From positions 14,976,407 through 15,040,406 of the forward strand of contig JAVLUZ010000142.1 in the NCBI GenBank assembly GCA_036768485.1: 64,000 nucleotides of DNA, read 5' to 3'. The notes under the pieces are model-generated. The model was not told the DNA's origin, searched no databases, and saw nothing but the letters and a program-made list of their open reading frames with translations. The position numbers and the translations under genes are program-made. This document shows, piece after piece, positions 1 through 64,000 of this stretch; the stretch's first letter is position 1, and each line of letters starts with the position of its first letter. The DNA is from Mermis nigrescens. Its lineage: Eukaryota > Nematoda > Enoplea > Mermithida > Mermithidae.

Positions 1-840
1 TATTTTCGCAAAAACGCACTCCGAAATGCTTTACAATCTCGAGCAAGTACTTAGCCCGATTACATCGAGCAGGCTTAAAATTACGCATCCAAAAGCTGCA
101 GATTTTCCCAATCACACGTAAACACTAGTGACACGTTATTTCGCGCTACATGGCATTTCTTGCCGTGATCCCGAAAAAAATCGCTTTGCAATAACACGCA
201 TATCGACACCTCTGAACGCACAAAGCAGGTCGCAGTCTTTCTTAGGACTTCCGTCATATTATCGTCGATTCTGTTCCAAATTGCGCGCCAATTTCATTTC
301 CGCTACACTCAACTTTTGGCAAGAACCAAAAATTTTCATGGGGCAAACAGCAGCAGGGCGCATTCGACATATTAAAATTTCTCGCTTGCTAAAACGCACT
401 CAGTTCTACAGTATCCAGATTTCGCCAAACCTTTCATACTTCAGGCCGATGCGTCTACAGAGTCGAGCGTTGGCGCAGTTGCAGCGCAGATAGGTGTTCC
501 TGATAATCACGAGCATCCTATTGCATTCGCAAGTAGAGAAGCTTAGCAAGCCAGCGGAACTTAATTACGGCATCACAGGACTCGAAAGGCACTCGCTGTG
601 TGCATGCCTTCGGTGAACGTATACGCCCATATTTGTTTCAACAGTCAATCACAGTATATACAGATCATACGTCCGTTAAATCAGTTTTGCATAAAGAGAA
701 TCCGTCAGGCAGAATAGCTCGGTGGGGTCTAGCAACGACAGCATTACAATCTAGACAGCCAACCTCGTAAAGGATCGAAAAATCAAAAACGCAGATGCTT
801 TATCTCAGCTGTCCTATGAGAAAATCAGGCACAAAACGCA
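1..840 (+). pseudogene. Ty3/gypsy pol remnant: reverse transcriptase C-terminus and RNase H
   Basis: Decayed retrotransposon coding sequence readable only by switching frames. Near 2-110 the translation resembles the end of a Ty3/gypsy RT (NLEQVLS, then RAGLKLR). At about 245-290 the RT/RNase H connection motif FLGLPSYYRRF is clear. From about 440 the RNase H motif LQADASTESSVGAVAAQ appears, then TDH near 660 and NADALSQL near 790, the usual RNase H end signature. Frameshifts and stops separate these blocks, so no functional polyprotein is encoded. The 5' part (gag, protease, RT palm) lies before the window. The domain order matches the integrase remnant that follows, so both belong to one element. 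Confidence 0.85.
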
Positions 841-1229
841 GACATCGAGGATTTAAACACACATCCACGCATCACGAGTAGCTTTTTTTTCGGTTTAGAA
901 GAAGAGGCTACTGACACCGAAGAATATATTAAAGACATCAAGGATACATCAAATGTCATGACAAACGTAAACGCATGACGGCATAGAACAATTTGACAAG
1001 CGATCCTACAAGCTAATGCGCACAGTCTTTACACCTTAATTGATGGCATTCTACACCGTAAATTTAATAGCAAGAACAAGTTGTATGTCACTGCATGCAC
1101 TTCAACCATCAATAACTGCCAAGCAAATCATTAGGCGGCAAAATAAATTCGCAGGTCCGCTGCTGGAGGCTCGTAAGACATTCAAACTCATAAATCGCCG
1201 ATAACTTTTTGGCCTACCATGGGGCATTG

Positions 1230-2009
1230 ACAGTGCGAATTATTGTAAAACATGTTTTGACTGCCAAATGAGCTAAGCCTGCATATCGTAATGTTCAAGC
1301 TGAGCTTGTTCCTATACATGCAACAGGTCCTTTCTCACAGAGTAGGTCTGGATTGTATTGGTCCGCTACCTATCACGGAAAAAGGCAATCGTTTCTTTAT
1401 CACTTACTGTCAGATTAGCCTAGTAAATATGTTGAAGCTGTCGCCAGTAGAAGACATCACAGCATACGCCGCATGCCAAAGTTTTCGTTACACATATCGT
1501 TTTGCAAACACGGCGCACCAGCAAATAATCTCATTGCGACAGGGGGACAAATTTCAGCATCTATTCTGTTCACAGAAACTACTCGCTTATGCAATACACT
1601 GTAAAGTACATGCGCACCCCTATCATCCGATTTCTAACGTGAGCCATTGAACGCACTAATCAAACGCTGATCTGCAACTACGCATTCGTTTTTATGTCGA
1701 TACTTGGCAAAAAGACTGGGACGAGTACTTGCCGTCCGCAATTTTTTGCACAAACGCTACATATACGCGATTACTGCATCAGGTTTGTCTTGCCATTTGA
1801 ACTTATTTATGGCCGGGAACCACTCTTGCCACTACGATTCTCAGTTTATCAACTTACGCCAACCCCATCTCTGGATCTTGGCGATTATGCAAATGTCGAC
1901 ATCAAACAGCTTTTCACGCTTGCATACGCTAAACCAAGCTGCAAATATTACTACACGCCCAAAACAAGTATTCTGCACAATATAATCGAAAAGCACACGT
2001 CGTCCAAAC
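1230..2009 (+). pseudogene. Ty3/gypsy pol remnant: integrase zinc-binding end and catalytic core
   Basis: Near 1250-1270 the translation gives C-x-x-C (CFDCQ), the end of the HHCC zinc finger. From about 1330 a core-like stretch runs LDCIGPLPITEKGNRFF and then KLSPVEDITAYAA, which matches the first catalytic-Asp strand and following helix of gypsy integrases. Near 1790-1830 LPFELIYGREPLLPL is the characteristic end of the catalytic core. By 1960-2009 the frame resembles the basic linker that precedes the GPY/F module (QYNRKAH). Coding similarity stops at 2009, where the inverted-repeat terminus of a 9.66-kb insert begins. The missing C-terminal module reappears at 11671. Several stops and shifts make it a pseudogene. 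Confidence 0.85.
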
Positions 2010-2029
2010 CAAAACTGTTAAATCCAAAA
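2010..2029 (+). repeat. Left terminal inverted repeat of the 9.66-kb element
   Basis: A 20-bp sequence identical to the reverse complement of 11651-11670. It coincides exactly with the loss of integrase coding similarity on its left. Confidence 0.75.
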
Positions 2030-2696
2030 GAAAATTTTTGGTGCAAAAGTGGGCACAAAAACCGGCTTTTTGATGTTTTCATGAGCAAGAGTATGAATTT
2101 CATGCCTATTTCTTAAGCAAAGCCGCTTTTTCCCTAGTGAAGAAAAACATGCGGGCCATAGCAAGTCTGAAAAATGCTTCATTTTTTTCAAATAATCTGA
2201 ATTTGACCGTATTCCTCCTTCCAGATGCACAAAAAGTGCATTCATTGTGTGCAATACCGCATTTTCTTTAAGTTTAAGTTTCAGGATAAATAAAACACAA
2301 CAATATACCTTCATTTTGCGTATTTCAGGTAGAACCACAGCATTTATGAAAAAATCATAGTAATTTATGCTAAAATCACAAGTATTCATAAAGAGGGAAG
2401 GAAATTTACAAAAAATGACCGATTTTTCAAATGCGCGACGTAGGCATACTACTTTATGCGATTAGTGGTGCACTTTTCTATTCATTTGTGTAAGTGCATT
2501 AAAAATACACTTCAAAATATAAAAATAAGACAAGCGATACATTCAATGGGGAAATATCATCAATTATTATGAATAAGTCTTTGTTAGACTCCTTTTTTCA
2601 AATGGAACCTTCGAATTTCGCAAAATTGTTCTCTTCATCAACCAGTCGCCTGTGAGTAAAAGATATGCAATAAGAAATACTATACGAACTCCGATT

Positions 2697-3685
2697 AACA
2701 AAAATAATGCAAATTTTTCGTTAAACTCATTAAGTTTACAACTGAAGAAATTTCTTTAGTTGGCCGATCAGATTTACAATAATATTGCAGATTTTTCGTC
2801 AAATGCACAAAATTTTCAACTGAAGAAATTTCTTCAGTTGGCCGACCGGATTAACAAAAATATAGCAAATTTTTCGTCAAATGAGCCTAATTTTCAACTG
2901 AAGAAATTTCTTCAGTTGGCCGACCGGATTAACAATAATATAGCAAATTTTTCGTCAAATGAGCCTAATTTCTAACTAAAGAAATTTCTTCAGTTGGCCG
3001 ACCGAATTAACAAAAATATAGCAAATTTTTCGTCAAATGAGCCTAATTTCCAACTGAAGAAATTTCTTCAGTTGGCCGACCGGATTAACAAAAATATAGC
3101 AAATTTTTCGTCAAATGAGCTTAATTTCCAACTGAAGAAATTTCTTCAGTTGGCCGACCGGATTAACAAAAATATAGCAAATTTTTCGTCAAATGAGCCT
3201 AATTTCCAACTGAAGAAATTTCTTCAGTTGGCCGACCGGATTAACAAAAATATAGCAAATTTTTCGTCAAATGAGCCTAATTTCCAACTGAAGAAATTTC
3301 TTCAGTTGGCCGACCGATTAACAAAATATAGCAAATTTTTCGTCAAATGAGCCTAATTTCTAACTAAGAAATTTCTTCAGTTGGCCGACCGATTAACAAA
3401 ATATAGCAAATTTTTCGTCAAATGAGCCTAATTTCCAACTGAAGAAATTTCTTCAGTTGGCCGACCAGATTAACAAAAATATAGCAAACTTTTCGTCAAA
3501 TGAGCCTAATTTCCAACTGAAGAAATTTCTTCAGTTGGCCGACCGAATTAACAAAAAATATAACAAATTTTTCGTCAAATGAGCCTAATTTCAAACTTAA
3601 GAAATTTCTTCAGTTGGCCGACCGGATTAACAAAATATAGCAAATTTTTCGTCAAATGCACCAAATTTTCAACTGAAGGAACTTT
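2697..3685 (+). repeat. Left array of 78-bp palindromic tandem repeat (about 13 units)
   Basis: Thirteen copies of a 78-bp unit, each with a 22-bp perfect palindrome built from two AACTGAAGAAA half-sites, then TTGGCCGACCGGATTAAC and AATTTTTCGTCAAATGAGCC. Palindromes begin near 2740, 2818, 2896, 2974, 3052, 3130, 3208, 3286 and onward at about 78-bp spacing. End units are more divergent and central ones nearly identical, which fits homogenisation by unequal exchange. Because 78 is a multiple of three, the array reads as an open 26-residue repeat, but there is no start context or domain, so I do not call a protein. The same unit recurs reversed at 10497-11090. Confidence 0.95.
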
Positions 3686-3782
3686 TTCACTTGACAGATA
3701 AGCAAGAACATAAAAAATTTTTATTATATGTTCTTCAAAACATCTTTTTCCTCCGTGGTGCAACCATATAGCTATTGGAAGC

Positions 3783-4367
3783 CAGTGGCGGATCTGGAAT
3801 TTTCGTTAGGGGAAGTGCCCCAACTTTCTCTAATCCAGTCTAAAATAGACCTAAAAATTTGCCCTTCATGCGCGAAGAAGTGTTTTTTGAGATTTTATGT
3901 TGTCTCATTTTATTTAAAATTGCTTTTGGCGCAATAACTGTTCCAAGAAATTTTGAGATTTTCATCAATTTTTTTGCGAAAAAAATCAATTATTTTTTGA
4001 CTTGAGGAAAATTCGGCGGATAGCACCCGAAAATTTCTGAATTATAGGTTGAATGAACTTTTAAAGTTGGTATTAGTTGATTTTTTGTATTTGAAGGAAG
4101 TGATATGGAGTGTCGAAAGTTTTAAAAGTTATATGCTCTTGATATTGTTTTAAAACTTGCAAAAGTAAGGTTTATAGATTGCCGCCAAGAAAGTAAATAA
4201 ATGTCAATAATAGTAATTATCCAGCGCAAAGCGCTGAAAAAATTTGAGAAATAATGACCAGTGATAGCCCAAAATCATTGCAAATTACATATCCATCGTT
4301 TATGTCGCCAAATATTTCGAGTCATTGGATAGATGCGGCTGCTCCGGCCCCCTTAAATCCGCCCATG
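3783..4367 (+). mobile_element. hAT-like MITE, CAGTGGCGGAT family, copy 1
   Basis: Begins CAGTGGCGGATCTGG and ends with the inverted counterpart TTAAATCCGCCCATG. It is flanked by near-perfect 8-bp duplications TTGGAAGC (3775-3782) and TTGGAAGG (4368-4375). No coding capacity. It contains the hairpin CAGCGCAAAGCGCTG at 4222-4236. An 8-bp duplication with CAG...CTG ends is typical of hAT transposons. It lies inside the 9.66-kb element and is therefore younger than that insertion. Confidence 0.8.
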
Positions 4368-4375
4368 TTGGAAGG

Positions 4376-7300
4376 TACATATAACTAAATATGTACAGAC
4401 GATAATTTATTTTTTCTGCATTATTACTGAGCCTGGCGTTCAATATTTCTGATTTTATTTTATATTCGCACCTTTGAGAAATAATTTGTATCAAAAGGAT
4501 GGAAAGAGACTGCCTAATTTTTTTGAAAGCTTCATAAATCATAGTCTATTGCCGGAGCGTGCACTGAATTTTTTTAAAGAAAACGGACTAGGAATGGATG
4601 ACTCCATATTTTGGCGCATTCGGAGGTACGCAAAATAAGGGTTGTTAATTGTTTTAATGACGTTAATTGCTGGATAATGAAGCATTCTTCTTGAAGCTTT
4701 GGTGGAATACTTTTCACAGTGAAAGAATGTTTCGATTTTTCCCGTGAAAGCGAAAAATTAAAAATAACGTTAATTTCCTTTTTTGACCTCAATATTAATG
4801 CCAGTGGATTTTAAACTGCACTCTTAGCTTTATCACAAAATTCTCTACCTGAATATGTGAAGAATACAAAATTTTATGAAGAATGTTATGCTGAAAAGTA
4901 CATTTAAAAATTAACAATATTTAAATAACGTTAAGGTTTAACAACGCTACACAAAATGCATTTTTTGACATTTCAACCATGCTCTACCCATTAAAACCAA
5001 AAAAAATTTTATCGAAAAAATTTCAGACCTTCTCTTCGCATCACATTTTTAGCTTTAAACAGATTCTATAGCATTTTACGTGTTATTTTGTGGCGGATGC
5101 ATTTCCATAATCTTTTCTGCATTATCCTATGTTTCCGAAAATTTTTGGATCGAAAGGGGTGGTCACTGGTCAGCAAATGGGAGTAGCTGCCAAATCCTAG
5201 GTCTGGGTGGTCTTAAATTGGCAAAAAATCTCAAAAAACATGCCAAAAATTTAATTCTGGGCCGTCTATCAATTTGTGGGGTCAAACAGGTTCTCGCAGG
5301 GTGGTTTTAACCATACACCAATATGTGATGGTCAGCCCTCTTCCCTGACCCACTGTGTACACTGGTGGTTTCTCGATAGCAACAACAAATTCTGTGTGAA
5401 AATTTCTTCTTATATTCATAAGTATGTACCTGGCTTACAAATTGCCGTCGTATCAATTGGCACATGAGAAAATCTGATCACTGTCCACACAAGCTTCTAA
5501 GACGCCGATATTCGTAAGTAAATAGAAAAATCATTCGCTTAGGATAGAATCTAGTCACTGATGAATTGCAGCTTAATATTCCCGGTTGAATGGATATAAA
5601 AATTTGAAATTGAAATGCGTAAATGACAATACCATTAGCTTCAGCCACAAATGTCGGCTAAATAGTTCTCTGATCAATGAAAATAAGTTGAAAGCCACAT
5701 GTTTGATAGCAAAACTTAAGTGTGAGGTCTTTTCTTATAATAGATGTAGACTTGCCCATAACCAATGGAGGCCGAGGGTAGCTTGAACCCCGCCCCTGCC
5801 CAAATGAAAAGAAATTAAGTTTTCACTGGGGTCCACCAAAGTCAAATAAAATGACTACCAAGCAAATTTCTAGTGAACTTTTGAGCCAGTCAATTCAGAA
5901 TTTTCAGGCGCTTCGTGCCAGATGTCTTATTTTTTCTATATACTTCTCATCCACAAAGCCTAACATAGACATATTAAATATGGAGCAATTTTAAGTTATA
6001 TTTTTCATGTTATCAATTTCTATGTTCAAAAATAACGATAATGAACCACAAATTTTAAAAAAATTTTAAAGATCCCTAAAAGCGAGTTCTAAACGTCCCA
6101 AATTAATCCTTGTCTGATTGAAAAACATTCTGAGCTTGCACTGGACATTGTAATTCAGTCTTGCAAACAATTTAAACAATACCTTTTATATCCAAAATAA
6201 TTAAAGAATTTTTGATTTGTCGAAAATTTCTCTTCGCCGTTGCACAGAGCTCGTCTAGAAACGCTTTGAAATACCGTTATTTTCAAATGGCTCCTTATGG
6301 TTCCAGAGATATTCGACTTTAACAATTTTGAGCCCTCCCCCCGAAATAAAATTCTGGTCACGGCGCTGCCTGTAGCCATAATTTTGAGCACGACTTTTAC
6401 AAATTTTCACTGACAATTAGAAGCGAAGTGGATAAACTCAAGGTGATCACAGAAAGCTGTAAGGTAATTTACACCAGCTAAAAAATACATAAAAACATTT
6501 TGAGTTTCAGCTTAAGCATCAGACTGTCGGATCCAGAAATGTTGTATGAGAAGAGAACCCAATGTCTTTTCAAACAGTCAAAAATACTTTTAAAAATTTT
6601 ATATTTATATGCAAAACCGACAGTGCAAAGCGCGAAAATTAATAAAATCTAAGCAAAAAGCATAGAGATTTGAATTAATTCACAATTTGCTGTTGGAGCA
6701 CTTAGAGCAAAGCTTGTTCAAGCAATTTTGCTGAAAATGAAAAAACTACAAAAATACGGCTATAATTCAGGCTGCGAAGAAAGGAAATCAATATAATTAA
6801 TTAGTATATGGCGCAGTTTTGGAAAAATTTGGAAATTTGGACGGCTAGTGACCAGAAATCACTGCAAAGTATGTGCATATGGATTCTTCTCACCAACAAT
6901 GCTGGGCCCATAGGGCCACTGTCATCCTTACCCCCAGAAATATGCCTCTGACGGATCATAAGTGAAGACTTAAAAACTCATTTTGTCGATCTAATTAAAA
7001 GAAACATCATTTAAAAGTATTTAATTTGTTGTGCAATCACTTTTTCTTAAAACATACTAAGTTAGGGTGAAGAAAAATAAGGCAGGAGCCTGGATATAAA
7101 AATTCAGACGCGCCGGACGATAAAGCAAGACAAGTTGAGAATGAACATTTACAGCACATACCTACATATAATGTTCCACAGAAACAGATCTTATGTACGC
7201 ATTTCCCGTGCCAAAAGCAAAACAAGTACCGCCAAAAACCGCCACAGAACTGAAAAAATAAAGTAGGTACTTACGTACCATTGTTTACAGAGTGGGAGAA

Positions 7301-8515
7301 ATGAGCCGAATGCTGGAATATAAAGGGAGCAACAGACAGGCATGAATTTGCAATAAGCCAGTAATATGCAACGGTCAACCAATTAATCGGATACTGTAGT
7401 AATTTATGGCCGCCTATTTTCCTATGACCAATCAAAGATGATTTGAGCTAATGTAAATTCATCTGGTCTGTACATGGTCATTTCGTATTGTGCATAAAAC
7501 ACGCCAACAGATTAGTCCACACGATTTGACCTTTGTTTCTAATATACACTCGTCTACTTATATTTGGTCAGCAGCCCTGTTATAAAAACAGGATATGCAT
7601 TCTTTAGTTGGTGGTCGAATGTGACCATCTTTTTTAGGGCTCTATTATCCCAAGAGGCAACAAAAACCGCATTTACGGTCGCCTTCATGCAGAGAGTCTC
7701 TAGAATGCGTAGGTAAACTAAGTCAGTGCGCATGCCTTTCTTTTTGAAAGTAAGCAGTTTTGTTAAACATAAGTGTATTTATGAAGTCGTTATTATTTTA
7801 TTATTATTTTATCTCCATATTTTCTCTAAAATTTTTTTTCTTCCTTTTTGTCATATTTTTGACTCCCTGTTATCTCAGTGAATCATTGTAATTCAAAAAA
7901 GTTCTCCTCAGCATTTTTCAAATCAAAATAAAATCAAACCTGCTTTTCTCAATAATTATCGATATCTCATGAAAGGATACAATGAAATAGCTTATGTTAT
8001 AGTAATGAGGTTGATTTGTAGAACAGTTTACTATATAGAGGTTTTCATATTTCGATCCGAGCATTCTTACCCTTTGTTTTAATTAATCGTGTTCACTGAT
8101 TATTTTGTAATCTTTGTAGGTCTGAATTATGCTTAGCGGATAATTCAGACTTTTAAATTTATTGTTATTCAACTCGCTTATTACGCCTATTGCTAATTTA
8201 GGATAAAGAACAAAAAATATTTACGGAAAATAACCTTGGCGCTTGAAATTGACAAGCTATTTAACAAACTTAATGCTTGGAAATAGCACGGTGATTTAAC
8301 TTGCTTGCCGATTTGACAGATTTTGTTATTCATCAAGATTTGACCGTATGATATCATATGCCAACGTACGGTAATAAGAAGCCTGATGATATCAAATTCG
8401 TAAATACGAGCCATTTGCAAATGGCAAATGGAGCGGATATAGCTTGTTTCAAATACAAGGTGAGACAACAAATGTAATTAAAAACCGAATAAGCTCTAAT
8501 TTATGGCTGGATTAA
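4376..8515. other. Interior of the 9.66-kb element, no recognisable gene
   Basis: About 4 kb of AT-rich DNA with only short open frames. None shows a transposase, helicase or polymerase motif I recognise. Around 5870-6400 is a decayed relative of the MITE at 3783 (GGCGCTTCGTGCC hairpin at about 5908). The rest is unassigned. Confidence 0.5.
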
Positions 8516-9395
8516 CAGGTATAGGCAGATTTATGAGGAACGGGGCGGCCGCCCACATTGGCTCAAAATAATTGACAAAATAAAACATGAATATATAATT
8601 TGCAATTTTTGGCCGCCAGCGAAATTTTTCCGGCGCTTTGCGCCGAATAATACCTATTAATAATACTTATTTTTTTCTTAGCGGCCCAGAGGTTATGATT
8701 TTGCTCAGGGAATAAGTTTTAAAACGATCTCAAGTGCAGAAACAACTTTCTCGGAGCATATTTTTCTTCTGCATATTTTCATGCATAACTTTTAAAAATT
8801 TTCAACGTTCCACATTAAATGCTACAAACGCAGGAGACAGAGCAGTAATTTGAGCTTCTAAAGGTTCTTGCGCTTTAATTTTGCGAAGTTTCCGGCGCGT
8901 CGCATCAGATTTTCGCTAAACTCAAAGAAATTGGATGATTTTTCCGAGCAGATTGTCGAAAATTTAATGTGATTTGCAATGATTTTGGCCGTCAGTGATC
9001 GTAATTTCTTAAATTTTTTCCGGCGTTTCTCGCCGGATAATACCTTTTAATGACATTTATTTACATTTTCGGCGGCCTGGAAGCCACTTATTTTGCTCAT
9101 AGAATTGGTTTCAAAACAATTTCAAGGTCACATCTATTTCAGCATAGATTTCGTCTATTTTCAAGCATAACTTTTAAAAATTTACGACGTTATACATCAA
9201 ATGCGACAAAGATAAGATCGAGCAGTAAATTAAGCTTATAAACATTCTTCCGCATAAATTTCACAACTTTTCCGGCGCTTCGTGTCGAATTTTCGCTAAA
9301 ATCAAAAATTATTTTTGACTGTTTTTGGAAAAGATAGAAAAGTTGGGGTACCGACCGCCCCCTCCTCCTTTAGCAAAATTCTAAATCCGCCACTG
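8516..9395 (-). mobile_element. hAT-like MITE, CAGTGGCGGAT family, copy 2 (internally duplicated)
   Basis: In reverse orientation it runs from CAGGTATAGGCAGATTTATG to CTAAATCCGCCACTG, with imperfect 8-bp flanks TGGATTAA and CTGATTAA. The interior holds two successive versions of the same sequence (about 8570-8950 and 8960-9350), each with a GC-rich hairpin near 8630 and 9021 followed by AATACCT. The sequence is homologous to 3783-4367 and 43238-43869 on the other strand. Confidence 0.7.
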
Positions 9396-9808
9396 CTGAT
9401 TAACAGTATGTTTACCAAGTACTTTTGAGTAAGTCTTATACTTTTTAAGCAACAATTTTAATGTTGAGATTATTTTATTATCTCTTAGTTGTGAATATCG
9501 CAAATACTTTAGTGACTAAAAAATTAAAGATTTTTTCCTTTTTAATAGCTCAAAAGTTTCCTAAAAGCCTGTTTTGGCGAACTTTCAGATGTACTTCTAG
9601 AATTATTCATTTTTTTCTTATAAAACCCTCGTGAGAAAAAAATTGTTTCACTTTCGGGGATGGAAAGACCTCCCTCCCTCCACATGGATAGAGTCAGCTT
9701 ACACATTACATAACATGAGCATTTCATCATTCCCTTATTCAGATAATTGACGTACAATATGCGCAAGTAGGACTTCAAATAAAGAGTGAATCCAGTGGGG
9801 GTCCGGCG

Positions 9809-10319
9809 CATATCTGGGAGTGGGGAGTTTGGGGGTATGATGCACCCCAGAAACCAAAATACCCTCCCTCTGAATTCAATTTTTGAATTTTTTTAATTTT
9901 TTTCGTAAATTTTTGATGCCAATGGATAGTGCTCGATGAGAACCGTTAAAAATGGTGTCTTTTCGCCATACCACCACACATGGGCGTGGGGGCTTTGGGG
10001 GTATGCACCCCCAGAAGTTGAAATACCCCCCCCCCAGAAATCAAAATACCCCCCCCAGAATTCAAATTTTTAATTTTTTTTGCTTTTTTAGCGATTTTTT
10101 GATGCCATTGGAGAGTGCTTGATGAGAAACGTCGAAAAATGGTGTTTTTTGCCATACGACCACTTTTAGGGCCATTCTTTGACCTTTGAAAATTTATTCA
10201 CCCTGCCCCCAGAATTTAGGTGCTGCCCACCTATGTATACCACCATTTTTAAGGCCATTTTTTGACAATTAAAAAATGTTGCACTCCCCCCAGAACTCTG
10301 GTGCTGCTGCCCACCTATG
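9809..10319 (+). mobile_element. CAYACSTGGGC-family MITE (outer copy, interrupted)
   Basis: Starts CATATCTGGGAGTGGGG and ends CTGCCCACCTATG, with flanks GTCCGGCG (9801-9808) and GTCCGGGG (10320-10327). It is split by a second copy of the same family at 9975-10235. Non-coding. Shares GATGCCAATGGATAG and the GCAAGATTTT/AAAATCTTGCACC segments with the other copies. Confidence 0.8.
9975..10235 (+). mobile_element. CAYACSTGGGC-family MITE nested in a sister copy
   Basis: Begins CACACATGGGCGTGGGGG and ends CTGCCCACCTATG. It is flanked by CATACCAC (9967-9974) and TATACCAC (10236-10243), a 7/8 duplication of a site within the outer element. Confidence 0.8.
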
Positions 10320-10496
10320 GTCCGGGGGCATTGATGCACAAAATGGCCGATCTGTAGGGATCAGCCGGCCTGGGAGGAGGAGTCAAAAATCGAATTTTTT
10401 TGGCCGAAAAGACCTCAAAAACGAAAATAAGTGCAAAAATAGCGATAAAGAAAATTTGGTGCAATTGATGAAAAATTCGCTGTATTTTTGGTTTAA

Positions 10497-11090
10497 TTCG
10501 CCAAGTGAAGAAATTTCTTCAGTTGGAAATTTGATGTATTTGACGAAAAATTCGTTACATTTTTGTTAATCTGATTGGCCAACTGAAGAAATTTCTTCAG
10601 TTGTAAATTTGGTGCAATTCACGAAAAACTTGCTGTATTTTTGCTTAATCTAATTGGCCAACTGAAGAAATTTCTTCAGTTGGAAATTTGATGTATTTGA
10701 CGAAAAATTCGTTACATTTTTGTTAATCTGATTGGCCAACTGAAGAAATTTCTTCAGTTGGAAATTTGGTGCAATTGACGAAAAACTTGCTGTATTTTTG
10801 GTTAATCTAATTGGCCAACTGAAGAAATTTCTTCAGTTGGAAATTTGATGTATTTGACGAAAAATTCGTTACATTTTTGTTAATCTGATTGGCCAACTGA
10901 AGAAATTTCTTTAGTTGGAAATTTGCTGCATTTGACGAAAAATTCGTTACATTTTTGTTAATCTGATTGGGCAACTGAAGAAATTTCTTCAGTTGGAAAT
11001 TTGATGCAATTGACGAAAAACTTGCTGTATTTTTGGTTAATCTAATCGGCCCACTGAAGAATTTTCTTCAGTTTAAAATTCGGTGTAATG
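10497..11090 (-). repeat. Right array of the 78-bp palindromic repeat, inverted (about 8 units)
   Basis: Eight copies of the unit found at 2697-3685, on the opposite strand, with palindromes near 10505, 10581, 10660, 10738, 10817, 10895, 10973 and 11051. Spacing is 77-79 bp. The units are more diverged than the left array, and two alternating subtypes can be seen (GATGTATTTGACG versus GGTGCAATTGACG). The array lies at the distal end of the 9.66-kb element, mirroring the left array. Confidence 0.93.
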
Positions 11091-11650
11091 AAAACAGTAA
11101 AAAATCAATCTGTGTATTATTTAATGCGATCAATTGTATGCAAATGATTCATTTTTCAGTTGAACAAACCAGCAGCTGAAGAAAGAAGTATGGCATCAAA
11201 TGATACTGCGTTTTTCCTTGGTTTAATGGAGATTGTTGTTGACTGCTGTCGCGGGTCTATACTTTTTGTGATCTGATTAAACTTGTTTTATAGCTTGTAA
11301 AAATGGTTTTTGCTGCACACCTGAAGTAAGCTGCATAAAAAAACAACGATTTTCGCAGAAGTGGTACAGGGAGCACTATAATCGTAAAAATTGGATACAA
11401 TTTTGCGTGTACCAAATGAATAATACAAAAAGTAATAAATTTGGTCTGTATTTGCTGCTAATGGGAATCAAGCAAAAAACTTTGACCTGAGGTAAGGAAA
11501 TATCTTTGTTTTTATGCATTTCCTAAAATACTTCGGCTCAGAAGAGCCAAACTTGAAAAATTTGGAGAAAAAATTGAAAAACTTATTCTTCTCAAGTATG
11601 AAGGAAGAAAAATCAAATTTTTTGCTAGATTATATGAAGTTTCGAATTCA

Positions 11651-11670
11651 TTTTGGATTTAACAGTTTTG
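11651..11670 (-). repeat. Right terminal inverted repeat of the 9.66-kb element
   Basis: Exact reverse complement of 2010-2029. Integrase C-terminal coding similarity (YNIGDLVL) resumes at the next base. Confidence 0.75.
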
Positions 11671-11868
11671 TACAATATTGGAGATCTTGTACTTCAAGTT
11701 TCACACACTGTTTTGCAAGGGCAAACACAAAAATTAGCAAACAAGCACAAAGGGCCTTTCAAAATTGTTAAAATCATGCATCCAAACGTTGAAATCGAAA
11801 ATTTACAGACACATAATACACACATTGTACATGTCAACGACACTTTGCCGTATTTTACTCGAAATTAA
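11671..11868 (+). pseudogene. Ty3/gypsy integrase C-terminal GPY/F module
   Basis: Open frame of about 66 codons beginning YNIGDLVLQV and containing KHKGPFKIVKI, the GPY/F signature of Ty3/gypsy integrases, then VHVNDTLPYF before a stop. In an intact element this follows the linker seen at 1960-2009, so this is the other half of the integrase interrupted by the 9.66-kb insert. It is the best-preserved part of the element, with no internal stop, but it lacks its upstream domains. Confidence 0.85.
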
Positions 11869-11946
11869 TTTTTCTTTAAGCTCCACCGCCTCCATTACTT
11901 TTGCGCCGTACACTCTTGCCAAACCCCTATTGCACAAAAACTCTAA

Positions 11947-12683
11947 AGCCTGGTTTATACTTCACGCATCGCGCCGAACTTGCGAAATATCGCAGTCGCA
12001 CGATCGGGCAAAGCACGCGAATTCGATTTATACTATCGCGCGAATCGCAGGATTGTCCGCGATACGATTCTTCGGTTTATACTTCCTGCGAAGTTCGCAT
12101 CGCTTAATAATTCGCGCAGGCAAGAAATTTCGTCGTGCGATGAATCGCATTTCAGTTTATACTTCATCGCGTTCATCTCCGCGAAAAATGTCAAAAATTG
12201 CTAATTTTAGTAACAAGTTGACGTCCGACGCGAATTCGCAAAATTGGGCTCGGAAGCGAATTCGCGTCCTTTTTTTGCGCACATTTCTATTGAACTGTCA
12301 AATTTGACATGTGCAACGCCGATCGACGTGCCTACTTAAATCATTTATGTCACGCAGCAATGCTTTGAATTTGTAGTCAGGTCAGGCGAGGACGAAAATG
12401 AGCAAACATATGCGCGAAAAAATCGTGCGATGATTGGCAAGATTCGCAGAAAAAAATCGCACGATTTATCGCAGGATAGTCGAGTTTGCGAGAAATCGCA
12501 GCAAGTATAAATCGAAGACGCGATGCGACGAATTTTGTCGATTATCGCACGATTTTTCGCAGGAAGTATAAACGGACGGCGCGATGCGTCAATTCGCACG
12601 ATTTTCGCAGGATGTGCTATTTTTAGAAAAAGTCACGCCATTTAATCCTGCGACGCGATCCTGCGTGAAGTATAAATACGGCT
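11947..12683. mobile_element. Harbinger-like MITE with TAA flanks and CGCGA-rich interior
   Basis: Left end AGCCTGGTTTATACTTCACG and right end reading inward AGCCGTATTTATACTTCACG form inverted repeats. Both are flanked by TAA (11944-11946 and 12684-12686), the target preference of PIF/Harbinger elements. The interior repeats TTTATACTTC and TCGCACGATT/TCGCAGGA motifs on both strands and is far richer in CpG than its surroundings. No transposase is encoded. Inserted just after the gypsy GPY/F module. Confidence 0.65.
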
Positions 12684-13440
12684 TAAGCCCACCAATCGCA
12701 CGCATAGACGAACGAGGCCGTTCGTCAGCGGCCGACGAGGATGTCGCCTAGCTCACAAAATAATCGTGCATAAATGTATATGTCATCTAAATCTTTGCAT
12801 ACATTTTACGTCTTTTCTAATCGTTATGCAGTATAATTACTTAAGATAAGGCATCACAAAGTACACACGCATGTTTCTCACATTCAACACATATACAGGC
12901 GATTCTGAGACAGATGCAGACGAGCACTAACCATCTTTTTCCGTAAAATGTACCTACGCATTATTTTCTTGACATAAGTAAAGCTGCAAAAACAAAGCCA
13001 GCATTCAGCACATGGCATACTGTAAGGCAAGCACTACACATATTACGTATACTGTAATTCGCAAACAGACGTATAAATGTTGTAATACTCAGTCATACTG
13101 TAATGTAAAATCATGCAAAACTTTCTTTTCACACGGCACACCACATGCTTAAAGTTCTCCTCTGGGCCTCCAAAACAATTCAAATGGAACAATACAATAG
13201 CCGCCAAGACCAAGAACAATAGACAATTCCAACGTCCGCCTAAAGCCTGATTTAATGGTAGATAAAGTGAAATCCGTAACGTTTCGTTGGTGTATGTTTT
13301 TAAGATTTCATCGTATGGCTGCGTAATAGTAAAACTGGAATATTTGTGTTAGGGTCGAACCTGAGGGCTAGGAATAAGCTTACTTTGGAAATAAGGGCAA
13401 CCCTTGTTTAATTCCTAGCGGAAGAATCATCGGTTTAGCA
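12684..13440 (+). other. Probable gypsy 3' tail, LTR not resolved
   Basis: Continues the gypsy element after the MITE. GC-rich sequence around 12715-12750 (GGCCGACGAGGATGTCGCC) resembles the post-integrase tail of many gypsy elements. An LTR probably follows, but with only one end in the window I cannot define it. Confidence 0.35.
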
Positions 13441-13447
13441 TTGACAA

Positions 13448-13577
13448 TGCCAATGGATAGTGCTTGATGAGAAACGTCGAAAAATGGTGTTTTTATCGCC
13501 ATACCACCATTTTTAAGGCCATTTTTCGACCTTCAAAAATCTTGCACCCCCCAGAATTTTCTTGCTGCCCACGTATG
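13448..13577 (+). mobile_element. CAYACSTGGGC-family MITE, 3' fragment
   Basis: Matches the last half of the family from GCCAATGGATAGTGCTTGATG to CTGCCCACGTATG. The 5' half is absent. Confidence 0.75.
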
Positions 13578-13959
13578 GTTGTCACCCAGAAGAATCCAGT
13601 AGACCCCCGTAAAATCGATACATTACCCCAGAATTAAATTTTGGCATGTTTTTTTGATTTTTGCGAGTCTTTTACCACCCAGACCCCAGAATTCGGTCGC
13701 TGTGACCATGAACATACATGCATAGCAACCAAATTTTGGACGAGGAGGGGATTCGATGGAGAAAAATCGCATAAAAATAGCACCAAAAATTCAGTTCTGG
13801 GTCTTTCAGATTTTCTGGTGTCCGAAATCCCACGCCCATGAGCGCTGTGGTGACTGACAAATCATGATTATGTATTTAATTATCAGAGTGTATCTATCGA
13901 AAATTCTCAACGACACTGCTTGTTAAAAATAGAATTTATGCTCAGATTGACTTACTATA

Positions 13960-14372
13960 GTCTGTTCATTCTAAAAGGCCCATTTTTGCTTGTCTTGTTA
14001 CTGTAATATATTTTTACTGCACAAATGGCATCTTCGATTGTACTCTCGTAACAGCTGGTTGCTTCAAACTCGTCTTATTGATGTTTAATGTGCTTTGCTT
14101 GATATGTGGCGCATCTATATTCTGTTTCACACAAGTTTGGGTATACATTCTAAACACCATGTCCGACGATAAGCCGATAGATTACGATTATAGAATTGAT
14201 TTGATATATAATTATGGTAATCCGTTGGCTAAATTTTAAAAAATTCTTGGAAATTAAGCCCAAACTTATGTGAAACAGACTATAAGTGACTGCCTCAACA
14301 ACCTAACCTGTGAAATATTCTGCTACAGTAATAAGCTGTAAGCAAAAATGGGCCGTTTGGAATGAAACAGAC
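13960..14372. mobile_element. TA-flanked mariner-like MITE, copy 1, carrying a nested MITE
   Basis: Inverted ends GTCTGTTCATTCTAAAAGGC and GTCTGTTTCATTCCAAACGG (right end read inward), each flanked by TA (13958-13959, 14373-14374). GGCCCATTTTTGCTT lies just inside both. Homologous to 38163-38405. The interior is interrupted by another TA-flanked element at 14120-14280. Confidence 0.75.
14120..14280. mobile_element. Short TA-flanked MITE nested in 13960-14372
   Basis: Inverted ends TTCTGTTTCACACAAGTTTG and GTCTGTTTCACATAAGTTTG (right end read inward), with TA on both sides. It is absent from the homologous copy at 38163-38405, which confirms nesting. Confidence 0.7.
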
Positions 14373-14871
14373 TACAGTTTTGATTAGTTTCTGTATCAAA
14401 TATAAATACTAATCTTTTCGAAATTAAAATGCTGAAGGGGAGGTCCATGAAGCAGTCCCATAATCAAGGAATAACTCTAAAATTACATTAGCAAGAAATC
14501 TAAATACATGCAATGTATAGGCAGTAACATTTAGATACATAGGAGTAGTAACGTACGATGCGGTTGATTTAGAACTTTACCACACGCTTGGAAATGGTCA
14601 CTGGAACGACATTTTCCGATATTCACCTGAGCACATTTACCATTGTGTACGACGAGTATGTAGTATGCCAACTAATTTTAGCGAGAAGTGTAATTATTCA
14701 CGATCATTTATTTTTATGTCCCATGCCAATTTAATTGAGGATCTATTGGTACAGTCAATTCCATTAAGCTGGTTAAGTTGGTTATACTCGAAAAAGCGTA
14801 ATGAAGTGTAGTTTTAGAGATTCTATTCAGACACGTAGGCATTGTTGTTATAAGATAAATTGCATTGTATG

Positions 14872-15116
14872 CATACGTGGGCAGCAAGAAAATTATGCGG
14901 GGGTGCAAGATTTTTCAAAGGTCAAAAAATGGCGTTAAAAATGGTGGCATTGCGTAAAAAACACAATTTTCCGACGTTTCTCATCAAGCGCTATCCATTG
15001 GCATCAAAAAATTGCGAAAAAAACGAAAAATTTTCAAAAATTGAATTCTGGGGGGTATTTTGGTTTCTCGGAGGGGGTGCATACCCCCTAACCCCAACCC
15101 CCAATGCGCAGGTGTA
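14872..15116 (-). mobile_element. CAYACSTGGGC-family MITE with perfect 8-bp TSD
   Basis: CATACGTGGGCAGCAAG at one end, GCGCAGGTGTA at the other. Flanked by identical ATTGTATG at 14864-14871 and 15117-15124. Confidence 0.88.
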
Positions 15117-15752
15117 ATTGTATGCCGTTTTGATAAAGACGGGTCTAAATATAATGTAATCCAATACCTCTAAACATTTAGGCATTTTGCCGTCCTCTTC
15201 ATGTATTTTCAACTCGTCAGGTGGCCAATCACGCCCCAATAGCTATTTCATCATTAGCCACTGCGATTTCATTAATAATTCTTGAATTTTTGTGTTATTA
15301 AAATCATAGCTATGTATTGGGGTTGACCGACGGCAGCATTGGATTCTATAAAAATAGACAATAAAAATTCACTAGTGGTCATCAAATTAAATGCCGATCG
15401 CAACGCACTCCACCTATGTTGGATCAAGACACGCATCAGTCGTTGTTAAGCTGACCATTTTTGATATCTCGGCCAACAGTTTGACCGATTTTCTGTCATC
15501 TGTACTATGAAAATCACTATTTAGACAGTGGCAAATTGGCCCCACTGTATGGGTAGAGATTAAGCTTGAACCTTTTTGTTAGCCCGTTGCTTCATTGTAA
15601 TCAAACCGTTCAAATGTAAGAATGTTATATAATTTTGCGTGATGTTTTGTGTATTTATGCCAAATTTCGCAGCGAACGCTCTCGTATTACGCTTTTGTGC
15701 TGCAAAATATTCGGAAAAGTGACCAATTTCGCCCCATTTTACGCTATACCAC

Positions 15753-16258
15753 CACATCTGGGCGTGGGGGGTTTGGGGGGTATGCACCATACGTGGGCAG
15801 CAAGAAAATTCTGGGGGGATGGTGCAAGATTTTTTTGAAGGTCGAAAAATGGCCTTAAAAATGGTTGTATGGCGATAAAAACACCATTTTTCGACGTTTC
15901 CTCATCAAGCACTATCCATTGGCATCAAAAAATTGCGAAAAAAACGAAAAAATTTCAAAAATTGAATTCTGGGGGTATTTTGATTTCTGGGGTGGGGTAT
16001 TTTGGTTTCTGGGGGGTGGGGCGTGCGCCCCCACGCCCAGAGTGTGGTATGCACCCCTAGAAACCAAAATACCCCCCCCAGAATTCAATTTTTGAAATTT
16101 TTTTTCGTTTTTTTCGCAATTTTTTGATGCCAATGGATAGTGCTTGATGAGAAACGTCAAAAAATTGTGTTTTTATCGCCATACCACCATTTTTAAGGCC
16201 ATTTTTTGACCTTCAAAAAAATCTTGCACCCCCAGAATTTTCTTGCTGCCCACGTATG
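15753..16258 (+). mobile_element. CAYACSTGGGC-family MITE (outer copy, interrupted)
   Basis: Starts CACATCTGGGCGTGGGG and ends CTGCCCACGTATG, with flanks TATACCAC and TATGCCAC. It is interrupted after its first 35 bases by an opposite-strand sister copy. Confidence 0.85.
15788..16046 (-). mobile_element. CAYACSTGGGC-family MITE nested in a sister copy
   Basis: Flanked by perfect 8-bp GTATGCAC (15780-15787 and 16047-16054), a duplicated site of the outer element. Opposite orientation to its host. Confidence 0.9.
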
Positions 16259-16665
16259 TATGCCACTGCATGCAAATGTGTTAGTGTGTATACTATGCAG
16301 AAAAGGAACAATAGGCTTATCTTCAAATAATGCATTAAACATATAAACAAATTTAATGCCGAATCACGCACAATAAAGCATATACATAAATAGAAAAACT
16401 AGATAAGAACAGCCACAGAAGAAAAGCTAGAATCGAAATACCGGATGATGTGTTAAACGACGGCGTTAAATCAGAAACGGGATAAAATATTCAGAGCCGA
16501 AATTACGGATAAAGAAACAGAGCGCCCACGCAAACAATCGAGGGGAGAGGTCGGCCGTTCTTTTATTTTTTACTCGAAAAATTTAGAAAGTTGCAATTTT
16601 ACACCTAATAAAATTGATAAAACGTTCATACTTTCGTACAAAAACTTCATTCAAGGAGTCGGTAG

Positions 16666-16919
16666 CATAGGTGGGCAGCACCAAAATTCTGGGGGGGTGA
16701 AAAAATTTTCAAAGGTCAAAAATGGTCTTAAAAGTGGTCGTCGTATGGCGAAAAAGACATCATTTTTCGACGTTTCTCATCGAGCACTATCCAATGGCAT
16801 CAAAAAATCGCTAAAAAAGCAAATAAATTCAAAATTTGAATTCTGAGAGGTATTTTGATTTCTGGGGGGTATTTCAAATTCTGGGGGTGCATAATCCCCA
16901 ACCCCCAGGCCCATGTGTG
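16666..16919 (-). mobile_element. CAYACSTGGGC-family MITE with perfect 8-bp TSD
   Basis: CATAGGTGGGCAGCACC to CCCATGTGTG, flanked by GTCGGTAG at 16658-16665 and 16920-16927. Confidence 0.88.
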
Positions 16920-16929
16920 GTCGGTAGAC

Positions 16930-18100
16930 TAGCCCAAATCCGACCGAAAACTTTACATTCCTAGCCATTTTGCGGTAATTTCTCAAAATGCAATTTACTT
17001 ACTCTCTTTTGATGGTCGGCCAGCCAAAACATTTCAGCCCAAGTTAAGCATGTATTAGATTTTGAAAATTTTTGTTTTGAGCGATTTTTTTGAGACAAAA
17101 TGATAGCATTTTATGCTTCTTTTTTACCTTGGTCTGAAAATCATTCTTTAAGTTCAGATTAACTAAATCTACATAAAATTCTTAAATTATTCCTTTTTGG
17201 GATATAGCCAAAACATAAATCCATAGCCCGACCTCGACCTCTATTACGTGCATGCCGCCGGTCGAGTAATTAATTACTGTAAGAGCTAACAATATGTATA
17301 ACGTACGCATGATAAGTATAGGACGGAAAAATCGATAAATCCGATCGATCCAAGTGAACTTCACCGTCAAGAAAATAAAGTGAAGTGAACGGAAACAGCC
17401 CGAAAAAAACCATTAAAAACAGAGATATGTGTAAAGATATGAAAAAGTAAAGTGCGACGAATTGCACGAAATGAAAAGTTGCCCAAAAATATGATGCACG
17501 GTCACATATGTATGTTAGAAATAAAGCGTCGAACTCTCACTGTACGCTAAATATGATTTAAATATGCGCTTGGTAACCCAAACAATATGGTTTCGGAGTA
17601 ACCGACGAAAATAAATTACATCTGATTGGAAATTTGCCAGAAAACGTAGCTAACTAAGGAAGCTGGCGAAATTCGGTTTACTGAGCTAAGCATACAACAA
17701 TATTCTCATCCTACAGGATCAGAGGGGAAGGGGGTTTCAGAGTTCGCGACATTTCCAGAGTTTCCGAAAATTTCCTGAAAATTCGCAGAAAAGGTGTTTT
17801 TCTAAGCGTTTTTAGCTATTTAGTTATTCAAAGTGCCAAATTTTCGGCGCTTCGCGCCACGTACTCATGTTTTCATTATATTTAGTTCAATTTATTCGAC
17901 TTTTTTGTTGTTTTTCTCTCGAAATTTTCTTGTGTTTTTATGCTCTAGAAAGATAACGCCGAAAAACCAGAATCAGAAACCCAGAATTCCCATACTGTGC
18001 ATGTCTGATTCTCACTACAACAAAAATCGTAATAATTTAAACATTACATTGAAAAATGGCTTTACATTAAAAACTACTCGAAATCTAAAACCGTTCTCTA
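16930..18100. other. No gene recognised, decayed repeat with GGCGC hairpin
   Basis: AT-rich DNA without a supported coding region. 17700-17960 resembles the interior of the hairpin-bearing repeats and carries CGGCGCTTCGCGCC at 17845-17858. Confidence 0.4.
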
Positions 18101-18109
18101 TTTACAACA

Positions 18110-19260
18110 AACGTGCTATACACTCATACATGTTAGTGGGTAGTGTAAAATCACAATTTTTGGGATTAAAGTTGTAGAAAAGTTAGCATTTAAGTTGGCT
18201 TCTGCCGAATAGTGGGATAGTATTTCTCAAAGTACTCATATACTCCTTAATTTTGTAAGCCAATAAAGTGTAAAGAACCAAAATCTCAACTCAATTGCAA
18301 TGAAACTGTGTCAAGGATAGAAAATCGTAAAAAAACTTTGTAAAAAATTCGCAATTGAACTATTATAAACAGTCAACAACATTACACCAAACGAAGTAAT
18401 AAAGAAACCTTACGCACTTTACACCACGTAAACAACATTATTTAGAATAATAATAACTTTATACTTCACGCTGCGATCTGATAAAAACTTTACACCGCGT
18501 TTTACGCTTTACACGCTGTCGCATCTCATCCTATGCAAATAAGCATAATCGCGCAAGCGCTTAAATTCTTACATAACAGCCAGCGCAATAAATCAAATAT
18601 AAATAATATATTTATATATAAAAATCAGTCGATAAAATGCGAAAAATTTACAAATAAGTTAATTATGTATTAATAAAAATTGTCATAAGACAACAAAATC
18701 CGCTGTAACCATTAGGCAACAACGACGTAAGTATGTAAATAATAGGAGCATATACTCGTGTTATAAAAGCGTAACTAATTCACTGCACTTTACACCACAT
18801 AGAAAATTATTTCTTTCAAGAAAATAATTGACAAGCTGCCAAATTTTGAAAAATCTTTCAAATACAAAGTCTAAGAGAATTGAAAATTCTACGAGTTTGA
18901 AAAACTTTATGCAATAGAACATATCGACTAGTGGTTATTCCAATTACAGTATACATGCCCTGCTTTACACACTATTATGCTCGATTACATACGTACAGTA
19001 TCACAAAAAAACGAAGAGCATTTGTCACCGTTAAGATTGACTAACGAGAGTTTAAAAAATAGTGAAATTCGAATTAAAAAAATCGATAGACTTCAAAGTT
19101 GCTTTAGACGAATCGGACCATTTGACTACGACGTTGTTAGAAAGAGTGTAAAGTGAAATTAAATACGTTTGTAAAGCATCAAACGCCTCCTTTCGAAAAA
19201 GAAACACGTAGGTGGGCATTGTCGGCTAGTCGAAAATTATGCATGGCCTGCGGTGTAAAC
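18110..19260. repeat. GTGTAAA/TTTACAC-rich block
   Basis: Several GTGTAAA or TTTACAC copies (for example near 18140, 18270, 18420, 18790, 19150 and 19250) in AT-rich DNA, like the larger blocks at 39, 53 and 61 kb. No end structure seen, so this may be a decayed relative. Confidence 0.4.
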
Positions 19261-19269
19261 AAAATGACG

Positions 19270-20515
19270 TATAATACACAAAAACATTAATAATTATTTA
19301 CCGATAAATAATTGTATTTATTTATTTTTCTGCATGTCATTTTTCGTAAGTTTGTGAAAATTTCAAACCTTTTTTCGACGGGTTTAAGAAAAATCTTGTG
19401 CTGTACAGAAATAAGTAAAACGTTTTTTTCCAACATCGTACAAGTAAGTTTTACCGAAAAAAATGAAGCTCGCATAAGAAGCGAAAACAAATTATGGCAT
19501 ATTTGCATTCCGGTAAGTTCCCCCTCAATTTTTTATTTTAATTTTAATTTTATCACCTTCCTTTGAATTTGAATTTTGATTTTTTTCGATATGAATTCCT
19601 CGATAAGTGTAAAAGACCAGGCTCGTATTCGCCCCAAGGGGCTAATTTTATGGATAAATAGATAGTTTGCTCAACAATTCAGAGACCCTTTTGAAGTATC
19701 TGAAATAATGTGAATTTTCCGAGATCTTTTAACATGCTCTTCCATTGAGATCGTACAATTGTGATATTTTTACAAAAAATCATTCTTTCAAACTACTAAA
19801 TGTAAAATAAAAACAGTAAGATGGAAAATCATTAGTACTGTAGGAGGAATTTCTTGCTAGCCTTAAGCATTTACCATCATTGCAATTATTCCTGAAAGAT
19901 TAGGAAAGTTAGAAAAATCACAGATCACATCTCCTCGAGGATTTTGCAAGATTAGAGTTATATGCTAGTGCACCGCAGGAAAATGATGAAAATGTTATAA
20001 GGCGCGAAGCGCCAAAATTTCGGAGCTTTCCTGAAGAAAACATGCCAAAATGTCCATACAGCCGTGCATTAACTTAGAGATGTTTTTATTGCATCCAGAA
20101 CGTATTAATTTCACATTACGCTAGCCTTTATCTCTGATTTCCAATTTAATTTATACTTATTATTCTATTTCGTTCATATTTTCTTCTCAATTTCTAAGGT
20201 TCTTCTCTGTGGGAAAATGCATTACCTCTCATTTACCCTTGAAATCGTTTGAAATTATTAAAGCATCTTCTTCTTCTTGTTCTTTTTCATTTTCTATTTA
20301 TTTAGTTATACTTTTAAAATTTTTCTTCACTTAAATTTTATTAGGTTTTGCTGCTTCCTTTCTTTCCTTTCCCCTTTTCTCTTTCTTTTTTTATTTTGTC
20401 GTGTTGCTTTCAGTTTTTGGACTATAATTCAAATTAGTGGTAGTCAAAAATACTTCTGATGATTAAACTTAATTAATACAATTTAGTAACTTTGTATGTT
20501 AAAACTACAACCGCC
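19270..20515. other. No gene recognised
   Basis: AT-rich and partly pyrimidine-rich (20270-20440). One GGCGCGAAGCGCC hairpin at 20001-20013. Short open frames have no recognisable domain. Confidence 0.4.
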
Positions 20516-20520
20516 CTACA

Positions 20521-20594
20521 GGCCTCTTAGCTCGGTTGGTTAGAGCGTGGTGCTAATAACGCCAAGGTCGACAGTTCGATCCTGTCAGGGGCCA
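20521..20594 (+). tRNA. trnI-AAU: tRNA-Ile (anticodon AAT)
   Basis: Full cloverleaf. The acceptor GGCCTCT pairs with AGGGGCC (one G-T wobble), with discriminator A at 20594. D-arm GCTC/GAGC; anticodon stem TGGTG/CGCCA around loop CTAATAA with anticodon AAT at 20555-20557; variable loop AGGTC; T-arm GACAG-TTCGATC-CTGTC with five perfect pairs. No intron and no encoded CCA. Internal A box (TAGCTCGGTTGG) and B box (GTTCGATCC) are intact, and a T5 Pol III terminator follows at once. In eukaryotes this tRNA, after A34-to-inosine editing, reads AUU, AUC and AUA. It looks functional. Confidence 0.96.
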
Positions 20595-20597
20595 TCC

Positions 20598-20602
20598 TTT
20601 TT
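20598..20602 (+). terminator. Pol III T-run terminator of tRNA-Ile
   Basis: TTTTT begins three bases after the discriminator base, the usual spacing for a tRNA gene. Confidence 0.85.
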
Positions 20603-20952
20603 GAAAATATTCTTCTCAACAAACATGCAATTATATCTATTACGTAAATGGGTACCTTCACAGACATACACGTAATAGATCGAAATGTGGAATGGAGTCC
20701 CCGCCTTTTTAACCAAAGATACCTAAAAACGGCAAAAAACTCAACTTTTTCCAAAAATCGGGAGGGGGCTAAAAATCTCATGGCTTCAGGAAAGATAGGG
20801 GGTAGATCAACTATGGGTGGGGATCCCCTACCCACCCCTGCTGTGACATGTATGCTAGCAGATTACTTAATATGAAAAAAGTTGTGTAAACAAGAAAGTG
20901 CTGAAAACTGTTGCAGGAGAATGCTGATAGGGTATACCTACTGTTAGATCGA

Positions 20953-21025
20953 CGAGGCCTCGGCCTCGGCCTCGGTAATCCTCGGTCTTTTGAGATCCCT
21001 GCCTCGGCCGAGGGTCAGGAAAATG
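20953..21025. repeat. CTCGGCC-type GC-rich microrepeat
   Basis: Three tandem CCTCGG units followed by TCCTCGGTC and the palindrome CCTCGGCCGAGG. A related stretch occurs at 23655-23765. Confidence 0.7.
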
Positions 21026-21218
21026 ACTGAGACCGAGTGGTTTTTTAATTTTGCATTTTTTGAGTGATGCCGAAATAGCACAAATACAGCAAAAAAACGC
21101 ATGTGCTACAAAAGACCCATCGCCTCAAATGTTATGCCAAGTCAATGCTGTAATATGCCAGCCTATAGACGGCAGAGACAAGACGCATATGCTGATGGAG
21201 ATTAAGTTCAACAGCTCC

Positions 21219-21385
21219 CACCAGTCCCAACAGCCCCACCATCCCCAACAGCCCCACCAATAATCCCAACAGCTCCACCAATCCCAACAGCCCCACCAAT
21301 AATCCCAACAGCCCCACCAGTCCCAAGAGCCCCACCAATCCCGAGCCCCACCAATCCAACAGTTCCACAATTCCAGCAGACCAAC
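21219..21385. repeat. C-rich minisatellite (CCCAACAGCCCCACCA units)
   Basis: About eight degenerate 15-21 bp units such as CCCAACAGCCCCACCAATAAT. The strong strand asymmetry (almost no G on the + strand) produces artificial Pro/Gln-rich or Gly/Trp-rich readings, which I do not regard as genes. Confidence 0.85.
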
Positions 21386-23500
21386 CGTTCAACAGTCCAC
21401 TCTCCCAACCACTAAGCGTGGGGGAGGGATGTTTAGAGTTTGGCCCTCTTCTCAACCCGAAGGAAATTCTGAAATCCCCCCAAATTATGGTGAGCCCCCA
21501 GAATTGTATTTTCAAGACATTTCGGTCACTTCACTCCCACCAGTCCCACAGAATTTGTCCGCTGCCAATGTTGGTTCCAACTGCCCCACTGTTATAATCA
21601 TAGATGCACTAGCACAGACCAGTTCTGGAGAAGGAGTTTTGAGGCAAAAATGACCTCAAAACTAGCATGAAGTGGCCAAAACATGCAAAAACTACTTAAT
21701 CTCGCATTTTTTGGCTATTTTAAAGCAGATTGGCGTGCAAGTTTTGGTTGTCATTCAATTTGTAACGCTTATCTTCTCCTTTTTCTCATGAGACATTGCT
21801 TCTCTCATTTTTTTTCTATGAAGTGATTAGGCTGATAATGAGCAGGAATCTAATCTTGCAGAGACGGCTCGAATAGTGGCAAAATCACTTGATTGCGCAA
21901 AAATGCAAAGCTTCAATTCTAGCGCGGGTCTACCAGTTTCTCAGGTTGTGTGACCTTCTGACAATGTAACCCGCACGCTTCTTGCTGCAGTCACTTGATG
22001 ACAATATGCAGAAGTCGAATAATAGTCAAAAAATATCTTGAGTCAAACGGAGCCCGTCACAATTCGGAGAATTTATGTAGCCGCAGCACATTCGTCCAAT
22101 GCCCTTTCTCTTTATGGTACCTTGGGCACTACAAGTGCTATTGAGGACAGTGGGAGCTCGTAGGAATGTTGAAACTGTAAGAGAGGGGGGGGAAAAGAAA
22201 GCCTGTAGTGATGGCATATTAACTAATGGCCATATGAAGGCAAGGCTCATCAGAATTATTGAACTCAAAGATGTGAAACAGGGCTGTTGGAACAGTGGAA
22301 CTGTCAGGGCTGGTAAAGAACTGTTGAGACATCACTGATTAAAGATAGGCTTTGTCTCGTGGGCGTTTTCACGTGTTCTTCTTGCACAAAAGTATTTGAT
22401 TTCTAGCCTGGAAAGTTGACATGGGTAGAAAATTCATATGGCATGATGCGAGCCAAAGGTAGTTTAAATTTACATAATGATTACAGAAGCATTTAGATTA
22501 TTGTACAAGCGCTTGCACAGATAGTTTCATGTTTATATTTGTTTACACAAAGAAATGAGCAAGAATTCGGCTCAACTCAACATAATCGTCACTAAAGAGC
22601 TGAATGATGGAGTATGCCTAGACCATAAGTGCCATGATATCATGCTGACAGATAGATATGTGAACAGACCTGCCATTCAACATTTGCAGTTGGTTGACTC
22701 ATATTAGAATCACATTTACTTTTGTAGATTCTGCTCACCTTAGAAGCAATATATTTTCCAGGTTTCTAGTTCAATTCTTTTTGCATGTGCTGCATATCTG
22801 CAGTGTTAATTTTCCATTTCTCTATTAGTGATCTGGCACAATAGTAAAATGTTTTTATTCCTGGTACCTGGATATACCTGGTACACCATAGTGCACCTAC
22901 TAAGAATCATCTAAATGAGGCAAAGTGCCAAAAATTGACATTTTTTCTCTTGAAATATACTTTCTGCCATTATAAAGATATAGAACACACAAATAGTGCG
23001 ATAGCGAAAACGAGCTGAATGATTAAGACGGATAGTAATTTGTCGTAATGCTTGTTTACTGTATACGTACCATAGTTTCACAAGGTCGAAAGTTCAGGGT
23101 GAACCTAAATTAGGACCACTAATTTAGAGTCTAGGCCTTTTTTGCAGGTCAAATATGAAAATGGCTAAAACATCCTGTATAATATGTTTTAATGTGAAAA
23201 ACTGCATTTAACAAATATTTTATCCCATTCTGACTAGTTTCGTCGCTCTTGAGAGTAAAAATATAAGAATCCACCGAAAATTTAGTTTTTCAGATCATTT
23301 TAAGTTTATTCTAGGTATTTTATGGGTAAACAAAACAGAAGTGTATTAAACAGCGCGAAGCGCCGAAAATTTTAACGGGCCTGCTGCTTTTGTACCCAAA
23401 TCATTGCAGAAAATCTTTGATAGCTCAAAATCGTCTGACAGTGATTCAAGTCTTGTACCCCGAGGTCGGGGTAATACCCCTCACCCCCATGGGAATGTGT
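21386..23500. other. No gene recognised
   Basis: Short open frames at 21429-21653 and 22099-22338 are somewhat less AT-rich than the surroundings but show no motif I recognise and no convincing splice partners. The hairpin AGCGCGAAGCGCC lies at about 23352. Confidence 0.35.
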
Positions 23501-23654
23501 GATACCTACCTTTAAATAAAATTAAAATAATAGCTTGTTAGCTCTGAACTATATTACACTAATCAATCCTAATAAGTTGCTCGTACCCACATCACATGGA
23601 GCATATGTGCCCTATATTGTTTGTACTCATACTCATACAGAGTGTATTACAAAT

Positions 23655-23765
23655 CCTCGGTCCCTCGGTCCCTCGGGTTCTCGGCCCCGGCCTCTGGCCG
23701 AGGCAAGATTTCAAAGTTCCTCGGTTTTGGCCTCGGCCGAGGGAAAACAAGACCCTCGTCCGATC
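23655..23765. repeat. CTCGGCC-type GC-rich microrepeat, second copy
   Basis: CCTCGGTCCCTCGG units, then two CTCGGCCGAGG-like palindromes. Similar composition and motifs to 20953-21025. Confidence 0.65.
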
Positions 23766-23904
23766 CTACTGCATGTGCTGTCCCAACGGAATTTATGCGA
23801 CTTTTTATTTTATTTTTATTTTGTTTCATTTGATCAAATTATTTTTATTCATTTTATTTATTTACCGTAGAAGAGTATCGCTAAAAATCTTTACAATTTA
23901 CCAT

Positions 23905-24088
23905 CAGTGACGGATCCAGATTTTCCAAGAGGGGGAGAGCGGTACCTCTATAAAATGGAACCCTGACTTGGGCGGCACTTGCCAGTTTTTGCATTTCCAG
24001 AACAATAAAGATCGCTCAAAAATCCTCAATTTTGCGCACTAGTTTGGGCCACAAAAGCGGCCGCCACCACCCCCTATATCCGCCCCTG
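23905..24088 (+). mobile_element. hAT-like MITE, CAGTGGCGGAT family, short copy with perfect TSD
   Basis: CAGTGACGGATCCAG to TATATCCGCCCCTG, flanked by identical TTTACCAT at 23897-23904 and 24089-24096. At 184 bp it is a deletion derivative. Confidence 0.88.
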
Positions 24089-24639
24089 TTTACCATAAGG
24101 GCTAGGAGAGCGTGTCCTCGGTCGATTCCATTTGCATCAAAGCCATTTTGTGTCTTTGGGGAAAAATTTGAACGCCTTGCATCGAAAACCAGCGTCACCG
24201 CGAATGCTTTTATCAACGCTTCTTCGGTTACGTCGGCTCTGAGACGAATTTTTGTATTAGTCCTAATTTTAATCGTAGCCTTTGTGTCGTGTTCAAAATT
24301 TAGGCTAACAATTTTTGAATAATTGTTAAGGATGATTTTAATTAAATTCGATGAAATTTTATGAAATTTTTTGAAATTCGTAAATTAAAATTAAGCTATT
24401 TATTTTTAATTTTTCTAAAAAATAAATTGTTTTCAATCAATTTTCATCCCAAATTTTCAATTTTCGTCTAATCAAATTCAAGATCTTTTGCAGAAACAAG
24501 AACATAAACTACAATAATAATCTGGCGAACTCGCCGAAAATAAAAAACTGCGTATAAACTCACTTAAAACGGTTTAACGCGAAATTCATTGTTCGATTAA
24601 CGATTGAGTTAAATGATTAAAGATTTTTCATTAGGAAAA

Positions 24640-25770
24640 ATAAATTAAAAATAAGATAATTATAGGAATCAAAACTGAATGTAAACTAAACTGTGAGACG
24701 CACTTTACAATAATTTTGAATAGTACACTCATAATGATTATGACTGAGCCGAACAACTTTAAAGCGAATTGTACGCAGCAATATTTAACAGTAACTTTTT
24801 GGACAGTGTAGCGCATATTTTGTGCCTTCACTGCTTTCAAAGGTGCAGTGATCCGACAGAGTGAGCTGTGTACATTACACTAGTCTACTTACACTTTACT
24901 ACACCATCAAACCGTAATGTTAAATTCAATACTTCAGTTTAAAGCCATGCTTGACGTTGACATTCTATTACAATCAGCTTTTGACACAATGAAAATAGAT
25001 GAATATTTATTTAGTATACAATTTACTCCGCAGGCTTAGTTGATTCATATAAGCTACAGTAACCAAACTTTACAAGGAGATAGCTATAAGCCTATTGTAC
25101 TAATCTGGCAAAATTGATTAACTAACGGTGTAAACTTACTGCTTTAAAAAAGATAAAAAAAACGTAATTTATTTTACTTCAACCGTATTTTATTAAACTT
25201 TTACTTTTCTTTGAACTTATTTTTTTATAATGTCAGATGTTGATTGAGCATAAAACTGCTTTGTTTGAAAACCCACCGAATCGTTTACAATTTTACATGC
25301 CGTTAGCATGTTGTAACCGAGTGTAAAGCGCAAAGCCAATCGTAAAGGAAATCAATTCTGACAGATTAGTACAATATGCTTATAGCTATCTTCCTTTGTA
25401 AAGTTTGTTTACTGTAGCTTATATGGATCGACTAGCTGAATCACTAGAATTTAAAGCTATAGAATCAATGAAACATTGTAAACTGATACAAAAAACCGAT
25501 AATTAAGAACTATGCTATATTATTCTTCAATCCGTATTGTCATTTTAACCTCTCGCTCTAAAAACCAACGTGAATATCACAGAGTGTTTCATTTATTGAA
25601 TTTTTGAAATTTGTCTCTATAAATTTATCATCAGATTGGATTTCAATACTACTAGTTTAAACAAAACCGTCTTTACGGTATGTTCGACAAGTGTAAAGTG
25701 GCCGAAGGCGGATAAATTCATGTAATTTTTGCTGCCCGGCTTTTTGAATCGGTGTAAAGTCGACTGCGAA
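24640..25770. repeat. GTGTAAA/TTTACAC-rich block next to the assembly gap
   Basis: Motif copies near 24705, 24890, 25320, 25690 and 25755 in very AT-rich DNA. No protein similarity. The block runs into the N gap. Confidence 0.4.
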
Positions 25771-25775
25771 TAATC

Positions 25776-25875
25776 NNNNNNNNNNNNNNNNNNNNNNNNN
25801 NNNNNNNNNNNNNNNNNNNNNNNNNNNNNNNNNNNNNNNNNNNNNNNNNNNNNNNNNNNNNNNNNNNNNNNNNNN
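25776..25875. other. Assembly gap (100 N)
   Basis: Exactly 100 N, a common placeholder for a gap of unknown length. The flanks show no obvious continuity. The missing last exon of receptor gene A could lie here. Confidence 0.95.
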
Positions 25876-26341
25876 TGGTGCTTGATTTGCTTGAAGGAAG
25901 ACTGGTAAGGTGCACACTGCATAGAAGCAAAGAACTTATGTTTTGCATACCTGGGTGAAAATTTCAGTCCCTAAAGTTTATAAAATTAATTAGCGTGAAT
26001 TGGGTGAAAACCTTCTTACCTTTCTCATTATTTGCGTGCATACATATGTAAATACATATATGCATATGTACCTTGTAATATACTAAATTAAACCTTTGTA
26101 AAAAAATTGCAAAAAATTTGAAAGGGGAATATATATTACACGGATTATTTGTTATTATTTACTGCATTAAAAAATATTTTGAGATTGTATCTGGGACTCA
26201 GACTCCGTCTTTTGAGATATTGTCGTTTGTCTAATTAAGACTTAGCAATTTTAGAGGCCTAGTCAGACTGGATCTGGGACTATATCTTTCCTTAGGACTT
26301 TGCCAACGCTACTAAACAAGCGGGTTAAACTGATGCATGCA

Positions 26342-27010
26342 TGCTAAAAAATCTAACTTTCTCTAGCGATGCAAAAATCAAAGTATATATTGCGGCCTGC
26401 AGGAAAAAACACAAACAGTGTATTATCCAAATGAAGGTGATGAGATAAAAAGAACAAATCTTGCGGATTATTAAGTTTAAGTGCAATTGAATTCAGGTAA
26501 CGCAGCAGAGGCGCTAATCCTGATAAGGACTTAACACGCGCATAAACAATATTTAGCACTAAAACGTATAAGGCTGATAAGAATGATTAGAAAGACAATG
26601 GGAACTACGAGTAGATCAGAACCACAATGCACAATAACAGAAGGAAAATTTAAGTAGAATACAAAATATAACAAATAAGATGCAAATTTAATAATTTATC
26701 AATCATATTATTAAATATTGGCTACATCTCTTCAAACAAATGCGATATTGATTAGCAACAAATCGAATTTTTCTTGCGCATCAAAGTTTTTTCGTAAGCT
26801 ATTCTGTATGTGGATCCGGAAAAAATGTTTCACATTCTCTATCCAGAAGCCAGGAGAATATACTTCGATGTTTGCATTGCTGGGAGGAAGTCTGATGTTT
26901 CGACATGCATGCATTTATAGCTGACTTTTTCCTAGTCCCCATGTTTTATATACTCTATAATGCGTGTTTCCAAGTACATCCGTCCTTTTTTGTTCCATCG
27001 GAGCACTTTT
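26342..27010. repeat. Inverted-repeat module (TGCTCCGATGGAACAAA / GCGGCC arms), diverged copy
   Basis: 26342-26403 resembles one arm (ACTTTCTCTA...ATATTGCGGCC) and 26838-27010 the inverted other arm (AATATACTTCGATGTTTGC ... TTTTTGTTCCATCGGAGCA). Homologous to the better copies at 51668-52463 and 59164-59930. Confidence 0.6.
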
Positions 27011-27464
27011 TCCATGCTGAAATTTACCATTTTATTAATAATATTTTAATATATCAGTGAAGTTTATAAATAACATGCTTAGACATATAGGGAGGGGGAT
27101 CCCCACCCAAAGTCAGCCGTTCACCCATCTTCCAAAGTCAGAAAATTTTTGACATCTCTCCTCAGATTTTTGGAATTCTTGGAAAAAGCTTGCGTTTCTC
27201 GGTCACTTTTAGGTGCTTTTTGCTATTCTGGGCCAAAAATTGGATGTCATTAAGCCCCTTCCCTAAAAATTGCCGGAGACTCCCACTCCAAATTTCTGGC
27301 CGTTTTTCGTTTTTTGGGTCCATATTCTCGAGGGCCCTGCCTGATTACCATGAGGTGGAGCATAGTGTGTCGTTTGTTTCCTTTGTTTATTCCAACCTAC
27401 ATAATGAAAGGTTGCATGGCTTTTCATGCAATACACATATAAAATTTGAAAAAGAAGCAGTTAA

Positions 27465-27535
27465 CTCGATGCTGGGCTCGAACGCACGACTTCTCGATTT
27501 CTAATCCGACGTTCTCACCACTATACTAGAGGCCC
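27465..27535 (-). pseudogene. tRNA-like sequence with intact A and B boxes, 5' end abutting a MITE
   Basis: On the minus strand TCTAGTATAGTGGTGAGAAC fits a tRNA D-arm and A box. About 40 bases on, GCGTTCGAGCCCAGC fits a T-arm and B box. The anticodon-like loop TTAGAAA would read AGA (Ser), but anticodon and T stems pair poorly and no matching 3' acceptor strand is present. The 5' side directly joins the CCCGTAGCCAG element. A decayed tRNA or tRNA-derived SINE head is likely. Confidence 0.4.
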
Positions 27536-27808
27536 GTAGCCAGGGAGGGGGTGCAGACGATGCAACTGCGCCTCAGTCTCGCATGTTTAAGTTAGCGAAA
27601 TGGCGCTAGACGAAAGGAGCTTAGAAATTTATACAAAAACCTAGAAATATGTTAAGATCATATTAACTCTTGGCAAATTCAGCCGCATAAAGCGATTTTG
27701 ACTAGTTTTTGAGGCTGAATACGTGATTTAACAACGTATGCCTAGTGGTCACACTTTACACTGCGGCGCGCTCGCACCTTTTGATCAAGAAATTCTGGCT
27801 ACGGGCCT
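27530..27808. mobile_element. CCCGTAGCCAGG-family MITE
   Basis: Ends AGGCCCGTAGCCAG and its exact inverse CTGGCTACGGGCCT. GGGGGTGC and GCACC lie just inside. Same family as 41279-41609 and 41620-42587. No clear target duplication. Confidence 0.75.
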
Positions 27809-27999
27809 GGAACACACGACCTGTTTTTGCTTGTTTTGTTTTCTGTTCTCAAGAAGGTACAGAATTGACCTATACGCTTATACACTTAGAAGCTAGGTAT
27901 AGAAGAACGCATGCACATATTTCACACTCAAGCTCAACAACCGCAGATTATTGAGATCGCGTACAACTCATATTCAGCGAAGTTGACTGGAAGATACAT

Positions 28000-28214
28000 G
28001 GGCCTGGTTTCAATATCTTAAGGCTTAAGCCTGGCTTCAACCTGACTTCAATGTTTAGACATACGTGTCGATTTTGAGCCTGGCTTAAGCCTAGCTTAAG
28101 CTGGCTCAAGCTAGCAATCCTAGCTTCAGCCAGGCTTAAACCTGGTCCCGTATGTTTAAACATTAAAGTCGGATTTAAACCGGGCGTCAGCCTAAAGATA
28201 TTGAAGCCGGGCTC
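28000..28214. mobile_element. Foldback palindrome, about 215 bp
   Basis: The left arm begins GGGCCTGGTTTCAATATCTT and the right arm, read inward, GAGCCCGGCTTCAATATCTT. Similarity continues about 90 bp into each arm (TTTAGACATACG against TTTAAACATACG). The centre is rich in GCTTAAGC/CTGGCTTAAGCC. Probably a MITE whose TIRs make up most of it. Confidence 0.7.
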
Positions 28215-28239
28215 AGGTAAAATCGACTTTTTAAACCTA

Positions 28240-29090
28240 AAGTTAGCACTTTACACCACCAGGACTAACTCCGGATTGAGTGTAAAAAACTAGATCAAGT
28301 GCGTTGGGTTGGGCAACCATTGACACGTGCTCCTTTTTAGAATACTATGCATACTCGGTTCCTAAGCGGGGAAGCTAGCAGACAAAACAACAGCCAAAAA
28401 ACATATTTTTTTACCCCAGAGTTCAAACTTTACACGTCCGAATTTAACTCTGTATTGAGGATAAAGAAACGCATATAAGTGCGACGTGTAACTCCTAAGA
28501 GTATTTTATTTTTATAATACCTTGCACGTCCCGATTTAAAACCGTAAAAGCAAATAAACTAAAAAATGCAGTAAACGCGCGTGTTTTTTTAACCTCAGCT
28601 CTTTAAACTCACCGTACTGTGGATCAAGAACTATCGCGAATTTTCAAAAAAAACCATGTGTGAGGATTTTATGCCATACATTATTAATGCATTAGATTAC
28701 ATCTAGTGTTTGAACTGAGTTATTTATAAGCGGCCATTTGTGGAAAATTTTAAATTTTACATTAGTCCTAACTGTAGGACTGGACCCAGTAAGCGTTAAA
28801 AATTATAAGTACAGGTTCGTCATTCAAGGGCAACATTTAAAAAAGATGGTCCCGCGCAGGCAATTGTTAAAGATTTGAACTTTGGGTGTAAACGTTAAAC
28901 TCTCATCACAAGCTGGGCATTTAGTGTAAAGAGAAACAAAAAAGATGTGCAGCGAATTTCTTATTATCTACCTTTTAAAAAACGGCACCTATCAGATGTG
29001 TCCCGTTATAGCTTTAGGGGAATTCGTATGCTGGGGATACCCAAGTATATTATAGAGTACCGCGCTAACGCGCTGACCTATGATATGGAT
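28240..29090. repeat. GTGTAAA-rich large repeat, 3' part with terminal hairpin
   Basis: Motif copies near 28250, 28282, 28430, 28888 and 28920, followed by CCCGTTATAGCT, CCCAAGTATATTATAG and a GTACCGCGCTAACGCGCTGACC hairpin-like end near 29055-29080. The same order ends the copies at 55.2 and 63.0 kb. It stops about 30 bp before exon 3 of receptor gene A. Confidence 0.7.
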
Positions 29091-29115
29091 ATGCCTTAAA
29101 ATCTTAATTAATTAC

Positions 29116-29278
29116 CAGTAGTGTTATCCGTGCTTCCTGGACTTTTCGTGCCATATGCCAATTTAACATATGAGCTGGTATACACTATTATAACTAGTAT
29201 CTGAATTATCAAACTGGTAATGTTCCAGAAGCTGCCGGCCGTTCCATGCATGGCCGCAGGCACGTCGCAAAACGGTAC
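29116..29278 (-). CDS. 7TM receptor gene A, exon with TM5 (163 bp)
   Basis: Third coding exon of a class A G-protein-coupled receptor. It is bounded by acceptor ATCAAAG and donor GTAATT on the minus strand. It enters in phase 0 (VPFCDVPAAMHG) and leaves in phase 1. The Cys in PFCDV is placed as the extracellular loop 2 cysteine that would pair with the TM3 cysteine. WNITSLIIQILVIIVYTSSYV is TM5, then a Ser/Thr-rich start of loop 3 (KSPGSTDNT). The paralogous exon in gene B (45518-45683) is three bases longer and shares both splice sites. No TM6-TM7 exon is visible downstream before the assembly gap. Confidence 0.85.
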
Positions 29279-31552
29279 CTTTGATAAATAAGTAGATGAA
29301 AAATTAAGAACACAAATGTACATATACCTATTCGATTGATTTTTCGCCACACACCGTACTTGTCAAGTGCCAACCAAATGTGTTCTTGGGCGGAGGGGGT
29401 TTGACCTCCAGTATTACTGCAGATTCCGCTAAATAGCTGCGACCATACCTAGGTAGCAGCCAAATTCTGGGGATCCGATGTTGCCAAGTTGCCAAGAACA
29501 GCGTCAAAAGTTGAAATCGGGTCTATCGAATTTGGTAAGCGGTCCGCCGGATTATCAGACTTCTCGAGGGAAGAGATCAGACTCCGATAGATCCCTCATG
29601 CCCATGCTGACTGTGATAAGCTCACTCCATAACTGTCGATTTTTCGTAAAAATCGTATAAAGTGCCTTTTTTGAGCGTTTTTAGCTCATTTTTGGCTCGA
29701 AAGCTTTGAATTTTCGACTTTCGAGCTATATATTTTTTTCGGCAATATTTTTTTGCTCAATTTACTCAATTTTTTCTAATCTATTCGAGATTTTTCTACG
29801 CTTTTCTGTCTTAGCCAGTGTTTTTTGTACAAGGTCCGTTTGTACACGTTCAAAGATGGTCCCCAAAAGTCTTTGTACAGTTTGTACATGCAAATTTTGG
29901 TGTACTATAATATAGTACAGTAGCGATTATAGTAGTGGTAAGAGAGGGTTTTCGATCATTTGTAGTGTATTTTAGCTAAATTTTGGGTTTCTGACGCCAA
30001 AAATTACTAAAAATTGTCTGAGAACGGCGCGAGGCGCCGAAAATTTTGACATTTTTCTATTCTAATTGCAAATTCTGCTATTTTAAAGATATGTATGACA
30101 AACAAACTTCATTTCGGCGCGAAGCGCCTAAAATTTTTGGGAATTTGACACGTTTTACAGTTTTTGTCTTTCCAAAAATCTTTGTACATTCTATACACAC
30201 AAATTTTTGGGTACTATAATATGGTACAGTAGCAATTTTAGTGCGGTAAAAACAGAGTTGTTCGACTTTTGGTAGTGTATTTGAACTGATTTCTGGGTCT
30301 CTAAAGGCAAAAATCACTAAGAATCGTCTTAAAACGGCGCGAAGCGCCGAAAAATTTGACACTTTTCCTTTTGAATGCAATTTCTGCCTTTATAAAGATA
30401 TATATAACACAGAATTACTCATTTCGGCGCGAAGCGCCGAAAATTTTCTTTGAATTTAGGACCTGTTTTGCAATTTTTGTCTTCCCAACAATCTTTGTAC
30501 ATGTACAAAGACGGTCCCGAAAAGTCTTTGTCATCCGGAAAAATCTTTGCCGAATACAAAAAAAACAGTGGTTTTAGCAGAAAGATTATTGTTTAAAACA
30601 TCAACAAAGCGGTGTTTTCGATGTGAACCTTTCGTTTTTTCGCCGAAAAATCATACTTTGAAAATTTTTTTGGCCGACCCCTCTCACTGATTGCCCATGC
30701 TGTACATGTATGCTGTCAGCTACCCAAAATTTTGGCCGGATATTTAGACATCGAGTCGGGAGCGGAAGCGGATTTCTCGTTTTCAAAAAATACATAGCCT
30801 AAAGTGCCTGATTTCCGATTGTGCAAAAATGTACCTCATTGTTTACCAATCTCCCAATAATGCACATAAGGTTATCTATTTTTATCGAAACTCATTTCAT
30901 TTATCCTGCGAATCAATCCGAAGATTTTTGCTCGACTATTTATAGCGTTATTTTTCCTACAATTTTTCTGCTTCAAGCAGAATCATCACGAAAACTTTGG
31001 AAATATAATAGCATCGCTGAGTCAGCTGTAAAATAGATCTAAATTGTTCGAATTTATTGATAGGTAGTGGGCTAGGAAAAAAGCATGGAGCAAAACGTAG
31101 TTCTCCGATAATTGTTAGCAAAAGTGCGTATGATTTCGAACATTCTTTCCAATAGAAGTCCATTTACATTCAAAATTCTTAAAAGCTCAAAAATAAATAA
31201 ATAAACGCATTAATCTATTAATTAGCATTTGGAGCGAAGCATTTCTGTTTCTGGAAAAGATTCATTCTTTAATCAGTTTTTTCAAAAGCGTGTAGGTCCT
31301 ATTTAAAAAGCAGAAAATCGCAAATTTTCAGTAATTTTGTGCAAGTTTTTTTGTACAGTATCTGACAAATTTGCTGAGTCCATAATCGCTAAAAAAGTTG
31401 CAAAAAAGGTCAAGATTTCTATTCCGGGAGGGGTCTGCGAGGGTTATTTTAAGTATGAGGTCTAAAACCCAAGTTTATGTATGGCTGTAATGTAATCACA
31501 GGGCCGAGCTGGAGGAATCAGTATTTACTGCCATATTCATAAAGAAACTGAC
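29279..31552 (-). other. Receptor gene A intron 2, with 310-bp tandem repeat
   Basis: Between donor GTCAGT at 31552 and acceptor AG at 29279-29280. It contains a roughly 310-bp tandem repeat at 29840-30540. The part near the exon (31390-31500) is homologous to the matching intron in gene B (46990-47110). Confidence 0.7.
29840..30540. repeat. 310-bp tandem repeat carrying GCGAAGC hairpins
   Basis: A bit over two units. CGGCGCGARGCGCCG recurs at 30025 and 30335, and at 30115 and 30425, each 310 bp apart. TACTATAATAT-GTACAGTAG recurs likewise near 29905 and 30215. Non-coding. Confidence 0.85.
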
Positions 31553-31918
31553 CGTTACGCTGGGGTCTCTGTAAACGAATCCAACGATTGTAATCAGTAG
31601 GCCGTGGCTCCAGATAAATGCGATAGCAAGCCGCAGATATAAGCTTGATAAGTTTTTGTAGAAATAGGGCCGAAAAATTGATAAAAATCTATCGAAGCCG
31701 ATCAAAAGGATGGCCGAGTGACTGGCATTTATGGATGCAATAATCGTGATATTTCGAAAAAAGCACGTGTCTTGGCGCGAGGCCAGCATAGACTTGTCCA
31801 ACCAAGTTCCCAAGAAAGCTCGAACACTGTATTCGGTAAAGTTGAGCGAAACGATCAAATTGCTTAGACCAAGATTAGCTACGAGGGCTCCGAACTTATG
31901 GTTTCGTTGAGCTGGTAT
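31553..31918 (-). CDS. 7TM receptor gene A, exon with TM2-TM4 (366 bp)
   Basis: Second coding exon, 122 codons, open throughout, phase 0 at both ends (acceptor TTTCTTTACAG, donor GTCAGT). It starts in intracellular loop 1 (AQRNHKFGALVANLGLSNL, TM2) and has CFF at the start of TM3 as the disulfide cysteine. TM3 ends GFDRFLSIF in the position of the class A DRY motif. TM4 follows with its Trp (AFIWSHGLLI), ending in loop 2 (DPSVT). Counting by eye, 101 of 122 residues match gene B exon 47152-47517, and the exon length is identical. DRF instead of DRY is shared by both paralogues. Probably a chemosensory or peptide receptor in the plasma membrane; the ligand is unknown. Confidence 0.92.
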
Positions 31919-32528
31919 CTGTAAAGAAAGCACAGCTAGTGGGTAAGAAACTTTGCATAATCGCGTCGCGTGTTGGCACGCAAGTGCGCTTAATAAAAAT
32001 CGTCGTATCGATTGATTTGTACAGTATAAATTAATATAAGTATAAAAAATAAAAAATTTTATCATAAAATAAAGTAATTTAATTATTATTCAGCATAACA
32101 AACATAATAACCAATCAAAAAGCTCGAGGGAAGACAAAATGGGTGGGCAGGCACGCAGCTGTTGGGATAGGGGGAACTAGTCCCCCCCACAAAATGTTGA
32201 CACACAATTATTTATCTTTCCATATTGCTTTCCTCTGTAATGTACCAGAATTGAATACAAAACTAGTTAAACAACTTTTTAGCCGTGTCGAGCCTGGGTA
32301 TAATGTTGAGGAATCATTTTGTGTGATTATTTTACACGACATACTTTTTGAAGACAATTAGGAACAAAATAATTTTTTTGGATTTTTTAAAATTTTTTCT
32401 TCTCCGATAATTAGAGCTTGCTGAGAAACGCTCATCTACAAATATTTGTTGAGATAACTGACTTCAAAATTGCAATCCCCCATAGTGCTTGATAACGAAG
32501 TGATCGAATGATCATGGGGACTGCACAT

Positions 32529-32778
32529 CATAGGGGGCGGCACCAAAATTCTGGGGTGTTATAAGTCTTTTCAAAGGTCAAAAAATGGCCTAAAAAATTG
32601 TGGTAAGGGCGAAAAAAACACAATTTTTCAACGTTTCTCATCGAGCACTACTCATTAACATCAAAAAATAGCGGGAAAAAAATAGAAAAAAATTAAAAAA
32701 TTGAATTCTGGAGAAGGGGTATTTTGGTCTCTCGGGGGGGTGCATACCCTCCAAACCACTCCCTCACGCCGAGGTGTG
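32529..32778 (-). mobile_element. CAYACSTGGGC-family MITE in intron
   Basis: CATAGGGGGCGGCACC to CCGAGGTGTG, with only weak flanking similarity CTGCACAT / CTGCATAC. An older copy. Confidence 0.75.
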
Positions 32779-33497
32779 CTGCATACCTATGCAGACCCAA
32801 AAATAACTTTTTTTGATCTTTTCTCCGCCGCTATATTTGAGTTGCCAGATCCCCTCCTAAGAATTTGAATGCTGCTCAAGTAAAACCAACATAGCGAGAT
32901 GAAGCCGCATTTACATTTTTTAAAACATTTTCTGCTATCGTTTTGCATGAATTTTCCAATATTTGTGACGGTTTTGGTAAGACGAAAAGTATTGTTATTT
33001 GAGGAGCCTAATTTATCGCTCGGTAAGCTAAGCAATATTTAGTTAAATATTTCGCGTGCATTTATGCATATAATATTCGTTTTTTGTGCCTTTTCTCATT
33101 TTCTTCTGAAATATTCCTATTCCACACCATATTTTTCCGATGCGTTCGTTCTTATACTTTATAAGTTGGCTATGTCATCGCGTACACGATTGTTAAAAGC
33201 TTATTTGAGCCTGTTTAATATTACTATTCAATGATTCATTTTATAGGACATTATTGAATTTAGACATCTGGCTTAAAACTTTATCAATATAACTCAGTTT
33301 CGGAATTCATCAATTTACAAAAATATGTAATATTATTTCCTTTCATAAAATATGTTATAATAAAATACAGAAATTGCTTAATGAAAAAGTGAATGAGAAG
33401 TTGACTTATAAAAATTATGATAGTTTTCTCGCTATTACTGTTACTTTGTAAGCCATAAGCTAAAAACTAGGATTTGCTGACTCCAACAGCTGATAGG

Positions 33498-33764
33498 CAT
33501 ACGTGGGCAGCAAGAAAATTCAGGAGGGGTGCAAGATTTTTTGAAGGTCAAAAAATGGCCCTAAAAATGGTGGTATGGTGAAGAAATCACCATATTTTCG
33601 ACGCTTCTCATCAAGCACTATCCATCGGCACCGAAAAATTGCGCAAAAAAACAACAACAAAATTTCAAAAATTGAATACTGAGGGGATATTTTGATTTCT
33701 GGGAGAGGAGGGTGTTTTGGTTTCTCGGGGGGTTGCATACCCCCAACCCCCACGCCCAGGTGTG
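33498..33764 (-). mobile_element. CAYACSTGGGC-family MITE in intron
   Basis: CATACGTGGGCAGCAAG to GCCCAGGTGTG, flanks CTGATAGG / GTGATATG (6 of 8). Confidence 0.8.
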
Positions 33765-34241
33765 GTGATATGTGACTGCACTGAAACAAACAGAAGGCCA
33801 AGAATTAATGGTAATTACGATTCAAATGCAAAATAGTTATCTGTCAACTTATTGTAAGTAAAAGTTTTCAAAGGTCATGTTCAGTCTAATGCAAAATATT
33901 CTAGTAAACATCGAGAAATCTCCCGTTTCGGATGGCTTTGAAAAGGGATTTATGAGAAATTTTTCTTTTGATGTCAATGGTTCTATATAGAAGAATGGCG
34001 GGAAAGTCGGAAAACTGAGATGAAAGGGTTCTTTTGATGCCAAATGGATCTATAGAAAAGAGTGACAAGAAAGTCAGAAAACTGAGGAAAAAAATAGAAA
34101 AATTAAAAAATAAAATATTCAAAAAACTAGAAGTCGTTTCAGCGATGGTTTTCATTTTAATCCTGAGCTAATTCGCTTTTAAAACTATCTAGTTATCTTT
34201 ATTATCTTATCTGATTATGCAGCCCACAAATCTGAGCTTAC

Positions 34242-34429
34242 CTCGAAATACATTAATAAAATCATCGCGTTCCCGAAAATTCCAAAAATGCTTAAAGTCA
34301 ACATAGTGAATCCGTATGGCGCAAGATTAAAGTCCGAAATTAGTGATAAGTTTTTCTTATCCATCTCAAAGTACGCAGATCCGATTAATTGATTATTTAG
34401 CATTTCATACTCGTGAGCGTGCAGCGTTT
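34242..34429 (-). CDS. 7TM receptor gene A, first visible exon with TM1 (188 bp)
   Basis: Acceptor-like GTGTTTTTCAG precedes 34429, and donor GTAAGC follows 34242. Coding is taken from the ATG at 34401-34403 (MLNNQ), giving 54 codons in phase 0 to the donor. The first 26 bases would then be 5' UTR joined to an unseen upstream exon. The N-terminus has an N-L-S glycosylation sequon (extracellular), followed by TM1 LAPYGFTMLTLSIFGIFGNA with the class A GN motif. The gene B exon (50513-50700) has exactly the same length and the same splice positions; 41 of 54 residues match by eye count. Confidence 0.88.
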
Positions 34430-35294
34430 CTGAAAAACACTAATTTAGTGCGTAATATCAAGAAAAGTGAAATGATTTCCTGACGAAAATAAAATTAATA
34501 AATTATATCAAAATCAATTTTCTCAATTTTTAGCGTGAAATTGTTTTGATTTTTTTAGTGTTTTAAACGGAAATATGTAATTTCCAGAGTCGTATTTATG
34601 TTGCGCGGCCGCTTGCTCCCCCATGGCCGGAAAACAAATTTTGAAGGTGAGATAATGCACGGGAAAATGAAAAAATCGCATGTCTCGGTCACAACATCTC
34701 CAAATTTTCAGCGCTTCGCACCGGATTTCAAGTATTTTACATAATTTAGGCCTAAGCGCGACCGAAAATGACACTTTTTTAGCCTTTAAAGTTAAAAAAT
34801 TCGAATTTGATGATCTTAATGGACAGAGCATGCCGAAAAACGTCGAAAAATGCTATTTTGCGAATTATCCCGATGAATATCCTGAGATATAGACCAACTT
34901 ATGTTGGGTCCGCCCACCCTCCTTGGCCGTATCATGAATGCAGGCCCATAATTCTTTCAAATATTATGGCTAAAATGAGAAACCTGCAAAAATTATTTAA
35001 CTGACGCTGATTTTATAACACTGAATTCACCTCAGGGTGCAGTCACCAGACATGAGAAAGGAAAGGTTGAAAGTTCCAGAGCCTCAAACAAGAAAAATAG
35101 AAAAGTTTCTGGAAAAATGGAAGCAAAATAATGGCCAAAAATAGATGAAAAACCGATTGTTTTCCATAAACAATTTCTTAAAATTGACCAGGAAGTGTTC
35201 TTCGCATTTCTTCAAATTTCTTAAGATTCATATCCGTGTTTGAGGCCATTGGCTTGAAAAACGCTCTTTGGCTGACTTCCAGATCAGCTGACCC

Positions 35295-35534
35295 CATACG
35301 TGGGCAACAAGAAACTTCTAGGGAGGCCTTAAAAAATGGCATGGCGAAAAACACCAGTTTTCGACGTTTCTCATCGAGCACTATCCATCGGCATAAAAAA
35401 TTGCGAAAAAAAAACAAAAAATAATTTTGAAAAATTGAATTCTAGGGGGTATTTTGAGTTCTGCGCGGGGGGTATTTTGGTTTCTTGAGGGTGCATACCA
35501 CCCCCATCCCAAACCCCCCCCACGCCCAGGTGTG
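35295..35534 (-). mobile_element. CAYACSTGGGC-family MITE with perfect 8-bp TSD
   Basis: CATACGTGGGCAACAAG to GCCCAGGTGTG, flanked by GCTGACCC at 35287-35294 and 35535-35542. About 860 bp upstream of gene A exon 1. Confidence 0.9.
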
Positions 35535-35639
35535 GCTGACCCTCTCCCGCGTACGAATGGCATTTAGGAAGAAAAAGGTGACTTGATATATACTAGGCCG
35601 AGAAGTTAGTTTCGAAATTGCTTTTTAAAAATTAACTCA

Positions 35640-36420
35640 TTTAATTTCGGTGACGTCCATTTTAAATTAAAACTTCGATCACTTTACGATTGAATTGAGT
35701 GTATATATACATAACACGACGTACATGCACAGTTACGGTTTAAGATTTCTAGGGAAAAGGAAGTAATTCAAACGTGAAACAGGGCCAAAACGTGCGAATT
35801 TCTCAGGGTAAAAGTACTTTAATATTTTTCGAACTTAAGATAGTTTTCGTGTTATTTATACGTTATTTAAATCGCTTCTGAGATAACTTTCACTTTTAAT
35901 TTGATGAAGCTACATTTTTAGACTGTTCACACTTAGCTGATTTCCTATACCAGGCGTTCGCATCAAGAGTAAAATTTTTCGTTTCTATTCGTCAATCTCA
36001 AAAAATTGTGCCTTCATTAGAAACAGCAAATCCTATTTTGCTCCGCTTTCGCTAAAGATATCGTTACTAATGAGCAATACAAGATTACTACCTCGAGCAT
36101 CACGCTGCCTGATAAATTTATCTCAGAATATTAGTTAGGCGTACCTCATTAGTACTAGCCTTAGGTCCTAATCAGCCTGGTTGATTGTGCCGCTGTCAAA
36201 TGGTTCTTCCTTAAACGCAAGTCATTAATGGCGCTTCGTAATTTTGAAAAAAAGAAACAATCCTTTCCAATTATATTATTTTCGCACGACGTGTATCGTG
36301 CATTCATCTAAAGTTCCTATCAGTAAGCTTAAGAGTCCTACTTAAAAATTTTCACCTGCTACTGTATATAACTTTTATAATAAATATATCGAATCGATCC
36401 ATGTGAAAATGCTCTCAAGA
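35640..36420 (-). promoter_or_regulatory. Conserved upstream non-coding region of receptor gene A
   Basis: By eye it aligns in long stretches with 56230-57000, upstream of gene B. Shared segments include TTCGTGTTATTT, GATAAATTTATCTCAGAATAT, GATTGTGCCGC and TTTTCGCACGAC. It lies 1.2-2 kb upstream of the TM1 exon, so it may hold a 5' UTR exon or promoter, or may simply be duplicated DNA that has not yet diverged. Confidence 0.4.
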
Positions 36421-37390
36421 AGAAAGTTTATATGAAACACTTCAGACAGATGTTTCGAAAGTGTAACTTATTTTTTACGGAAAAAATTTACTGGAAAGGA
36501 CTCATAAAAATCTGTTTTCAAAATCAAAAATCAGGGAATCGTAAAATTAAGAAAAAATAATTTCAAAAGGTAAAATTGCAAAAAAATTATTTGTCTTTTT
36601 AAAACTCATAAAAATAATGAAAAGAAAAAATATTTGTCACAGAAAAAGTACGTTTCCAATCAAACGTAGGTGCTATTAATTTTTGTCAAAGCATTTTAAG
36701 CTTTATTACCTTTCGGGCCACCGTCTAGAAATTAGGCGCTGTTCACGCTGTTGCCCAAAGTGCGTTGGATCCTAATTACGCGACTGATGATCATTTAACA
36801 AACGTTTTAATAGTTTTTTAGTTGCACCATTACACAAAATTCGTTATCTTCAATTTAAAATCAACGTGCTTTGAAAAAGGTGCCTTGAATTCCAAAATTG
36901 CATCTACCTGTTGAGCACAAGTTTTAGTAAGGGGAGAAATTTTTTTACCGGTCGTAATGAAAATACGTTTTTGTCCCTTTTTTATTCACCACTATCTCCG
37001 TTTAGAAGTCAGGATGGATACATGTCACAAAAAATGGCGCTTTTTTACATCAATATTTAGGTTTTTAGGGAGGTGTAAAGTCAAAAATTGGAGGTGTCAA
37101 GCGTGTTTCTGTCTTGTTTTTTACCAACTTCTACCGTTATGAGTCTGGACATGATCTGAAGTAGCGTTGCTAACCGTAAATCTTTTAAAATATGTTGTGT
37201 AAGGCAGGATTATAAATTTGACTGCATGTTTTCTACACCCAGTAGCTGTGTAAAGTTTAAACTAAAAATTAACTTTAGTTTCTGAGCGTTGCAGAGGCTT
37301 AATTTTTTTAGAATGCTTCATTTAACGTTAGGTTCTCGAATCTGAGTGTAAAAGGAGAAGACTTCGAAAAAAAACTCCTACGTAATATGC
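36421..37390. other. No gene recognised
   Basis: AT-rich, with several GTGTAAA motifs after about 37070. Short open frames lack recognisable domains. Confidence 0.35.
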
Positions 37391-37563
37391 CTAAAGTTGC
37401 AATACTTGTTAAAAATCACACTTTCTGTAGTCAACGCAGAAAATTGAAGTATGTATATTCTGCGGCCTCTAAAAAATATGATTTTCTTCAAATAATTTTC
37501 AATGCTTCACATTCACATATGAGTTGGTGCATGAAATCGCGCAATAAGGAAATGTCTTATTAC

Positions 37564-37850
37564 TACACGTGGGCATGGGGGGCTTGGGCGTATGCACCTC
37601 CCCAGGAGTTGGAATACCCCCCAGAAATCAAAATACCCACCAGAATTCAATTTTTGGAATTTTTTGCTTTTCTAGCGATTTTTAGATGCCATCGGATAGT
37701 GCTCGATGAGAAACGTCGAAAAATGGTGTTTTTCGCCATGCGACCACTTTTAAGACCATTTTTGACCCTTGAAAATTATTTCATCCCCCACCCCTATCTC
37801 CAGAAATTTTGTCACCCCACCCCCCAGAATTTCGGTGCTGCCCACCTATG
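37564..37850 (+). mobile_element. CAYACSTGGGC-family MITE
   Basis: TACACGTGGGCATGGGG to CTGCCCACCTATG, flanked by CTTATTAC (37556-37563) and CTTATTCC (37851-37858), 7 of 8. Confidence 0.83.
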
Positions 37851-38162
37851 CTTATTCCTCTAGTACCCGATTTCTCCGTGGTGCGACGAAGTGAGTGACC
37901 CGAGTCGACTGCCGAGCTCTGAAAAAATCGGTGTTACGGTAATAAGCACTCTTGATTATCGATCGTTTTCATGCACTAGCCTAAAAACAGACTATAAGCG
38001 TAATCGAAAATGTATACTTTTGTAACAAGCTAGCGAGTTACAACGCTGACTTGCTTCGTAGTGTGATTGGTAGAAAACTAACAGCAATTTTATTTAAAAG
38101 GTGTTTTATTTTGTTATCATGAGCATTATAGCAAGCAAACCTGTCGTCAATTGGTCATCATA

Positions 38163-38405
38163 GTACTGTTCCATTCCAAACGGCCCTGTCGCTAAAGTTT
38201 TATTACTCTAATGAAGTTTCACTGCACAAATGGCATCTTGGATTATGCTCCTGAAATATATCATCAATTTGAACTCTTCTTATTGATTGTGTTTTACTTA
38301 ACACGTGGCGCACCTAACTGGCTGCCGCTACAACGTGACGCGTAAAATATTCTGCAACAGTAATAAGCCGTAAAGCGAAAATGGGCCGTTTGGAATAGAA
38401 CAGGC
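38163..38405. mobile_element. TA-flanked mariner-like MITE, copy 2
   Basis: Inverted ends GTACTGTTCCATTCCAAACG and, read inward, GCCTGTTCTATTCCAAACGG, each next to TA. The interior CACAAATGGCATCTT matches 13960-14372. It lacks the nested element seen in that copy. Confidence 0.75.
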
Positions 38406-38455
38406 TATAGTATACACAATCGCTGCAGACATTTAAGCGTACCTGCATACATGTT

Positions 38456-40330
38456 GTCTGTTTCATTTAGGCTTACGCATTTCCTTCTGGTTTGACCCAA
38501 CAATTTCTTTAATTGTCTTGAATGCATCCATGTTTGCTATTTCATTTAATTTGCTTACAAAGTTGCACCCACTTTACTCCATCTACTTTTCCATAGCTAG
38601 TGCGTAGCTAACTTGTTGCTTTTTCAATTGTTAGCTTATTTCATCTGCAGGCCGCAGATATACTTCGATTTTCCGCGTTGCTTAAAGAAAGTCTGATGTT
38701 TAACAGATTTTGCGACTTAAGACATATACTTAGGTAGCTTTTTCCTAGTCCCTCCTTTTACATCCCTGAAGATCAACAATCCCAAATATATTAGTCTTTT
38801 TGTTCCATCGGAGCATTTTTCTTTGATAGTACCCTACTTTTAATTAGCATGATCTCAGTAATTCAGTGAGTAAATCCATACGGTAACATGCCACAATAAG
38901 GACAGCATTCCAAGAAAGCGGAAAATAATATTGCTCTGCACATCAGCATTATTTTTTCAAACAAAACAACCTTACCTTATTTACACAGATCAAAGATTTT
39001 CAGCATAAATTTATGTAAATATAGGGTGTAAAGAACACTTATGCTTAGATTCCAAAATCTGACCCCAGAGAATATAATTTGAAAGAAATTTACGGTTTAC
39101 AACGCTTTGGAAGTAAAATAAATTTGTAGTGTAAAGTACACATTAACAATAAATGAATAGTGCAAACTTCACACAACTACTGCGTATAGAGAAAGCTGAC
39201 AGTTAGATTCGTAATTTTGATGTTACGTAAAATATTTGAAAAAATTAAGTTTCCGTAAGGCTCTAAGAACTAAAGTTAATTTGCAGTGTAAACTTTACAC
39301 CATCATAGAGTGTAAAAGAATTCTTTCGTCGAATTCATAATTCTGATATTACTCTGATGTTACGATTACAATTTATGTACAATTAAGTCTCAACAATGGC
39401 CTTAGGACGAATAAACATTAGATGTAAACCACTTTACACCACTGCTGAGTGTAAACAAACGCGCCCGACTGGCATATCATGTTTGACTCCGGGTAAAATT
39501 TCAGGCTTGAGATCATGCACAGACTCATAACCAAAGAATTTGGCAGAAAGAAATCAGGCAGAAACACGTTTAACACACCCAAAATTTTGACTTTACATCT
39601 CTCAGAAAAAGCTACATATTGGTGTGAATAGACGCTATCTGGTGTAATGTGTATTCCATGAAAGTACTTACTTTTATTCTAAACGACCTATCCCGCCTTT
39701 TTAATGGAGAAAGTGGCGAACAAAAAAAACAGACAAAAACGTATTTTCAGTTATCCACCACAATGTAAACTTTAAAAATATGAACCTAACTCCCTATTGA
39801 GTGTAAACAAATTCGGTTTGAGCAGTATGTAGCCCTGAATTGTAGTAAGTTTTTATGTGGAAACCAATTAAAATAATAAAAAAAGGTGTTTTTTTCTCCT
39901 GATTTGCACCCCTTATTTCGAACTTTACACCCGACAAATAACTCAATATTGCATTTTTTAAACGCGATTTGCTGCTGCGTGTAGCACTTAAAAGGTCCTT
40001 ATTTCTATTCGATTCAATTTATCCCGACATAGAAGCGAAAAAGTTGGCAGAGACAACATGGACAAAAGTTATTTTTACACTATCCACTAGAGTTTAAAAC
40101 TTAACCCCCTTGATCTAACTCCGTATTAAATGTAGAAACGTTTGCTGGTTAGCAGAAAAGTACCCATTAAGCCGTAGTACATTTTTATGAGAAAAAATCT
40201 CTTGGGACTCAAAGCCGGGGTTATTTTCCGACCAAAATTTGATTTTTTAACCCCCTGATTTTCACACTCTTTAGACTCCCATTCAGAAACTAATGCGAAA
40301 TTCAAAAAACAAAAAAGTACCATCCGGAAA
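38456..40330. repeat. GTGTAAA-rich large repeat, copy lacking the terminal hairpin
   Basis: Begins with spacer and one arm of the inverted-repeat head (38640-38830, GCCGCAGATATACTTCGATT ... TTTTTGTTCCATCGGAGCA). It continues with a body holding about ten GTGTAAA/TTTACAC motifs, including GTGTAAACTTTACAC near 39287. Homologous in order to 52300-53900 and 59750-62700. Similarity fades near 40330 and the hairpin end is missing. Confidence 0.75.
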
Positions 40331-41270
40331 ATTTCTACTTCTACAACTCTATGCTATTAAAATGTATAAGGCACGTATGCTGAGTTGTGTACAAGCTAGC
40401 TAAAAAAAGAGTCAGAGATTTGCATTTGTTATAATGTGAGAATCCGTCAAGTCAGTCCTGCATGCATAATTTTCATGTGTTTGTGTTAATAACTACAGAA
40501 CATATGGCAATGGCAGTCATCAAAAATGCATCTAATTAATAGCTAATAATAATTAAGAACGCATTAGGCTTTTTAAGAATTTAATTTGAAGCTAAACTAG
40601 AACTCTTATTTCTAGTTAAAGTCGACAAAGAAATTTTTTTCTACATTTTTTATAGCTTAAAAAGATATTCAGATTAAATGACAAAGATACGGATAAGTAA
40701 ATGAGTTCGAGCGACGCGTCAAAATTTTGGAGCTCTTGACTCTATGCGCAACAGTTGACACCAGAAAAAACGTATAATGATTAATTTCGAACCCCAACCC
40801 TGTTTTCGCTTAATTTCCTCCGAATGAAGGGTAGTTTTAAGACCTGGAAACGGGGTTCCCGTAATTTACATGTACACTATATCCCATTTCCGGCGGTGCT
40901 TACTCCATCCTGTACGAGTGAATGAACTTTAGCGACGCGTCAAGATTTTGCGGATGTTAAGACTCCTAGACTCCACCACGCCCATATGAGGTCTTAATCT
41001 CCCTCCCATATGTTCACGTGTGCCCATCAGCCCCGTTCATCAAATCTGGCAAGCAAGGTATACATAAAACATGGTAGTAGGCCATTCCGATTAAGCCCGA
41101 AGCTCTGTCAGTTTTTTTTAATCGGCCAGTAGTGAATAGAGTTTTATTCATGCTCGTCTCACCATTTCGCTACAGAATTGTAACGTGGCCCTGCCAACCA
41201 CGTTACTTAGGGAGCAAAATTTTACCTGCACCGATTTACTGGATCTTCCGCTCTAACACGCTTGTGTAGT
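40331..41270. other. No gene recognised
   Basis: Unassigned AT-rich DNA. Two copies of AGCGACGCGTCAA-ATTTTG (about 40710 and 40931) hint at another decayed repeat. Confidence 0.3.
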
Positions 41271-41278
41271 TCTGTCTT

Positions 41279-41609
41279 CAGGCCCGTAGCCAGGGTGGTG
41301 CGAGTGGTGCGGCCGCACCCCCTAAGGGTCATGTATTCGTCAAACTGATTAATAGGGCACTGTTTATACTAAAGATTTCAGACACATTATAGCCAATTAA
41401 TCTAGTTTTGCGTTTCTTATACTTTATCGATCCTGTCTGTGTGTTCAGGAGAGACTTGAAATTTTTCTGTAGAAAAGAATCGTTCTTAGTATACTAGTAT
41501 TCAGCATGAAATATCAAAACGAATGTAACATTTCGGTTTTGGTATGTTATCGTCATCCTCATTATTTCTTGTGGTCGCACCCCCTCAAGAAGTCCTGGCT
41601 ACGGGCCTG
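41279..41609. mobile_element. CCCGTAGCCAGG-family MITE, first of a tandem pair
   Basis: CAGGCCCGTAGCCAGG to CCTGGCTACGGGCCTG, perfect 16-bp inverted ends, with GCGGCCGCACCCCC and GGTCGCACCCCC inside. Ten bases separate it from the next copy. Confidence 0.82.
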
Positions 41610-41619
41610 TGACTTCTTG

Positions 41620-42587
41620 CATGCCCGTAGCCAGGAGGGGGCGGGGATGCGAGTAGTGCGGCCGCACCCCCCCCCCTCGAGGGTCATGTATTAGTCAAAA
41701 TGATTAATAGGGCACTGCTTATACTGAAGATTTCAGACAAATTGTTGCAATAACTTATTACTGTGCCTCATATCCTGAAAGGTGCCAAATTAAACGTCAA
41801 TTCTAGCACTTGAAAAGTTCGGTAGTCTACACTGAACAGCTGCAATGTTTTAAACAGTGGAATTTAAATTGTTAAGCGTCATCAATCAGACTCAACAGAT
41901 TTTTTTGGGAAATATTTTCCTCTCTCTGGATCTGAATATATTTTCTTGTGGTTTGCATAATGCATGTTGGGTATTTGACTTAAAATGAGTTAGACACATC
42001 CAAAACAAGATTTTACAATATGCAATGAAATAATATTTTAATATTGATAATTTCTGTCTATATCTATTTGATTTATTGGTTTTATTTCAAAATACTTTTA
42101 GAATAGGAGAAGCATGCGCAATCTTTAGCTTTCAATCCCACTCTATTATCATATAGCACACCACTTATCATGTGAGACATGAAATTTTTCTGTAGAAAAG
42201 AATCGTTTTTAGTGTATTAGCTTAAGCTTGAAATGTCACAACGAATGTAACATTTCGGCTTTGGTAGGTTATCATCATCCTCATTATTTCTTATTGAGGT
42301 GAGCAACACCGAAATTCTGGGGAGAGGGGGTGAAAAAATTTTAAAGGTCAAAAAATGGTCCTAAAAAAGGTCGTTTGGTGAAAAAACACCATTTTTCGAT
42401 GTTTCTCATTGAGCAATATCCAATGGCATCAAAATTCGCTAAAAAACAAATAAATTTCAAAAATTGAATTCTGGGGGGTGTATTGCAATTTCTGGGGGGA
42501 GGTGCATAATCCCCCTCCTTCATCCAGAAAAACCCCATGCTCACGTGTGGTCACACCCCTCCTCGAAAACTCATGGCTACGAGCATG
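41620..42587. mobile_element. CCCGTAGCCAGG-family element, longer second copy
   Basis: CATGCCCGTAGCCAGG to CATGGCTACGAGCATG, flanked by TTCTTG on both sides (41614-41619 and 42588-42593). Its ends match 41279-41609. It has an extra central segment (about 41780-42170) and a CAYACSTGGGC-like copy at 42297-42556. Confidence 0.7.
42297..42556 (-). mobile_element. CAYACSTGGGC-family MITE inside another element
   Basis: GAGGTGAGCAACACC to CATGCTCACGTGTG with the family interior (GATTTTT/CCAATGGCATCAAAA). No clear TSD. Confidence 0.65.
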
Positions 42588-42837
42588 TTCTTGGGCTCTC
42601 GCTCTATTCTGCGCAAAATATTCATTGAGAATATGACTGACTACAACATTAACTTCACGGGTTCAACACCAACATATACAATTTCCATTAATCCGTATCG
42701 TCCCTGCTACAGAATCAGCTAGTGGTCATTACACGCAAATTTTTTCAACTATGTCAAAGAAAGTCGAATCGAGATACATATATAATGCTAACATACCGCA
42801 AATTATGAGAATAAAGAGTACGTATATTACGTGAAAT

Positions 42838-43172
42838 TCAGGGAAAATGCGCTGTTTTGGATTCCTTTTTCACTCCTAAAATAGTAGATTCGAAGACCGA
42901 CGATGGTTCGACGCGATTTCGACGAAAAATGCGGCAAAAATCGCGCCTGTAATCCTCGCTGCGTGCAACGTATATGAAAAAATCAAAAGATGCGCATAAT
43001 GCGGCAAAAATCCCAGCATAAGTCGAAACGTGGAGCACGATCGACGACGAATATCCCATTTTGATTATAACAAAAATGAGAAGGTGGCCAGCAAAGCCGG
43101 TGAAAGTGTGCATCATGGCCACCAATAAGAATGTGCTCATCAGGCGACGGTTTCTTTGATGTCTTCGAGATC
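42838..43172 (-). CDS. 7TM receptor gene B, last exon with TM6-TM7 and C-tail
   Basis: Terminal exon, 335 bp including the stop. The acceptor AATTTAAG at 43173 feeds phase 1, matching the phase-1 end of exon 45518-45683. It encodes the basic end of loop 3 (RRHQRNRRLM), TM6 (STFLLVAMMHTFTGFAGHLL) and TM7 (IFAALCASFDFFIYVARSEDYRRDF). In TM7, SFDFFIY stands where class A receptors have NPxxY. A short Ser- and Lys-rich tail follows. There is no CWxP in TM6, so this is a diverged branch of class A. The combined coding sequence of the four exons is about 342 codons. Confidence 0.9.
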
Positions 43173-43237
43173 CTTAAATTTAAGTAAGGCATAAATACTA
43201 TCTATCAGTCCTTTTTACGAAACCATGTTTATTAGGG

Positions 43238-43869
43238 CAGTGGCGGATGAAGGATTTTGCTGAGGGGGCGGTAACACAACTGTTCCAAAAAGTGTCGGGA
43301 TAAGTCCAAAAATTTGCCCTCCATAGCGTTTTTTGGCGTTTTACTTTTTGTATACTTTTATTTAGAATCGCTCTCTGGCGAAATATTTCAGAGAAGAATT
43401 TTAAAATCATCGATTATTTTGTGTAAAAAAATCTTTAAGTTTCTTTGACTTAAGCGAGGATCTGAAGCGAAGCGCAGGAAAATTTTTGAAATTCAGGTGA
43501 AAGAGTGTTTAGAGGCTTGAATTGCTCTTCAATTTCCTATACTAGTAGCATTTAACGTCGACATGTTAAAAAATGCATGCTAATTGAATAAATAAGAGAA
43601 AGCTTGGCTAAAATAGCTATTTCTAGTCACGGAATCGTTTCCGTACTTATTCCTTGAGCGAAAATGAGGCTTTTAAGCCGCCAATAAAGTACATAAATGT
43701 CATTAATTGGTATTATCCAGCGCGAGGCGCCAGAACAATTTGAGAAATTCCGACGGCCAAAATCATTGCAAATTACATATGTATATCATGCATTATCTCG
43801 CCAACGAGGTTGAGCTCCGATAGGGGAGGGAGAAGGCCGGTCTCCCCTCAAACCCTAAATCCGTCTCTG
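43238..43869 (+). mobile_element. hAT-like MITE, CAGTGGCGGAT family, copy with perfect TSD
   Basis: CAGTGGCGGATGAAGG to CTAAATCCGTCTCTG, flanked by identical TATTAGGG (43230-43237 and 43870-43877). Homologous along its length to 3783-4367. Lies 66 bp upstream of gene B exon 4, within the intron. Confidence 0.9.
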
Positions 43870-44476
43870 TATTAGGGGACAATTTTTCTAATCGGTCTTA
43901 ATCACGCTACGGAAAAGTCTGCTGCTGTAGAATACATATATGGAAACCACTTTAGCCACTTATTGCGTTTGTGCTAATGAAAAATGATTTCCATGTACAG
44001 GGTTTCGTAAAATTGAACTATTTTTTAATAAAACGAAATTAGATATTCTGCAAAATGTTGTTGTGTAATGCACTTGATATTTTTCAGTTTACTATTTATT
44101 TTTCCGAATATTCCTCATGTTTTACTCATACGAATGCATTATGCGACAAAGCCTGAATTGCGTGAACGACAATTTAATCGTGAATTTATAATTTCCTGCA
44201 CACTCTGTTTTCGCCGATATCATATTATCACATATTCAATTTTCTCGCTACTTTTTCATGTAAAAAAAGGTTTTAAATCAAATGTGTGGGGCGCTCTGTA
44301 TGGTCAGTCAGGGGAAATTACGATTAGATACCTGGGAAGCAAACGAAATCTATCGATGTCAGGATGGGAAAAATCTATAAAAAAAGTCGCAAAAAAACAT
44401 GGTAAAAATTCAATTATGAGGTTTTGCGCTCTATTTAATTTACGTTGATATCTTGGACTTTCGATAGGGTCTAAAC

Positions 44477-44695
44477 CATACCTTGGCGTGGGGGTGTAAT
44501 GTATGCACCCCCAGAAACCAAAATCAATTTTTGAACATTTTTTGTTCTTTTCGCAATTTTTGATGCCAATGGATAGTACTCGATGAGAAACGTTGAAAAA
44601 TGGTGTTTTTGCACCATACCACCATTTTTAAGGCCATTTTTGACCCTTGAAAAAATCTTGCACCCCCTCCAGAACTTTGGTACCGCCGACCTATG
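44477..44695 (+). mobile_element. CAYACSTGGGC-family MITE with perfect 8-bp TSD
   Basis: CATACCTTGGCGTGGGGG to CCGACCTATG, flanked by GTCTAAAC (44469-44476 and 44696-44703). Some interior poly-C segments are deleted. Confidence 0.87.
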
Positions 44696-45517
44696 GTCTA
44701 AACCCTCTAGATCCCCATACCTACATACGTGCGGACTTGACTCGTTAGAAATCAGCCAAAGAGCTTTGTCGAGCTTAAATGGCCCTATTGATTTAACGTT
44801 AGAACAGCGTAAAAATTTAATTTCCAGTTTCTGGTTGATTCGTCTCTTGTCGTAGATGCACAGCATGACTGCACTGAGGGGGTCAGCTGGTCAGGGAGTC
44901 AAATAATGAAATTTTTAAGCCAAGACGACGTGAAAAACTGGTATAAATGCTGAAATCGCTTTAAGCTATTTATTTTAATCTACAATTTCTGGTTAATTTC
45001 ATGTGTTTTTTAAAAAAACTTTATTTTCAAATGTTTTTAGCCGCCTTCCTTTTTCCAAATTTTTTATGCCGAAAATTTTCCATTTCCTCATTATAAGGTG
45101 CCTAAAAGCCCAACTCCCACGTGCATATCTAGTCTTAACTATTTTTATTTCACGAAACCTTGTGCATAGCGTATAAATTTTGATCGATATTAATCGACTA
45201 CAAAAGCGATTTTTAGTGAACCGTGATACTACACATAATAAACAAGGTCTGCAAAAGTTTTCCTTGATCATTATAATCATTATCATTAGTGCTACTATTA
45301 CTATTAGCATTTCCATTTTTACACACGAAAGAATTTCTGTTATAAGCAATTTAGCGTAAGAGCACTGTGGCACAGAAATCCTTTATAAATATAGGCATGT
45401 CTGCTCAAAATTTTCATTTTCCGTTGTTTTAGGAAAATTGTTTCTGATTTCCTAAATTCGATCCTCTAGTAATATTGCAATGTACATAAAACAATTTTCA
45501 AATCTTTAATTCATTAC

Positions 45518-45683
45518 CGGTAGAAGTATTATCCGTGCTATCTGGACTTTTCGTGCCATATGCTAATTTCACATACGAGCAGGTATACACCATGATGACT
45601 AGTATCTGAATTACTAAACTGGCAATATTCCAGATGCTGCGAGCCGTTCCATGCAAGGCCGCAGGCACGTCGCAAAACGGTAC
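45518..45683 (-). CDS. 7TM receptor gene B, exon with TM5 (166 bp)
   Basis: Acceptor TTATTGAAG, donor GTAATGA. Phase 0 in, phase 1 out. Encodes loop 2 with its Cys (PFCDVPAALHG), TM5 (WNIASLVIQILVIMVYTCSYV) and the start of loop 3 (KSPDSTDNTSTG). One codon longer than the gene A exon; otherwise the splice positions agree. Confidence 0.9.
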
Positions 45684-45835
45684 CTTCAATAAATTAGATG
45701 AAAAATCAAGAATATGTATGTACGAGTATTTAAACGATTTTCCACCGCATATCACTTCTTCCTATTGCTTTAAATTCTGACTGGAGGCTTAGTCGTCAAC
45801 TCTGCAGGAGTGCGGATTTATAATTCTTTTAAATA

Positions 45836-46282
45836 CCGTATTAGCCTGCGTGTATAAACACCCCCGTGTATAAGCACACCCCTGTTTTTTGACGGTAGGA
45901 GAACAGGAAAAGGGTTTCTCCTTGTATAAGCACACCATGTTGCAAGTTACATCTGTTAGGAGGTTTTGATCTATTTTGAAACATCAATTAACTTACTGTA
46001 GCCAAATAATCCTTCCATAGAATGGATGGACCAATTAAGACAGTTGCTCGGAATGGCACACATAGGTATAGGTAAGTTTATATTTCTCTTTTACTGGTCA
46101 ATTTATCCCTCATAGGGTATGTTCCCCACTTTTCAAAATTTTTTTCATCTCAGACGTTATTTATAAACGATTCCTGGGTATTTGTGCATGATAAAACGCA
46201 TGTTTCCGTGTATAAGCACATGTGTGCGTTTTTGGTCTGAAAAGTTTGAAAAAGGGGTTGCTTTACACACGGGTAAATACGG
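45836..46282. mobile_element. TA-flanked element with CCGTATT termini in intron
   Basis: CCGTATTAGCCTGCGTGTATAA to CACACGGGTAAATACGG, flanked by TA (45834-45835, 46283-46284). Internal GTGTATAAGCACA repeats occur four or five times. Mariner/IS630-type target preference. No transposase. Confidence 0.7.
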
Positions 46283-47151
46283 TAGCTCAAAGTGTCTATA
46301 GTTCTTGACAAAGAACTATTGAATCTTTGCTTGGAAGTCCAGTTATTCGTAAATTGAAAGAAACTTCCGGATGGCATCGTCTCCAATCTCTCAATAATGC
46401 ACAAAAAGATTATATTGATCCGAGACTCAATTATTCACCCTGCGAAAAATATTATTGACGCAAAGCCAGTTCGAAAAATATCGAAAATGAGCCGAAGCTT
46501 TTTGTTCGACTGTTTGTAATTTATTACTCGCACATCCTTTTATTATTATTTCCACTTCCTATTATCACTTGTTTATCATCAATTTATATTATTTAATGCC
46601 ACGTCCACTTCCTATTTCACTTCCATATTATTAATCATTTCCATTTCCTATATTTATTACTACACTCTAATTTATTACACAATCACAAGTTGAGAAAAAC
46701 AATGAGAAAAAATTAAATCAACAGACGTGTATCTGAAATTATTCAAGAATCTTAGCATTGTTATCATACATGGGCAGCATCCAAATTCTGCACGTTGTCG
46801 TTACCCACTATAAAGATTCATTCGGGAATCGCGGGGTTGACCGAAAGGAATTAGACGCTGAGCAATAGCTATGAGTAAAGATTTTCTTACAATCTCGAAA
46901 AAAATTTCAAACTTTATGTGGAAATTTGAAAAAAAATTTATGAAAAAATAAAAAAATTTTGAAAAAATTTTAAAAATCGAAAATCGTCAAGAAAATTGCA
47001 GACAAAGGCCAAGGTTTTTATTTTAAGGAGGGTCTCAAAGGGTTATTTTAATTTTCGAGTCTAAAACCCTCGCTTATGTATGGCTATAATCACAAGACCA
47101 AGCTGACATTAGCAATTACTGCTATATTCATAAAGAAAGTCATTAACTGAC

Positions 47152-47517
47152 CGTTACACTGGGGTCCATGTTAACGAATCCTACGATTGCAATAAGTAGG
47201 CCATAGGTCCAAATAAATGCGATAGCAAGCCGCAGGTATAAGCCTGATAAGTTTTTGTAGAAAATTGGCCGAAAAATCGATAAAAATCTATCAAAACCGA
47301 TCAGAAGGATGGCTGAGTAACTGGCATTTATGGCAGTAATAATCGTTATGCTTTTGAAAAAACAAGTGTCCTGGCGGTTGGCCAACAGAAAACTGTCCAG
47401 CCACGTTCCCAAAAAAGCTCGAATGCTGTATTCAGTAAAGTTAAGCGAAACGATCAAATTGCATAAACCAAGATTAGCTACAAGGGCTCCAAATTTATGC
47501 TTTCGTTGAGCTGATGA
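47152..47517 (-). CDS. 7TM receptor gene B, exon with TM2-TM4 (366 bp)
   Basis: 122 codons, no stop, phase 0 at both ends (acceptor TTTTCTTTTTAG, donor GTCAGT). Contains AQRKHKFGALVANLGLCNL (loop 1 and TM2), TM3 starting at CFF and ending GFDRFLSIF, TM4 with AFIWTYGLLI, and DPSVT in loop 2. Same length and frame as gene A's exon. The 21 differences are scattered, several of them conservative, which suggests both copies were under selection after duplication. Confidence 0.92.
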
Positions 47518-47793
47518 CTAAAAAGAAAATGGCGCGAGAGAAATTGAAAGTTCGCATAAGAGCGTGGCGTTCTAGTAAAGATCCATGCATTGGAGGGTTG
47601 GGGAACCTCCTACTAAAGTCGATCTCCCCCTATCCTCCCAAAGTCACGAAATTTTAAACGCGCCCCCCACCCCGAATTTCAACGAAGCATTTACATTTTT
47701 AGGCCATTTATAGCTGCTTTTTCAGGTGCCATTGTTGGTCGGAAATTGGACGTCATCAACCCGCTCCTTCGTCGCCTTAAACTGACCGGGGAC

Positions 47794-48055
47794 CACACCT
47801 GGGCGTGGGGGGGTTTGGGGGGTATGCACCCCGCAGAAACCAAATACCCCCCCCCGAAATCAAGGCCACCCCCCCAGGAATTCAATTTTGAAAATTTTTT
47901 CCGCTTTTTCGCAATTTTTTGATGCCAATGGATAGTGCTTGATGAGAAACGTCGAAAAAATGGTGTTTTTATCACCATACCACCATTTTTAAGGCCATTT
48001 TTTGACCTTCAAAAAAATCTTGCCCCCCCCCCAGAATTTCTTGCTGCCACGTATG
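47794..48055 (+). mobile_element. CAYACSTGGGC-family MITE with perfect 8-bp TSD
   Basis: CACACCTGGGCGTGGGG to CTGCCACGTATG, flanked by CCGGGGAC (47786-47793 and 48056-48063). Confidence 0.9.
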
Positions 48056-49429
48056 CCGGGGACCCTTTCCTAAATTCCGAGCTGTGACAAGTACGAATGC
48101 TAGCAAGCGTATTGAATAAAAATCATCGCATCATATGATTTGCATGCAAATAGCTGTGGGGCAGACATAATGGGGCGACCACAATGATCAAGGGGGGCTA
48201 TATACCCCAGCAAGGTCGAGGATAAACTTTTTGACCTTTCCGCCGCAATAAATAGCGAAAATCATTTGACTAGTCTAGGACTCGACCTGTACTTCCTAGC
48301 TACCAGCCACTTTGAGTCGCCATACCCCTCCTAAAAGTCTGAATGCTGCCCACAAGCATGAACACGGTCAAGACTTCTGGGAGCGGGATAAACCGAGTTT
48401 CCTAAGGAGGGGATAAATGAATACGTGATTTTGCTATTTATTGTCAAATTTTGATGCTTAATTCATTGCATATTATTATTCATGAATTTTTGTGATGGAA
48501 ATTGCATAAAAACAAGTAAAAATAAGGGCGGTGGAATGATCTCTAGTATAATGGACAAATTGAATATTCTGCTACTCGAAAAATAAGCATTTGTACTTAA
48601 AATGATACTGTCAGATATCGTTTAAAGCTTTCTCATACGGTTCGAGCAATAGGTTTGGTCCTGAAGCGGCCTAAGGGGGTTTACGCCTTTCAAAAGTCCT
48701 AATAAGGGGGGTTACCCCATACCCCCAGTACGCATGTGTGACTGCCCGTATATAATGACCAATAGACCGAAGTACATAATGAGATTTCAGGCGGAAAATG
48801 TTTTTGGCTGATCTGGGAAAACAAAAGCGACGTCATTGTGAACAGTCTGATTTTTTATTAGGAAAGTTACGCTCTGTTTTGTTTTTCCTCATTAAAGGAT
48901 GCAGGAAATTTTTGTCTTCTTAATTATTTCGCATTCTTATGCGTGTACATGCGTTTTCGCAACTTTTCTCATTTTTAATAAGGAATCTGATTCTCCGCAT
49001 ATTTTCCAGTGCGTTCGTTCTTTTACGTTTACAGCTTAGCTGACGTGCTCCATGCACATGATTATTAAAAACTTATTGATCATGTATGATATTGCTATAA
49101 GTTTTTTTATAACAAATCATTGCATTTAACGATTCTTACATATGCAGTTTTAAAATTTATCAATAAATAAAACATGTAGTTTGTCCCTTTCATATTTGTC
49201 GACCATTCTTATGAATTATTTAAATATTGCTCAATCAAAACTTAGAAGAGAAATTCGGAAATTTAGCTGCAAAAATATTATAAGATAAAAATAAGTTTAC
49301 TATACGAAAAATAGATAAAGCCTAAAAAGGAAGTCCTATTTAAAAATTATGATAATTTATTCGATAACGCCCACTCATTATACCCACTACATGGCGTGGA
49401 GGAAGGGGGATTAGGGTAGACCTGCTGAA

Positions 49430-49856
49430 CTATTCAATGGATAAAAAATGGCTATCAGGACGGCAAGAAAATAAGTAAATGTTATTAATAGGTATTTTCC
49501 GGTGCGAAGCACCGCAAAAATTTGAGTAATTATGATTACTGACGGCCAAAATAGATTATATATCCATTCTTTATCTCGCCAACTATTTTGTGCCAATGAG
49601 GAAGGCGCCCCCACACCTCGACGTGGAGTGTTCGAGGGGGTATGCAGTTCACCCCAGAAACCTAAGAATCCCCCGGAATTCAATTTTTTAAAATTTTTTC
49701 CGCAATTTTGTGATGCCAATGGATAGTGCTCGATGAGGAACGTTGAAAAATGATGTTTTTGCCATACCACCATTTTTAAGGCCATTTTTTGACCTCTGAA
49801 AAATCTTGCTTCCCCCATTCGGAATTTCAACGCCGCCCCCCCTTAAATCCGCCCCT
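49430..49856 (+). mobile_element. Chimeric repeat: hAT-like MITE end fused to a CAYACSTGGGC MITE
   Basis: 49440-49590 matches the hAT-like family (CCGGTGCGAAGCACCG hairpin, CGGCCAAAAT) and 49843-49856 gives its terminus TAAATCCGCCCCTG. 49610-49830 is a CAYACSTGGGC-family copy without its own last bases. The left terminus is not found. Confidence 0.6.
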
Positions 49857-50512
49857 GCAAACGTGCATGCCTCATCTAGACCCCCAGAATAAAAAAATGC
49901 GAAATTTTCTGAGGAAAATCAGGTAAAAAAAGACCAAAAATAGATGAATATTGAAAATTTTCTTCAAAAGTGCTTTAAATTGCCCATAAACTGTGTAATA
50001 ACGTATTTTTAGGCTATTTTAGCGCTTAAACCAGCTTTTGAGGTTATTTTAGCTTGAAAAACTCAATTTTTGACACTTCCTTAGATCGGCCATGCTGTGC
50101 ATCTATTGTTATAACTATCTCGTAGTACATTGTTGCTTGATAAAGCTAAGAATGTAGGACTTCTTCTGTCCTCTGCCGCTTCCAACAGACGATATATATA
50201 TAAGAAGCTATCAAAGGTCATGTTTAAACTAATGCAAAATAATTAATAAACATCGATAAATCTTCCAATTCAGAGAGTTGAAAAGGATTTAGAGCAAATT
50301 TTTCTTCTTTTGTCAAATGGATTAGAAAAATTATGAGAAATTCTAAAAAATTAGAAAAAACTTATAAAATAAAGAAACAAAATAAAATTCAAAAAACTAG
50401 AACTCGCATCACTGATGTTTTTAACTTTAGATTCAATGGCTTATTTAATTGCAATTTATATGATTATCTTGATTGTCTAATCTGATTATGCAGCCTACGA
50501 ATCTAAGCATAC

Positions 50513-50700
50513 CTTGAAAAACACTAATAAAATCATCGCGTTTCCGAATATTCCGAGAATGCTCAAAGTCAGCATAATGAATCCGTATGGAGCAAGATTA
50601 AAGTCGGAAAACGATGTTAAGTTATTCTTATCCGTATCAAAGTTTGCGGATCCGATCGATTGATTATTTAGCATTTCGTACCCGTGAGCGCGCAGCCTTT
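50513..50700 (-). CDS. 7TM receptor gene B, first visible exon with TM1 (188 bp)
   Basis: Donor GTATGC, acceptor-like TTGAATTTTTTAG. Coding starts at the ATG at 50672-50674 (MLNNQ). An upstream in-frame ATG exists only if the reading runs across the acceptor, so I rejected it. Has an N-L-T sequon in the extracellular N-terminus and TM1 with GIFGNA. 188 bp, as in gene A. An upstream non-coding exon is expected but not identified. Confidence 0.88.
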
Positions 50701-50960
50701 CTAAAAAATTCAAAAGAATTGCGTGATTTCAGAAAAAAATTTTCAACCTTAAAAAATTCATTGGATTATGTAGCTTATGTAGAATTCCTTCGATTCTTCC
50801 AAGTGAAACTTTAGTCTTAAAAAGTAGGTGGATATAAAAATTTATCTGACCAAGTAAAATCGGTCAATTTATAGAAAATATATGAATAAATTTCGAATTG
50901 TAACAGCAGCTTATATACAGGGTGGCCCGCAAAACCGGATGGCGTATTGGTCCTTATAAC

Positions 50961-51214
50961 CATAAGTGGGCGGCACCAAAGTTCTGGGAGTACAAGATTT
51001 TTTCAAAGGTCAAAAAATGGCCTTAAAAATGGTAGTATGGCGAAAAACACCATTTTTCAACGCTTGTCATCGAGCACTATCCATTGGCATCAAAATATTG
51101 CGGAATAAAAAAACAAAAAAATTCAAAAATTGAATTCTGGGGGTATTTTGCTTTCTTGGGAGGGTTTGGTTTCTAGGGGTGCATACCCCAACCCCCACCC
51201 CACGTTCGGGTATG
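50961..51214 (-). mobile_element. CAYACSTGGGC-family MITE with perfect 8-bp TSD
   Basis: CATAAGTGGGCGGCACC to GTTCGGGTATG, flanked by CTTATAAC (50953-50960 and 51215-51222). Confidence 0.9.
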
Positions 51215-51656
51215 CTTATAACTAATCGATACTTGATCAAATTATAGTGTGTTTCACGGAAATAAAGCATGGATCACAATTCATGAGTCGATGTGAACCG
51301 ATTACAAAAGCGGTTTAAACTAAAGCAGCAATCATGATACTGCATAGCAATTGATAAGCATATGAAGTTTTACTAAGCAAAATTGTATTACAGTATGCTA
51401 CCCAGAAATCCACTTTTGTAGCTGCTCGTTAGATCGCTTAAAGTTGATTTTCATGCACAACGTTTCGTGAAATAGACTATAAATGCAAGTTGTTTTGTCT
51501 AAAAGCCCGTTACCTATTCAAGAACGTGATGAAGTTTCAATCAACCTGAATGAGCTGTTGTCAGTTTACACAACATTAAGCAGAAGTCATTTTTTCTGCT
51601 TTCTGCAGATTTTTTGCCTAAAACAAGCTATCTTTACAACAGTATAACTCTCCAAG

Positions 51657-54600
51657 AAAAGAAGGTAACTAGCAAAGAAAAATGCTCCGATGGAACAAAA
51701 AAGATGATTATACTTGGCATTGTGGATTATTAACGATGTAAAAGGAGGAGACTAGGAAAAAATCTACCTAAAGTCGCAAAATCTGCTCAAAATCAGACTT
51801 TCTCTATGCAACGCAAAAAATCGAAGTATATTCTGCGGCCAACAGATTAAAATAAATATTTAAGCATAATAATGATTGAAAAAGCAGCACATTAGCTATG
51901 CAGTAGCTATGGGGAATGATGCTGAGTAAACTAACAGTCTTTCTAAGCCAATTCAGCGAAATAGCAAACATCGATGCATCCAAGCCAATCGAAGAAATTG
52001 TTAATTTAAAACAGTAGGAAACGCGTAAGTTGACTTGAAACCGACTAAATGTAGGTAACCTAGCATGCCCGTAACGATTGTGTGCACCAATCAATCGGCT
52101 CCTGCTTTGCTTGCTATAATGCTCATAAAAAATAAAACAACTTTAAATACAATACCACCTAGTTTTCTATCAGTCAGGATACAAAGCTAGTCAGCGTTGG
52201 TACTTGCCAGCAATTTAAAAAAATAAACATTATTGATTTCGTTTATACACTCTTCATCTGAAACTTTGGACATTATTTAAAAAAGACGCTTTTTTAGAGG
52301 TCGCAGAATATACTCCATTTTTTGCGTTGCTCAGAGAAAGTGTGATTTTTAGCTGAATTTGCGACTTTAGGTAGATTTTTCCTAGTCCCCTCCTTTTGCA
52401 TCCTTAATAATCCACAATTCCATGTATATTCATCTTTTTGGTCCCATCGGAGCATTTTTCTTTGCTACTACCCTACTTTTAATTCGCATGATTTAAGTAT
52501 ATCAATCAGTAAACGCATACAGTAACATGCTATAATAATGACAGCAGTCCAAGAACACAGGAAACAATATTTTTCTTAACATCAGCATTATCATTTTTAA
52601 ACAAGACAACCTTACATTATTTAAACAGATCAAAGTTTTTCAGCATAAATTTTACGCAAATATCAAGTGTAAGAAACACTAACGCTCAGATTTGGACGTA
52701 AAATAAATTTGTAGTATAAACTACATATTAACAACAAATGAATAGTGCAAACTTTACACAACTACTAGGTGTAGAGAAAACTAACAGTCAGATTCCCAAT
52801 TCTGATTTAACGTAGGACATTTTGAAAGAAATTGAGCTTCCGCAAGGCTCTAGAACTAAAGTTAATATGCAGTGTAAACTTTACATAACGACAAGTTGTA
52901 AAGAACATTTCAGTCGGATTCGTAATTCTGATATTACTCTGATATTACGATCATCATTTATTAAAAAATTAAGACTCCACAATGGCCCGAGTTTAAATAG
53001 ATATCAGATGTAAACCACTTTACACCACTGGTGAGTGCAAATTAAGTGGCGTATCACATTTGGTTTCTGGTTCATTTGTAGACTTGAGATTATGTCCAAA
53101 CTCATAACCCAGAAATTGGCAGAAAAAACAAGACAGAAACACGTTTAACTCCCCCATTTTTTGACTTTACATCTCCCGAAAAAGCTAAATATTGATGTAA
53201 ACAAACGCATTCGCTGTTACGCGTACCCCTTAGAAAGTACTTTATTTTTATCCTATTCGACTTCGCCCGACTTCTGAACAGAGAGAGTGGCGAACAAAAA
53301 ATGGACAAACACATATTTCCCACTTCCACCACATTGTAAACTTTAAAAATCTGAACCTTACGCCCCATTGAGTGTAAATAAATTCGGTTCCGGCCAGTTT
53401 GTAGCCCTTTGATTGTAGTACGTTTTGATGTTCCAAACTTATGTTCCTGCAAAATTTTCATATGATTTTTTTTACACCTCAGATTTCGAACTTTACACCC
53501 CCATTAAGAACTCAATATTGAGTTTTTTTGAACGCGGCTTGCTTCGACGTGTAGCCCTTAAAAGCTACTTTATTTCTATTTTATTCAATTCATCAACTCA
53601 TAATCGAAAAACTTGGCAGAGAAATCTTGGAAGAAATCTATTTTTTTTACTCTAGCACTAGAGTGTAAAGTTTAAACACCTGGTACTGACTGCGTATTCA
53701 TTGTAGAAAACTTTCCTGGTTATCACAAGATAGCCCATGATCCGTAGTACATTCTTCTCAGGAAAAATTTCTTTAACTCATAACCGGAGTTGTTGGCAGA
53801 CATAAACAAGTCGAAAACTTAACCAAAATGTGTCTTCCCTTGATTTTCGCGCTCTTAACACTCCCTTTCGAGAACTAAAGCGAAATTCAAAAAACAAAAA
53901 AGTGACATCTGCAGAACCTAATTAGATGAATAATTCAAATGAAGTGCATGGTTTTGCCAAAAGAATTGGAAAAAATTAAAAAAACCAGTATTCAAAAGAT
54001 TTGAACCCATCATTCGTCTTTTTAAGCCCACATGAGAGAACTGATCAAGATATCGGCGGATTTCAGCTTGATTATACTATTTTGGAAAATATTCATCATT
54101 CTACTGAAGTTTAAGAATAGTGCATTTATAATAATAAAAATAATAATTTATTAAAGACGAGTCAAAACCTCTGAAATAAGAAAAATCTGATCGAACAATA
54201 TGCAATACGGAGTTATCTATAGGCATTAGAAAATAGATGTATAATTCAAAATTCACCTCTTCATACCTCAACAACCACTGGCTGTAGAAAAGTTTAAAAG
54301 GTCAGATTCATTATTCTGACCTTAAGGAGAACATTTTTTGAAAAATTCATCATCCACGACGCTCTGAGCGGAAAAAATTTTTCACTGTAAAGTTTACACC
54401 TGCACTAATAACGCAATATTGATTGTAAAGAAACAAAATAAATTTTGACGTGTAGCGCTTAGGACGAGGCACATTTAAAAGATAATTACCACGTTCTGTC
54501 CACTAAGTGGAGAATATGGCAGGGAAAAAATAGTTTTTGTCCCAGACTCTTTACAATAAAGCGCCTTTAAATTCAAAAATATTACTTCCGAAAAAGTAAA

Positions 54601-55214
54601 GAACATACACTCCTAGATTATATTACTGTCTACTTTTTGAAACCAATCAGACTGCATAGAATGTAAAACTGAGTTAGATATGCATCTGCACATGAAAACA
54701 GTAAAAAACCGTCTACTTTGCACAATATTGCGTTAAAAGAGGAAAAAATTCGGTTTTGAGATATTGCAACCTCTACATTATAAAATTAATTGGACTGCAC
54801 AGAAACCAAAATTGAGTTAGATAACTTAAAGTCACTTAAAGAGTAAAAAATCCGTATACTTTACATTTTTGTGCAACAACCATTGAGTCTAGAGAAATTT
54901 TAAGGTCAGATTCGTAATCTACCGCTCGGGGGCAACATATTTTAAAAAAATTGGCCTCCGCAAATTATCTGATTTTTCGGTTTACACTTTACACACTTAT
55001 TGCTAACTCGGTATTGAGTGTAAACAACAAAAAAGACGGGCATTGAATTTTTTAATTATCCATCGATTAAAAAATCGCACCTCCCAGATGTGTGCCGTTG
55101 TTGCTGTGAGGCGGGGGGAAACAAATTTCTCACTCGCTGTGATAAACATATAAGAAAAAAGGATGGCCAAGTATATTATAGGTAGCGCTATCGTGCTACC
55201 TATGATTAAACGCG
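51657..55214 (+). mobile_element. GTGTAAA-rich large repeat, full copy (about 3.5 kb)
   Basis: The head is an inverted repeat: arm 51668-51842 (AGCAAAGAAAAATGCTCCGA ... ATATTCTGCGGCC) and its reverse at about 52297-52463, with a 450-bp spacer. The body 52640-55030 carries frequent GTGTAAA/TTTACAC motifs. The end is CCAAGTATATTATAG then a hairpin near 55180-55208 (TAGGTAGCGC-TATC-GTGCTACCTA). No open frame with a known domain. Collinear with 59163-63035. Insertion boundaries are inferred from where the two copies diverge. Confidence 0.75.
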
Positions 55215-55471
55215 GTTTCTTTTATTTGAAACAAAAATAAACTATTTACTACTCTATCTTTATTTCGATTGATTTTGCTTGTGCTGAACAGCTGCACCTT
55301 TCACACGAGTTATTGCATTCATACTAAATCCCGTAAGCAATTATATCAACTGCTGAATTGTAGGCATAATAACTCGCGCTAAATTCGTGTGTAAAAGTTA
55401 GATATTTATAACAGGACGTGCATATGGAGGTTCGGGATAGAAGATTTCCTGGAAAGGAAGGAGGATTGGTA

Positions 55472-55733
55472 TCACACCTGAGCATGGGGGTTCCGGGGTA
55501 TGCATCCCCCCTTCCAGAAACCAAAATACCCACCCAGAAATCAAAATACCCCCCAGAATTCAATTTTTGAATTTTTTTTCGTTTTTTCGCAATTTTTTGA
55601 TGCCAATGGATAGTGCTTGATGAGAAATGTCGAAAAATGGTGTTTTTATCGCCATACCACCATTTTTAAGGCCATTTTTCGACCTTCAAAAATCTTGCAC
55701 TCCCCCGCAGAATTTTCTTGCTGCCCACGTATG
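55472..55733 (+). mobile_element. CAYACSTGGGC-family MITE
   Basis: CACACCTGAGCATGGGG to CTGCCCACGTATG, flanks ATTGGTAT / GTTGGTAC (6 of 8). Confidence 0.82.
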
Positions 55734-56229
55734 GTTGGTACTATATCAATTAGAAAGCATTAAGACAAAATCTGGGACAAACCGTACGTGTTCGTTCAGG
55801 GCGGTGAGGGGTTTCGAGCATTTGATCCCTAGTATGGCTATAGACCCCCGCAATATGACTGCCGAATGCCAAGTCCGACCCCCCCTCTCCGAATTGTCGA
55901 TTTTTCGAAAAAAATGTTAAACAGTGTACTGTTACAAGCTGGCGTATGTAACCTATTTTAAGCGGTTCGCACCAATTTCTCATTTTTCGACTATACTTTG
56001 TTCAAATTACCCAATATTTTTCAAATCATTTCGAAATTTTTTACTGGGTTTATGTTTTAGAGAGAATGTGCACTGTCTAAAACGTCAAAAAACAAAGTTT
56101 TTGACGTGCATACATAGTTTTAAGCCTAAAAGGGCATTTTTGATAACATTTTTGGGGCTGACCCTCCGGGATTCCTACGGTATGGCCAAAACAAATGATT
56201 TTCTGAGTAAAACTACCTAATTAGTTTAA

Positions 56230-57000
56230 AAACTATTAATTAAGACAGTCTTCGTGTTATTTCTACGTTGAAATTGCTTCTAAGGTAATTTTCGGTTCGA
56301 TAAAGCTATATTTGTAGGCTCTTTGCACACCTAGCCGATTTTCAAAACCAGCTAACCTTAAGGTTAGCCGTGTTCTAAATAAATTATAATACAAATAAAC
56401 AACGATCAAATAAATGACTTTTTATCCTGGTCCATGTACGTCAAGTATCATATCGGCCTTCGTAGAACAATAAATACCCCTAACGAAGTTAATGACGGAG
56501 ATCTGTATTAGTAAATAGCAAACTAATTAGCAAAAGTAGGAATTCTTCTCTTTCATTCGTGAATGTCGAAAGATTGTGTGTCTCATTAATAACAGTGTGC
56601 CCTGTTTTATTTCGTTTTCGCTACCTATTCTAAATGATATCGCTACTAATCAGATATTCAAGACTAGGTTCTACATTGAAACATTACGATGATAAATTTA
56701 TCTCAGAATATCACGTAGGAGTACCTACCTTATTAGCATTATCCTCAAGTCCCAATGAGCGTGGACTGATTGTGCCGCAGTCAAATAGCTCTTCCTTTAA
56801 GTCATGTCATTGATGGCGCTCCGTAATTTCGAAAAATAATTTTTACAATTAATATATAATTTTCGCACGACATGTTTCATTCATGTATCTACAGCCCCTT
56901 AAGAATCCTACATAAAAATTTTCACCTGCAATAACATATTACATTCCATAATTATATCGAATTGAGCCACGTCCCTAAATGCTACAATATTTCGAATTAT
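56230..57000 (-). promoter_or_regulatory. Conserved upstream non-coding region of receptor gene B
   Basis: Counterpart of 35640-36420. It is displaced to 5.5-6.3 kb upstream of the TM1 exon because the 3.5-kb repeat and MITEs inserted between them. Shared blocks include ATAAATTTATCTCAGAATAT and TTTTCGCACGAC. Confidence 0.4.
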
Positions 57001-58150
<1,150 letters not shown>

Positions 58151-58159
58151 AAAAATATT

Positions 58160-58262
58160 ATTGATTGATATCGATTATCGATATACACCACTTAGATTTA
58201 TTATTTAATGTTTTATCCATTTTATCGATTGATAAATTTATCGATAATATCGATTTGAATTT
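58160..58262. promoter_or_regulatory. Cluster of ATCGAT/TATCGATA motifs
   Basis: Five or six ATCGAT cores within 100 bp, among them TTATCGATATA and TTTATCGATAATATCGAT. Resembles arrays of the insect DRE (TATCGATA), but no gene is visible alongside, so any role is uncertain. Confidence 0.25.
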
Positions 58263-59162
58263 GCGCACTAAACATGCATTTATAATTCACGCAGGTTGTT
58301 TAAAGATCGGTACTCAGCATTATAATTAAAGAACTATAGTTTTTCGTGCATAATGTAAAAAGTTGTGCGAACTTTTGACGAATAAAACCAGCGTTCATTT
58401 ACCATTATTTTTGAACAAAGGGAAGAAGTGTTTCATATAAGGAGAAATACACGGTATGTTGAATGTATTAAACTTACGGGGACGAATTTGGGAAGAAAAA
58501 GCGGGAGAATCAGCACTTAGAACACAATCGGGTACAGATAACCTTTCAAATTTTTTAGATAGGTAACGTCCTTTGAAAAATAAATCATTCTTTTTTATGA
58601 GATAGTCCATTGTTTTAATAAAAAATCATGAATTTTTGGCATGCTTTTGATGCAAAATGGACCGACGTGGGCTTTTGGAATTTTAGGTGCCTAGGATAAA
58701 AATTAAAAATGTGCTGGAGAGAATTAGGCAGAATTACAGCCTAAAATGGATGAAAATTGAAATTTTCTTCTAAAAGTGGCTTAATGACCAGTAGCTAAAA
58801 GGATTCACATTACGTTATTTCGGTATACACTAGTTTTTGAGGTCGTTTGGCGAAAAAGCTCCCTACCCTACCCTCCTCCCCGGCCAGCTACGCTGTGCAT
58901 TTGTGCACGTACATAATTATGGCTTGTTGACGGATATTTCTTTCTATTTTTTCATATTATCCCCTCAAAATCTTCGTTTAATTTCAATTCATCCGAACTC
59001 GCAGTGCCCAACGTGAATCACATTCTGTACACTTAATTTAAAGTTGTAGAATTTCTTCAATATTTTTTGATATGACTAGAAACATGAAACGTTTACAATT
59101 TTGACTTCGATTTTTTTTGACAATTTCCAATTAAGCGGATATAACATATGCGGGACATTTTC

Positions 59163-62100
59163 CATAGCAAAGAAAAATGCTCCGATGGAACAAAAAGATG
59201 AATATACTTGGAATTGTGGATTATTATGGATGTAAAAGGAGGGGACTAGGAAAAATCTACCTAAAGTCGGAAAATCTGCTAAAAATCACACTTTCTCTAA
59301 GCAACGCAAAAAATCGATGTATATTCTGCGGCCAACAGATTAAAATAAATATTCAACCATAACAATGATTGAAACAGCAGCACGTTAGCTATGCAGTAGC
59401 TATGGGAAATGATATTAAGTAAACTAACAGTCTTCCAAGCCAATTGAATGAAATAGCAAACATCGAAGACAATTGAAGACATGGTTGGTTAAAAACAGTA
59501 GGAAACACGTAAGTTGACTTGAAACAGACTTAATGTAGATACACTAGCATGCCCGAAACGATTGTGTGCACTAATCAATCGGCTCCTGCTTTGCTTGCTA
59601 TAATGCTCATAAAACAAAACAACTTTAAATACAATACCTCTTAGTTTTCTATCAATCAGGTGCCAGCAATTTAAAAAAGTAACCTTGATAGATTTCGTTT
59701 ATACACTCTTATCTGAAACTTCGAACATTATTTAAAAAAGACACTTTTTTAGAGGCCGCAGAATATACATCGATTTTTTGCGTTGCTTAGAGAAAGTGTG
59801 ATTTTTAGCAGATTTTCCGACTTTAGGTAGATTTTTCCTAGTCCCCTCCTTTTACATCCATAATAATCCACAATTCCAAGTATATTCATCTTTTTTGTTC
59901 CATCGGAGCATTTTTCTTTGCTAGTACACTACTTTTAATTAGCGTGATTTCAGTACATCAGTCAGTAAACACAATCAGTAACATGCCACAATAATGACAA
60001 CAGTCCAAGAACGCGGAAAACAATATTGTTCTTAACATCAGCATTATCCTTTTTAAACAAGACAACCTTATTGACACCATCCATTTTCAAATTAAAACTG
60101 CATTAAGTTATTTCTTCTTAATGTGCAGTTCACTTATAATCAAGCACAAAAATTTAACCAACGAATTCACATTGCAAATCCTCACTCAATCAATACACAA
60201 GCACAATGTGTTGTGACTTTTGAAATTGAAAACACCCAATTTTCAATTTTCAAATTGAAAAATTGGATCAATTTTCAAATTGAAAATTGGGTCAATTTTC
60301 AAATTGAAAATTGGGTGTTTGAATTTGCGATGAAGAAAATAATCAAAAGATAGTCACTTGGTTTATTTAAGCCGAGTAATAAAATAACGACCGTCCACCA
60401 ATTCCAAACTAAACGCAACTAATCTGATCACTATGAAAAAGTTTTGAAAAATGAGCTTGCTAAGCGAGAGTTGTAAACCAAGAGAAACTTAAAGTTAAAA
60501 CCTACCATTAAATTATGAGAGAATTATAAAAGATTTTAAACTTCAAGAAAATGGAAAAGGCGGGATGTTGGTAAATTAGAAGGCAAAGATTTTCGGCAAA
60601 AATTCAAAAACTTCACGCAAATATCAAATGTAAGGAACACTAACGCTTTGATTTGGTAGTAAAATAAATTTGTAGTATAGACTACATATTAACAACAAAT
60701 GAATAGTGCAAACTTTACACAACTACTAGGTGTAGAGAATACTAACAGTTTACGGCTTATTAATGTACATGATTACAATAAAGCTGTATATCTTTGTCGA
60801 CTTCTGTGCACAGTAGTGTGATTGCTGGTTCATTTTAAACCACTTTTGCAGGCAATTTACATCAATTAAACGATAGCTCTCCATGTGCAAGATTTTGTGA
60901 AACATATTATAAACACGGCTAAGAAAGATTTAACTTTAATGCAACCCATTTAAGACAAAATTACATCTCTTCAATGATCTAAGGACACTTGAACATAATT
61001 TTTAAATCACTTTAGATTACTTTTGAGGGTAAACAAACTCACTTAATTGATGTCTCACATATGAATCCTTGAAAATTTCTTGACTTCAGTTACAAAGTCT
61101 CTGCAAGTCTATCGAATTAGGGTTAACACGTAACGTAAACTTTACACAAACACATAGCGTAAAGAATATTTTAGTCGGATTCGTAATTTTGATATTGCTC
61201 CGATATTTCTTTCAACATTTATGGAAAAATGAGTCTCCATAATGTTTTAAAGACAATAAACATTAGGTTTAAACCACTTTGCAATACTGCTGAGTGTAAG
61301 CAAGCGCGCCCAATTGACGTATATATTTCATTCCCTGTAAATTTTTATATCTCAGGAAAAAATTTCGATTTTTGCAATGCTCTAGAACAAAGGCTAACAT
61401 GCAGTGTAAAAAATTACTCGGATATTATGATCAACATTCATGAAAAAATTATGTCTCTACAATGGTCTGAGGACATATAAACAATGAATGTAAACTACTT
61501 TACATCACTGTTGGATGTAAACAAACGCGCCTACGTGACGTCTCACATTTGATCCTTTGAAAACTTCTAGGCTCCAAGAAAAAATTAGGTTTCAGGAATG
61601 CTCAAAAACGAAGATAAATATATATGTAGTGTAAACTTCATGTAAACACCTAGTGTAAAGAAGATTTTAGTCAGATTCGTAATTTTGATATTGTTCCGAT
61701 ATTACGATTAATATTTATGAAAAAATTAAGTCTACATAATGTTCTATGGGCAAACTAACAATTGGTGTAAACTACTTTACAACACCGTAGAGTGTAAACA
61801 TATGCGCCAGACTGGCATATCAAATTTGATTCCTGGTCCATTTCTAGACTTGATAAACGTGTCCCTGACTCGTAACCGGAGAAGCAGGCAGAAAAAACAA
61901 GACAGAAACGCATTTAAAACTCCAAATTTTTGACTTTACACTCGCTAAATATTAATGTATAGACAATTTGCTTTGACATGCACCCGATATAAAGCACTTT
62001 ATTTTTATTCTATTAGACTTATCCCGACTTCTGGACGGAGAAAGTGGCGAACAAAAAACGCAACAAAAACGTATTTTCCATCATTTAGAACACTGTAAAC

Positions 62101-63035
62101 TTTAAAATTCCGTACCGAACTCCCCATTGAGTTTAAAGAAATTCGGTTTGGTACAATTTGTAGCTTTTAAATCGTAGTACATTCCTGTGTGCCAAAATTC
62201 TGTTGCAAAAATTATTTGGCATGATTTATCAATCAAACTTCGGAAAAAACGTGTTTTTTAGCCCATTTTTTACCTCTGATTTCGAACTTTACACCCCCAT
62301 AAATAACTCAATATTGCGTTTTTAAATGCGGTTTGCTGCGATGTTTAGCCCCTGTGAGGCACTTTATTAATGCTGTCTTCGATTTGCACTGACTCATAAG
62401 CGGAAAAATTTGGCAGAGAAATCTTAGTTAAAATCCGTTTTTTACACCATCCACTAGAGTGTAAACTTTAAACCCCAGGATCTAACTCACCATAGAGCAT
62501 ACAAGACTTTGCTTATATGCAGAATGTAGCCCTTGATCCGCTCTACATTTCTGTCAGAAAACATTTTAAAAACCTCATAACCGGAGTTAGTATCGGACAT
62601 AGGAAGGTTGAAAACTCGACCAAAAAGTGCTTTTTCACCCCCAGATTTTCGCACTCTTTACACTGCCGTTCGATAAATAATGCGAATTTCAAAAAACAAA
62701 AAAAGTGTCATCTGTAGAATTCATCCCTCTATTATCCTATTCTGTTCAATCCTTCGAGTCATCAATACTCAGTTGTCCACATGCCGCAGTAAAAAGGTCC
62801 CAAAATTTGTCCTATGTTATAACGTTACACAAAAACTTTACACCTTCTTTACACAGTCAATTTTGAGTTTCAAGAAAAACAAAAAAACACGGGCAGCGAA
62901 TTTTTTATTATCTTTCTTTTAAAAAAAACCGCACCTTCCAGAAGTGTCCCGTTATAGCTGTAGGGGGGAGTGCCCAGGTGTTGGGGGTACCCAAGTATAT
63001 TATAGGTACGCGCTAACGCGCTACCTATGATTACG
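59163..63035 (+). mobile_element. GTGTAAA-rich large repeat, full copy (about 3.9 kb)
   Basis: Arms 59164-59335 and 59752-59930 are inverted copies; body 60620-62870; conserved end CCCGTTATAGCTGTAGGG, CCCAAGTATATTATAGG and the hairpin TAGGTACGCGC-TAA-CGCGCTACCTA at about 63002-63029. Collinear with 51657-55214. A 500-bp segment (about 60080-60610) with the palindrome at 60231-60319 is specific to this copy and looks like an insertion. Confidence 0.75.
60231..60319. repeat. AATTTTCAAATTGAAAATT palindromic tandem
   Basis: Three near-identical 26-bp units built on CAATTTTCAAATTGAAAATTG, bounded by ACACCC and GGGTGT, so both the units and the whole 89 bp are palindromic. Confidence 0.85.
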
Positions 63036-63537
63036 GATTTTCTAGCTTATCATTAGAGGCTTCAATAATAAAAAATTTTAACAAAAGAAAAAGACCGCTT
63101 CTTGTGCATAGTTTGAATGAAACATGATATGCTGAGATATGGTTGAAATTTGCCGAATTAGTTTCAGAATGTCACACTTTTTACCGTCAATAATCTGGGT
63201 TATCTTTAAGATTGCGTCGTGGCGTTGGCTGTTACCAAAGGCTTATACATGAAGAAATTTTACTCCTTTTTTCGTGTTTTGTCCCAGTTTTGCTTGCTTT
63301 TACCTGTGTTTATGTATTTTAGCTCATTTCAACTAATTTTCACTCACGTAATTTTTGCATCTTATTCTCTTTTCAGTTATGTTGCAATCTGTTTCAGCTC
63401 ATATTACTCATTTTCACTCATACCCATTGATTTTTGCCCATTTTTGTTCATCATGTACCTCGCTTTCGCTCATAAAAAGTAAAATTTTTAACTCCTCGCT
63501 ATCCAATATATTCCTGCTCATTTGAACTCCTTTTTAC
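63036..63537. other. No gene recognised
   Basis: Pyrimidine-rich, with repeated CTCATTTT-like runs at 63310-63480. An 87-codon open frame here is hydrophobic only because of the T-rich composition. Confidence 0.35.
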
Positions 63538-63790
63538 TAAACCTGAACGTGGGGGTTTTGGGAGTATGCACCCCCAAGAAACCAAGATACCCCCAGAAAT
63601 GAACATATCCCCCAAAATTCAATTTTTGAAAATTTTGTTCTTTTTTTCGTAATTTTTTCATGCCAATGGATATTGCTCAATGAGAAACGTCGAAATATAA
63701 TGTTTTTTCGCCATACAACTATTTTTAAGGCCATTTTTTGACCTTTGAAAATCTTGCACCCCCCAGAATTTTTCTTGCTGCCCACGTATG
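63538..63790 (+). mobile_element. CAYACSTGGGC-family MITE with perfect 8-bp TSD
   Basis: TAAACCTGAACGTGGGGG to CTGCCCACGTATG, flanked by CTTTTTAC (63530-63537 and 63791-63798). Confidence 0.88.
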
Positions 63791-64000
63791 CTTTTTACTC
63801 ATTTTTCACTTTTCTTTTTTGAGCATGCTAAGCTATTTTTACTCACTAGATATTTCTACTAGCATGTGACATGATGCGGATGGCTTTTGCATGAGATGTA
63901 TACCCATATTAGTGTGTACATATTACTTCTGCACAATAAACTGAATGCACGAGTTACAGTGTATTGTGTAATGCGGCCCAGTATCCAGGAATAAATTTCT

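What the first reader, a model, noticed from the sequence alone, without database searches (positions are those of the whole stretch)
2010..11670. A 9.66-kb element with a perfect 20-bp terminal inverted repeat splits a gypsy integrase
The two ends are exact reverse complements. Integrase sequence stops at 2009 in the linker and resumes at 11671 in the GPY/F module. Inverted arrays of one 78-bp unit sit inside both ends. The result has foldback architecture at a very large scale, with no recognisable transposase. It could be a non-autonomous giant, or it could encode an unfamiliar mobilisation protein.
Basis: partly seen in the sequence, partly recalled or inferred. Interest (0 to 1): 0.88.

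Follow-up and report, generated by a model that had tools for sequence, protein, structure and literature searches.

The report
Transposase-less transposon with inverted palindrome arrays
In a repeat-rich genome, apparently a worm's, an old retrotransposon has been split by a second piece of mobile DNA that has matching ends and mirror-image arrays of small palindromes but no recognisable gene to move itself, so it probably relied on an enzyme made elsewhere.

Summary
A perfect 20-bp terminal inverted repeat brackets 9,661 bp exactly where a decayed gypsy integrase breaks. Stretches of the same genome (182 kb) held three gypsy relatives, all running uninterrupted through this site with the same spacing, so the interval is an insertion and its empty site can be read. 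No codon is lost and only 2 bases (AC) are extra. That fits a 3-bp target duplication (TAC) that lost one base and leaves no room for an intact 8-9 bp one, as in Foldback/Mutator or hAT. Inverted arrays of a 78-bp unit with a 26-bp palindrome (21 sites) lie inside both ends, but the outer arms are not homologous, so it is no canonical foldback. No Pfam match reaches its cut-off in six frames. About 2.0 kb is nested MITEs, so 'giant' is overstated. Best reading: one copy of an undescribed non-autonomous DNA transposon moved in trans, its arrays probably transposase-binding sites. Whether the termini recur genome-wide, the decisive test, is open: the genome search did not complete in 26 tries.

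The parts
1..2009 (+). Decayed gypsy pol, RNase H to integrase linker; coding ends with CAA (Q) at 2007, then 2 extra bases AC
   Evidence: Pfam RT_RNaseH_2 / RT_RNaseH; tblastn pieces match gypsy relatives L006, L011, L015
2008..2009 (.). Two extra bases (AC) between the last gypsy codon and the TIR; possible remnant of a TAC target duplication
   Evidence: Comparison with three uninterrupted relatives
2010..2029 (+). Left terminal inverted repeat, 20 bp
   Evidence: Exact match
2030..2690 (.). Left outer arm, not homologous to the right outer arm
   Evidence: Alignment score 26 against shuffle mean 24.0, maximum 35
2693..3693 (+). Left array: 12.9 copies of a 78-bp unit, 13 sites of a 26-bp palindrome
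   Evidence: TRF; palindrome scan; unit alignment
3783..4367 (+). Nested hAT-like MITE (CAGTGGCGGAT end), 8-bp duplication TTGGAAGC / TTGGAAGG (7 of 8 equal)
   Evidence: Related copy at 43238; flanks printed
4368..8509 (.). Non-coding core of unknown origin, with short diverged matches (about 5200-5283) to dispersed repeats
   Evidence: No Pfam match here; longest ORF reached by 65 of 100 shuffles; repeat matches
8519..9397 (-). Second nested hAT-like MITE, opposite orientation, with an internal tandem duplication; GATTAACAG on both sides (2 bases between the right end motif and the duplicate)
   Evidence: Matches to the 43238 copy and to itself; flanks printed, positions
9803..10322 (.). Nested copy of a dispersed repeat family abundant in the window and in the sampled genome
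   Evidence: Self-comparison; hits in 8 of the 19 sampled genome stretches
10452..11080 (-). Right array: 8 units, inverted relative to the left, two unit types mostly alternating (157-bp higher-order repeat)
   Evidence: TRF; unit alignment
11081..11650 (.). Right outer arm, not homologous to the left outer arm; one weak 40-bp match in sampled stretch L011
   Evidence: Alignment test; blastn E 5.8e-04
11651..11670 (-). Right terminal inverted repeat, 20 bp
   Evidence: Exact match
11671..11868 (+). Gypsy integrase C-terminal SH3 (GPY/F-type) module to the stop codon, 65 codons, open
   Evidence: PF24626 E 6e-05, below cut-off; tblastn to L006 and L015

Best explanation
A single DNA transposon with short terminal inverted repeats, lacking a transposase gene, inserted into a gypsy copy that is now decayed. 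SHOWN: exact ends, uninterrupted gypsy relatives, inverted palindrome arrays, no detectable coding domain, nested MITEs. INFERRED: it was cut and pasted by a transposase supplied in trans, acting at the 20-bp ends; the palindromes in the inverted arrays served as multiple dimer-binding sites that bring the two ends together; it made a short (about 3-bp) target duplication, TAC, whose left copy has lost its T. The arrays then lengthened and homogenised separately in each arm, and MITEs accumulated in the interior.
For: Exact 20-bp TIR at the two break points. The three relatives found are uninterrupted; from the Y position (R in L011) to GD there are 12 residues in each, and 12 in the window when its left and right pieces are read end to end. 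Net gain besides the element is 2 nt. Arrays: within-left identity 93%, within-right 88%, between arms 83%; palindrome columns 93% identical between arms against 77% for the spacer, so this is hardly a mirrored assembly error. Folding of three units as single-stranded DNA, z -8.3, as palindromes would give. No Pfam match at its cut-off in six frames. Repeated internal sites bound by a transposase are documented for Galileo (PMC3688188, passages read); that paper does not call them palindromic.
Against: Only one copy is known; neither TIR nor 78-bp unit was found in 182 kb of the genome, nor a second TIR in the window. No exact TSD of any length from 2 to 11. The palindrome block ranks only 4th of 83 circular 26-column blocks for between-arm conservation, and within the left array palindrome and spacer are equally conserved. 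No transposase candidate was found. TIR and unit share no significant motif.
Confidence: 0.68

Rival explanations
1. A Foldback/Mutator-type or Galileo/P-type element whose 8-9 bp target duplication was lost, by deletion or by recombination between two copies.
For: Inverted arrays of tandem units and no transposase resemble Tetris (PMC4079207, passages) and Tm1 of root-knot nematodes (PMC3169594, abstract and passages); some Tm1 copies also lack TSDs.
Against: The gypsy reading frame shows no missing codon and only 2 extra bases, so a deletion would have to remove one copy of the duplication almost exactly. Outer arms are not inverted repeats, unlike the outer TIR domain of Tetris.
Confidence: 0.15
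2. A non-autonomous Helentron (HINE): rolling-circle element with subterminal inverted repeats, satellite-like repeats and no TSD.
For: No exact TSD; HINEs often carry tandem repeats between modules with inverted repeats, and Helitrons make no TSD (PMC7492417, passages).
Against: Here the inverted repeats are at the very ends, 20 bp and identical, and there are two arrays in opposite orientation rather than one central array. Two extra bases remain at the site.
Confidence: 0.05
3. Two separate smaller elements, or a rearrangement between two copies, that happen to frame unrelated DNA; the 9.66 kb never moved as one unit.
For: No exact TSD, outer arms non-homologous, arrays of different subtype in the two arms.
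Against: Two independent insertions would hardly give identical inverted termini exactly at one integrase codon junction with no codon lost.
Confidence: 0.08
4. An autonomous element of an unfamiliar kind, moved by its own short protein.
For: A 147-codon ORF on the minus strand (2018-2461): none of 100 shuffles of the left arm has one as long (longest 135).
Against: 7 of 100 shuffles of the whole element without most of the left array reach it; no Pfam match at E 10; AlphaFold2 single-sequence pLDDT 36.5. That ORF ends inside the TIR.
Confidence: 0.04

Closest known systems
Tetris (Drosophila virilis foldback element, PMC4079207; passages)
   Same: Outer domain, tandem-repeat domain in inverted orientation, non-coding middle, no transposase found
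   Different: Tetris has an outer domain of up to 866 bp within its inverted repeats and 8-10 bp TSDs; here only 20 bp plus the arrays are inverted and the site gained 2 bases
Tm1 (Mutator/Foldback family of Meloidogyne, PMC3169594; abstract and passages)
   Same: Nematode, non-autonomous members, inverted arrays of tandem motifs near both ends
   Different: 13-15 bp motif, commonest TSD 9 bp, asymmetric 7-bp outer motifs; none of these seen here
Galileo (P superfamily, PMC3688188; passages)
   Same: Internal tandem repeats carrying secondary transposase-binding sites; functional analogy for the arrays
   Different: Long TIRs, P-type transposase; no such domain here. A longer TSD is recalled, not read
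CACTA/EnSpm elements (recalled only; literature searches searches failed)
   Same: Short TIR, 2-3 bp TSD, repeated subterminal transposase-binding motifs, large non-autonomous copies
   Different: Ends here read CAAAACTG, not CACTA or CACTG; arrays are of longer units; no transposase seen

Membership tests
Foldback / Mutator (Tm1-like) | 8-10 bp target site duplication | tested here: not met
   No exact TSD of 2-11 bp; net gain 2 nt against uninterrupted relatives
Foldback / Mutator (Tm1-like) | Long inverted repeats built of tandem subrepeats | tested here: inconclusive
   Arrays inverted but outer arms not
Foldback / Mutator (Tm1-like) | Mutator-type transposase in some copies | not testable with these tools
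Galileo / P superfamily | THAP/P-type transposase | tested here: not met
   No such Pfam match in this copy; a non-autonomous copy could lack it
Galileo / P superfamily | 7-8 bp TSD (recalled) | tested here: not met
Helentron (HINE) | Subterminal inverted repeats, one central tandem array, 3' palindrome, no TSD | tested here: not met
   Terminal 20-bp repeats and two opposed arrays; the 3' palindrome was not tested; absence of an exact TSD is shared
CACTA / EnSpm | Terminal CACTA/CACTG motif (recalled) | tested here: not met
   Ends begin CAAAACTG
CACTA / EnSpm | 2-3 bp TSD (recalled) | tested here: inconclusive
   2 extra bases compatible with TAC minus T
Transposon insertion with TIR (general) | Precise interruption of an otherwise continuous sequence | tested here: met
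   3 of 3 gypsy relatives found in 182 kb are uninterrupted at the site; L011 is cut by the end of its stretch just after the site
Transposon insertion with TIR (general) | Same ends at other loci | tested here: inconclusive
   No other copy in the window or in 182 kb of the genome; genome-wide search did not complete

The most novel reading that the evidence does not exclude
A transposon lineage not yet described that combines a short perfect TIR, non-homologous outer arms, inverted arrays of palindromic units and a 2-3 bp target duplication: foldback-like synapsis reached by a superfamily with a short duplication, by convergence with Foldback, Tetris and Galileo.
Probability: 0.2. Interest if true: 0.55.

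Novelty: new variant of a known kind. Interest (0 to 1): 0.4.

Why it matters
Foldback-like repeated ends are known in the Mutator and P superfamilies, with long target duplications (the length for P is recalled). If a short-duplication transposon evolved inverted palindrome arrays independently, it would suggest that multiple binding sites near the ends are a general solution for moving large non-autonomous elements. It also gives a nematode locus where array growth can be dated against nested MITEs.

Tried and rejected
Idea that the TIR and the 78-bp unit share a motif (as in Tetris): not significant (at best 388 of 2000 shuffles reach the score). Idea that the outer arms are a diverged inverted repeat: score 26 against shuffle mean 24.0, maximum 35. 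Idea that 3783-9396 is one nested 5.6-kb element: rejected, because each end has its own MITE with its own duplication. A scan for further nested TIR-plus-TSD elements inside gave one low-complexity pair, within the control counts of 0-5 in five shuffles; it also missed the two hAT-like MITEs, so it is not sensitive. Protein searches with the gypsy pieces found nothing at the thresholds set (13, 258 and 87 candidates). PDB searches with two integrase pieces found nothing at E 10. The left end and array have no match in the plasmid collection. The TIR hit in one viral contig has no GAAATTTC palindrome core in the fetched stretch and looks like chance. The palindrome core has no hit in viral contigs and three in bacterial MAGs, taken as chance; those were not followed up beyond a motif count. 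In the 182 kb, the right outer arm has one weak 40-bp match (L011, E 5.8e-04), and the MITEs and core have short matches in several stretches. Literature: no paper holds the palindrome letters searched. The other searches were seen as listings of titles and abstract beginnings (20 of 23, 20 of 53, 11 of 11, 20 of 21 and 20 of 23 papers); I saw no element of this make-up there. Searches failed. PMC6431247 (passages) was looked at and not used.
Full report
WHAT WAS CHECKED. The two 20-bp termini at 2010-2029 and 11651-11670 are exact reverse complements and the only exact copies in the window. Inverted exact matches of 20 bp or more turn up in 20 of 20,000 random pairs of 100-bp segments; the window's other exact 20-bp inverted matches look like arrays and dispersed repeats, though not each was traced. 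The chance of one falling on both sides of a broken gene is small.

GYPSY FLANKS. The left flank carries gypsy RNase H in two frames; the right flank opens with the integrase C-terminal SH3 module (E 6e-05, 23.5 bits against a cut-off of 30). The integrase core was not found by Pfam, but pieces of the left flank hit three gypsy relatives by tblastn (best E 3e-15, weakest listed 0.009). The left half is decayed, with matching blocks spread over all three frames. The right 65 codons are open.

EMPTY SITE. The whole-genome search did not complete, but stretches of the window's own assembly (G000) could be read: 19 stretches, 182 kb, of which 5,451 bases are N. The window's abundant dispersed repeat is in 8 of the 19, as expected of the same genome. 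By tblastn they hold three gypsy relatives, in L006, L011 and L015. All three are uninterrupted at the site; L011 is cut by the end of its stretch just after it, and the right gypsy piece hits L006 and L015 only. From the Y position (R in L011; aligned by eye) to the GD of the SH3 module there are 12 residues in all three; the window gives 12 as well if its left piece (ending VVQ) and right piece (starting YNIGD) are read end to end. So no codon is missing, and only AC (2008-2009) is extra. The right flank starts TAC. A 3-bp duplication TAC whose left copy lost its T is the simplest account; 2 bases of filler is the alternative. An intact 8-9 bp duplication would have added 8-9 bases.

ANATOMY. 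Left array: 12.9 copies of 78 bp, 13 palindrome sites. Right array: 8 sites (up to 8 substitutions allowed, 6 in the worst). Twelve left and eight right units were aligned; the thirteenth left site, the most degenerate, has no unit after it and was left out. Mean identity is 93% within the left array, 88% within the right, which mostly alternates two unit types, and 83% between them. The 26-bp palindrome is 93% conserved between arms against 77% for the spacer; the palindrome block ranks 4th of 83 circular blocks. Within the left array there is no difference (92.5% against 92.8%); within the right there is (92.4% against 83.5%). The edge units of the left array (2738, 3592) have endings closer to the right-arm type than its inner units do (by eye, unit listing), as expected if the interior expanded and homogenised. 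The outer arms share nothing beyond the ends. Three units fold as single-stranded DNA at z -8.3.

INTERIOR. Six-frame Pfam scans found no match above its cut-off. The three weak ones (DUF4404, E 9.7e-05, 23.4 bits against 27; Exo70_N, E 0.64; CAP_N, E 0.19) all fall in the translated arrays. The core has no ORF beyond shuffle expectation. The left-arm ORF (147 codons) exceeds all 100 local shuffles but is reached by 7 of 100 for the whole element without most of the left array, has no Pfam match and no confident fold. Two hAT-like MITEs lie nested: 3783-4367 with TTGGAAGC/TTGGAAGG, and 8519-9397 with GATTAACAG on both sides. The label hAT rests on the CAGTGGCGG end and the 8-9 bp duplication (recalled criteria). 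A third nested repeat lies at about 9803-10322. Together these are about 2.0 kb, leaving about 7.7 kb.

HOST. Three ORFs match Srsx chemoreceptors (that Srsx is a nematode family is recalled). The species is not known; the mermithid Mermis nigrescens, with 84% repeats (PMC10989877, passages), is one guess and was not tested.

COMPARISON. Tetris and Tm1 share inverted tandem arrays and non-autonomous copies, but have 8-10 bp duplications. Galileo shows that a transposase can bind repeats inside long ends. HINEs lack TSDs but have a different layout. CACTA elements fit on TSD length and subterminal repeats but not on terminal letters (all recalled). The element works like a foldback or subterminal-repeat transposon; it is not filed as a member of any of these families.

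LIMITS. There is one copy only. The absence from 182 kb plus the rest of the window says only that the element is not very abundant. The short TSD rests on one site and one inferred base loss.

Noticed in passing
9803-10322, 13447-13588, 14867-15112, 15767-16266, 16664-16926, 32516-32781, 33490-33772, 35325-35535, 37556-37793, 42297-42517, 44501-44716, 47791-48061, 49612-49828, 50953-51211, 55473-55742, 63530-63801: One dispersed repeat family with many copies in the window (one place, 15788-16258, is an inverted pair) and hits to the copy at 9803-10322 in 8 of 19 sampled genome stretches.
   Followed up: partly
31384-31971 and 46982-47570: Two related Srsx chemoreceptor gene segments, 79% identical over 600 alignment columns.
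   Followed up: no
2018-2461 minus strand: 147-codon ORF covering most of the left outer arm and ending in the TIR; longer than in all 100 local shuffles but no family or fold.
   Followed up: partly
43238-43900: A further copy of the CAGTGGCGGAT hAT-like MITE family.
   Followed up: partly
38408-40361, 51657-53916, 59165-62749: Large repeated blocks in three places, for example 87% identical over 946 columns.
   Followed up: no
10452-11089: The right array mostly alternates two 78/79-bp unit types, giving a 157-bp higher-order repeat; the left array does not.
   Followed up: yes
20521-20594: A tRNA-Ile (AAT) gene by ARAGORN; Rfam also gives a tRNA there.
   Followed up: no
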